Positions 1 to 64,000 of a stretch of DNA of 64,000 nt are shown one piece after another. Both the position numbers and the translations under genes were made by a program. Source of the stretch: Owenia fusiformis (lineage: Eukaryota; Annelida; Polychaeta; Sabellida; Oweniidae); assembly GCA_903813345.2 (NCBI GenBank), contig CAIIXF020000008.1:6832366-6896365 (forward strand), given 5' to 3'. The notes below the pieces were generated by a model, which saw nothing but the letters and a program-made list of their open reading frames with translations, did no database searches and was not told the origin of the DNA. Position 1 is the stretch's first letter, and every line of letters starts with the position of its first letter.

Positions 1-1493
1 AGTAATTTATTCAAATTGATTTTCTAAAAAATACGTGGATCAATTAACTTCTATAAAATTATAACTGGCAAAAGTGGTTAAAAGATTGAAGACGAGATGA
101 CTAACAAAAATGTTAAATTAAAAATACCAAAACAAGATAAGAAAATGGAAAATGGAAGTAGAAAAGTACTGAAATCGCTAGAATACCTCTAAGTTATTAA
201 AAATAAAAGGCATCTCTAACACCAAAAAGTACATGGAGCCTCAAACTTTGTGACTTTATTTTACCATATTGCCCTTTGTGATTTTGTATTATCTTTATCC
301 AACTGGTACCGTTTCTCATTTATGACCTATACTCTTCTTCATAGTTACTTTAGTGTAGAAAGTGAAAGGCTTTGTTGTCATTGTACGTTTACCTTTAAAA
401 GCACCTGTAAAGATCAAACGTTTAATTAATAAATGTAAACATTAAGTTGTGAACACATAATCTAATAATTATCAGCGACAAAGCCTTCCCATGTCAAACT
501 ACTCAAACATATGAGCAATGTGCGATAAGATACTCATATCATGCTCAGATATAGAAATTCCAATTTCAATTATCAATGACGTAACTTCTGATGTACCGGT
601 ACAAATATTATACTCTTATTAATTAAATTTCGTACTTAATTTTGATTTTTTATCTATAGTCACGTTGGTCTTATGATCATGGCAATATAAAAGCGCGGTC
701 TTTGACTGTTATTGGTATTGCATTATTTAGATATACCTGGTTGTTCCTCGCAGTTAGCTGACTCATGAATTAAGAGAGATTCTTCCCGTATTACGTCAAC
801 CTCTCAATTCCTCTATTCATGTCACGAGTTAAACAATAAACATCCCGTGACATACAAAAGAGAATAAAATAATATAAATTGATGCTCCGGATATCAAGAT
901 CAGACGTTAAATCAGTTAAATTACAATTCATGAGAAATTGGTCGATTGCTAGAACAATGGGTTTAATTAGTGGTGTTACATTATTGCATAAGTTTCTATT
1001 GTGTTCCATGGATATCAAATGGACCAAATACAGATACAAGGAAAAGTAATTCTATCTGATTTTCCAATGAGTTGATACAGTAAATGTTCGTGGGAAACCC
1101 CAAAGCTGTCAAAACAAAGTCACTTAAAATCAAAGCAAAATGACTTGGCATCAATGACATGTGTCCAAGTGCGCATTATCTATTGATACATTTATGGGGG
1201 ATTTCCATATTTTATTTTGGAACGGATCAAAACTTAATAAAATATGGATATTATGCCAATAAATGTATAAACATGAATGACCCCAAATGAAATTGTTAAT
1301 CCACCTGGAATAAAAGAAATACACTCTTTAAACCAGGTAAATGATCAATCGGAACGTGGACGTGCTACATTGTTTATAAATTTTTCCTTTACTTTGCTTA
1401 AATCTCTCCTGGTTCCACGTTCAACCGATGCAATAATTCCTCGTAACTCTAATTGTAAATATCACTTTAAATGATGTCTGTCTATCTTTTCAG
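1..1493 (+). other. Probable intron and 5' flank of the Nkx2.2-type gene
   Basis: No coding exon is visible here. The 3' end is a good acceptor (pyrimidine tract, CAG at 1491-1493). A TATA-like TATAAAAG lies at about 686-693, and could mark an internal promoter. The first exon, which in this family carries the TN motif, is not seen and presumably lies outside the window. Confidence 0.5.
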
Positions 1494-2356
1494 TTCCCGG
1501 TCATATGTCTGCACAGCAAGCACATAGCAATGATAACAACAACAGAGTAGCGCCTGACATAGAGGCACACACTGGCGTCCACCAAGTGAAACTCGAGCGG
1601 GAAAGTGATCATAGCGGTGACGAAGACGAGGGCTCCGACTGCCCACCAAGCCCAACAGAAAGTAAAGACAGTGTTAATACCGATAAAGCAGACTCTAAAA
1701 CAGACGGTAGTACATCGGGAGATCAGCCAGCCAAAAAGGGCAGAAAACGCAGGGTTTTATTTACCAAAGCGCAAACATATGAACTAGAACGCCGATTTAG
1801 GCAGCAACGATATCTATCCGCTCCTGAGCGGGAACATTTAGCAAGTATTATCAGGCTGTCCCCCGTCCAGGTGAAAATTTGGTTTCAGAACCATAGGTAT
1901 AAAATGAAGCGGGCACGACAGGAGAAAGGTTTAGATATGAACCCATTACCATCCCCAAGAAGAGTAGCTGTACCAGTGTTGGTGAGAGACGGTAAACCCT
2001 GCCAACCAAGTAGTATGAACATGAACATGAATGGTAGCATGATGAAAGGACAAGAACTGAGTATGCAGGGCATGGGAATGAACCCTATGAACTCTACGAT
2101 ACCTCGCATGAATGACATGAACTCTCTCAACAGCATGGCCGGCATGACTGGTCTGCCGAATAGTATAGGCTCAAGCAACATGAATACGTCATACATGAAC
2201 AATTCTTACAACATGCCTAGCACAATGAGCTCAATGAATTCAGGCATGAACTCCATGAATTCAGCAATGGGTATGAACTCTATGTCAGGTATGAACAATA
2301 TGTCGGGACTCTCTTCTTATAACCATCTAATGCAGCCCCAAACAAGATGGTGGTAA
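1494..2356 (+). CDS. Nkx2.2: Nkx2.2-type homeobox transcription factor, last coding exon
   Basis: DNA-binding homeodomain protein of the NK2 class; in animals Nkx2.2 acts in the nucleus to pattern ventral neural tissue and endoderm. The exon follows a pyrimidine tract and CAG at 1491-1493 and is open from 1494 to the TAA at 2354-2356. Counting from the ATG at 1505, the homeodomain spans about residues 79-138, with [11 protein letters not shown] in helix 3 and the Tyr54 that marks NK2 proteins. The NK2-specific domain ([16 protein letters not shown]) is at about 151-166; this motif and the homeodomain match the Nkx2.2 rather than the Nkx2.1 type. An acidic stretch (about 31-54) precedes the homeodomain. 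The tail (about 170-283) is extremely rich in Met, Asn and Ser and ends QTRWW. The frame continues upstream of the ATG to the acceptor as xPGHM, so an earlier exon carrying the TN repressor motif is expected; none is visible in bases 1-1490. The family assignment is firm. Confidence 0.93.
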
Positions 2357-3880
2357 AACACATGGTAGCCATAGCAACCTACGGTAACTATGGCAACCGT
2401 TACTAAGGAAACTTCTACACTTGACTTTGCCTACGAACACATCACACCGTAACGTACTCCTGATTCTCTATACCTCTGGTTCTGAGCTACATTTTCTCCT
2501 AGCAGGAGGCCTGCGATGATGATAATCTCACTACATGTTTATAATTACAATGAAATAGTAAAAATGTCAAATCCAACTTTATGTAACCGATCATTGGATT
2601 ATTTCAAAATCTGTTATATTCTGCAAATGTGTCCAATGATAGGTTTCAGGATTTGCAGATTCTACATTCTCACTTGCAGTCAAAACATGTTGTGATGCTA
2701 GTTGTAGGCATAGTTGCTCAAGTATGAAGGTTCAACGCCAAAGTGACGCCATATTAATTTATTCAGCTACTGTCATGGTAACTACTCATTGATACATGTG
2801 TTAAATAATGTGTAAATAATATGTATGTATAAAGCCTAGTTATAAAACAAACCGCCATAATTCAAGAATTAAAATATGATTCTCAAAAATCAAAATTAAA
2901 ATCATTCCATGACAATGAGATGCAGTACAACTACAACGATTTATGTTCACAAGTATTTAAACACATATTGATTCCAATATTTGGGCATAATTCTTGATTA
3001 TGCATAATTATTTTAACATGTATATGTATATATATGTATGAGGATCGATCATTTTATTTTTGAGATGTGTAGTATACATGTACATTCCAACCAAATGCAC
3101 ATATCATTGTACATTCCGAAATGATGTTTGTCTGTTTGTATGTTTTATTAATACATAGATATAAGTAATTGTACTAAAGCGTTTATGTGGTCTTAATTTT
3201 GAAATGTAATTTAAAAGAAACGATCTCAGACATGGGACAATTCGAACTTCTCAGAATTCCTTACCACCTGTAGGAAGAATAACCAGACATATTTCCAATA
3301 CATCTTTGTCAGTCAAAAATTAAATCATCCATCATTTATAGACAAAGACATAGTGTCAATTGTTCAGCTTTCTTGTTGTCCCTAAGAATTGACATAGCCT
3401 GCTAAACACACCAAACTTTGAGTAAGTCAATTTTTGGAACAACAAAAACGCATTTTGGCAAAATTTGTTGCTGTCATAAAAGCTGGGTATTTTGTTAGGT
3501 AAATATGTTAAGTAAACGAAAACGTAAATCAATTTTGTATTTTGACATTGTCAATGTTTGCTTGTATCAGTGATTGTCATCAAAAATCAGGTTTGATCTA
3601 GCGAGCTGAAAGGTGTGTACAGCATGATGATGTTGCTCTATGCAGTGATTTTTCATTACTTTGACATGAGTTTATTTCATAATTAGCAGAAGAGCGTCTC
3701 CGAGAATGGAAAAGCGTCTCCCTAATGAGTAAAGAGAAGACTTATCGTGTTTAAGAGCTATATGTTAATATTAAGTTAGCATTTAATAGATTTATGTATG
3801 TCATTCTAAGTGCAACCAATCAGAAGGCCATTATAACAAACGTGCAAGATTTACCTTAGAAAAAAATATACGACAATAAA
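2357..3880 (+). other. Probable 3'UTR of the Nkx2.2-type gene
   Basis: AT-rich sequence after the stop codon, with no further exon seen. A canonical AATAAA at 3875-3880 is a possible polyadenylation signal; a TATAAA at about 2829 is a weaker option. The true end of the transcript cannot be told from sequence alone. Confidence 0.3.
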
Positions 3881-6800
3881 AGACTTTGATCAATATAATT
3901 GCCATTTATGTTGTTACAAACCACAAAACCGTCAGTTCCTAATCCTTCCTCTAAAACAGGGACGTTACCTGGGCATGGAGCTATATAACTACAACTATAT
4001 AGCTATTGAACTTACTTTGGTGTCATTTTTCATTGGGATATAGTGAATATATTTGTTTGAGAAAGTTTCCTCCTCATTCTTATTGTAAATAAAGGAATTT
4101 CCCTTACTTCTATTATTAACATCTCGCGAGTTGCTCAAAACCGTTCGTCCTGAACACATAATTCCCAACAGGAAATTAAACTCCATATTTTTTCAGCGGC
4201 TGTAATTTTTTTGCAACAAAAACATAATTTAATTACGCCCTTTTTAATGATTCCGTCTTTTATAGAGTTCACGTTGTTATTATTACATATAATTAGATTT
4301 CATTTCTATTATACCTGAACGGTATTATCAGAAATAGAAACCTGTCTTTACCTGGACGATGTTATGACGGGAAGGACTGTTTAGACAGGAACAGGATCTT
4401 TTGAGATCTTGTTGACTCAACTCTTCATTGCGCGTACTCCATCCAGATATCTCTAAAATAACACAAACGTATTCTAATTCACTATTCTATGCTAACTAGT
4501 ATTTTTCAAGCAGTTCAAGTGTTCTATATTCCACATTTCAAGTTTGTATACGGCAAGTCTGAAAAGCTCATCGAATTAATCTGTGTATCTACACTTTACA
4601 AATCTCAACTACCTATTCGTGAATAATATCCCCACTCTAGAAAAATATTATCGTTTCTTTCAAGACTTTCTCTTAGAATTAGAAGAGAGAACATTATTAG
4701 TACACAAAATAAACATCATAATTCTTAGCTCAATCTATGGCTTGTTTTATGCTTTTTACTGGCGCGTTTTACAAATATAAATCATGATCTTTGTGTTCGA
4801 CTCGAGGATTCTCATTCCAAAGTCTGTATTCATCAATAGCTATTTGATTAAGAATCTCTATGCCTACTTCGCGAAACTTCCGGCAATATTTCATATTCGC
4901 TTGCTAACCGTTAACTGAAGTCATAAAGGAAACCAGAGGGAATTTCTAGATCTTGTCACAATCTCGTTGAATACAACCCAAGGCTAAAACAACATAGATT
5001 AATGTAGTTAGCACAGTTCAAAAAATTTACTCAGTTATCGTAAAAATTGTGAATATTTAATTATGTTTCAACTATTCCCAACTCCATGTGTAAGTCCGAA
5101 ATACAATATTTGGAAAATATCAACATTTTTCAAAGAATATCATATGCTTTGCCTCTTAATTATGATCAGACAAAATAATTAAGTTAACTTTAGTCTTCTT
5201 ATGGTTTCCTGAATGATATGTGTTGTCTAGATGCTAATATGTGTATAAGAGAATATACAACTATGTGTTTTCTGTCGGTGGCACACAACGGGTGCGTCAA
5301 TTTAAAATACAATGATATTGCTTAAAATACAATCTGAAATAAAATCGATACCATCACTTAACATCCTACAGTTGAGTCGTTTTATAAAATAAGAGCAATT
5401 CTTTTTAAATTCACCGTTTGCTAATTGGCTCAAATTTTGTTTTCTTCGGACATAATTTTTTTCGAGATATCAGGATCAGGCATGGAGATTTTTCACATTG
5501 TTGTTTACAAGTCGAGTCGTATTCGAGCGACTGTGTCAATGGAAGGTCCTTGTCAAATTTCGGCAGTTCTACTGTCAAGCTTGCGTGTATACACACTACA
5601 CAGTTAACACATTCAAGTTCAATATCATCAAAGTACAATGGCTTCATTCCCACTCAAATGCTTATGTTTTACTGCCTAAGAATTTCAAGTGAACATTTTC
5701 CTAATTTTAGAATGATGATGCCTTCTGTGTGCGAGATTGTGTTAGACAGATGAGCTCTTGTTCTTTTTGTGTATTTACTGTCAGTTCATCAAAGATCTGT
5801 CTAGTAGCTGTGAATATATGCAACATAGAATGTCTGCTCTCTATTTGCTATCAATGTCTGCAAAATCAAAATCATAATTTTAATAATAAATTCATTTTCA
5901 TACCAAGGTTTTTTATTTGTACCTTCACCATAAGTGTTTTAAAATTCAAATAATTGCGCTCTTTTGTGAATGAACCTAGTGTTTGTTGACTTTGATGAAA
6001 ACTGAAAAGATGGCTGGAAGAGAAGCAAGAATGCACAGATGTATCGTCAAGAGGTTTCTTTCAAACGATAATGTTCTCATAAAATTCACAAATTTATTCT
6101 AAACTGAGTAATCAATCAAGAAGGGGGACAAAGTAAGGACCTGCGAACGTTCCATGAATGGCCAGCGTACGTGTCAGGGTAAAAGAATTAACGGTCTTTC
6201 AGCGCTAAAATTTATTTTAAAATTGAATGCCGTGTTCTCTCGGTTTCATCCTCCTTGCTTCTTATATATTCCAATCTCAAGTACCCACCATAGAAAACTG
6301 TTTAATAATCACCAAAGTTGAACGTCCATCTTTTTCTTTCTTCAACGTCGTTTTAATGAATATTTTCAAAAACATATCATTTTCTATATTTTATGAGAAC
6401 TACACGTGACTGTGTTGTATACAAAAGCAGTAAAAGTGAAAGGAAGAAAATGGATTCGCGCCATAGCCATCAATCAGCTCAAAATATCACATAAAAATCA
6501 AAATTTAAATGTTTGACGACACTATCTTTCCAACAAAATGTCTTTATTCCGTATAATTTACAGTTTGATTGATTCAATCAAAATGATGACCATATCTTTC
6601 AATAAATGGTTATATCGAGATATGATCTTATATATTTTATGGATAATACTTATGACAGGACTTAGCATGGAACTTTAAATTGAAAATAATGCAAAACCTT
6701 TTAGAGATCATACTAAAAGGCTAATGAACAGCATCATGGATACAGCACTTGTCAATCCAACAATCAGTGAAACATTTTAGCAGCATGAGTGCAAGGGGTA

Positions 6801-9400
6801 ATATTTGAAACACACAAAGTCATAAATATCCAAAATAACCAAATATGTATGAGTGTCTTTGTACACGGTGCAACAATCAAACAAGGCATTAACGTGTAAA
6901 ATATCGACACCTGCCATTTGTTACAGACGCCGAACTTCGAACGCCGTAACTTGTGGTGGAGACATAAAATGGTACTCAAAACTTCATTAGAAGATCGAAG
7001 CAAAGTTTTGTACTTCTCATAACGTTAGTAATAATAGAAAACTCAAGAGGTAAGCCAGACCATAAATATGTTACGACAGAAATTCTATAAGTTCAGCAAA
7101 ATCAAATCGTTCTCATATCCACTTATGAACGCTTACAACTGTACAAGTAAGCCAGGGCTTCTTGAAATAACGAACCAGTAGAATCAAGTGAGGCAGTATG
7201 CAAATCAGGTGCGCTTGAGATGACGGTCGTTTCCTCCTAAGTTAGTTTCTATTTGTTCACCAATTCTGGCCAAAGCATTTGAAAACATTAAGCTGGCTCT
7301 TGCATGCAGATACCCCTTCAAGCCAAACAATAATACAAGTTCAGAAATTACTAGACAATGACTTAATATCGAAAGCTCCATTATAGCTGTAATTTAGTTA
7401 AGTATGCCCGTCGATTATTAAAGTAAAAATCAATAAAAACTACTAGATATGAAGAATGCTGAAATTGAGAATAAATCGAGAGGAATGATCAGAATGTGAC
7501 AATGATGATATAACTGATCCGAGAGGCTTCATCAACTTTTCCCCCGTTTGACATGCCAATTGTTTGACTTGCCCTCTATTTGCCGTGCCACCTTTTGACT
7601 TTGCCATGTTTGGTTTTTATCTCTTTCTCAAGCATTACTCCAACCGCGTTCTGTTTTAACTCTGTCATCATGGTACATGATGTTAGGATAAGCACGTGCT
7701 ATTGTTAAAATAGAGAAGAGCATTTTGCTATTTAGCTGAGTTTAACATTATTGTTTCTCTCAGTAAATCATGAGACTATTTTTTTAAAACTGGGACAAGG
7801 AGCTACATGACGCATAAGACTAAGAAACTTGATGCAAAGCTACTTTATACTTAAATCGTATGTAAAGTTAGAGATTAACCTATGGTAAAGACACACTGAG
7901 ATTTCTTTCTAGGTGTGTTATGATCGAGAGTTCGAGTCCTTATGGGGCAGAATCTGTGAATCGTAGAGTCATAAACTATGCATGGCTGCTACCATTAATT
8001 TAACTCCGGAGCCCGTTCCATCTCTCGGTATCATCGTTCAAAGCTAATCATAGGCCTATTTAGCTAAAACGTCTTTATTAACAGATCATGTAGTTAACAA
8101 TAAAGTGTAGGGTTAATGATTAAAACCAACTCATTAGAGCTGTCGACGGGGATTGTTGCAAGCAATTTCATTATTAAGCGTCTAATGGAAGCCGGGAATA
8201 AAGATCTAGACGAGATGGAAATCCCTTCAATTTTCTCCAGGTACAAAGATCCGGCTACATACTAGCATGTAATTCTAGCTAATGAGAATAAATTGGAATG
8301 CATTACATATAAATGTCTGTTCAAGTCTGCATGTGTTTCTCACCCACGCTCATGGCACTGAAATGTGATTGAATCATAAACATTGATATTTGCAGTAAAT
8401 CAAACATTATAAAAACAAAAAATTAAAATAGCAATCTTAGAGTTTAGTCATTTCGATTAATAAATCTCTGGTTCCTCGACATGACCAATGACACATTTAA
8501 AGTAACAGGAACATTATGAAAAAGCCTTTTTGTTGACTATGGCTTGTTATCCTGGTACTATTATATGTGTTGAAAGTAGCATAATAGTCTACAGTGACGC
8601 ATAAAACAGAAAAGGATAATAAAAATTAAATGATCAATCCAGATTTGAACTTGACCCTACTAATTTATTGACTAATCAGCTATTGAGAACATTTTGAAAA
8701 CACATTTTATCAGTATTTTTGCAAAATTTGATTCAATTCATAAAGTCATCAATAAAGTGGATAAAACCCTAATTGTTTGGTAAGGCCATGGGCTTTCAAT
8801 TAGATAATTCTAGTTGAAAGCCCATGGTAGGGCTATTTCCTTAACATTATACAAAATGTGACAATGATGATATAACTAATCCAAGAGTTATAATATGATA
8901 TGTTGATCTAAAATAATGATCTTCTCACGAAAAATAACCTGATTCCTACTGTTTAGAAAATACGCACAATATTGAGGTCGAATACTTTAATAATAACATT
9001 ATATAGCTGACGCTCATCGGAACTTCACTTTACATCCGGGTCCTGATTCATGTCAGTTAAAATTAATACATGGCAAAACAATGTACGTTCGACCTAAAAA
9101 TAACAAAATATAAACGTCGAAGTCGAAGTTTTATCCAATATTTGCTTTGTTTACCGTTGTAAATAGGAACCGGTGGCCATTAAATACTGTAACAATCTCA
9201 TATTGACAAACTGGGAAATCCTGTACTTTGTGAGAAACGATTTTTAGACGAGGACAAGATATGAAAAAACCTTAAAAGGAATCTCAAACATGTCATTTGT
9301 CAGTAAAACAACAATACACATACGTGTAGAACCTTGTTTAATCTGTCTGTTGACAATGCCTATACTTAGCTTTCCGAATGTTGCCCAGTGCGAACTTTTT
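3881..9400. other. Gene-free, AT-rich intergenic DNA
   Basis: No supportable gene. Only short open frames occur, including a pair overlapping on both strands at 5.4-5.75 kb. About 36 bp (aatgtgacaatgatgatata and following bases) at roughly 7493-7528 recurs at about 8856-8891. Part of 6.85-6.98 kb resembles 22.06-22.2 kb, so it is a dispersed repeat. Confidence 0.5.
8786..8827. repeat. 42-bp hairpin, first of two copies
   Basis: Inverted repeat whose arms start and end with CCATGG: CCATGGGCTTTCAATTAG, a short AT spacer, then CTAGTTGAAAGCCCATGG. A second copy with a shorter loop is at 53205-53241. Probably the core of a palindromic transposon remnant. Confidence 0.7.
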
Positions 9401-9448
9401 TGGTCAGATGATTTTCCAAAATACACGTGTTATTTGGGTGTGGTTATG

Positions 9449-9882
9449 TTGCAGATGCTACAAAAAAATATATGTACGACCTACAGCTGAAGCTAGTACT
9501 GCATCCTCCCAAGGGAAACAAAGGGCAATATTTTGTGAAGACGAATTCATACCTGACCATATCAAATATAAAACAAGTGTCAGGACAATGTGAAGATAAA
9601 TATGTTCGGTAGTTTTTAGAACTATTAACAAACACTAAACAAACAATCGACCAAATAAAGAAGTCCCAGGAAACGGTAGAATCAGCTAAAAGCATATATG
9701 TTTTGAATGTAAACACAAGACCAGTGGATGACCGTTCATTCAGAATGGTCCCAGCATGTAGACAAATGGAATACAGAAACGGCAACATCAATACAACAAA
9801 AAAGACACGGATTATCACGGTAGAAAAGAAAGAAAACATTTTAGACCGGAAGGTGAGATTACAAAGTACATTTTGCACATAA
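9449..9882 (+). pseudogene. Broken open frame of unknown origin
   Basis: One forward frame is open for roughly 430 bp apart from a single TAG at 9610-9612, and ends at a TAA near 9882. The reading includes DLQLKLVLHPPKG and, after the stop, TRPVDDRSFRMVPACRQME; its composition looks protein-like. A possible acceptor (gttgcag) sits at the left edge. The opposite strand is also open over 9444-9878 (144 codons), so openness alone proves little. No family is recognised. It could be an exon, a decayed retrogene or chance. Confidence 0.25.
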
Positions 9883-9996
9883 AGTATTGTTTAAATAAAA
9901 TCATTGATGAAAAGAGAACAGTCATTCTTCAATAGAAGTCTCACATCGGGCTACGCTCGCATTCGGGGAGAAACCTTCGATATATCGACGTCACTG

Positions 9997-11600
9997 TTGT
10001 ATTGTATTGTATATCTTTATTGCCCATAATAAAATGGAGATACAATTTATATGTACAGTGATGTAAAATAAAAGTACAAAATTATGACAAAATTATATAC
10101 ATATTAGACGTATAAAAACTATTCAATGAGCAAAATGCTCGTACGGTTGAGTCAGGCACTGTAAGTGTCTCAAACACAGTCACTGTTAGACCGTGCTTTA
10201 TATTGTTTGAAAATAATTTGTGATATCTCTTTTAAGAGAACAATTGCATTTGGATTTGGCACAACATTTATCCCAAGAATTGTATAGAACGAAAACTCGA
10301 AATTGTGCTTACTAAAACATTCCTTAAGTTCTTGCCTGTATATGGAGTATTGTGCAGCAGAGCAATGCATTAAGAAATGTTCAACCGTCTCTAACTGGAA
10401 TGAGTTACAAAGTTTACATCGTTTACACTGATCTTCACCTCCTCTATTCTTATAGTTCAAGTTGTGCTCACCTACCAATAGTCTAAACATTAGTTTACAA
10501 GAGTCTGTTGCCCGTTGAAAATTTTGAGCAACGATCCACCATATATTAGGATCCAATGTAATACAAACATTTTTTCTAAAATCTGCAAGACTGCTGTACA
10601 TGATTGACTGAATAGACGTTCTATAAATTTGGCTGTGTGAAACATTGGCGAAAACTAATCTTTTCCATTGGCCTTTACTTATCACAATATTACAATCTAA
10701 CATATTCTGAATAATCTCTCTAAATCCATACCTCATAGCACATTGCAACATTGATGCCATGGGTGAAAATATTTTGGTATTTTTAAACCCTTCATGTAAG
10801 AATTTTGTCAAACGTATTACAAGTAATCTTTTGTAAACATTCTTATATGATAACTGAATAAGACTCCACAAGAACATCATTCTTAAAAAATCTATATACA
10901 AGTCGATGTCTAACCACCCTAGGGTCACTGTAGAAATGGAATTGCTAGCAGATCTAGGCAAGGACTGGATCCTTCGCCCAATATCACGTTGTGTTTTATT
11001 AATAGTTTCAATGTCCTTCTGCTGATAATTCACAACTGGGGCAGCATAGGTCATACATGGAATTGAATAAGTTTTATACAGTTTAGATGCAGAAATTGGA
11101 GTTAAACCTCCACATTTATTTCCAATACCAAGTAATGAGTAAAATTGCTTTCTTCCCTTAGAACATTTTTCTTCTACATATGTTGAGACATCATTCTTGG
11201 AGGACAGAGGTACACCTACATGTACTTGATAATCTGATTTTTCAATTGCCTCACCTCCAATACTCAAACTGTGATTAACATGTAAGTTTTTATTGTCATT
11301 AAAGGTCATATATGCACATTTTTGTGGATGAACTTGGTACCTCCATTTGTTGCTATGATGTGTAAGATGATTTAGAAGGGTTTGCATTGACATATATGAG
11401 TTTGACAGAATACACATATCATCGGCGTAACATGGACACACACATTTGATATCTGCTACAGATGCACCGGTATGAACTTGCATCATAGTGTCATGTATCG
11501 TTGTATAAGGAAAGGCATGAACTATAATTGATGGGCAAAGTATTTGGGATCAATACAATAGATACTTCCATGATACCATCATCGTGCAGTCATCCACATC
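9997..11600 (-). mobile_element. 5'-truncated non-LTR retrotransposon (LINE)
   Basis: The element reads on the - strand. Its 3' end is a short pentanucleotide tail: on the + strand tgttgtattgtattgt at about 9996-10011, that is (TACAA)n on the element strand, as seen in LINEs that end in short repeats rather than poly(A). It carries the C-terminal reverse transcriptase frame listed separately. Fingers and upstream palm, endonuclease and ORF1 are absent, so it is a typical 5'-truncated insertion. The 5' boundary near 11.5-11.6 kb is approximate; I could not define a target-site duplication. Confidence 0.8.
10170..11486 (-). CDS. LINE reverse transcriptase, C-terminal part
   Basis: About 438 codons remain open, ending TGA at 10170-10172. 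Near the N-terminus is the catalytic YADD box (CYADDMCILS), followed by the thumb-like pattern NKWRYQVHPQKCAYMTF found in non-LTR reverse transcriptases. A cysteine/histidine-rich C-terminal segment (CKRCKLC, then about 18 residues on MHC) resembles the CCHC-like tail of several LINE clades. The expected B-domain (QG..SP) upstream of YADD is not present, so polymerase activity is not expected. The frame has no internal stop, suggesting a fairly recent insertion. The clade (CR1/L2/Jockey-like) is not determined. The ATG used is only the first Met of the open stretch, not a real start. Confidence 0.85.
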   Translation of the reverse strand: MMQVHTGASVADIKCVCPCYADDMCILSNSYMSMQTLLNHLTHHSNKWRYQVHPQKCAYMTFNDNKNLHVNHSLSIGGEAIEKSDYQVHVGVPLSSKNDVSTYVEEKCSKGRKQFYSLLGIGNKCGGLTPISASKLYKTYSIPCMTYAAPVVNYQQKDIETINKTQRDIGRRIQSLPRSASNSISTVTLGWLDIDLYIDFLRMMFLWSLIQLSYKNVYKRLLVIRLTKFLHEGFKNTKIFSPMASMLQCAMRYGFREIIQNMLDCNIVISKGQWKRLVFANVSHSQIYRTSIQSIMYSSLADFRKNVCITLDPNIWWIVAQNFQRATDSCKLMFRLLVGEHNLNYKNRGGEDQCKRCKLCNSFQLETVEHFLMHCSAAQYSIYRQELKECFSKHNFEFSFYTILGINVVPNPNAIVLLKEISQIIFKQYKARSNSDCV

Positions 11601-14600
11601 CACTTTGTAGAGCCAAAACGCGGCTACATTCATACCGAACGATCCATTACTGAATCCAACGGGGAAAGGGGTCAGAAAATGATGGGTGGAAATGACCAAT
11701 CGTCCAACAATTTCGATGATAATGGGAATAAAGATGAATGTGTAACTTGCGAAATTGTTTCACATATGTATATCATTCCATTGGTGTGATACTCATGTTT
11801 AACTTGGCTGTCTGTTGATGTTTGAAGTAATTTGGAAAGCCTATAGAAGCAGCATAATTGTATATATGCATAAACGTATTTGTCATTTCTACTCGTAAAA
11901 GGCTTTTTGTTGATTCATATATTAGTCTAGTCAAAACTAGAGCATGTCAACAAATCTTCAAGATACAAAATACCATGGATTATCGTTATTTCATTTCATA
12001 TCTTCATTTTATTCATCTCCACTGCGTTTAGAGCTGAATGAAACGCATCGTAGTAAATATAGCAGCGTTTTGGTTGTATACCGTGTCTTCGTTTACCTGT
12101 TTTGGTATTATCCTGCGTGCAGCTGATGACACAAGAAAACCAAGAACCTGCTGAAAGAGCTGAAGAAACGATCTGGTTCTGCCTCGTGTTTCGATTAAAC
12201 TTACGTTCACACTAGGTATTTTGCAAAGTTGGGATACTTGAGTTGACAATTCATCTCGCAATTAAACACCGCTATGGTGTTTTTGTATATCTTGCACACG
12301 TGATAGAACAGGACTTTTTTTACAAGGGGTGGAAGGGGTTGTCAAAACGTAAACTCTTGTCGTAATCCAAGATGTTCTGAAACAGACTAAAGTGGTACTA
12401 AAAAAACAAAGTACAATGGTTATTAATTCGATGTTGGAAATACTAATACTTAATCCATCAGAGTATTTCACGTAGGACTGAATGAATACAGCAAGAAAAT
12501 AACCAGATTCCTTCGAGCCCTTCGTGAATAATTTAAATCCGAAATTGTAGAAAAACGCTGTAGATCCAACCTATTGAAAACAATAAACTCGTTAAATCGA
12601 AAGATACGAATATTTTAATAGGTGGCCAATAATGTAAAATCCCAAGTGTGTAAGCATTCGAAACAATTGAACGCGCTCTTACTTTTTGGAAACCCACTTG
12701 GCGAGCTACTCCAGCCTGAGTGAACATGCACTTAACTTTATTGTAATCATCTTCATTTTTATTAAAATGATCAACATTAATGTGTCTGTATCTTTGCAAT
12801 AATAACAGTGTTTAGACACGGAGGGCTGAATTGGCCACTCTTAGAAGACAGTACCCGCCACTACAGAGTGAAGATGCCTCAAGACGTTCAACATGTTTGT
12901 AAATAAACTTGCTATCGACAACAAGGATATAATTGAAACTGCAGTGTTAAATGATAGAACGGTTGAGGACATACACTTGATATTTGATAAAAGAAATGAT
13001 GTACGACTATGTATTTAGATGTTGTGAACACACACAGTGATTCGGCTACTGAGAAAACGTGTGGCGGAATTCCACGTGCTCATTTTAGTGATCAACATAT
13101 TAAATAAATAAGTGAAATGAAAAGATAGCAGCGAAAACCCACGACCCAAAAGCATTAAGTTGTAAAACTTGACTGAAAGTACTATTCGATGCTTTGACTC
13201 CCATTCAACAGAGAGCATTAAGGTTGCAATTAATATTCGCCGATGGTATTTTGACAAGTTCTGAAAGGCTGGCGACGCTCTGTCTAGCAAAGTGCCTTTC
13301 TCTACGAGGTTTCCCGGCTCTAGTGGAGCGAAAACTCATGCAAATTCTATTACCCGCATGTGAATGGAACTCACCGAGGCTTCAAAGTTCGAGGAGCACT
13401 ATTCACATATATGTATATTTGATGATAAGTGCAATGAATGGCGGAATCTCTATTTAAAACAGGTTGTTGATGTCTCTATTATTCTAGAATCAAAGAAGTG
13501 GAAATTTTTACAGCACCATTCAGTGCTATTCTATAGCTTGATTGTAGGGTAATGAAAAAATCAACACCCCTTCACACCTGGGCTGTCCATAAGCGTCCAT
13601 TCTGAGGGAATTCCCAAAAACAAAATAAATAATTCAGCTCGAATGATATTCCCACATATTTATCTTATTAGTCCGATGCACTGAAGCAATCTTCCGTGTT
13701 CCAAATATCCATCTAATAAAAAAAGACGTCAGCGCATAAATCCATTTTGTTTTTGCAACCAGGAGAAGCGTGGCACTAAAATCAAAGGTCATACTTATGC
13801 AAATAATCATAAAAACACCAATGTATTGTCTTAAGCTTACAATACTCTTTGGCATGCTGCACCTGTATACACTTTACGGGAGTTACGAATTAATAAAGAC
13901 AAATGTTTATTGACACTCGTTACAGTGGCATCAATACAAATAGCACTGACAAATAGTGGCTGAGGTTTTCCATTGACGATATGCGGAAAAACCGTGTGGT
14001 TGGCAAAGCTACCACATTAAATCATTATTAAATTCCACACTGACAAAAATGCTTGAATGCTAATAATAATTTGCTTCGTTAAAAAATTAAACAGTTGCAT
14101 TTTAATAACTAAAATTACCATAACCTCATTTCAACACCATTTAATATGGAAAGATTACAAAAAGAGTAGTCTGGATAAAGTCTGGATAAATTCAGCAGAT
14201 ACTATTAAGGAAATCTGTTTATGTTGCCTTTTGGGCAGCCGAGTATGGGCGATGCCCATATGTATGGTTATCTACTTGCTTGCCCAGCGTGTGTCTTCAG
14301 AGCGCCAATGAGACACATAATTGCTGAAGAATACAGTGTATAAACATACACGTGCTCCCCGCGGTTTTACCTCACGCCCCATCACCTTCGCCGAGTGGGT
14401 ATTCTGAGAAGTTGAAAGCGTTGTAGTAGAGGGATTTAAAATCACAATAGAGCGTGTCCAACCTGAACTTTCAGTTAAACCGCGTCCACCCCATATAGAT
14501 TAATTATGCAATGGATTAAGTCTGAAGAATCAGCCCAGTCGGAAACAAAATGGCGGTAAAATCTCACTTTCTATTCAGTCCTGAATTAGTCCTTAGCTTT

Positions 14601-17600
14601 CGCTAAACAAATAACTGGACATTTAATATAATATTGTATAAAAAATTTGACCGCAAAACAATCTTGAGAAAGTTCAAATAAGCGCCAAAAATACGTTAAT
14701 TTAGTTCCACATTTATCAACACGCTCTTAGTAAAGAAATGAAGACATACTGAATTAACAAACATGTTTATGCCAATAACAATACGTGTATTATTTACAAA
14801 GATTTCATGTTGGAGAAATATAATGAGTGAAATTCCGACGGGTGAAAGTGTAATTGCTTAATGTTGATAAATTACTGCTACTATTAAACGTGTTGAAAGA
14901 AGTAAAAAGGCAAGAAATGCAGTGCCCCGTAGCACGAAAAAGTTGCGGTAGAGCACCAGAATGACAGAGCACATAGCCATTCAAAGAAAAACGTGACGAA
15001 GAATAAAGTTTCACTAGTTATCCTTCACATAGCAGACCAAGGGGAACATAGAAACAACCCTCACACCTTGTATAAAGGAATCTATTGAAATAATTATTTT
15101 TCAATTTGACATTAAATAAATTTGTATTCACAGATAAGATGCTAGTCCTTAAAAATGGAGATTAGTTTAAGAAATTAAGGGCGTCCGAAGTGGTGGTAAA
15201 CAGTAGGTATTAAGCTGATGAGTGGAGGGATTTTTACATCAAGTGGTGAAACACTGAAACGCGACATTCGCGTGTATCTTCCACTTCAAGTATATTTACT
15301 AAGGCTTAGAGTTAAGAATTGGCTACAAGTTTGCTCATCTTTTATATCTATAACACCTCAACAGCCCTCTTTCATATTCTACATGCTCTAAAACATGACA
15401 TAAACAAGTTGATCTTCTTTCAAATAGCTAGATGTATTAAGGGCTATCTTCTGTGTATCATGTACTTTTCCAATTAAACTGAGATCTTACTAAACTAATC
15501 AGTTAAAACATGCCGAGATTATGTTTGTGGACGAGAATAATGATAACTAGCACTACATATTGTTATTTCTAAAACAACTTTGAATTGTCTCCTTAGCTTC
15601 ACTGTAAGTAGATTAAAGCGTGATTTTCTAGCTTCTATAATTTTTTAAGAAGTTAAAAATTAATGTCACAAAATCAAGAACAAAAAGCAACATCTTAAAG
15701 TATTCTTGTAAAATTGCGCTAGTAATTTAGCAAAACTGCCCTGATATTAATTCTCAGATAAAGGTATTCCAAAAGTTTATTCCACATTTTAGAATTAAAT
15801 GTATTAAATTTTTAATCTTTAAACTGAATATTCTGTCTAAAAAATGTTTGTGACATGTTTGTAATTTAATCAGATACAAAAATACCGCTTCTGAAGGTAG
15901 TATTATGGGAGCTTTGTAAAAACTATTTCAATAAGCTATGGAAGTTATAGAATGCCTTCAAAAATATCCAATTTAATTATTTCAAAATAGTGATACATAC
16001 ATTGCCAACAATTGAAGCTCAACTCAATGGAATCAATGTCTTCAAAAAGACTGAACTATTGGAATATGTTGAATGATAGGGAGTTTTAAATTTGTTTCAG
16101 TAATAATTCCCATCCTGACCGTGGGAGCAAAGGTGTACATTGAGATCGACCCTGATATTAATAAACCCTTTGCACCTGGGTATATGTTAGAATAACATGT
16201 GGAAAATAACTGTGTGCATAAATTTGTGAATGCATCCTCATCTACTGTATACTAACACAAAGTAAAATCAATTTGATAATAAATTCATCATTTTGGTTTA
16301 ATCTGATATAAATTTAAATAGAGAGACAGTATGTATAAAATGTACTTTGACCTTTGCAGAATGGGCTGAACCACCCGGGGAAATATTGATAATGATAAAT
16401 GTATATTTCTTTGCTCACAAAGCATCGTGAGGTTGTTAGGCAGATATGTTTCAAATTCAAAAATTAAAATTAATTATGGTAATTATAATTAAACAAATAC
16501 TCAAAATGAAACTATCACATAAGTTGACAAAATGATAAGAATGGAGGTGTTGATTGATTGAAAATGTTACACAGTATTGATAACCTGGTTAGACCAGTGT
16601 TTACACAGATGAACATTCTAAAGACTTTAATATAAATGTAACAATATGGTGATTGCCCGGGGTAATTGTTTTATTTAAGTCCTATTAACCATACTTGTTT
16701 CTGTTAAGACATGGTTATAATATTGTGGAAGTCATCATGAAAATCTTTTTCAGATAGATGGGCATTTTGGTTTTAAAAATCTGTTAGAGATGTATTGTTT
16801 AGAATCATGTAATTTTGGGGAAGTAAGATTTTGTTAAAGGTGCTGGTATGGTTTGTTAAGTAGCGTTTGTTTTTGTATATCTATACCGGAAACCTTATGT
16901 ATTCCAATTCTTCATATGCTCAACATATATGATATGATGCGAATGTACATGTTTACTCTCAGGCAAAGACAGTGTCCAAACACTAAGAACATATAAGGGG
17001 GACAATTTCAAGCATACATCTGTGTTTCAATAATTTCCTCATTTCATTTATTGCACAGATAATATTACATCCTCATGAACATCCTCGTATAATGTTGGCA
17101 TAAAACCTTATATTTATTTATTTCCCTTCCTCAGTTTTTGTTATTCTGTACTATAATTTCATGCTGAAATAATTTCTCCTCACTTTAATAAGGATATACA
17201 GTATTCATCTCAACATTGAAAGCATTAACCTCAATACCTCGTTGATGCCTTTATTAAATATGGAAATGGCACTAAAGTATCTTAAAACAAAACATTGACA
17301 TAAAAACTGTTCTTTAATTTTGGATCTGCTATACCATGTTTTATAAATGATCAATTTTAGTCCCTCGGGTGATAACTTCATGATGTGATATTTTCCAAGA
17401 TTTACAAATGGAATTTGGCTCAATTTAGTCACGTCTTGGAACATCTTTACTTAATATATGGTGTTTTATACCTGCAGCAGATCTTCTTTGTTGCATTGGG
17501 GGTCAAAGTTGATTCAAGACGCTTTAAATCATCCTCAATCCATCAATGATTTCAAGTCATTAAAATCTTTTCAAAGCTGTAATAATAAATTAAGGCAAGA

Positions 17601-18050
17601 TTTAGAGCAAAGTATGGAAACGGGAATGTGCCACTTGAGAGTTGAATACACTTTGTGCCTTACGATTTCTGCCAGTTTTTGTTTTGTAAATCGCATTGGC
17701 TGTTGGCACTAGAAAAAGCACAAGGCATAGCGCTTAGTATTCAATTCAGAGACAATACTTCTGTAAAGCTAAGAGAAACTTGACTGTTTATTTTATTTCC
17801 TTAATACCCTCTGCCATTGTTCAAGTTGTTTGTATAAAATCACATCACAAAAGAACAGGTCTAATTGAAAAGAAAATTACCTTGGATATTGCTTGAAAAT
17901 TGTGATATATGTTTCAAAAGAAATTTTTGACTTTGAGATTCCATATGTTCTTTCAATCATCAGCAAATCGTGGGTTTTAATCATATATTCAAGCAGATGG
18001 CGTGTGCAATATAATAAAAAGGATTCAAATTGGTATTTTCGTACTTTCAT
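11601..18050. other. Gene-free intergenic DNA
   Basis: AT-rich, with only scattered short open frames on both strands. Short acceptor-like plus open stretches on the + strand near 16.10 and 16.36 kb are too short to call. A pair of frames meeting at 17.2-17.7 kb, one on each strand, has no recognisable family. Confidence 0.45.
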
Positions 18051-18052
18051 AC

Positions 18053-18058
18053 TTTATT
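18053..18058 (-). terminator. Polyadenylation signal of the coiled-coil gene
   Basis: AATAAA on the - strand, about 16 nt after the TAG of the proposed last exon (18074-18076). Its position supports that exon as the end of the gene. Confidence 0.55.
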
Positions 18059-18073
18059 AATAAACTTACATTG

Positions 18074-21000
18074 CTAACATGGCTTGAAATCCACATATGC
18101 ATCGGTGAACTCAGATTTTAATCTGCGTCCCTTGCACCTTCCTGAAAGTTGAAAAAAAGTTCATTTTTGGTGCCACATAACATTAATCAATCATAAGCCT
18201 ACCCCTGTTATAATCTAATGAGAATAGTTATTAAAATGATTAATGAGATTCACAACAAAAGCGCATAAAACAAGTTTGTGTTTTTAGGTTTCTGATCATT
18301 GCCAGCATAAAAGGATTCATATGTAACTCTTTAAGAAAGAACATCAAAAATACCAGTCACAGTTATAATCAGCAGGGGGCTTTGCTTAAGCATAAAAGAC
18401 ATGATACAAGTGAGAGTAATCTGCTATCCGGGTGGGTGCTGACTTTCACTAAATAAAATCACAGGGTCATTATATTTTAAAAACTATTTCAAATAAATTG
18501 CAAATGACTTGAATTACAAGAAAAGAAGAAAATATATGTAATTTGACTCTTACTTTCACACATTTGCAAAAGATCAGTAGTTTATTGGAATTTAGAGAGG
18601 AATGAGGTGGATCAAGTAAGACCCAAGGCAGTCTTTAAGCAAGGGATGGTCACAGACAAAACATGACAGTGTGGGGAAAAAACAATCTGGAAACTCTCAT
18701 CTTCCTATTATCCTTACTCAATATATGCATGGCTTTATGGCCTTATGTGAGTTTGTAACTATGTTCATCTTAAAGAATCCAAAATATAATTGCTCCTTTA
18801 TGTATTTCTTTATGTAAAACAATATTTTGAAGATGAGGGAGATTTTTGCAAATATGTTCAATTTAAATCTGATTATACTGGCTCTAATTACTCTGAACAA
18901 TAAACTGATTATGACATCAAAGCACTTTTTATATCATTTCAAGGAACTATTTTGATTTTATATATAGGGGCTAATGATTTGACTGTTTTCTTATACAACA
19001 TGCTGTACTTTCTCATATATGCAACTTCTCTGTATTTTTCAGGATACTTAGTGACACAAATATAACAATGAGATAAATGCAATAAAATGTTGGCATTTAT
19101 TATTATAATCAGCTAAGTTTCCTAGTGATGTTTGTTTCTAGATATTTCACCATAAATAGATAAGTTCTCTTCTTACCCAGGCATAATATCAACATTCAAC
19201 ACCAAGAATTGTAGACTGGTGTTACACATACGTATAGTGCATTAACCTAAAATGTAAACAAAAATAATCAAATACATGTGCAAACATAAATTCTCAAAGC
19301 ATTTTGTGACATGAAATATATGTACAATCATGTTTAATAAATTACAACATTACATGATATAGTTTTACAATCTGCTTTTATTTCAGAGATATAAATATGA
19401 TATACAGGTTTTGTGTCTATGTTTTCAAAATAAGGTCCCTTATGCTATTAAATAAAATTGTGTCTAAGTTTAATAAAAACCAAAATTGAAGACCATCGAT
19501 TAAACTTTTCAAAATTGTTCTTTCTGATACTAGGATTTGACAGAGATTCGCAATAAGAACATTCCACAGTTGATATTGTATTCCCTATAGAACTCTTAGT
19601 GACTGTTAAACAAGATAATTTGTAAAGTGCTTTGGGAATACAAATCTGTGTATTATAACACGGCTTAATCCCTGTAGGCAAACCTTCCAATAATAGCACT
19701 TAAATTATAATTAAATATGATTAGTTAATTAAATGAATAGTATATATTGAACTATGCACCTGTATTAACTGATTTAATAATTAAGTGTTTGCATACATTA
19801 TTGGTGACTTAATGTGGAGACTCGAAACAATATAGTTCAGATTTTAAGTTTAGTTTTTAGGTTTTATGTCATTAATTAAATCTTTTTATCATATTGATTG
19901 CTAAGTGTATCATTTGGTCCTAATAACATTTTTTCTTTTACAATTGGGCTTAATAACATTTTTTATTTTTATATTCATCATTGAATTAAGTAAAGGGAGT
20001 TATGAAATAAAACTCAAAAGATGCCAATCTTTTTGTGAAACAAGATTTATGTGATTCCCTGTCTGAGCACAAATAAGGCAGATAGACAAGTGTACAAAAA
20101 CAAATGCTCACTTTTTGCAAATTATTCTGCTAAATTAAACTACAATAGAAACAATGTTTTAATTAATCGAAAAAACAAATTGCATTATTTCAGACCATAA
20201 TAAGGGTTTCCAAGTGTTTTATTTAGCCACAGTTACCAATTAAACGACCAACAAAAATGCACCAACACAAGTCTTAAAACAATGGAATCCTAGTTAGAAT
20301 TCAAATTTCCTTCTGCTATGTGTAACAGTTACAGATATATAAATTACATTTTACATTAAGGTCACGTGTATGTCGAAGCACTCCCAGGAAAATGTATACA
20401 GCTAAATTACTGGCGATAAAAACTGGTCATGATTCTGGGCAATTTATCCGAGTTAAAGACCCATTAGGGAAGATTGCTTCCTCTAACAATATGTCGTCAA
20501 ATAAATTTATTAGAAATGGCTTGTAAGCTGGCATTATCTTAAGAATTGTTCATTCTTGGTGAAAGTGTGTATCATGGTTTATGACCTTTTAAATATATTT
20601 CTTTTTCACTTTTACAGGTAAAATATTAAGTAACAAAAAATATTAAATAAAAACATGTTTGGGGTAAAATAATAGCAACTTTCTCTTTTTTATTGGTATT
20701 CTTATTGTATTCGTGTATAGTTAATTAACAGACCAACCAAAACATATTAAATTTGTTTAATCAATTTAAGCTGGAAAATACTGAGGAGCCTTAGTGAGCG
20801 ATGAATTTTACTAGCGGAGCATGCAGCACCTGTACTAGACGAACCATTTTCACAATGGAGATAATGCAACACCCATTTGCTATATTTACTACATTATAAA
20901 TCATGAAGTTAATAATACGCTTAAATCTTGCTCCACACAAATAGATGATCATATATTGGGCCTGACATCACTCATTGGTTCCTATGCTATGTCTCTAGTA

Positions 21001-24000
21001 TCTTCACAACAGAGTAAAATAAATCAACAAAGTATACAATCCAACATAAATATTGAGTGACTGAAACTGGTTAGAGGAGGAATGATTTCAATGGAGTATA
21101 AATCTTATTGTCAAATGTGTCCATTTTAGGTCAGTCATTTAAATATAACCCTTTGTGTTGGAGCTATCTACATTTTTGTAAAAGTACATCTATAACAAAG
21201 TCTACCAAAGATCATATCATTAATATTGATATTTCAAGATATCATTTTACTTTCAGTTCATTATTAGAGAATATCCTATGATTTTGAGGGATATGGTTTT
21301 TATCCATTAGTTTATAATTACAAGTAAGCAAGTCAAAAGAATAAACAGTTGTCACATTCAAGTCATACCACCAGAAAAAAACACGACACTATTTTTATTC
21401 CATAGTCTTTTTAAAAATAAATATAAGTGGCAAATTTAAGTACAGGAGATATAAACGATATCCCATGGTCAGATGGATAAATTGTATGTGTATTAAAATT
21501 ATAGCTCACCTATTGTTTGATTTCTCATACTTTCAGCTTTTGTGTTCTTTGCCTTCAGGGGTAGGTGTGGTTAGAAAAACTTTTAATTCAATGAATATAT
21601 TTTTTGTTCCATAAAGGGTCTCAGGGTTTGTTTATTTCTGATTTCATATATCACATATTTTTCTTAAAATTTCAATTTGTCAAAGACTTGAAGAACATAA
21701 CCTCTATCAATTAATTGAGAGAATGTATTTTTAAGCTTAGTGTCAATATTTCACACTTTTTTTTAAAAAAGTCAGTTTGTTTTCCAGAACTTTATCAATA
21801 AAAGAATTATTTCTAATTAAGTTGTGAATCAATATTAAAATATTATGTTAGGGCTGACATCTATATGAAACAAATAAAAATAAAATTGTCCTTGAACAGA
21901 AGTTGGGATTAAAATTTAGCACAGTGACATCTTTCATAATTGTCATGACTTTTTTATGAATAAAAGGGTATCAAAATATGAACAAATAAAAATAATGAAA
22001 ACATCACCACTTTGACACTTGCAGATGCCTACACAGACCAATCTTGCTGATCACCAGTCTCAAACAAGGCATTGACATGCAAAATGTCACCACCTATCAT
22101 TTGTTACAGACAACTGATGAACACCACCGAACACAATCCACAAAAGAGTTGGAGACTATAACAATATATCAACACTTCTGGTGGTGACATAGAAATGGTG
22201 GCTACAACAATATGTTAAACACTACCCTGAACCATATAGTTTCATTGTTTCAACTGGATAGAAAACAACAATAAAATATTTCGAATTTCTCATATTATTC
22301 CATGTATTCCTATATCTAATTCTTACAAATGGACTAAAACTCAAGATCTCAAACTATTGAATATTGTTATTTTAAGTTTTATAGTAGCAGTCATCTTTGT
22401 TATAAATGTATCAGGCTGCATAATGTAGTAAAAATCACTTCTAAAATATGTCTCTCACTCTAAATAATGAAAATATGCCTAGATGCAGTTAAACCAATTG
22501 TATTTTAGAGTCTCACAAATGAAAACTCATAAAAATGAATGAATGGAAATGAAATTAGAGCATTTTGAATCACAAAATGACCAACAAAAACAACATTTCC
22601 ATATTATATATGTAGCCCAAAGTCCAAATTCCTGCTACCATATATCCTGTGAAATGTATGCTACCAGCGTTCATGTACATGACATGATGTATATAAATGT
22701 CCTTTACTATATGTACAACAATGATGAATTTTACATGTGTGTACAATGTTCATCTATAAATGTCTTTTATCATGTACAATACTTTACAAGAATATAAGAA
22801 ATGTGAGCATTCTTTATGTTTAATGTTTGCTATGTACAAGATTGATGTGGATGACCCAATTTACAATGAATGGCACTTTATTGTGGTATCATGTTAGTAT
22901 TGTGTTTTCATGGCTATCCAGGTCGTGCTGATACATTTCCCTAGTGTCTCCTGAAATATGAGGATATGGTTGTCTAAAACATGACTTACTTTTTTTAGAA
23001 AAAATAAGACACACAGTCAACAAAATTGCACCCTTGAATAAAATACAGTTTTTAGGATGGAAAATCCAAAATGGCCACCCTTACATTTACCCAGACTGAT
23101 AAAATGAATCCATGAAATCAGGAAACATGTAGACAAGCCTTGCCAGACAAGATTTAAGGACGGAAGATACAAAATGGCGGTCATTTACCCAGAATCCCGA
23201 AAACCTAATCAGTTGTAAAACTTTCATTTGTAGAAACAGCCCCTGAAAATTTCAGATGAATTCCTGAAACAGTTTGGCTGGAAACCCTGTAAACAAGCCT
23301 CAACAGACAAGATTGTAGGATGGAAAATCCAAAATGGGCACCTTAACCTTTACCGAGAATGTTCAAAAACTGATCAGTTTTAGGCTATCATACATAGAAA
23401 CATCCCTGAACATTTCTGATGAATCCATGAAAGGGTTTGGCTGAAAACCCGTAAGCAAGCCTCGACAGACAAGATTTTAGGATGGAAAATCCAGAACGGC
23501 CGCCTTAATATTTACCCAGAATGCTGAAAAACTAATAAGTTCTATACTTTCATGGGTAAAAATATCCTTGAAAATTTCAAATGAATTTATGAAAGGGTTT
23601 GGCTGGAAACCTGTAGACTAGCCTAAACAGACGAGATTTTAGGAAGGAAAATTCAAAATGGCCAAAACTAATCAATTCTAATTGGCATCCCTGAATATTT
23701 CAGATGAATCCCTCAAACAGTTTGGCTTGAAACCTGTAGACAAGATTAATTGGGACGCCCGTCCAAAAACCTACTCATCCACTCGGCAAACTGATCACAA
23801 TATAGCACCCAAGGGTGCGATAAAAATCATGCAATACAAATATTTCACTGGATTTTAAATCGAAATAAATATTTAAAGTAAACAGGTTACACTCAATTTG
23901 TTTTCAGTAAAATAATTGTCCATTTGTGTTAAAGTAAGTGAAGTTTGCGCTTATAAAATCATGATTATCTTTACATATTCAATTCCACACTTTTTTGGCT

Positions 24001-27000
24001 CTTCTTTATTTAATATAAATAATATGTGACAGGTGACTTACCTTCAAGCTGTCCAGGTGCAACTGAGACTTCAAATTAAACTTGTCAAGCTTCTCTTTGA
24101 ATGCAATTGCCTTGGCCTGGAAAAAAACATATGTAAAATGTAAAACTCATATTTGGAGGAATGTAGCTAAGATCATTTCAAAATTTCATATTTTGATTTT
24201 CTATATACTCATATTGACATATCTTGCAACTATTTGTTGAAAAGTAACATAGATTTTAAGGATATGCCAATTTTTAATTTGAATTAATGGACAGCAAAAA
24301 TAGTCAATACATATTAGACATTTTGGATCACAAGTCTAATCAGTAACTGTATACTGTAACTGTTCAAAGAAATAATCTAGAGGCATTATGCTTCATTTAT
24401 CTTTGGAGAGGGGCCCTTTTTATCATCCTGCATCCAGTGATTATTCTATTTCAGGTGCATAACATCATGCAATTTTTAACTCTCAAAATTATTAAGATGT
24501 TCAGTATCATACAATACCTTTGCTTCCTGCCTTCTCTTTTCAATTTGGGCCTCTTCATCGCTGTCATTTTCCATTGACTTCAATGTAACTAAAACATAAA
24601 AATACAGAATTTAAGAACATATTAACATTTTTATTTATCTTTTTTATTATTATCATTTATTTCCAACATTAACAAAAAACAATTAATTCTGTGGTTATTT
24701 CCAATGTCATTAAAAATCAAAAAATATTCCCACATTCCACAATTACAACCAAAAGTTCAATTACAAAACTGAACTTCCTTCAAAATGTAAGCATAAGCTA
24801 TTTAATTCAGAGGAATCTGTCAATATATAGCCACAACTGAAGTGAATACCAGATTGTCCCCAATATATAAATAACTAACAACTGACCTGGATCAATTTTA
24901 CATTGCAGAAGTTTCTTTTCACAATCTTCCACCTTTGACTTGAGAGTATCTTGGTCTTTTTTACTTTCCACCATAGTTTCTACAACACATAATAAGAATT
25001 TACAGTTTATTAATATAAGGCACAGTCACTGTATTATCAGATGTACCAAATTTCTGTATTAGAAGCTCTGATGTTCAAGGCAAGCCATCAGTCAAACTGA
25101 CATGTAATGATGTACATGATTATTATATTGCATCAAGTTCTTGCTTTTAATATATGCTATATTACTAGTATGCTATCCAAAATTAATTTTTATTATTATG
25201 TAAATAATGATACAACATACGATGTACAAACAGAATTATAGCAAATAAATGTAAAAAAAGAAAAAAGTTCTTGCTTTCACTTTTAGATTTTGATTAAACA
25301 TGGGAATGTCCAAGATTTCAAAGTGGCAGAGGGTAACCTTTATTTCTGGAACAGCCTTACGTGTAATTAGAAACAGGAAAAGATATTCATTTTACTGTAC
25401 TAATCTTTATAACATGTAGTTAGAAAAAGGAAAATATATTCATTTTACTGTACTAACCTTTATAACATCTAGTTAGAAACAGGAAAAGATATTCATTTTA
25501 CTGTACTAACCTTTATAACATGTAGTTAGAAACAGGAAAAGATATTCATTTTACTGTACTAACCTTTATAATATTTTTCTTTTTGTTGAAGTTTACTGGT
25601 CACCTCTTCATTCTCTTGCTTAATCATTTCTGCCTCTTTCTGCAATATTTCAGGTAATCTTGTCATACAATGCACTCTCTTATTTCAAATCAGAGTGAAT
25701 TAAACATTAAGCTTAGTCTCGCAAGAAGCCTTTGTGACCCTCTCCCCGAACACACTTCATGCTCATCTTCCCTGAGGGGAAGCATGCTTAATGTGAGACT
25801 ACCATACTTATACTCATATTGTTTGGAAGCTACCTATTTTTATCCTATACAAGGTTATTATTTGTCACAGACCTAGTATGTCCCTGTATTTTACTTGATT
25901 CCCAAGACCCAGTAGGCTGTTACATACTGTTGTTATTTATTGTTGCTGTTCATGTACTTACTGTTGCCTGTTCAAGTGACTGCTCCAAATGTTTAACTTT
26001 GTCTACATGAAGATTTTTTAAATTGTTTAACTCGTCTTCGAGATCTGAGGTTTTCTTCTTCAACTCATTGTAGCTTTGACTGTTAATAAAAATGCATATA
26101 CAACAATTAGAATATTGTCTTAAATGTTAAAAATGATGGCTTTTCATATACAAGTTACACACTAAGATGTTTTGTATGAGTCATGGAGCATTATCATGGA
26201 CCCCATTCTGGCCTTTTCACCTGATTTTTAAATGAATTCAAAAATAAGATGATGCCATCGAGAACTTGTCTACTGTATGTATTTACAATTATTGTACATT
26301 AAAAATTGCTATCTTGACTTTGACATTTACTGTTCCACTTATAGATTTGTTCCACTTTACTGATTTCCCTATACTTTATATACATTGAGAAAATCAACTA
26401 AACATGAACATCAACTGAAAACTAAACAATAAGTCAACATAAACATCAACTGAACTACACATATTGTATACTACTTCCATTATGAATAATACTGTTATAG
26501 CTGTTACATTATCTAAGATCTTATGCACCATTCAAATACCCGACCCTGAAATCAACCTTAAGTCAATTTCTCCACCCTGGAAGCAATAATAGTCCCTACT
26601 TCTGGGATGAAGTACAGGGTCAAAAATCCCAACCCGGGGATAATACTGTGTGTTGATCCCCCCCCCCATTTGGGACAGGGAGTCTCATGCAAACCTTTGA
26701 TAGGTGCATTCCATATCAAACATTAATAAACGACCTAAGCTGTTGTGCAAAAGGCTATAATTCAGCACATAAACTTACACATGTCTAAAGCTTGGACTGG
26801 TAAGTGTGTATTCCTTTGGACTAACAATCAGAAAACACAAGTTTTTCATTGTCACTTGAGGATGACATTTGCATTTAAACTTTGATAAAATAAAATACAG
26901 TAACAATTCTTTTCTGATCAGATTGCAATATCCAAATTTTAAGCTATTTTGATTAAAATCACAGGTTGGGATCAAAAAATTTGTCTGGCGTTGGGAAGCA

Positions 27001-28319
27001 TGCTATTTTTCATAAAAACACCAAGAAAACTTCACATATTATTTTTTAACTCACATGTTTTGTAATGCCATGCTGGTGTGAAAGAAATTATGGTCCCCCA
27101 GGGATTATGGTCCCCTTTCTTAACGGCCCTTACTGCCCCTGATTCCATATAAGATAATGAGGGAAAGAGTTGTATTTAGGTCACCATATAAATCAATGGA
27201 GTAGGACCATAATTTGATAGGACCTCCTACCCTTTTACACCGGACAAACCTTTCGATCCCAACCCCTGAAAATATCTCAATAGTCCATACATGTACAAAT
27301 ACATAATTCTTTTGACAAGATGCAAACTAATTCAAAACACAGAGTCATTAACAGAAATTTCGTAAGTCATGAATTTGTTTGTAAATCGTTGTAACCATGG
27401 ATATAATGACATCACAGTTAGAGAGCAATGGACTTTGTAAAGTTTCTGTTAATGACCCCCAGGGTATCAATACCAAATAATTTTCAACGGAGTGCAGCCC
27501 ATATACTCTAATGCTTGGGAAATCACTGATCCTCTTACATTCCACACACAAAGTAACATTTTGGAAATACATGTTGCACAGCAGATTCTGTTCACAAATT
27601 AATATTCTCAGTAAAGCTCACCTTTTAGTATTGCTCTGTTTTGAAGCTGAGAACCTTCTTATTCGCTCCCCAGACACTGGAGGCTTAGTGTTGAATACAG
27701 TGTTTGGCTGGCTGCTAAACTGTGTCTTACATTTGGTTTGTGTTAGATTAGACAGGCTGCGTTTGGTGGCTGGTTTCATTGCTGTTGGAGTCAAATTGTC
27801 GGAACTTCCACTGTCATGTCGCTTTCTTTTTTCCACTTCTGCAATGAGATATTACGAACCACTCTGGATATAAATAACACTACAATAGCCAGCCATATGT
27901 ATCACATATGCAATAAGGTCTGACTAAATGGGTCATAAAGTCAAATATTTTTTCTGCCAGTATCAAGATTTTACCTAATTTTAACAGAAACAGCATTAAT
28001 AAAAAATAAGATATGTGTATTTCTATCTGAATAATTGTTGAAACATCAATTGAAATTGAAAAACCCATTTATACACTAATCAGTGCTCTTTCATGCATCA
28101 TTCAACACTACAGTGGATAATAATTCTCTTTGACTAATGACTTGCTGACTTATGAATGACATTACCTTTAGCTATGTCAGATTTTGATGCTCCACATTTT
28201 CCAATTGTGCTGATGGTTGGTTCATAAAGACGAGAGACAACAGATGTCACATCAACAGGCTTGTGATTCTTTCGTATTGGAACCTCTTTCTTCACAGTTG
28301 GAACATCGACGTGAGATTC
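18074..28319 (-). CDS. Predicted coiled-coil protein, nine exons, 5' end missing
   Basis: Exons in transcript order: 28166-28319, 27622-27838, 25962-26079, 25564-25639, 24887-24979, 24518-24588, 24042-24116, 21510-21552, 18074-18141. All have AG/GT borders and their phases join without a shift to give 304 residues plus TAG. The first 123 or so residues are basic and rich in Ser/Thr/Pro with an NLS-like EKRKR, so a nuclear or spindle role is possible. The next 130 or so (from SYNELKKKTSDLEDELNNL through KEKLDKFNLKSQLHL) are highly charged with heptad character, that is, a coiled coil. The end reads RRLKSEFTDAYVDFKPC. The start exon was not found; the first listed exon begins after an acceptor. 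The seven exons from 24.0 to 28.3 kb are convincing; 21510-21552 and 18074-18141 rest on splice sites, phase and the poly(A) signal. No family is recognised. Confidence 0.7.
18142..21509 (-). other. Proposed last intron of the coiled-coil gene
   Basis: AT-rich, with no further exon that fits in phase. An open stretch at 19448-19699 on the - strand has no recognisable family and fits no splice model. The segment near 20.78-20.88 kb is less AT-rich and open on the - strand for a short distance, but unassigned. Confidence 0.35.
21553..24041 (-). other. Intron of the coiled-coil gene, rich in repeats
   Basis: Holds the 162-bp tandem repeat (23.05-23.75 kb) and a dispersed repeat at about 22.0-22.2 kb that resembles 6.84-6.98 kb. 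The + strand frame at 22543-22797 consists of repeated tgtac/catgta motifs and is not gene-like. Confidence 0.4.
23054..23750. repeat. Tandem repeat, about 162-bp unit, four to five copies
   Basis: The marker aggatggaaaatccaaaatg or a close variant recurs at about 23054, 23157, 23317, 23479 and 23641, giving spacings of about 103, 160, 162 and 162. The first unit is shortened. Each unit also holds a variant of tttggctggaaaccctgtag. Copies are diverged, so the array is not young. Confidence 0.85.
25371..25575. repeat. 53-bp tandem repeat that copies a splice donor
   Basis: Four units starting at about 25371, 25424, 25477 and 25530. Each carries tactgtactaacctttata or, in the first unit, a one-base variant. 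Read on the - strand this is the exon end plus donor TATAAAG|GTTAGT. The fourth unit runs into the real exon 25564-25639; the others lie in the following intron. Confidence 0.85.
26960..27268. mobile_element. hAT-like MITE, 309 bp, 5-bp target duplication
   Basis: The left end reads CACAGGTTGGGATC, and the right end read inward CAGGGGTTGGGATC. It is flanked by AAAAT at 26955-26959 and 27269-27273. The subterminal part (gaagcatgctatttttcat and following bases) matches the arms of the larger element at 38596-39425, so both belong to one family. No transposase is encoded. It sits in an intron of the coiled-coil gene. Confidence 0.75.
27343..27459. mobile_element. Small inverted-repeat element
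   Basis: Imperfect inverted repeat: GTCATTAACAGAAATTTCGT on the left and the complement of ctttgtaaagtttctgttaa on the right. A related half is at about 60482-60550 (agaacaatggacttt .. tctgttaatg). Non-coding; the family is uncertain. Confidence 0.5.
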
Positions 28320-28662
28320 CTGTAAAACAATTCAAGTCTTTAAAACACTAAGCACCATTAGAAGCTCTAAATCATGGATCTCTAATCTATGCTCCAGCTT
28401 TCGCCAGAAACGTACTTGACGTCCGTGCTGTAAATGTACATTTGAGAAAATAAATACACAAAAGTAGTTTTAAAACATTGATGTGTATGTCCTAGGATTA
28501 TCATAAAATGTTGTCTGAGGTAGAGGTCATATAATCTTTAAAACATACAATATCCAAATCAAAACTGAAACTCCACTCTATGTTGAAGCTCAGTTGGCTA
28601 AAAATAGGTTTCAAAGTTAGAAAGTTAACTTATTCGACGACAGTCGTAAATTCTTGCTTGCA

Positions 28663-29089
28663 GCCGAACTCCTATGCAGTGTCTCGGTATAGACACTGCG
28701 GCGGGCAGATTATGGAATCCCCAAAATTTGGGGAAGATAGTCCCCCTTTTTGTCACAGATGTACTTGTTTTTCACACAACTTATAAAATATATGTTCTTT
28801 TATGTTCACCAATAATTATTTTGTCAAAATATTCCAAAATCAATGAAATATAAGAGCAAATCCCCGCGGAATGAATTCTGAGTAAAAGTTGTGTTGATAA
28901 AAGTTTACCGCACGTGTTGTTTATTAGTTAATACGCGCAATTCAACCAATGAAATTGTCTAAATTTTACAATCACGCGACCTGAGCATGGGACTAGAACC
29001 AATCACGTCAGTTGTTTATTACGATGTTACCATGCTTACGGTGAGACACCTGCCCGCCGCAGTGATATATCACTGCACGGGAGTTCGGC
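28663..29089. mobile_element. MITE, 427 bp, with hairpin ends
   Basis: The terminal repeats start GCCGAACTCC and extend about 45-55 bp; each arm holds a further small hairpin (GCAGTG .. CACTGC) followed by GGCGGGCAG. It is flanked by TTGCA at 28658-28662 and 29090-29094, a 5-bp duplication. It has no coding capacity and lies upstream of the first identified exon of the coiled-coil gene. Confidence 0.75.
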
Positions 29090-29891
29090 TTGCAGCATAA
29101 TCTAGGCCTACTGTTTTCGACGGTCGAAAAAAATAAAGAAAAAATAGACAAAATGTATTTCCACCTTTTTTACATTCCCCTGTGCATTCAAGGTCACTTT
29201 TTTAGGTAAACGGCTTCTTTGTGACATGGTTGATTTGGTAATTTAAACTGCTTAGTAATAAACTGGATATTTGTGCAGTTATTACAGATTTAAAATTTAA
29301 AATTTTGAAAATCCAAGCGCCATTGCAGATGTGCATTGTGGGTAATTTTTACACAGTACGAAAAGTACATGAGGCAAGGATGAAATAAAAGAGGGCAGCA
29401 CCTAAAAATTGAAGTTCAAATTTTGAACTAGGCTACTCCTGGGGAGCTACTATCTAGTTGATTTCCCGGTTTATTTACATCCAACGCCCCGACAAGATAT
29501 CCTTTCCCTTTATTAAATTCCTTGACCACCTTTTATATATTTATATTTCAGAGTAGGCCTGGCTAAGTGCTAAGAAATTGTGTCGGTTCTAGTACTACAA
29601 ATATTTTAATAACGCTCGTGCCCAAGTAACAAACAGACAACGAAACTATGATGAAAGGATGGCATTAGTTTATTTTGCCTTTTACTAATGGCATTCTATT
29701 ACAATGGTCAATGTCTCTTGATATTTGAAAAACAGGAAAGCATGATGAGATAAAATATCCTGAAAATCATTCATCTTGAAGAATTAAAATAAATAAGCCC
29801 TATACATGTATGAATTTTAAGTGAGTCTCATGGAATTTCAAAAGTGATCGCATTTTAATAAAATATGACTCAACAAAGTGTAAATCTGCAA

Positions 29892-30104
29892 TCATTTCCA
29901 TGTTTTACCTAAAACGCAATTAGTTTTAGGGAACCAGCAACTGATTGATTTGTTTGTCACGGTTTTACCCATACGTGCAGAATTAAGCTTGTCACATAAT
30001 GTCTCCATGTTTTTGTAACTAAGAAATTGCTGTCTCACTCCTGTTATGTTGTCTTTTTTCCATTGAAAGTATTCATTATAGGCAGTTGAGTTTTTATCAA
30101 GCAT
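29892..30104 (-). pseudogene. Fucosyltransferase-like (GT10) C-terminal fragment
   Basis: The - strand frame reads MLDKNSTAYNEYFQWKK near its start, then CDKLN and CWFPKTNC before the TGA. It resembles the C-terminus of alpha-1,3-fucosyltransferases, where a D(K)N..YNEYF.WK block is followed by paired cysteines and a WF motif. A TGA lies about 8 codons upstream of the Met in the same frame, with no good acceptor between, so the catalytic domain is missing. It is most likely a decayed fragment, less likely an isolated last exon. The identification comes from recalled family motifs, not a search. Confidence 0.45.
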
Positions 30105-30516
30105 TTTTAGATAGCCTACTCCCCATCATGAGAAATCATGGCCTTCTATATAGGCCTAAGCTTCACACATTTGACAAATCAAAGCAAGCGCAGCTAGCCA
30201 CAGATCGATGTCTGTTAAAAGCCCACGGTGAGACCAAACGTAAGACACCAGCAATGACATACATGTACAGTAAGATGGGAGAAAGGCATTGTCAGTGATC
30301 CGATATGACCATGTAAAATTTAAATAATTTAAATTGAAAATAACGAGACTCTAAAATGTTGTGATTGTATATTTTCGACACAAAACATTGCAGGGGTTTT
30401 CCCTAGCAAATGGAAGTGTGCCTTTCCATATATAAGACAATGTTCAAGTGCAGTGTGTATCTCTGACATGACCCTTTAGTTTTTGTCCATTCCGATTTCC
30501 GATACTCAACGTTAAC

Positions 30517-30726
30517 CAGTGGCAGATCCAGAAATTAACAGGGGGGCAAATTTTGAGTCTTGAAAAAAATTCAAAACTTTGAAAAATTAAGGCCCAGTTT
30601 TGATAAATTGACTAAAAAGGCCAACTTATGCCCAAGAAGGCTCATTTTTCGAGGCCCTACAAAATTCTCGAGCCCAAAAACTAAAAAATCCTGGGCCCAC
30701 TAAAGGGGGGCGCGGATCCGCCACTG
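30517..30726. mobile_element. hAT-like MITE, 210 bp
   Basis: The ends are CAGTGGCAGATCCAG and GGATCCGCCACTG, the CAGTGGCGGATCCAG type of terminal repeat common in hAT elements. G-rich runs lie just inside. It is flanked by TTAAC at 30512-30516 and 30727-30731 (5 bp). There is no open frame. Confidence 0.85.
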
Positions 30727-30924
30727 TTAACGGCGTAGGTTTTTGCAGCTAGAATTCTTAAAATCTCATCACTTTAGTAAATGTCCATCTCTATGTATTG
30801 CCTATGTTTTTAAAATGTATTTTTAATACAGTGTGAAATAAACAAATAAACAATATGATACGACTGATATCAGAGCTAAATAAAAGATCGATGTTCCACT
30901 TCTCCTCGTTTTATCAGTTTCCAA

Positions 30925-32590
30925 CTACATCCGACTGACAAATATGTCATTATAGCGGTATGTTGTACAGAGAGGCTCTGGTTTGTTTCTCTCCTCAATC
31001 TCTAGTTTAACCATGACAGCGGACCCTAACGACGCTATGGTTGCTATGACAACAAGCCCAAATGAGTAAGACGGACTGGGTTCAACGTTTTTGATACCGA
31101 ATATAACTTCGTCCAGTTGGGAAAACCTTGCACACGTGACGATGAAACTGATGAAGAACAGCATACCTGGAAGCATGGTCAAAAATGGATTATGCAGAGT
31201 TGGATAAACAGCATTACTAGAAATATGTACAGATATGGATTATGCATAGTTGGGCAAATAGCATTACTAGAAATATGAACAGAAATGGATTATGCAGAGC
31301 TGGGTTAACAGCATTACTAGAAATATGTACAGATATGGATTAGGCAGAGTGGGGAAAACAGCATTACTTGAAATATGTACAGAAATGGACAATGCAGAGT
31401 TGGGTAAACAGCATTACTAGCAATATGTACAGAAATGGACAATGCAGAGTTGGGTAAACAGCATTACTAGAAATATGTACAGAAATGGATTATGCAGAGT
31501 TGGGTAAATAGCATTACTAGAAATATATACAGAAATGGATTACGCAGAGTTAGGTAAACATCATTATTTGAAATATGTACAGAAATTGATTATTCAGAGT
31601 TAGGTAAACAGCATTACTAGAAATATGTACAAAAATGGGTTATGCAGAGTTGGTAAACAGCATTACTAGAAATATGTACAGAAATGAATTCTGTTCGGTA
31701 AATTGAGGCTTCAAAGAAATCATGATATCTCATCAAACTATTAAACTAACAATACTATGATCACGTGGGTACTTTGTCATTTTCCGTAACAAACTTCTTA
31801 AAAACTACACATAACCAAAATGTTTTACTGATAAATGATATATGTGACAATCTTACCTCCTATAACAATACAAGCAAGGACAACTTTTAAGGATTTCTTT
31901 GAGATGTCTCTGTCGAGGACAAGGAATACGATTAACAATAGTCCCAGGATCAAAAACACAAGTCCGCATGCTGCAAGAACTTGAACTGCTATATACCAAT
32001 CGGCTGAAAATATGAAATATTAATATCAATATCCTTAATTTTTGAAGGATTAAAATAATAGATAAACACAAGGCTCCAAACTGTTAGATAATTTTTGATG
32101 AATCAAAACATTGAAATTTGACATTAAAGAGGGCAGTGTTAAATGAGTAATTTGACATATAAAGTTGAACTGACTCCTACTCAAAATTAAACTTACGTAA
32201 CGGCAACGGGTCTACGGTAACAAACTCTAGACATGCTTCAGCAGCAAACATTTCATCCGTCTTCAAGGCAGCGCAGGCCCTCCATAGCCCATAGGCCACA
32301 CTGCCGACCCTAACCGACGCATTCCCCGACGTTGACACAGACAACTCCCCAGCGGGAGTTCTAAGAGGTATCCCTTGTGCTAAATCAACTGTCTCATTAG
32401 ATAATGGTGTTGGTGTCGTTACAGTAGGAAGGAAAATAATCCAACTGGGTGTGGCGAAGGCCACGATGCTCACGATATTTCCGATCAAAAGCAAGATTGC
32501 AGCAATCAGAAGCCATTTGGTATGACCACTCAAAACAACTGTTTTATTTGTCTTTGGTGTTGGTATGATTCTCCCCGTTTCATTTTCCAT
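30925..32590 (-). CDS. Claudin/PMP22-like four-helix membrane protein 1
   Basis: Exons in transcript order: 32197-32590 (ATG at 32588-32590), 31857-32003, 30925-31166; 260 residues. Both introns are phase 1 with GT..AG borders. Helices are at about 26-47, 134-160, 169-191 and 212-236. The first extracellular loop has the family signature: W50, then GLW at 101-103, C106 and C120. The loop is longer than in typical claudins (about 85 residues) and has possible N-glycosylation sites. The C-terminal tail ends VSRM. Family members act in the plasma membrane in paracellular barriers or as PMP22/EMP-type proteins; the role here is inferred from the fold alone. A 50-bp tandem repeat fills intron 2 right up to the exon 3 acceptor. 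First of three - strand paralogues. Confidence 0.88.
31183..31685. repeat. 50-bp tandem repeat, about ten copies, in intron 2 of claudin-like gene 1
   Basis: The unit contains ggattatgcagagttgggta then aacagcattactagaaatat. It starts about 16 nt from the exon 3 acceptor (exon start 31166), so the branch point and pyrimidine region of this intron lie within or beside the array. Confidence 0.9.
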
Positions 32591-32779
32591 AATAGCAAGC
32601 TGAAATTTATCCAAATAGAGTCAAAAGCTGTTTTGAAGTCAGAGACTCGCGAACTTTTTATTCCACTAAACGATGTCTTTCGCATACCAGCACTGCTTTA
32701 TTTTTCTCCCACCATCATATTTTGTAGTTGTTGTCAAACAATAAAAACAATAAACTTTTGTTTATCTTCCACTTAAGCT

Positions 32780-34560
32780 AGAGATGAAAATGAACAAATG
32801 TAAACAGAATCCAACATAAATGATGTATACGTAAAAACACTGGGTGACACATAAGTTTGCCGTATGTTTCCTATTTTTCAAATGTATAAACTGCATTGGT
32901 TGTACTCTTTGTTTTTCATTTCCCTTTTTGATTATCTGTTTTGATGGTATTGAAACTACCTTGATGGATTTGAATCAGGGTTTTGACAGTTTGCATTCAC
33001 GTTGATTTAAACAAAGAGTTGACCCACTGTATTTTTGTTTGTATTTTAAACACATAAATGTCTAGCTCTTTACCATACGGGACATAAATTAACAATATCG
33101 TTGCTATATTCCACTAGACGGATGATTTATCACTTTCGACCTCTTGCCAACGGCATTACTATCACAGTTTTAACATTTAACCTGATTCAACAAAGTAAAA
33201 TTGAATTGCAAGAGTATGATGCTGAATGCAAATATTCTTGATGTTTAACTGAAGAGTTATAAGATGTGCGTCTAAGAGTGTGACATCATCTGAGCACCCC
33301 AAGACATCATTTATACCTGCGTGTCAATTCAGGCGCGTGACATAAATGTCACAGTACATCTGACGCAATCAGAACGCACTGGCACACAGGGTTTCGAACT
33401 ATGAATAAAATTATTTGGCGTAATTGAGGATCTGAATTCACTCGTTCATCAAATCTTGTGTCAATGTGTTTGACTCACGGTCTATTACTTTCGTCTATTA
33501 AACTGGTGAATGGTAAACATGTTTGGGGAACAACAGGACAACACTTACTTTTTGATCGTCAAGTATTCACTTAAAGTATTCACATAAAGGCTACATGTGT
33601 ATTAATTTTACGACATAGTTTGTTTGATTTAACATACGACATGCCATAACGTTCCAAACAAAACAAATAACATTTGGAAGAAACGTCGATTTTTTATTTA
33701 TAAAGTATAACACACATCATCCACGAAGCACGATGTCATATATTTTTTAATATATTTGTCCAATACCTGGTATGTCTCAAATTCACATCTTCTGTTATTA
33801 AAAGATTGATTGGGATGTTACTACTAAGTTAACACTACGAATATTTTATCATTTTATAGAAAGAAATAGTTATCAAAGTACCATTTTGTACATACTATAA
33901 AATAAAGTAGATCATTGAGGTTTTTCAGTCAATAGGACTTCACCTTAAATATATATACACATACTTCTCCTTTATACATTCATACATCCAACCACCTAAC
34001 AGTTTTCACATGAATCATTGTGCATGATTCATACACGCTTCTTAGATAAAAACGCCTATAATACTTAATTCCGTGTTAAAATATAAACTCATTTGTAAAA
34101 GTTGGAAAGTATAACACTTAACACTTAAAGTATAACACTTTCTTTAAAAAATCACTGTTCGCTGAACGACATACCACATTCATTGTAGTGTTTGCATATA
34201 ATTCACTTGGTTTTTAATGCTTAAACAAAAACTGTTTATTAAAATGTCCAGACTTTTTTATAATCTCATTGTTACTTTTCTTTAGTTCTTCTGAAGAACT
34301 AATACTTTGCAAGGTAAAATTATTATGAAAGAAGTTCTATAGCTAGTATAGGTATAGTTAGTCCTTCAAAGTGACCAACACTCTTTTGAAGTTAACTCTC
34401 CTGAAGGACCAACGCTAGAATGTGTACAATTCCTCTGAAGAAACAACGATTGTATAGTTGTTATAGTCGTTCAATGATAATCCCCTTCTATTGTATTTTA
34501 CATGTTCATCAGATCAGATTTATTCAGTGTTCTATCAGCACTCCCATTAGCACTGAGTTC
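32780..34560. other. Intergenic stretch between claudin-like genes 1 and 2
   Basis: AT-rich. It should contain the promoter of gene 1 and the 3'UTR of gene 2, but no clear TATA box or poly(A) signal stands out. No further coding exon is seen. Confidence 0.4.
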
Positions 34561-34563
34561 CAT

Positions 34564-37556
34564 TTAATCGAATCTGGACTGTATCAAAAGCTGTGTACAG
34601 ATACCTCCAATGATGCTAGTGAAACATGCGGTAATCATAAGGAAGTAGGAGTAGCCAAAGTTCATACTGGTGGCTCCAGTAGATAAAGCCCAACTGTAAG
34701 CGCCCGTAGTAGGATTGGCATTAGCCCCATAAAGGGCAACCGCAACAAACAAAAGCAAACCTGGAAATATAATGAACATGCATTTTTCATAAACGTCCCA
34801 GCAACAACTTGGTGTAACTAGACCATACAATGTCTGGCTGAATAGAAAGTACTTATTTACATATCTGTTTTACTGTTCTTGTTATTTTCACTATGGTGTC
34901 ATCTAGTTTGTCTTATTCTATTTAGACTAACTGTATCATACTTGATGAAACAAAACTATTGGCTATCGAGGTTAGAAATAAGGGGTATTTCATCACAAAA
35001 ATAAGCATCTCTTGTGATGAAGTTTCATTACTAAAAACATTTGTTATCTCTAAAAGGACGAATGTCATCACAAAATGTTATTTCTCACTTACCTGCAAAA
35101 AGTGCCACAATCATGAGGAATATATGCAGGTGTTTGTTACCAGCGAAACATAGTGTTCCAATGGCGATGAAAAAGGCAAGAAGAGCGAATACAACTCCCA
35201 CTGTTGAAATGATGGTACAGGTGATTATCCAGGGGTCTGAAAATAAAATAATCATCGATGTTAGTTTGCTTGTTTGGTTAGTTGATTGCTTGTGGGTTTG
35301 TTGGTTTATATTGGACCTATTGCTCGATGACTAGACGTGTATGTTGAGTGGTGATCAGCTTTAGAAAAATTATATATTTAAATTATAGAAGTTATATATG
35401 ACAATCTGAAGACGTTCTGCACTGTCAACCATTTACGTTGCATTTTTCTTTACAATGAATGTGTTCAAACCTTTGAAAACATGAAAATAATTTTAAGTGA
35501 AGTCTGAAAGACGGCATTGAAAACGTTTTTACAGCTCACTGTCCGTATTGAGTTATTTCCATTGATAGCAGAAATGATATAAGTTTACACTAAAAAAGAG
35601 AAGTATGTTGGCCTTAAATGGATCAGAAAGTTAGAGGGTGATAACGCATCATGAAAATTAACTATCAACTGTTGTATTTTGGGAAAACATAGTACGACTT
35701 TGATACTGTAATCACAAACTTATTTAAGATATAAAACTGACATTTGATATTGTATCTAGTTAATTAGTAAGCACAACATACAACGTTTACACAACTATAT
35801 AATTAGAATGTGTGATCACTGAACCCTTCCATCACCTCCGGGGTGATAACGAGATGCATGTTGAAATTATGGTCATTGAAGTGCAACGCTGAACAGAAAT
35901 GATTGATAAAATAAAGGTAATTGGTAAAAGCTAGGATGATGTATGGCATGGGGTATAAGTTGTATATTTTATTCACACACATGTTCAGTGTCTAAGTTTT
36001 AGTTGCTCCAACTTCAAGTGGTGTTAATAACAACAACTTGGAAATCGAAGATGACACATGTATGTTACTGATTTGGTAAACGAATAATGTGGTGTTAAAT
36101 TATTGTTGATCAATTTTAATTATTTCAACGGTTATGCTAGATTGAAAAACTTATTTAATTTGGACAATTGGCTTTCCAAAGTGTACTTCATTACATTTAG
36201 AAACACTTTGGTATTGTTAATTCCAGAAAATAATAGTGATTAAACACGTTGTTATTGTTAATTCCAGAAAATATAGTTCAATCAGCATTAACATTGCACT
36301 GGTTTATTTTGTATAGTGATTACAAGCATTTAAATACCAGCTGGGTGCTTATACTAAACCTACATGATAACATGCAATATTGGCCATGCTTATAGGTTCT
36401 TACTACTTATTCCATTGCATTAGTCGGTCTAAAGACGATTCAAAGACAACGACAGTGTGATTTAATGGGGGGGGGGGGGCATGGTGATTCAAAAAGAATG
36501 GTAAACATGATAACCCAAAAATAAAAGGCAGATTCAAAGGAAGGGCATGGTGATTCAATAGGAAGGTCGTTGTGATTCAAAAAGAAGAACATTGTGATTC
36601 AAAGAGTGATTCCAAGAGAAAGGCAATGTAATTCAAGGAAAATCACAAGGTGATTCAAATAGAAGGTCTGATTCGAGTCAATAAGGAGAGCATGGTGTTA
36701 TAACGAATTGACAGAATCATGATGTGATCCAAAGGAAGGTCAATGATGTGATCAAAAAACAATGACAAGTTATTCAACGTGAAGGGCATGGTAATGGGCA
36801 AGGGCATTATGGTATGTATGTTGGCCAATGTAAGTTGGTTATGCTGGATTTCTGGTGGGTGATTGATTAGTCTGTATCCGACAGACTGGTCATAAATCAG
36901 GCTGATATTTTCAGAAAATTAAAAAAAATTCAAACTATATGACATAGTCTAAGAGGTTGATTCAGTTCTATATGTAAAAACATAGGCTAGTATAAAAACA
37001 TATCAAAAACCATGTATGGAATGAACTATGCGTATAATATCTTACTCCAATTAGGAAGTCATTGAAATTTCAGAACATGCGGACCTTCCTTAACATTCTA
37101 GCAAATAGCCCCGTAGAGGCCATGGTTTTCTTGATAGTGTACATCAACCATACTAGGCTCAGGTAGCCATTACAATTTCTGAACAGAATTACCTTAACTG
37201 GTAAATATGATATTCTAATAATAAATCATCTCACCCAATCTGTCAAATTGCTCTACAATGAAAACATCACATGATCCATCAAATGGCTCTGGTATAGCTT
37301 CCGGCTCAGGTCCTGGCTCTGGGGTTGTCACATTTGTATTTTCTGGCTCCGGTTCTGGTTCTGCCCCACCGAACCAATTTGTACCTTTTGGACAACTTTC
37401 CCACAATCCGAGATTTAGTTGTGTCCCATTTCTGTCGGCCACCATCCAGCTGCTAGTTATGAGTCCAGCAATACCACATCCGACTGCCGCCCCGATGAAA
37501 ATCAATGTAAACGCCATGGCACAACTGCCTCCTGACTTCTTTCCTTGTCCTTCCAT
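34564..37556 (-). CDS. Claudin/PMP22-like four-helix membrane protein 2
   Basis: Exons in transcript order: 37235-37556, 35093-35236, 34564-34760; 220 residues. Both introns are phase 1. Start taken at MEGQGKK (37554-37556); an upstream in-frame Met (MRFLFREW..) would add a basic N-terminus and cannot be excluded. Helices are at about 12-34, 110-137, 143-166 and 190-211. W37, GLW at 50-52, C55 and a later C96 form the claudin-type loop signature. Between the two cysteines is an acidic Pro-Glu block (AEPEPEPEN, then PEPGPEPEAIPEP, about residues 66-91), not usual in claudins. The C-terminus is short (LLIQSRFD). Same exon plan as its two neighbours. Its intron 2 is short and repeat-free. Confidence 0.88.
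36460..36800. repeat. Degenerate minisatellite (GTGATTCAAA motif) and poly-G tract
   Basis: Irregular repeats of gtgattcaaaaagaaggncat, about 20-30 bp apart, follow a run of ten or more G near 36468-36478. It lies in intron 1 of claudin-like gene 2. Confidence 0.6.
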
Positions 37557-38595
37557 TTTCAATTTGTCTTCGTCTATTGCGATATTTTTATGACGAATTC
37601 TTTTACTTGTTGATCCTGTGAACCACTCCCGAAATAGAAAACGCATGCGCAAACTAGTAAAACACACTGAATAGGACTTTATAAACCAGGTATTTGGTAA
37701 CAGTCCAAACACCTTTCGAATTTTATACGATTGTTTTATTAGAGTTTTAAAGTACAACATATATTGTTAACCCCGGAAAATTAAGCGCATGGTATTAAAC
37801 TATGTATGTTTACTGTATTTACTTGTTAACTTACAAAGTAGTACAAGGTTTAGCTTCAACTAAAATTCATATAAAATCGTTGAGATCTGAAATCATAAAA
37901 CAACATCATAAACTTGAAATAAAATCAAACCCTGTTTAGTATGGTGAATAGTTGGTTTTAGGTTTGAATTGTACGTGTTCCCTGGAGCTTTAACATTGAC
38001 ACATATTGGCATAAATAGCTACTATTATCCTTAAGTTTTTAGGCGCTAATATCAATACTAACTGTAACACACAACTGGCCTTTAAAAAAGATGGCATTGT
38101 TAGTCGAGAATGACAATGTACCACCACTTATATTAATAAAATGGTACAAAACTCCCGGCACACGGAACTCCGTCATCGACGCCGGTCCTATAAACAACAA
38201 TATGTCAAGGAGTATTTGAATTATATAAGCATCGTCCTTGGTTGTACCCGTTTGTGGTAACATGCATGATTAGCGAGTAGCACCTATTCACAATTTCCTT
38301 TCGCCTGTTTCAAATATATCCACTGACAGCGCAATAAACTGTTAAACTGAATTTAAATTATATATGATTAGCTTTGTAATTGGCAAACAATTTTTTCATT
38401 GTATATGATTGATAATATTATAATACCATTAGATGCATGGTGCGCGTGTAGAACTAAAATGGCATCCTGAAAATCTTCAATTTGTTTAGAAAATTGCAAT
38501 AGGAAGCTAAGGAAACAAGAGATGGTTATCATCTCTCGTGATGTAAAGTATAGTTTTAGCTAGATTCTAGTACACGTGTATATAACAAACAATAT

Positions 38596-39425
38596 CACAG
38601 GCTGGTATCGAAATATTTGTCCGCTGTGACGGAGCATGCTATTTTTCATTAAAACACTAAGAATACTTCACGATTTATTTTTTAACTCATATGTTTCGTT
38701 ATACCATACAAAATTACTTACTCCATGCAATGGATATATCATTTGCGGGTAACTTTCACTTCTGTTTGAAATCCAATTGCGCTAGTAAGAAAAGCTATTG
38801 AAAATGGCGCCAGAGTATCATACTTCAAAATGCACCATTTCTTGTTTAACTTTCTAATGGCACGATATAGTGACACGATAATATTTACACATGGTTTCAG
38901 CATAATTATGAAGGTATAAATGAGATGTTGATGTATTTGGTCTTTTTAATTCTTTTATAAAAAATAATGTTTAATTTTTTTGTCCGCTGTGACGGAGCAG
39001 TTGCAAAGGTGAACTGTGAAAATGCTCCGTCACAGCGGACAAAAAATATTAATATTATTTTTTATAAAAAATTAAAAAGATCCAATGCATTAATATCTCA
39101 TTAAAACATTCAGAGTTATGCTGAAAACATATGTTAATATTATCGTGTCACTATATCATGCCATTAAAAAGTTAAAAAAGAAATGGTACATTTTAGAGTT
39201 TGATACTCTGGCGCCGTTTTCAATAGATTTTACTCCAAGCGTTATTGGACTTCAAACAGAAGTGAAGGTTACACGCAAATGATATATCCATTGCATGGAG
39301 TAAGTAATTATCTTTGATATAACGAAACATATGAGTTAAAAAATAAATCGTGAAGCATCCTTAGTGTTTTTATGAAAAATAGTATGCTCCGTCACAGCGG
39401 ACAAATCTTTCGATACCAGCCTGTG
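38596..39425. mobile_element. 830-bp foldback transposon with near-full-length arms
   Basis: Two arms of about 390-400 bp in inverted orientation surround a short loop (about 39000-39022). The ends are CACAGGCTGGTATCG and its complement. Flanks are AATAT at 38591-38595 and 39426-39430; the duplicated copy B near 43.39 kb carries a single AATAT with no element, which is an empty site. TCCGCTGTGACGGAGCA occurs four times, next to each end and on both sides of the loop. It has no coding capacity and is related to the element at 26960-27268. Confidence 0.92.
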
Positions 39426-39536
39426 AATATGTGTTGATTTAAAAGATCTTTAAGATTTACGATAATCAATGTTAATCCGATATTTTCTATTCGGCGAAAC
39501 AACTGATTTGAAGAACATCATGGTATGATTAGGCTT

Positions 39537-39727
39537 ACCCTTTGCATGCGATTCGTTTGACCTGGCTTCTGAAAACAGCTTCGTCCACGAAAATCTCGAA
39601 TTTAACTTCCAGAATTGCTCAGACTCTCGTATTATTAATCTAATTTCTACCCTGCATGCAGAGTCTAGTTAAACTACAGAAGAAGCTCTCTTTTAAGAAG
39701 TGAAGTCAAACGAATGCAAAGGGTATC
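39537..39727. repeat. Inverted-repeat segment partly lost in copy B
   Basis: ccctttgcatgcgattcgtt on the left is mirrored by caaacgaatgcaaagggta on the right, about 190 bp apart. Copy B (about 43.5-43.63 kb) keeps the left side but lacks the right arm. Confidence 0.6.
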
Positions 39728-39774
39728 TAATTTCAGGCCCAAGGCCAGCTTTTCCGACTGAGGAGCTCTTACTG

Positions 39775-39890
39775 ATCAGAAGGGCACTGATCGTTCAGAA
39801 GAACTCTCATTTTTCAGAAGGACCCTCAATTTTCAGAAGGGCTATCAATTTTCAGGAGAGCTATCATTTTTAGCAGAGCTCAAAATTACT
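39775..39890. repeat. Short minisatellite, ttcagaagggctctcaatt type
   Basis: Five to six units of about 19-20 bp with the core TCAGAAGGGC. A similar set is in copy B at about 43.66-43.78 kb. Confidence 0.6.
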
Positions 39891-40885
39891 CAAAATGTTG
39901 TCAATTTACAAAAGTAATGCAATTTTTCGATATTAAAATGCCGATCTAACAAATACGGTTTTCCAAAAGGCAGCAAACTACTATAGTAACGAGAAACGCA
40001 CATGTAGATCAAACGATGTTGTCATTTTTTCTCGATCTTTTAGCAAGTTTAAGACCAGAAAATGAATCCGAAAATGTTAGAAATCGCTTTAATTGTTTGA
40101 ACAAGCATTATCGATACGACAGAAGTTTTGCTAGGTTGCTCTTGTATTTGTACCCTTTATTTAAAATCACGGGCAATATCTTACTTATCACTCGGCTTGC
40201 TTATGATATTGAAAGGTGATGATTGTTTTTGACCTAATTTTATTAAAATTAATTTCCAATGGTCACATTTTCATGGAAAATAATGGTGTTTCCAGGACGT
40301 CCTGCTTTTTACATCCAAAGGATTAAACGGCCTCCCCTTTATGCTCGGGGCATTGGGCTTCAGCCTTTAAATATTCTAATGGACTTGAGTACTGTCGATA
40401 GATGGCATGCCGTTCACTAGCATTACAGACTCATCAAGAAGGGCCAAATGTCTCACCACTTTTCAAACGGGTGCAATAAATGGTAAGGAGGACTGCTAAT
40501 TTCAAACTTAAATATTGGCAATTGAATAAATATAGTCTATTGCGATGAATAATTTACTTCATATTCATCAGCTATCTAATACTGATTTTTCAATTCATTT
40601 TTCAAATAGCCAATTTGCAGTCAGCTTGTTGGATAAAATGCTATTAGTGGAGTGTACAACTATGGCCTTAAAAATAAATGTGGAATTGAAAACGTTTTCG
40701 ATTACACTGAATCTAGGTCAAAGTCAGAATTTATTTGTCGAAAAATATAGATTGACTATACTGTATTCTGATTGGCCAGAAGATGATAGCTTAGCTCATC
40801 CTTGCTGCAAGAGTATTTTACAGGTTTATACCCTTGCTCTCTCTATTCAATTGTTGGGCTTGAGCAAACAAACTGGACATTAAGT

Positions 40886-41343
40886 CATAGTATGTGTCAA
40901 ATATCATTTAAAGCTTATCCGAAGTTACATTGATTCGCCAAGTGTCGTTGTTCAACTCTCAAATGTGAAAAATAGTCATTTTAAAATTTAGTGTTTGGTC
41001 AAAATTAAGTTCAATTTTACACCAAAGGAAACTCTTCTACATGTATAGTCCCTTAACAGGTTTTAAGAGGGTTATAAAATTCCACACCCCTATATGAAGG
41101 GTTTTAAGGTCATATCTGAAAATAATTGCTGCTGTTAACATGACAGGGAACACATTGACTAGTAATGTGGTGTACAATTGAACATGCTTTTAAAATGACT
41201 TTAACTTTTTCCCATTAGGGAGTTAAACCATGATACTTGGCAAATCAATGTAACTCTGGATAAGCTTTAAAATGATATATGACACAAAGTATGAGGACAC
41301 TGGAATATGTCTGCCTAGGGGGCATACTTTCGGGACACCCTGT
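40886..41343. mobile_element. Inverted-repeat element specific to copy A
   Basis: Arms at about 40886-40945 and 41233-41295 are complementary (tatgtgtcaaatatcattta against its mirrored form). The right end runs to gggacaccctgta, which resembles a mariner/Tc1 terminus. Copy B has unrelated sequence at this position. The left boundary is unclear. Confidence 0.5.
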
Positions 41344-42391
41344 ATATTAAGCATGTTCACAATTTGATATTTTCAATATAACTTTATTATATGTGCTTAC
41401 AAAATTAGCGACCAAAGTTTATTTGTATACATTTAATGATCACAATACGTACAATAATACTATGTACAATACATACAAACAGAATTGCAGTTAATATACA
41501 TGTACACATAAACGATACATATGAAGTGTCTCTGTCGTAAGAAAATGGTAGTAAAAACGCTACTACTAATAAAGTTATTTGCTTGTCTGCATTTAATATT
41601 ATCAGAACAAAATCCAGAATATAATCAGAGTAAAATGCTAAACTGTGTTCGTCATTTATTTTACTGTCAGTTGATAAATATATGTTTATTCCACGAGGAG
41701 ATTTTAATGGAAATGTCCCATCAATTATCTGATTTATCTGGAGCGAATGACTCGACAACAAATAAAATATTCTCCACTCTCGTTACATAATACTCTTTCT
41801 TTCGGACGAAATGGAAAGTTCCATAATGATCTTAATAAAAATGAATAATATATAAGCCCATATATACAAGTCCATCCCATTGATAATATATCACACATTT
41901 CTATTGAAGGGGTAAATATTTTAGCGACCGCACTCGCGTTATTATGTCTATTCGGTTATGTCGATTTTATAAGCTTTTTATCATTTTATATCTTTTCAAC
42001 ATATCCGGTAACCAAGGGGTAAAATACCAGCACTAGACTTCATCACCAGTTTCATTTAAAATCGTGTGAGTGTTAATATTATTGTTGGGATTTCCAGGGT
42101 CTGATTTTTGGAAAATCAAACTGGTTCAAGCAAGTATAGAATATTTGTTTGTAGATCTAGATTGTAACCGTCTTCGACTTCCAAGGTAATTATGGAGCAA
42201 CTACTGAAACCTTGTGAATCAAGATGGATTGTAAGTAAAGCCTCAGTCACATTTGATCTACGGCAACCATACAGAGGCCGTAGAGCCCGCCGTAGAGCAA
42301 ATGAAGCTGAGCCGTTGCAAATTGTAACTGCCTCGCCATCATGTTGCTTGGCCACCATGTAATATTCATCATTTGCCATTTAATAAGGAGT

Positions 42392-42543
42392 CTATGCGGC
42401 AAATGTTATCCCACCTAAGGCAAAGTTCACCAATACTGTCATTACGGCTAGTCCAAAGGAATATGACAACGTGGATTCCCTGAGAACGTCATGTTCTCTG
42501 AACTTTGCTGCGAGCACCACCAAACCAATGAACCAGAGAATTC
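42392..42543 (-). CDS. Last exon 3A of claudin-like gene 3 (distal copy)
   Basis: Acceptor TTATTTCAG, then 152 bp encoding ILWFIGLVVLAAKFREH and the fourth helix, ending ITFAA and TAG. It differs from exon 3B at three sites, all synonymous (Ile ATT/ATA, Thr ACA/ACT, Leu TTA/TTG). Both copies keep acceptor, phase and stop, so 3A could serve as an alternative terminal exon about 3.4 kb downstream of 3B. Whether it is used is unknown. Confidence 0.75.
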
Positions 42544-42570
42544 CTGAAATAACAAAACGCAGTGTCAAGA

Positions 42571-43190
42571 AATGTGGGACAAAACGGCCCTATGGAACAA
42601 AATGGTCATATGGGACAAGACGGTCATATGTGTCAAGACGGTCATGTGGGTCAAAACGGTCATATGGGACAAGACGGTCATATGGGACAAAACGGTCCTA
42701 TGGAACAAAATGGTCATATGGGACAAGACGGTCATATGTGTCAAGACGGTCATGTGGGTCAAAACGGTCATATGGGACAAGACGGTCATATGGGACAAAA
42801 CGGTCCTATGGAACAAAATGGTCATATGGGACAAGACGGTCATATGTGTCAAGACGGTCATGTGGGTCAAAACGGTCATATGGGACAAGACGGTCACATG
42901 GGACAAAACGGTCATATGGGACAAAACGGTCATCTGGGACAAAACGGTCATGTGGGTCAAAACGGTAGTATGGGACAAAATGGGCATATAGGAGAAGACG
43001 GACATATGGGATAACACGGGCATATGGGATGAGACGGTCATATAGGACAAAACGGCCATGTGGGACAAAACGGTCATACAGGACAAGACGAGTGATGGGA
43101 CAAAACGGTCATATCGGACAAAACAGTCATATGGGACAAAACGGTCATGTGGGACAAGACAGGCATATGGGACAAGAAGTCGTATTGGAA
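42571..43190. repeat. 18-bp minisatellite, array 1 (about 34 units)
   Basis: Unit GGACAAAACGGTCATATG with variants. The first half has a six-unit, 108-bp higher-order repeat present three times (cctatgg marker at 42589, 42697 and 42805). It starts about 27 nt from the exon 3A acceptor. The open frames it creates are not genes. Confidence 0.95.
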
Positions 43191-46140
43191 AACAATTTTT
43201 TGATTGTATATGATTGATAATATTAATACCATTAGATGCATGGTGCGCGTGTAGAACTAAAATGGCATCCTGAAAATCTTCAATTTGTTTAGAAAATTGC
43301 AACAGGAAGCTAAGGAAACAAGAGATGGTTATCATCTCTCGTGATGTAAAGTATAGTTTTAGCTAGATTCTAGTACAAGTGTATTTAACAATCAATATGT
43401 GTTGATTCAAAAGATCTTTAAGATTTACGATAATCAATCTTAATCCGATATTTTCTATTCGGCGAAACAACTGATTTGAAGAACATCATGGTATGTTTAG
43501 GCTTACTCTTTGCATTCGTTTCGTTTGACTTGGAAAAGCAGCTTCTTAAAACAGTTTCGTCCACGGAAATCTCGAATTTAACTTCCAGAATTGCTCAGAC
43601 TCTCGAATAATTAAATTCTAATTTTAGGCCCAAAGCCAGCTTTTCCGACTGAGGAGCTCTTACTGATCAGAAGGGCGCATCTTTCAAGAGAGCGCTCATT
43701 TTTTCAGAAGGGCTCTCAATTTTCAGAAGGGCTAACATTTTTCAGGAGAGCTATAATTTTTAGCAGAGCTTGAAATTAATCAAAATGTTGTCAATATTAC
43801 AAAATAATGCAATTTTTCGATATTAAAATGCCAATCTAACAAATACGGTTTTCCAAAAGGCAGCAAACTACTATAGTAACGAGAAACGCACATGTAGATC
43901 GTACGATGTTGTCATTTTTTCTCTTTAGCAGGTTTAAGACCAGAAAATGAATCCGAAAATGTTAAAAATCGCTTTAATTGTTTGAACAAGCATTATGATA
44001 CGACAGAAGTTTTACTAGGTTCCTCTTTAGATCGGCTTGTATTTGTACCCTTTATTTCAAATCACGGCCAATATTTTACTTATCACTTGGCTTGCTTATG
44101 ATATTGAATGGTGATGATTGTTTTTTGACCTCATTTTATTAAAATTCATTTCCAATGGTCACATTTTCATGGAAAATAATGGTGTTTCCAGGACATCCTG
44201 CTTTTTACATCCAAAGTCTTCCCCCTTATGCTCGGGTCATTGGGCTTCAGCCTTTAAATATTCTAATGGACTTGAGTACTGTCGATAGATGGCATGCCGT
44301 TCACTAGCATTACAAACTCATCAAGGAGGGGCTAAATGGAGGAGGACTGCTAATTTCAATCTTAAATATTGGCAATTGAATAAATATAGTCTATTGCGAT
44401 GAATAATTTACCTCATGTTCATCAGATATCTAATACTGATTTTTCAATTCATTTTTCAAATAGCCAATTTGCAGTCAGCTTGTTGGATAAAATGCTATCA
44501 GTGGAGTGTACAACTATGGCCTTAAAAATGTGTAATTGAAAACGTTTTCGATGACACTGAATCTAGGTCAAGGTCAGAATTTATTTGTCGAAAAAATAGA
44601 TTGACTATACTGTATACTGGATTGACCAGAATATGATAGAATGCTTAGAATGCTGCAAGGGTATTTTACAGGTATACACTTGCTTCTCTCTGGACAATAA
44701 ACAATATTAGCCTACACCACATACCATAAGCGTAAGCTCGGAGAACTATACACACAGTGGACAAGGGTACTTAAAATCCTGTTGAATGGTCCACAAAGCT
44801 GAAAATGAAAGCATAAATGAAGTCCTTTGAAGAAGGATGGCCTAGCTATCATATTATATGACGTACGAAAGTACTTGAATAGTCCTATATAATTACTTGA
44901 ATTTCTTGAATTCCCCTATTATATATTAAGCATGTTCACAATTTGATATTTTCAATATAACTTTATTATATGTGCTTACAAAATTAGCGACCAACGTTTA
45001 TTTGTATACATTTAATTATCACAATACGTACAATAATATATGTACAATACATGAAAACAGAATTGCAGTTAATATACACTTAACGATACATATGTAGTGT
45101 CTCTGTCGTAAGAAAATGGTAGTAAAAACGCTACTACTAATAAAGTTATTTGCTTGTCTGCATTTAATATTATCAGAACAAAATCCAGAATATAATCAGA
45201 GTTAAATGCGACTAAACTGTGTTCGTCATTTATTTACTGTCAGTTGATAAATATATGTTTATTCCACCAGGACATTTTAATGGATATGTCCCATCAATTA
45301 TCTGATTTATCTAGAGCAATTGACTCCACAATAAATTAAATATTCTCCACTCTCGTTACATAATACTCTCTCTTTCGGACGAAATGGAAAGTTCCATAAT
45401 GATCTGAATAAAAATGAATAATACATAAGCCCATATATACAAGTCCATCCCATTGATGATATATCACACATTTCTATTGAAGGGGTAAATATTTTAGCGA
45501 CCGCACTCGCGTAATCATGTCTATTCAGTTATGTAGATTTTACAAGCTTTTTATCATTTTATAACTTTTCAACAAATCCGGTAACGAAGGGGTAAAATAC
45601 AAGCACTAGACTTCATCAACAGTTTCATTAAAAATCGTGTGCGTGATAATATAATGGTTGGGATTTCCAGGGTCTGATTTTTGGAAAATCAAACTGGTGC
45701 AAGCAAGTATAGAATATTTGTTTGTAGATCTAGATTGTAACCGTCTTCGACTTCCAAGGTAATTATGGAGCAACTACTGAAACCTTGTGAATCAAGATGG
45801 ATTGTAAGTTAAGCCTCAGTCTCATTTGATCTACGGCAACCATACAGAGACCGTAGAGCCCTCCGTAGAGCAAATGAAGCTGAGCCGTTGCAAATTGAAA
45901 CTGCCTCGCCATCATGTTGCTTGGCCACCATGTAATATTCATCATTTGCCATTTAATAAGGAGTCTATGCGGCAAATGTTATCCCACCCAAGGCAAAGTT
46001 CACCAATACAGTCATTACGGCTAGTCCAAAGGAATATGACAACGTGGATTCCCTGAGAACGTCATGTTCTCTGAACTTTGCTGCGAGCACCACCAAACCA
46101 ATGAACCAGAGTATTCCTGAAATAACAAAACGCAGTGTCA
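43191..46140. repeat. Segmental duplication, copy B
   Basis: Diverged direct duplicate of copy A without the 830-bp foldback element. It has its own unmatched stretch at about 44.69-44.93 kb. It ends with last exon 3B, followed by the larger minisatellite array. Apart from exon 3B, nothing in it is coding. Confidence 0.85.
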
Positions 46141-49100
46141 AGACATATGGGACAAAACGGTCATATCGGGCAAAACGGTGATATGGGACAAAACGGTCAT
46201 GTGGGATGGTACAAGACGGCCATATGGCACAAAACGGTCATATTGGACAAAACGGTCATATAGGACAAAACGGTCATATGGGACTAGACGAGCGTACGGA
46301 CAAAACTGTCATATTGAGCAAAACAGTCATATGGGACAAAACGGTCATCTGGGACAAAACGGTCATCTGGGTCAAAACAGTAGTATGGGACAAAATGGGC
46401 ATATTGGAGAAGACGGGCATGTGGGATAAGACGGTCATATAGGACAAAACGGTCAAATGGGACAAAATGGTTATATGGGACAAGACGAGCATATGGGACA
46501 AAACGGTCATATGGGACAAAACGGTTATATGGAGCAAAATGGATATATGGGACGAGACGAGCACATGGAACAAGATGGGCATATGGGGACAAAACGGTCA
46601 TATGGGACAAAATGGTTATATGGAGCAAAATGGATATATGGGACGAGACGAGCACATGGAACAAGATGGGCATATGGGACAAAACGGTCATATGGGACAA
46701 AATGGTTATATGGAGCAAAATGGATATATGGCACAAGACGAGCACATGGCACAAGATGGGCATATGGGACAAAACGGCATATGGAACAAAATGGTCATAT
46801 AAGACGGACAGATGGGACAAAACGGTCATATCGGGCAAAATGGTGATATGGGACAAAACGGTCATGTGGGATGGTACAAGACGGTCATATGGGACAAGAC
46901 GAGCGTACGGACAAAACTGTCATATTGAGCAAAACAGTCATATGGGACAAAATGGTCATCTGGGACAAAACGGTCATGTGGGTCAAAACAGTAGTATGGG
47001 ACAAAATGGGCATATTGGAGAAGACGAGCATGTGGGATAAGACGGTCATATAGGACAAAACGGTCAAATGTGACAAAACGGTCAAATAGGACAAAACGGT
47101 CATGTGAGACAAGAGGAGCGTAAGAAACAAAACTGTCATATCGGGCAAAACAGCCATATGGGACAAAACGGGCATATGGGACAAGACGTCATATTGGACA
47201 AAACGGGCATATGGGACAAGACGAGCGTATGGGACAAGACGGTCATATGGGACATAACGGTTATATGGGACAAGACGAGCACATGGCACAAGACGAGCAT
47301 ATGGGACAAAATGGTCATATGGGACAAAACGGTTATATGGAGCAAAATAGATATATGGGACGAGACGAGCACATGGAACAAGATGGGCATATGGGGACAA
47401 AACGGTCATATGGGACAAAACGGTTATATGGAGCAAAATGGATATATGGGACGAGACGAGCACATGGAACAAGATGGGCATATGGGGACAAAACGGTCAT
47501 ATGGGACAAAATGGTTATATGGAGCAAAATGGATATATGGGACGAGACGAGCACATGGAACAAGATGGGCATATGGGACAAAACGGCATATGGAACAAAA
47601 TGGTCATATAAGACGGACAGATGGGACAAAACGGTCATATCGGGCAAAATGGTGATATGGGACAAAACGGTCATGTGGGATGGTACAAGACGGTCATATG
47701 GGACAAGACGAGCGTACGGACAAAACTGTCATATTGAGCAAAACAGTCATATGGGACAAAATGGTCATCTGGGACAAAACGGTCATGTGGGTCAAAACAG
47801 TAGTATGGGACAAAATGGGCATATTGGAGAAGACGAGCATGTGGGATAAGACGGTCATATAGGACAAAACGGTCAAATGGGACAAAACGGTCAAATAGGA
47901 CAAAACGGTCATGTGAGACAAGAGGAGCGTAAGAAACAAAACTGTCATATCGGGCAAAACAGCCATATGGGACAAAACGGGCATATGGGACAAGACGTCA
48001 TATTGGACAAAACGGGCATATGGGACAAGACGAGCGTATGGGACAAGACGGTCATATTATATGGGAAAGAACGGTCATATGGGACATAACGGTTATATGG
48101 GACAAGACGAGCACATGGCACAAGACGAGCATATGGGACAAAATGGTCATATGGGACAAAACGGTTATATGGAGCAAAATAGATATATGGGACGAGACGA
48201 GCACATGGAACAAGATGGGCATATGGGGACAAAACGGTCATATGGGACAAAACGGTTATATGGTGCAAAATGGATATATGGGACGAGACGAGCACATGGA
48301 ACAAGATGGGCATATGGGACAAAACGGCATATGGGACAAAACGGTCATATGGGACAAAATGGTTATAACGGACAAGACGAGCACATGGCACAAGATGGGC
48401 ATATGGGACAAAACGGCATATGGGACAAAACGGTCATATGGGACAAAACGGTCATATGGGACAAGGCGGTCATATTGGACAAGACGGCATATGGGACAAA
48501 ATGGTCATATAAGACGGACAGATGGGACAAAACGGTCATATCGGGCAAAATGGTGATATGGGACAAAACGGTCATGTGGGATGGTACAAGACGGCCATAT
48601 GGGACAAAACGGTCATATCGGACAAAACGGTCATATAGGACAAAACGGTCATATGGGACAAGACGAGTGACAGACAAAACTGTCATATTGAGCAAAACAG
48701 TCATATGGGACAAAACGGTCATCTGGGACAAAACGGTCATGTGGGTCAAAACAGTAGTATGGGACAAAATGGGCATATTGGAGAAGACGGGCATGTGGGA
48801 TAAGACGGTCATATAGGACAAAACGGTCAAATGGGACAAAACGGTCAAATAGGACAAAACGGTCATGTGAGACAAGAGGAGCGTATGAAACAAAACTGTC
48901 ATGTCGGGCAAAACAGCCATATGGGACAAAACGGGCATATGGGTCAAGACGTCATATTGGACAAAACGGGCATATGGGACAAGACGAGCGTATGGGACAA
49001 GACAGTCATATTATATGGGAAAGAACGGTCATATGGGACAAAACGGTTATATGGAGCAAAATGGATATATGGGACGAGACGAGCACATGGAACAAGATGG

Positions 49101-52100
49101 GCATATGGGACAAAACGGCATATGGGACAAAATGGTTATAACGGACAAGACGAGCACATGGCACAAGATGGGCATATGGGACAAAACGGCATATGGGACA
49201 AAACGGTCATATGGGACAAAACGGTCATATGGGACAAGGCGGTCATATGGGACAAAACGGCATATGGGACAAAATGGTTATAACGGACAAGACGAGCACA
49301 TGGCACAAGATGGGCATATGGGACAAAACGGCATATGGGACAAAACGGTCATATGGGACAAAACGGCATATGGGACAAAACGGTCATATGGGACAAAACG
49401 GTCATATGGGACAAGGCGGTCATATTGGACAAGACGGCATATGGGACAAAATGGTTATAACGGACAAGACGAGCACATGGCACAAGATGGGCATATGGGA
49501 CAAAACGGCATATGGGACAAAACGGTCATATGGGACAAAACGGTCATATGGGACAAGGCGGTCATATGGGACAAGACGGCATATGGGACAAAACGGTTAT
49601 ATGGAGCAAAATGGTTATAACGGACAAGACGAGCACATGGCACAAGATGGGCATATGGGACAAAACGGCATATGGGACAAAACGGTCATATGGGACAAAA
49701 CGGTCATATGGGACAAAATGGTTATAACGGACAAGACGAGCACATGGCACAAGATGGGCATATGGGACAAAACGGCATATGGGACAAAACGGTCATATGG
49801 GACAAAACGGTCATATGGGACAAGGCGGTCATATGGGACAAAACGGCATATGGGACAAAATGGTTATAACGGACAAGACGAGCACATGGCACAAGATGGG
49901 CATATGGGACAAAACGGCATATGGGACAAAACGGTCATATGGGACAAAACGGTCATATGGGACAAGGCGGTCATATTGGACAAGACGGCATATGGGACAA
50001 AATGGTTATAACGGACAAGACGAGCACATGGCACAAGATGGGCATATGGGACAAAACGGCATATGGGACAAAACGGTCATATGGGACAAAACGGTCATAT
50101 GGGACAAGGCGGTCATATGGGACAAGACGGCATATGGGACAAAACGGTTATATGGAGCAAAATGGTTATAACGGACAAGACGAGCACATGGCACAAGATG
50201 GGCATATGGGACAAAACGGCATATGGGACAAAACGGTCATATGGGACAAAACGGTCATATGGGACAAGGCGGTCATATGGGACAAGACGAGCATATGGGA
50301 CAAGACGACCACATGGCACAAGACGGTAATATGGGACAAAACGGTTATATGGGACAAATGGTTATATGGGACAAGACGACCACATGGCACAGGACGGGCA
50401 TATGGGACAAAATGGTCATATGGGACAAAACGGTCATATCAGGCAAAACGGTTATATGGGACAAGATGGGCATATGGGAGAAGACGAGCACATGGCACAA
50501 GACGAGCATATGAAACAAGATGGGCATATGGGACAAAACGGTCATATGGGACAAAACGGTTATATGGGACAAAATAATTATATGGGACAAGACGACCACA
50601 TGGAACAAGATTCCGTCGCATTTTATCTAGTAGCTAGGCATTTGTCACTATCATTAATTAGTGACGAAACAAGTTTCAGAAAAATATTATAGAACAAATA
50701 GGTTATTGATGATCGTATTGGAGTATGAATTTTTCCTGAGAAAATATATATTGGCTTCGGAAAATAACATATTGACACTCGGCCCGTCGCCCTCGGTAAA
50801 TATTTTCCTTGGTCAATATCATATTTTCCCTCGAAATAAGATTCATATTCAATCCCTCCCATTAAATAACCTCTATATATTAGAGCATTATGACACCACC
50901 TGGTTCACAGATTCACAAATATTATATACCTGATGTGAAGCACGAGATGGCGATTCCTAATTTTATCTTGTCGCTCCTCTTCTCGTTGTCCATGCAGAGA
51001 TAGACACAGAATATAAGCAATGACATGAACACCAGGACGACACCCAGGAATATAAAGACTTGCACCGTCTCCCACCATTCAACTGAAAAATATAATGTTA
51101 TTAGGACAATATTATTGTGTAACTTACTACAGTACTTGTGACTGTTCACAGGAATTATATTTCAAGAATGAACTATTTGGATACATAACTATTTTAATAT
51201 TTCTAAATATTTAGTGAGGTCTCTTGGCGAAAAATTATCAGAAACGTGAATTCCAACAAGATACATGATTTTCCGAGTACCAGTATAGGTCTACGCATAT
51301 GCTGAGACTAACATAAAGAGACTAATATTATGATGGTCTCAGGTCTACACGAAAATGAAAAAACAATCCGAATTACTCAGGCTAGATTTACATTAAATTA
51401 AATTTAAATTTACATTAAATTAAGACGACCTTCATCAGAACGCTGCACCTCCGACAGACATTTCTATCGACCATTACATTCCAATGTTATGTCATGAGAC
51501 AAAATGCCCCCCCCCCCCCCTCATTGTGATCAAAGTTTTCTATCAGTTCTTCTATTAAAGAATGATAGCTTGAAAACAGAAAAACTCATGTATTTTCTAA
51601 AGTTGCATTTTCCTGTTCAAACCATCTGAATATGTATCATTGCCATTCCCCATAAAATCATAAAGACTGTTACCAGCAATAGGAAATACATGGGACCAAA
51701 CTTGGTATTTTAATTATGACATTGTATTCGTTCAAAATAATATTGATGGATCAAGATGATTTCAGGATTGAAGCAAGCATGTAATTGTTAATCAATATCG
51801 ATGTTTAATTCATGAGATTTTAGATGATTTAAGAATGCAATCACGCAAGCAAATATAGAGTAGTCAAGTTTGTCTTGATGGGTGGATTTTAATGGCCGGG
51901 TATAAGAAAGGTCTAGCATCGTGGTGAATCCAAGGTGGAGAGTCGGGGTATCAGCAGGTCGCCACTCTCCTAATAAAAGATTTCGATGTTTGTTTTGACT
52001 TAAAATTTGACTCTTCATCTTTGGACATCATTTTTGAAAATAGGCCTCGTTCTTTAGGGCACGTGTGTTTTAGTTTGAAACCGTAAGGCGGCCGTAGCTT

Positions 52101-55100
52101 CCCAAAATCGAGAGAATTATGCAGCATAACACATTGGGATAAGCCTTACGATGTAGATTTCTCCATCAATTTTGTGAAGATACAGCCGCCACACGGCCGC
52201 CGAGGAGCGAATGTGACCGAAGCTTAAGAAAACCAATGGACCATATGATGTCATGGGCCGCAAGTTAAATTAATTTTACGAATGCCTTAATTAATAGACA
52301 GAATTTGTTCGGTAAGTATTTGTTCTTTTAACTGTTTGCCTGGTAATGGTATTTGTCAACCTTGCGTTTATTCATCTAAAGTATTGCTCAATTTTATAGC
52401 ATTATAACATTCGGCTCAAGTTATGAAAATATGCAAACTGGAAACCGAATCCAAAACACGATCTAGTAGTTTACAACTCCAATGCTAGTTCAAGTACGTC
52501 AGCATAATTTGAGTCCAGATAAAACAATTTTCTACTGATTTATTATCATTTGAGGCAATGGAATAAACTCCCTACCAAAAGTTTGGAAAACCTAGCTCCT
52601 CCATTTGATTGATTTGAACCATTTTGCCAAAGCATGTTTAAAGTCGATGATTATCAAATACTCACAAATATCAAATTTGTGTGCAGAGGAGAAAATTTCA
52701 AAAATTAACAGGCTTTATATTATAGCATTCTTTCCGATGGAGAGTGGAATCAGTGGATGTCGTCAAGCGTTTGAAGGGGAGTGGATGCATATTAATAAAC
52801 GAATAATCAACTAACCAGGTAAACGATCACACCACAATCTACAATACGAATACGCTGAACAAACGGCAAATGACAAAGGCCGTCGTTATATATATATGCT
52901 TTTAAGTATGCTTTATGAACAGGTAATAATGATATCATCAAGCTGACAATAATACATGATACGGAACAACAAGATACACGCATGTAACACTTTGCAAAGA
53001 TGAACCTTGACTTAAATCCGATATTTCCTCATAAAATTGCAATGCTCATCGTGATAATAATAGTCCAGGGCAACCTCTCTTTCATTCATCATAGAGGTTC
53101 TCGTCATATATAGTCAAGAGGGACTTGTAAATCATATCCTCCGATCGCAAGGCTCCATCCAAGATCCAGAATATCAGGAAGAAGGAGGGACGAGTTCGGT
53201 ATCCCCATGGGCTTTCAATTAGTCTAGTTGAAAGCCCATGGTAGCCCTTTGTTCGGAGTATTTTAACATAGAGGAAATTCCTTAGGGGTACATGGGCCAA
53301 CAAGGAAGTTTTCTTCCAATTTCAAAATGAGTTAAAAACCAAACCATGGATCTCTTTTTAAATGGCTTGAAGTTATATTCTATTACAATTCTATCACTGT
53401 TAAAATTATATATCTGCTTTAAATGGGCTTATTAGCCTCTTGCAGGACATAGACATAGATAGGAAGATGGTAAATCAAAATGGGTTATATTTTTGAACCA
53501 ACCCTGAGGGTTGAGAAAACAGAAACTACCAAAAATCCAAAAAGTAAATATTACACATAAATGTACATGTACATCTTAAAACCGTTTGGTTATGTTTCCT
53601 TTTTAGTTTTAAATAATCCCTATACCTGGCTCCCTGCTAATTCAACATTTGACAATGTTGGGTTATCGCCAAAATAATAGAGATTTTCAACAAATCTATG
53701 AAAGTCTTGTGAAAAACTGAATTAGGTGTGAGTTAAAATCATCGCCAATAATCGAGAAGAAAAACAGGGACTAATACGTCCAAGGTCGTAAAGTATCCCT
53801 AGCAAGTTTTTGTCGTATAGTTTGATGTACCTTATAAGTAATTATCCGTGAGAATTTGGCCCAGGGAACTTACAAATCAAATCAAATATAGGGAACATAC
53901 ATTTTATTTGATTTCACTTAAAAATGCATAATCGACTGGATAATTCTATTCACCAATACACATGACCAATCTAGCTGCCAACGACGCAGTTGTTATTTGT
54001 GTTACATCTCAATTCAGGGACGACTCTAATAATGTGTCCCCATTGCCTCATCATTCTCCTCTTTATTTGTTGTTAAAAGTTACTTCGACAATCTTTCAGA
54101 ATAGATAAATGATTCATATTTCATGATTTATCACGGACGGGACTGATATAAATACATCCACGACTATGATTTATTCCCGGGGATTTGTTTCACTCGGTGT
54201 ATGATATCCCTCGTGTCTACTACCCCAGACCATCATATTCGAGGGAAGATATAGCCTATCAATTATTATTAGGAGATCGTCTTAAACTTCAAGAACCAGG
54301 GGAAATCAAAGCAATGACTGAGAACAAATAACCATTGCAAGAGCATGACTCTTCATGGAAAGGTCTCTTTGATACTAGGCTAGAAAGATCCAATGCAGAC
54401 CTATTGGCGCAGCCAGGGGCGTGACTCCCTGACTCGCACCCCCCCCCCTCCCCACTTCTGAGACCCCTAGCAGGAAAAGCAATGGCAATACGGCCATGTG
54501 TGCAAAATTTTAAGCTATTTAAACATATTGTTTAGCTATACTCCATTTGTGTCAGTGAGATACATTCAAAGGGATCACCTTGCATCACATGACCTGCATA
54601 TAGTCCTGCTTCAGACTGTGGACCTCCCCACAGGGGGAAGGGGCGGGGCATTCGAGGATTTGTAGCTAGACTAAAAACAGTTCTAGTTTGAAGAGTAGTA
54701 AACTATTGTTGCTTGTTTTCGCACATTAATCTAAAAACATGTCGAGTGACTGGTCATTCTCCTTACAAACGTTGAAGGTATGAAAGTGAAATGTATGATA
54801 CAATATGTAGTCTGTGTATATAGAGAAATGGTAGTCTCCATGAAGACGACACCTCCAAAAATGTATCCCCATATATGTAGAGAACAAAAATCCATACCTC
54901 TATATGACATGGTCCCTATGCTGGAGACGCACTCCGAGACTGATTCAAGGTTATACGATTCATGGAAATCCTTGGTGGTACATACAAGCCAAAGTCCTAT
55001 CATTGTAGTCTCGGAACTTGTAGGATTCTCCGTCGACTTGATGAGCCATCCCGGGGCAACGAACACCACAAGGTTCAATAGCATCACCACTATAAACACA

Positions 55101-55138
55101 ACCAAGACAACCTTGGCACAACCCGAGTTGTTCCCCAT
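45965..55138 (-). CDS. Claudin/PMP22-like four-helix membrane protein 3
   Basis: Exons in transcript order: 54898-55138 (ATG at 55136-55138), 50930-51082, 45965-46116 (exon 3B); 181 residues. A second, equivalent last exon 3A is at 42392-42543. Introns are phase 1, as in the two neighbouring paralogues. Helices are at about 9-30, 86-110, 120-142 and 157-178. The first extracellular loop has W31, GLW at 48-50, C53 and C70, the compact claudin-type signature. The tail after helix 4 is nearly absent, so no PDZ-binding end is apparent. Intron 2 (46117-50929) is almost entirely an 18-bp minisatellite; intron 1 (51083-54897) is about 3.8 kb. The family is clear, the specific function is not. Confidence 0.88.
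46141..50612. repeat. 18-bp minisatellite, array 2 (about 250 units)
   Basis: Unit GGACAAAACGGTCATATG. On the + strand it reads MGQNGH, WDKTVI or GTKRSY depending on frame, and on the - strand MTVLSH or VPYDRF; only one reverse frame meets a TGA in each unit. Blocks of several hundred bp recur (a shared marker block at about 46.21, 46.87, 47.68 and 48.58 kb). Towards 49.1-50.3 kb shorter higher-order repeats dominate, with frequent 17-bp units (GGACAAAACGGCATATG). Because indels only switch between open frames, long ORFs survive. It fills intron 2 of claudin-like gene 3, starting about 27 nt from exon 3B. Confidence 0.96.
51083..54897 (-). other. Intron 1 of claudin-like gene 3
   Basis: Non-coding as far as can be seen. 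It contains poly-C tracts (about 51508 and 54441), a hairpin at 53205-53241, and a - strand open stretch at 53082-53200 reading GALRSEDMIYKSLLTIYDEN. That stretch has protein-like composition but no family and no clear splice partner. A region at 52.07-52.22 kb carries ggcggccgtag-type repeats, also seen after exons 3A and 3B. Confidence 0.4.
53205..53241. repeat. 37-bp hairpin, second copy
   Basis: CCATGGGCTTTCAATTAG followed almost directly by CTAGTTGAAAGCCCATGG; same arms as 8786-8827 with a 5-bp shorter loop. Confidence 0.75.
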
Positions 55139-55159
55139 CCTGCTTCCCTTTCCTTAACT

Positions 55160-57490
55160 CAGTCCCAGGGTTTCAATCTCCTGCAGTTTCTCTCTATTTT
55201 ATATCTTCTATTATTGACATTGATTGCTTTACACTCTATTGGATTTTTTTAATCAGCATTAGATACCCTGATACTATGATACTCAGGGTAATAATTAGAG
55301 TCCATTTGTTTGAAATTTAACGAGAACGCCCGCTCGTCGCCATCTTGCATAGTACCTGTAGTCAATTTTACGTGTTTATGTTTTTTGCTTTTAAGCCTTT
55401 TTACTACAACCGTTTGTTATGCTCTGTTATGCTCTGTTCTTTTACTATAAAATACATAAATCGGGTAAATAGTTGAGGTCATGAACATTTTGAATAGGCA
55501 CTCATATCGTGTTACACTTTGCCGGGCTCATTTAATGAACTAACGAGCTCTATTTAAACTGAGTTTCCAACACTTTGAGGAGTTTTTATTCTATATAGAT
55601 CTAAATCCGCATATATTCCCTAGATTGTAGCTGATCGCTTATATCAATAATCTGAGTGTGTAGTTTCCAAATTGAAAATTATTGCAATTTTGTTAAAGCA
55701 ACTTTAATTTAATCCCCGACGTCTATTTTATCGTTTATGTGTCAAATTGATGCTTTTAAGGTAACCCTGTTACCGCGTCTTCTTTCGAAAGCCTTCACTC
55801 TCTTTCTGGAATATTGTGAAAAGATTATTGGAAAAACGTCAAGTATTGTCCGTGAATTCTCCAAACGAAATTGATTCCCCGGAATGTTTACACCTTCAAT
55901 TTAAACGTTCAACCGTATTTGGAGAAAGCACATCCTCTGCAACCGATGGTTGATATGAAGATGAGACAATTATCGCACCTTAAGGTATACCTGTAATAGC
56001 TCGATAATTGTCTATTAGAATCTTTAACGCAGTCAATAATCTCAATATTTAATCATCTGACTAAAGATCGATGGGGCTAAGAACGCTAAGATGATGGATG
56101 CCATTGTGGAATTTAATTTGATATTCGTGTGTATATCACTTTAAAATTAATTTTAAAGCATATTTCAGTTCGAGTTTAGATTTTTTCCTCAATATAACAA
56201 TAGCAAAAAGTTATGATTGGTCCTTTTTTAAAACACATGGGATAAAAGGTAGTTGGTTTGCCAAACGTATTTAGGGTAGTGTATCTTTTAAATCATGCTA
56301 TGTAAAAATCCTGTTAGCTTTAAAATGAGAAAAACAACAAAGTCATGAGGACTTGATTGAATTTGAAGGCTTTCAGGTGAAACGGAAAAGGTGTTGTTTT
56401 ATATGGTTTCTCTCAACTCAAAATGCTACGTTTAAATATAGCCATGTAGAGAAATTATCCTTGCAATATTTTAATCGTATTTGTGTTTTGTGACTGTTTG
56501 TTGACGGATGTTTGGGTAGTTCCCATGACGTTTCTCTGTTCCGACTTACACCCCCGTCATAAATTTGAAAACCAATGCAATGTTAGAATTTTTATCTGCA
56601 AAACCTAAATTAAAGAAATACCTACCTATAACTATTTTGGGCTGGAAATGTAAATTGAAGTTCATTCCAAATAACTCAGATTTTCCCAAAGATTCCCATG
56701 CTGACAAGAGTGAAATGATTGTTTTGCTATTCTGCAGGTAGATAGTCTATACATTCATTCATTCTAGCAATCTACAAATTTATTCTATGTAGACAACTGG
56801 CTTTCATGCCTTTATTTGACAAATAATTGATCGACAGGATCAAAAACAAAAGGGTTATAGGTCTTATAGGTTATGTATTAACCCTAAACCTAGAGATCTC
56901 TAGCTCCTAACCCCCCCCCCCTACCCCCCTCCCGATTGGGAGACCCAGAGACTTGAATATCAAACTCTGTAAATCTAAGATGTTGAAAAGGCGCTGTACG
57001 AGCAATCGAATATTCTCAGATTATTTATTGCTTTTTGTTTTCGAAGATTCCACACAGGACTTCTCAAATATAAATTATTCCGGCCATTGCCACATTATTG
57101 GCAGATTACACTTTATGGTAGTCTTGTAAGAGGATAAGTTATCTCTTGCAAGACCAAGCACGATTAATTTTATTAAATGTCTACAATTCTAATCTATAGT
57201 AGAGCCGGGAGTAGAGCACCAATGAGAACACACCATGTTCAAGTCTCGTAATGTAGGCAGAGTATAAGTATTTTGGCTAATTATATTGATTATAATTACA
57301 CATCGGTACCTTAAAAAGGATTTGCATCCTGGTAGTATAAATATCGTTGTATCAAACGAAGAAGATGCAACATTATGTGAATATACTAGATTGTTATGCT
57401 TTAGTAATTTGATATTTTCAGCTTCATGGCTGAAAATATGTACATCAGTCGAAATCAGGCGAGCAAAGAGATAGTTTGCAATCTACTTTA
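55160..57490. other. Intergenic DNA upstream of claudin-like gene 3
   Basis: Should include the promoter of claudin-like gene 3, but no clear core-promoter motif was identified. No coding exon is seen. A poly-C-rich stretch is at about 56911-56933. Confidence 0.4.
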
Positions 57491-57495
57491 ACTTG

Positions 57496-57664
57496 AAAGT
57501 TGTTGATTTTCTTTCTCAGAGATATTTACTTTTCTTTTGACGTTTCGAAGGATGTCCATCCTACTTCTTCAGAAATAAAATTATATTTGAATCAAACTGG
57601 GTGGACATCCTACGAAGCGTCAAAAGAAAAATAAATATCTCTGAGAAAGAAAATCGACAACTTT
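57496..57664. mobile_element. Palindromic MITE with 64-bp arms
   Basis: The arm at 57496-57559 (tttctttctcagagatattt and flanking bases) is complementary to 57601-57664, with a loop of about 41 bp. It has no coding capacity. Confidence 0.8.
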
Positions 57665-57928
57665 GTTAATAGTACATTACCACCAGAGAGGAACATTCAT
57701 AGAAGTACTTATAGCATGTTTATTATTCCCGTATAACTTATAAACCGTTTGATAACGTCATCATTTATTGCGCAGTCGATACGGCCATGGGTGTGATATA
57801 TAGGATATCCTATGATTTTGAGGAATGTCATTATTATCTACGAGGTGATATTGATATCTGCACGAGAGAGCGAAGCGATCACCGAGTAGATTGAAATGAT
57901 ATTCTAAAAAATGCATAGGAATTTCTTA

Positions 57929-58175
57929 TTATCCTACACTTACTGGTAGTGTACTAAATGTTTGATATCATTGAAAAATAAATTTCATGTCAAATAGTTC
58001 AATTTGGCGGGAAATCAACAAGCGGATCGGAGTATATCGTCACGATGTCCTCCGCATATTGGTTTCCCGGAGTATATCGTAGCGATATCCTCCGGTTATT
58101 CATATTGCCAATAGATATCAAATTTATTTTTTGATGTTATTATACATATAGTACACTAACTTAAGTGTAGGATAA
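57929..58175. mobile_element. Inverted-repeat element with TTATCCTACACTT ends
   Basis: The ends TTATCCTACACTT and AAGTGTAGGATAA continue into about 55-bp arms (tagtgtacta .. and mirrored). The middle holds two copies of an imperfect dyad, GGAGTATATCGTNNCGAT .. TCCTCCG. The bases just left of the element (atatcctatgattttgagg) also occur near 21268. Confidence 0.65.
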
Positions 58176-58309
58176 TTTTATAAATCGTCGTCTATGCGTA
58201 TGAATATCACACTTATGGACATGAGCTATAAGTGATTTGCAAAATCCATCGATTCCATCTATTTATCCACTCATCTCGTAGTTTACATTCAACACTAGTG
58301 TAGGTAACA

Positions 58310-59750
58310 GGGGTAGCGTCAACAAGATTTAGAGACGAAGAATTTATCTATTTGACGGAAAAGGGGGTGCGTTTGCATTGCACCCCCCCCCCCTCCCAAA
58401 GGGCCATGTTCACCATCTATTGACCTGAAATACTACAATGTGGCAACTGATCAGTAACATGGGTAGCATTCATCATAACATAGTGACATCTTTCAATGAT
58501 TGTAAAAAGAGGGGTATGTTTGCATTGCACCCGCCCCCCCCCCCCCCGACGACCATGTATTGTATTGTATTATCTTCATTTCCTCCTAATAAAAGAAGAG
58601 CACAATAGTAACAGAGAGTAACTGAAATACTATGGTAAAGCGTGGCAGCTGATCGGTGAAATGGGTTGCATTCATCATAACACAGTGACATCTTTCAATG
58701 ATAGTAAAACTTTATCAGATTCAACAAGATTTAGAGAAATCATCGATATCATTATTGATGAAGAATTTATCTATTTGACGGAAAAGAGGGTGCGTTTGCA
58801 TTGCACCCCCCCCCCCTTCCCAAACGGCCATGTTCACCATCTATTGACCTGAAATACTACAATGTGGCAACTGATCAGTAACATGGGTAGCATTCATCAT
58901 AACATAGTGACATCTTTCAATGATGGTACAAAGAGGGGTGCGTTTGCATTGTACCCCCCCCTTCCCAAACGGCCATGTTCACCATCTATTGACCTGAAAT
59001 ACTACAATGTGGCAACTGATCAGTAACATGGGTAGCATTCATCATAACATAGTGACATCTTTCAATGATGGTAAAAAGAGGGGTGCGTTTGCATTGTACC
59101 CCCCCCCCCCTTCCCAAACGGCCATGTTCACCATCTATTGCCCTGAACTACTACAATGTGGCAACTGATCAGTAACATGGGTAGCATTCATCATAACAAA
59201 GTGACATCTTTCAATGATGGTAAAAAGAGGGGTGCGTTTGCATTGTACCCCCCCCCCCCCCCTTCCCAAACGGCCATGTTCACCATCTATTGACCTGAAA
59301 TACTACAATGTGGCAACTGATCAGTAACATGGGTAGCATTCATCATAACATAGTGACATCTTTCAATGATGGTAAAAAGAGGGGTGCGTTTGCATTGTAC
59401 CCCCCCCCTTCCCAAACGGCCATGTTCACCATCTATTGACCTGAAATACTACAATGTGGCAACTGATCAGTAACATGGGTAGCATTCATCATAACATAGT
59501 GACATCTTTCAATGATAGTAAAAAGAGGGGTATGTTTGCATTGCATCCACCGCCGCCCCCCCCCCCCCCCCCCTTGCCCAACGACAATGTTTTGTATTGT
59601 ATTATCTTCATTCATTTAAGAAGAGCACAATATAGTAAAAGAGAGTAACTGAAATACTATATAGTATAGCGTGGCAGCTGATCGGTGAGATGGGTTGCAT
59701 TCATCATAACACAGTGACATCTTTCAATGATAGTAAAACTTTATCAGATT
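58310..59750. repeat. 147-150 bp satellite with a variable poly-C tract
   Basis: About nine units marked by gtgcgtttgcattg followed by 7-17 C, then a shared block with catgttcaccatctattgac and ggtagcattcatcataacat. Two units (about 58557-58700 and 59585-59735) are a variant with tgtattgtattgtattatct instead of the usual sequence, so there is a two-type pattern. Non-coding. Confidence 0.9.
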
Positions 59751-59879
59751 CATTCATGACACAAAACCACTATTTCGCGAGATCTCTTCAATTTTACATT
59801 TATACTAATGCCTGGTCTACACGTTACTCAATGGGTTGTAGTTGGATAAAGGGTGGACATAAACATGGTTAATCATTTA

Positions 59880-61262
59880 ATCCCAGGTGGCAACGAATGT
59901 GAAGGAAGCAACAATGACTAGAGACAGGTTGAGGGTACTTTCTTGACAAATTAATCAATTGTCACATTTTAAAAATATTTGAGCTCATATTTTTCAATTA
60001 TTTCAAAAAACTAACTAAATTTCAGAATATTCTTCGATTTTGTGTCATCTTGGATCACCTTTTTTAAATAAAGAAATACTTTGAATGGCTTGTTTTAATT
60101 TTAAACTTTTTCTGACATTTGACACATTTCTGGTAATAAAGGAATGAAAACAAATGTTTAACGAATCTAGTAGTTACATAAAAAGTAATCAAATAATACA
60201 TATGTTTGCAATAGAGGTTTTATTATATTATATCAATTTAAAACAAAGCTGGACAAATTAAATCACAAAATACCTACATACATTTAACATGTAAAATAGC
60301 GTTGTTCAATAAGACACTTAAATTTGTACAATATTTTATAAAATATGGCAATATCTTGGTACAGTAGGCACCATGAAATAATAACTATTTTAATTTAGAT
60401 CTGACTTATGCATTTTTATATATCATATGCAACAACATATATGCATCAACATATATGCAACAATATGTATATGCATCAACCTCACAGATAGAGAACAATG
60501 GACTTTACGAATTCTTAACTTTAAGAATGTTCTGTTAATGGGCCCCTGAACACCTTTGAATGGTCTCAATTGAGCTTTTTCCAATGCATATCATATGCAC
60601 ATATGCAAAAATATAATATGTATTAACACATATGATATATCATCACCAACATATAGTATATCATCAGTATAGTACTCTATTGCAGCACTGGAATTACATA
60701 CAGTTTACATAAAAATATACAATTTATTTTTACATCTACATCTATAATATTTACAAACTGTCAATATGATCCTGTCAGATTCTACATGCCATATTCCATT
60801 TTGCAATTACCATATCCATCAAAAAATGATGTTTTCTGAATTATGAACAATGACATACTTAAATATTCTAGGCATACCTCAACCCCCCCCCCCCACCCCC
60901 ACCTCTCATCCTCAACCCACCCCCTTCATACATCTGCAAATGTACAAAACAAACAATTTTGAAAATATTCAGCATATTTGTAACAAAAGATTCCAACAGC
61001 TTAAATCCATATCTAAAACCAAGATAAAGTTGGGGAGGGAGGTGGGAAATAAAATATGAGTAAGGTAGAAGTGCATCTTTTTCCAAAATACTGCCATGAA
61101 TATTTCAGGTTGATACCTGAACATCAATTAATCTCACCATTGTACATCCAGACACCTACATGTGCCACATATCCAATAGATATGTTTCTCAGTTGTTATC
61201 AATAATTGTTTCTCTCATAAAAAAATTATTTGTTTCTCATTCTTTTGTCCCGTTCTTATCAA
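59880..61262. other. Intergenic DNA, no gene seen
   Basis: AT-rich with tatgca-type simple repeats at 60.42-60.66 kb and a poly-C tract at 60883-60902. A half-copy of the 27.35-27.46 kb element is at about 60482-60550. Confidence 0.4.
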
Positions 61263-61320
61263 TATACAGGGTGGGCCAAAAACAATACTCAAGTATTGGT
61301 TTTTTGGCCCACCTTGTATA
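61263..61320. mobile_element. 58-bp palindrome of mariner/Tc1-type ends
   Basis: TATACAGGGTGGGCCAAAAA on one side and its complement (TTGGCCCACCTTGTATA) on the other, with a 2-base centre. Both outer ends are TATA, consistent with TA target duplication. It looks like two terminal repeats joined without an interior. Confidence 0.75.
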
Positions 61321-63365
61321 TGAGCAAAGTAAGTGGCCATGGTAAAGCATGGTAAAATGTGACTTTAGCATCACAATATGCATACAGATTTTCATACAGT
61401 TAATCTCCAATGCTGATCAGAGCGGCACCATAATATAAGGGTTATGTACATTTTACATTTAAGAAATGCTTGAATATAATATTGGTGTGTTATAAAAAGC
61501 TATTTTATATTACAGCATATTATATTGCATCCATTTGAGCACCACTAATAACGTTATTGTTCACAGACATTCATTCTAGCCATATCTCTAGATCATCAAT
61601 GATCTTAGCATAAAACTTCATAAAACTTCCTTTTAAAGAGATGAATATGTAAAACAGTTAAAGGGTCATATACAGCACCAAGAATCATTTCATTTAATAG
61701 ATGTTAAAGGGTTATAAAGAGCATAAAGCGGTTCATAGATTTATAATTTGTTTTTATGCCTTTGAATTCATTTGATCGCAAGACACAAAACTGAACTCAA
61801 TTTCCATCATTCTAAATTATCATATCAAATGCACAGAACAAACATTTAAAGGGTCACATGATGCATGAAATGATTTAGCTTAAAATGTAATTTTACACAA
61901 ATAGCAGACAAAGGAATTAAGATAAAGGTTGTTTTACAGTAATGAAAAGTTACAGTAATGAAAAGTTCATAAATGTCATAACTTATAGCATATTATGGAA
62001 ATGTAAAACCCTCCAGTGCTTTTATCATATCATATTTAATATATACATTAACTAATAACCTAATGAAGCTAATATGTTGCGTCAGTAAAGGCAAAGAAAT
62101 AAAACACAATCATTCTGAATTATTCCGTCTGAATTTAAGTCAATTAAAAGATAATTCTATGAATGCGTATCTGAGAGAAATATGTCAGACTGATATTCAT
62201 TATTAGTTCCTTATAAGAGTACAGTTAAATCCTTGGGAATAGAAAAATATATGATATGAATATCAATCTTATTAATTTATTAATTTTACTATAGTAATAT
62301 TGACTTTAGCGTTTATCTGATTCTGAAGGATTATTAGCAATTTTGAATGAAACCCGAGGAGTTTTGTGTCAATAAGTACACAAATATGAAGTATAATAAT
62401 AAAACCTGTCTATGTGAACACCTCTTTCTAGTGAAAGCCTTTAGTGAACACCATTTCAAAACACAATTTACATTCTTGACTCCTGTATAAAATCCCATCT
62501 CTGTAGTGAACACCTATCTAAAGTGAAAACTTTTTGTGTCTCCATAGGTGTTCACTTTTATGTTTAACTTTCACTTTTCATGTTTAACTGTATACAAAAA
62601 TAGTTCAGAAAAACCTGTCTTAGTGAACACCTGTCTCTAGTAAACACCCTTCTTTTCCACATTCTCTACTGACTTCTGTATAAATTACCCTCTCTGTTGT
62701 GTAACACCAACAATTAACATTTTTTCTTGGCGAAAACATGAATGTTCAATATACACAGGTTTTACTGTATATTGAGTATACCCCAGAAGCAAGACATTGA
62801 TGCTGATGAAAACAAAAAACAGGTGAAAACAAAATTAGTTTCACCCCACTCCATACAATTACATTCTCCTTGTGGATCTTTATTTTCCTTTTTTATGTTC
62901 TCTAATCTCGTCACAACTTAAGGATACAATTAAATATATTTTTGAATACACAATTAAGGCAAGCATCTAATGTTTGATTATATAGCACTATATGAAGCAA
63001 GTAACAAAAGCACACAATCTGTGTTTAAAAGGAAAAATATCTTTTGTGAAAACATACTCAGAATTTTGCCTAATACAATATACTTTTCTTGAATATTTTT
63101 GGGATTTTGTCAATTCTTTAGCAATATTACAAGCTTCGGGCATGTTTATAAGAAAAACACTTAGACTTTGTAATATGTGGATTCTGAGTCATGCATCGTG
63201 TCAGATCTTATCGTCAAGATTCCACAATATTACAACACGACTCATTCTTTCTGGAAATACTCAGATAGCCATGCAACAAGCTGAACCCTCTTTCTCCCCA
63301 ATCTATTTTGCCAACATGTGTTATAGAGAGAGTGGGGGACAAACAGTTCTTGCATCACTTCAGCT
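61321..63365. other. Non-coding stretch, possibly 3'UTR or downstream of the gene at the right edge
   Basis: No supportable exon. A + strand frame at 62992-63369 (125 codons) has no family features. The part at 62398-62770 is a decayed inverted-repeat element, listed separately. Confidence 0.35.
62398..62770. mobile_element. Decayed inverted-repeat element (AAAACCTGTNTA ends)
   Basis: It begins aaaacctgtctatgtgaac and ends with acacaggttttactgtat, the mirrored form. Further internal copies of cctgtcttagtgaacacc are at about 62612-62630. The ends resemble pogo/Tc1-type terminal repeats. Non-coding. Confidence 0.55.
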
Positions 63366-63384
63366 TTAAAAACAATGTATCTGC

Positions 63385-63630
63385 ACAGTTAAGGTAGACC
63401 AAGTAGAATGAAAAATTTGGCTAATTAAGGTAGACCAAATAGAGTGAAAAATTATACTCATAAAGTTAGACCAAATAGAATGAAAAATTTTGTTGATTAA
63501 GGTAGACCAAATAGAATGAAAAATTTGGCTGATTAAGGTAGACCAAATAGAATGAAAAATATGATTTATTAAGCTAGACCAAATAGAATGAAAAATTTGG
63601 CTAATTAAGGTAGACCAAATATAATGATCT
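63385..63630. repeat. 36-bp tandem repeat, about seven copies
   Basis: Unit containing ttaaggtagaccaaatagaa and tgaaaaatttggc. As 36 is a multiple of three, the - strand frame stays open and reads IFHSIWSTLISQ over and over; this is a repeat artefact. It lies just downstream of the terminal exon at 63683-63813. Confidence 0.9.
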
Positions 63631-63682
63631 GTGTAACCCATGGCATGTTATCAAAAACATCGATTGATTTTCTGAGTCTTCT

Positions 63683-63813
63683 CTAGTATAACATACTGTA
63701 CATTAGTTGCTTAAGATGATGTCCCTTTGGTTTTCCCTTGACACCTCTGTAACCATAGGCCCAGGAACAAGCATACCCAATGCCAAGTTGAAGTTTATCC
63801 AAACGGACACTGG
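63683..63813 (-). CDS. Probable terminal exon of an unidentified gene
   Basis: Strong acceptor on the - strand (a T-rich tract ending ATGTCAG), then 131 bp open in one phase to TAG at 63683-63685. The reading includes SVRLDKLQLGIGYACSWAYG, then YRGVKGKPKGHHL and the end MYSMLY. The aromatic/Gly-rich then basic composition looks like real protein. It begins with the last two bases of a codon, so an upstream exon must lie beyond about 63.85 kb or outside the window. The family is not recognised. Confidence 0.5.
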
Positions 63814-64000
63814 CTGACATAAGAAAAAATCTTTGATTAAACGAACTTTGATTCAGCATTAATTATACATGTTCTTGGGCCTAGGAATATACCATCCATA
63901 TGCCAAAGTATTTTGAACATTCTAATGGAATATAAACTTAGCAATGTTTCTACACTTTCCAATCAGCTCTTCCAATATTGATGCTCTCTCCTATCATAAG

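What the first reader, a model, noticed from the sequence alone, without database searches (positions are those of the whole stretch)
42392..46116. Two intact last exons for one claudin-like gene, differing only at synonymous sites
Exons 3A and 3B are both 152 bp and keep acceptor, phase and stop. All three differences between them are silent, while the surrounding duplicated DNA carries many substitutions and large indels. Either both are under protein-level selection (alternative terminal exons with different 3'UTRs) or the exon has been gene-converted.
Basis: partly seen in the sequence, partly recalled or inferred. Interest (0 to 1): 0.72.

Follow-up and report, generated by a model that had tools for sequence, protein, structure and literature searches.

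The report
Duplicated last exon of claudin-like gene
A short stretch of animal DNA holding the last exon and tail of a claudin-like membrane-protein gene has been copied in tandem, giving two intact last exons that encode the same protein end; this is an ordinary kind of partial gene duplication and nothing here shows that the second copy is used.

Summary
A claudin/LHFPL-like gene on the minus strand, modelled with three exons, has two 152-bp last exons, 3B (45965-46116) and 3A (42392-42543). They differ at three sites, all silent, and keep acceptor, phase and stop. They lie in a tandem duplication that also holds 3'UTR, downstream DNA and part of an intronic 18-bp minisatellite.

Silent sites differ at 3 of about 38 (7.9%); non-coding duplicated DNA differs at 42 of 1040 (3'UTR block, 4.0%) or 131 of 2537 (four blocks, 5.2%). 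Silent divergence is not reduced, so conversion of the exon is not needed. No replacement at about 114 sites is unlikely if both copies drifted (P 0.009 or 0.002) but marginal if one did (P 0.098 or 0.051). Amino-acid constraint is supported; constraint on both copies is not shown.

Best reading: a fairly young tandem duplication; proximal 3B is probably the main terminus and 3A a redundant spare encoding the same protein end. A haplotype artefact remains possible, though no assembly gap favours it. No RNA data or relative was available. New member of a known kind; modest interest.

The parts
54898..55138 (-). Exon 1, coding part (ATG at 55138; first loop with GLW..C); 5' UTR not defined
   Evidence: ORF and donor AGAG|GTATGG read from sequence; splice join inferred
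50930..51082 (-). Exon 2, 153 bp, ends with phase-1 G before GT donor
   Evidence: Sequence; found once in the window at E 0.01
46144..50608 (-). Large 18-bp minisatellite in intron 2, about 248 units
   Evidence: Tandem Repeats Finder
45965..46116 (-). Terminal exon 3B (proximal)
44922..45964 (-). Putative 3'UTR block of 3B; AATAAA starting at 45263, 45234, 45002, 44967
   Evidence: Alignment; signals; not confirmed as transcribed
43184..44921 (-). Downstream DNA of unit B; junction with the array of unit A at about 43178-43184
42575..43175 (-). Small 18-bp minisatellite array at the head of unit A, about 33 units
   Evidence: differs from proximal array B at 126 of 605 aligned sites
42392..42543 (-). 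Terminal exon 3A (distal)
41343..42391 (-). Putative 3'UTR block of 3A; AATAAA starting at 41690, 41660, 41423, 41388
   Evidence: Alignment; signals
40845..41342 (-). 498-bp segment of copy A without match in B, starting CAGGGTGTCCCGAAAGT; about 230 bp of B (44692-44921) has no match in A
38379..40844 (-). Downstream DNA of unit A (matching blocks 39726-40844, 39426-39646, 38379-38595), holding the 830-bp insertion 38596-39425

Best explanation
A tandem segmental duplication copied the 3' end of a claudin/LHFPL-like gene: part of the intron 2 minisatellite, the last exon, its 3'UTR with poly(A) signals, and about 1.7 kb beyond (measured in copy B). The join fuses downstream DNA to the minisatellite, perhaps at a shared CCAAT (sequence shown; mechanism inferred). 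Since then non-coding DNA has diverged 4-5%, copy A has gained insertions, and the coding exon has changed only at silent sites. Most likely the transcript splices exon 2 to the nearer exon 3B and ends at its poly(A) signals, while 3A is a redundant spare used little or not at all (inferred). If 3A is used the protein is the same and only the mRNA tail differs. The lack of replacements reflects amino-acid constraint on at least one copy plus the youth of the pair.
For: Collinear duplicated blocks with a single junction at about 43178-43184. The 30 bases beyond unit A's end occur once in the window. Identical acceptor region and the same four AATAAA signals in both UTR blocks. Silent divergence 3 of ~38 equal to or above flank 42 of 1040 and 131 of 2537; replacements 0 of ~114, P 0.009 or 0.002 under drift of both. 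Zero replacements is tolerable with one copy free (P 0.098 or 0.051). An 830-bp palindromic insertion with an ATATT repeat on both sides is in A, with its empty site in B.
Against: No RNA: which exon is used is inferred from order alone. P 0.051 for one free copy (all-flank rate) leans towards constraint on both. The 245 sites around the exon have only 3 mismatches (P 0.010 at the UTR rate, 0.0011 at the all-flank rate) and 0 of 93 non-coding sites next to the exon differ (P 0.022 or 0.007); these windows were chosen after seeing the data, and a scan gives a 245-site window with at most 3 mismatches in 26% of random placements. Read depth was not available, so an artefact is not excluded.
Confidence: 0.6

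Rival explanations
1. Both terminal exons are used and both are kept by selection, as alternative last exons with the same protein end and different 3'UTRs.
For: Both keep acceptor, phase, stop and AATAAA signals; 0 replacements at ~114 sites, with one-copy-free P 0.051 at the all-flank rate. The UTR block is less diverged than the next block (42/1040 vs 71/1061, P 0.009). Duplicated terminal exons chosen exclusively are reported for pip in the fly (PMC9013439, section 6).
Against: One-copy-free P is 0.098 at the UTR rate; only three changes in all. The nearer exon comes with its own poly(A) signals. No RNA evidence.
Confidence: 0.13
2. Assembly artefact: the two copies are the two alleles of one locus placed in tandem (haplotypic false duplication).
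For: 4-5% divergence with polymorphic-looking insertions would fit alleles of a very heterozygous animal (such levels in marine invertebrates are recalled, from no call). False exon gains from such errors are described in PMC9516828 (passages).
Against: No N in the window, whereas PMC9516828 lists gaps between copies among the hallmarks. The join has a sequence of its own, with about five shared bases, which is too little for an overlap join. Species, heterozygosity and reads unknown.
Confidence: 0.17
3. Gene conversion between the two exons homogenised the coding part after an older duplication.
For: 245 sites around the exon have 3 mismatches (P 0.010 or 0.0011) and 0 of 93 adjacent non-coding sites differ (P 0.022 or 0.007).
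Against: Silent divergence is not below the flank. A scan of all 245-site windows gives at most 3 mismatches in 26% of random placements, and mismatch-free runs of 110 and 107 bases lie in the UTR itself. A broad tract over exon and UTR cannot be excluded, since the UTR block is less diverged than the next block.
Confidence: 0.04

Closest known systems
Tandem exon duplication (terminal exons), e.g. pip in D. melanogaster as described in PMC9013439 (section 6 read)
   Same: Last exon with its 3'UTR repeated in tandem in one gene, each copy with its own acceptor
   Different: Two copies only; the coding part is included and encodes the same residues; use of the second copy is untested
LHFPL / PMP22-claudin membrane proteins (PF10242, PF00822)
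   Same: Spliced model scores above the curated cut-offs (40.4 vs 25.2 and 33.8 vs 26.7 bits); GLW..C in the first loop
   Different: Ends right after the fourth hydrophobic stretch; sequence search of solved structures gave one hit only, at E 0.25
Heterotype false duplication / false exon gain in assemblies (PMC9516828, passages)
   Same: Adjacent copies, a few percent divergence, one exon of a gene involved
   Different: No gap between the copies; depth and k-mers not testable

Membership tests
Tandem exon duplication | Adjacent homologous exons in the same orientation within one gene | tested here: met
Tandem exon duplication | Length, phase and splice site kept in both | tested here: met
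Mutually exclusive / alternative terminal exons | Transcripts joining the upstream exon to each copy | not testable with these tools
   No RNA data held
Mutually exclusive / alternative terminal exons | Selection on both copies | tested here: inconclusive
   0 of ~114 replacements; one-copy-free P 0.098 or 0.051
Gene-converted duplicates | Silent divergence below flanking divergence | tested here: not met
   3/38 vs 42/1040 and 131/2537
PMP22/claudin/LHFPL proteins | Profile score above curated cut-off | tested here: met
PMP22/claudin/LHFPL proteins | Four-helix fold with extracellular sheet | not tested
   No structure was predicted
Heterotype false duplication | Gap between the copies | tested here: not met
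   No N in 64000 bases
Heterotype false duplication | Half read depth and single-copy k-mers | not testable with these tools
   No reads; no genome held

The most novel reading that the evidence does not exclude
A minisatellite-seeded tandem duplication gave one gene two interchangeable last exons that encode exactly the same protein end, and selection keeps both because the choice of terminus sets which 3'UTR the mRNA carries: a young case of 3'UTR choice made by duplicating the whole terminal exon.
Probability: 0.13. Interest if true: 0.42.

Novelty: new member of a known kind. Interest (0 to 1): 0.22.

Why it matters
If both exons are used, it would be a clean, young example of a terminal exon and its 3'UTR duplicated without changing the protein, so that the effect of the tail could be studied alone. 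If not, it is a caution: all-silent differences between young duplicates are expected when few changes have occurred and one copy works, and do not show that both copies work.

Tried and rejected
Gene conversion limited to the exon: rejected on silent divergence. A conserved core of 245 sites around the exon: nominal P 0.010 or 0.0011, then judged not unusual after a scan over all 245-site windows (26% of random placements). Independent gene for copy A: exon 1 and exon 2 of this gene were each found in full once at E 0.01. Relatives in viral contigs: 28 stretches matched a pattern, none confirmed. Solved structures: one hit, E 0.25, not used. Open frames through the 18-bp arrays on both strands: taken as a by-product of the 18-bp unit (inference), not as genes. 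Not searched: genome contigs, phages, plasmids, E. coli genomes, PHROGs, NCBIfam, PADLOC and Rfam, as the window looks like animal DNA. No structure was predicted and no tree built. Literature: searches gave listings; I saw passages of PMC9013439, PMC9516828 and PMC11175523 and section 6 of PMC9013439, and no paper in full. I make no claim that this locus is absent from print.

Some numbers are post hoc: the 245-site stretch and the 93 non-coding sites were bounded after seeing the mismatches.

Full report
Setting. The window has no N and looks like animal DNA (intron-bearing claudin-like genes, a homeodomain; species unknown). The minus strand holds three claudin-like genes, each modelled here with three coding exons: the gene of the finding (55138 down to 45965), a second from 37556 to about 34564 and a third from 32590 to about 30925. 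Full spliced models of the three pass at least one curated cut-off of the PMP22/claudin/LHFPL families; partial models of the two paralogues did not. I saw one last exon in each paralogue model. A tblastn of the three exons at E 0.01 found exon 1 and exon 2 of the finding's gene once each in full and exon 3 twice in full, plus partial hits of exons 2 and 3 in the third gene, with looser settings, also listed exon 1 against the third gene at E 0.003. No genome is held for the window, so species, reads and relatives were out of reach. A protein search of viral contigs confirmed no relative.

Observation. Exons 3A and 3B are each 152 bp with three differences (one transition), all silent in the frame set by exon 2. 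The 27 intron bases before them are identical, as are the first 66 bases after the stop. A candidate branch point (TTGAC, A at -22; my reading, no tool) lies in the shared bases, so both acceptors look usable. Beyond that the introns are minisatellite, which differs at 126 of 605 aligned sites between unit A and the proximal part of unit B.

The duplicated unit. Four collinear non-coding blocks match between the copies. In A coordinates 41343-42391, 39726-40844, 39426-39646 and 38379-38595, they have 42/1040, 71/1061, 12/221 and 6/215 mismatches, 131/2537 in all. The blocks differ among themselves (chi-square P 0.017; first against second P 0.009), so the putative 3'UTR is somewhat less diverged than the next block, while the smallest and outermost block is the least diverged. 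Unit B ends at about 43184 and runs into the minisatellite of unit A. The sequence at unit A's far end (near 38379), the junction and array variants share CCAAT. Five shared bases fit a microhomology join, but such a match can be chance. Copy A carries an 830-bp insertion whose arms are inverted repeats (88% over 853 columns), with ATATT on both sides and the empty site in B, and a 498-bp segment starting CAGGGTGTCCCGAAAGT with no match in B.

Selection or conversion. Nei-Gojobori counting gives 37.7 silent and 114.3 replacement sites. Silent divergence 3/38 is not below the flank (Fisher two-sided P 0.21 against the UTR block, 0.45 against all blocks). Replacement divergence 0/114 is below it (one-sided Fisher P 0.012 and 0.003; simple product P 0.009 and 0.002). 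If only one copy drifted since the duplication, zero replacements has P 0.098 or 0.051. The whole exon (3/152) has P 0.13 or 0.04. With the flank's mutation spectrum 26% of random changes would be silent, so three of three has P 0.018 without constraint. The values treat sites as independent and take the flank as neutral, which a UTR may not be. Against a simple reading stands the low count around the exon: 3 in 245 sites (P 0.010 or 0.0011) and 0 in 93 non-coding sites (P 0.022 or 0.007), windows bounded after the fact; a scan over all windows finds as few in 26% of random placements. The conclusion is amino-acid constraint on at least one copy, no sign of conversion limited to the exon, and no proof for both copies.

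Mechanism. Each UTR block has four AATAAA signals in matching places. The nearer exon 3B offers an acceptor and poly(A) signals first, so I take it as the main terminus and 3A as a spare; this is inference. If 3A is spliced, the product is the same protein with another tail. Duplicated terminal exons used in a mutually exclusive way are known (pip, PMC9013439 section 6).

Artefact. Allelic copies placed in tandem would also show intact coding, a few percent divergence and insertions in one copy. PMC9516828 (passages) describes false exon gains of this kind and lists gaps between the copies among the hallmarks. There is no gap here, and about five shared bases at the join would not drive an overlap assembly (inference). 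Without reads I leave this at 0.17.

Verdict. Observation confirmed; interpretation partly supported; an ordinary tandem partial gene duplication is the likeliest account. The low interest score reflects that three silent differences are close to what a young pair with one working copy would show.

Noticed in passing
31183-31690 and 46144-50608: In two of the three claudin-like genes a minisatellite (50-bp unit; 18-bp unit) fills intron 2 up to about 16 and 27 bases before the last exon. Two unrelated arrays at the same place in paralogous genes is odd and may bear on why the last exon was duplicated.
   Followed up: no
1475-2356: Plus-strand ORF with a homeodomain (PF00046, 70.3 bits); it resembles NK2-type, perhaps Nkx2.2 (recalled, not tested). 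The claudin-like cluster lies next to it; nkx2.2 belongs to the deuterostome pharyngeal cluster (PMC11175523, passages).
   Followed up: partly
38588-39435: About 830-bp palindromic element with inverted arms (88%) flanked by ATATT on both sides; present in copy A, empty site in copy B. Looks like a foldback or MITE-type transposon (my reading).
   Followed up: partly
40845-41342: Segment starting CAGGGTGTCCCGAAAGT in copy A only; such an end looks like a DNA transposon terminus (recalled). It begins about 45 bases after the last AATAAA of the 3A tail.
   Followed up: no
42565-43014 and 46284-50692: The 18-bp arrays are open in several frames on both strands (for instance HMGQNG-type repeats of up to 299 residues); probably a by-product of the unit length.
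   Followed up: no
10170-11549: Minus-strand open frame of 459 residues that looks like the end of a non-LTR reverse transcriptase (my reading, not searched).
   Followed up: no
58782-59543: 152-bp tandem repeat, 5.2 copies, 95% matches.
   Followed up: no
37233-37556: Exon 1 of the second claudin-like gene carries an acidic proline run (EPEPEPE) in the first loop.
   Followed up: no
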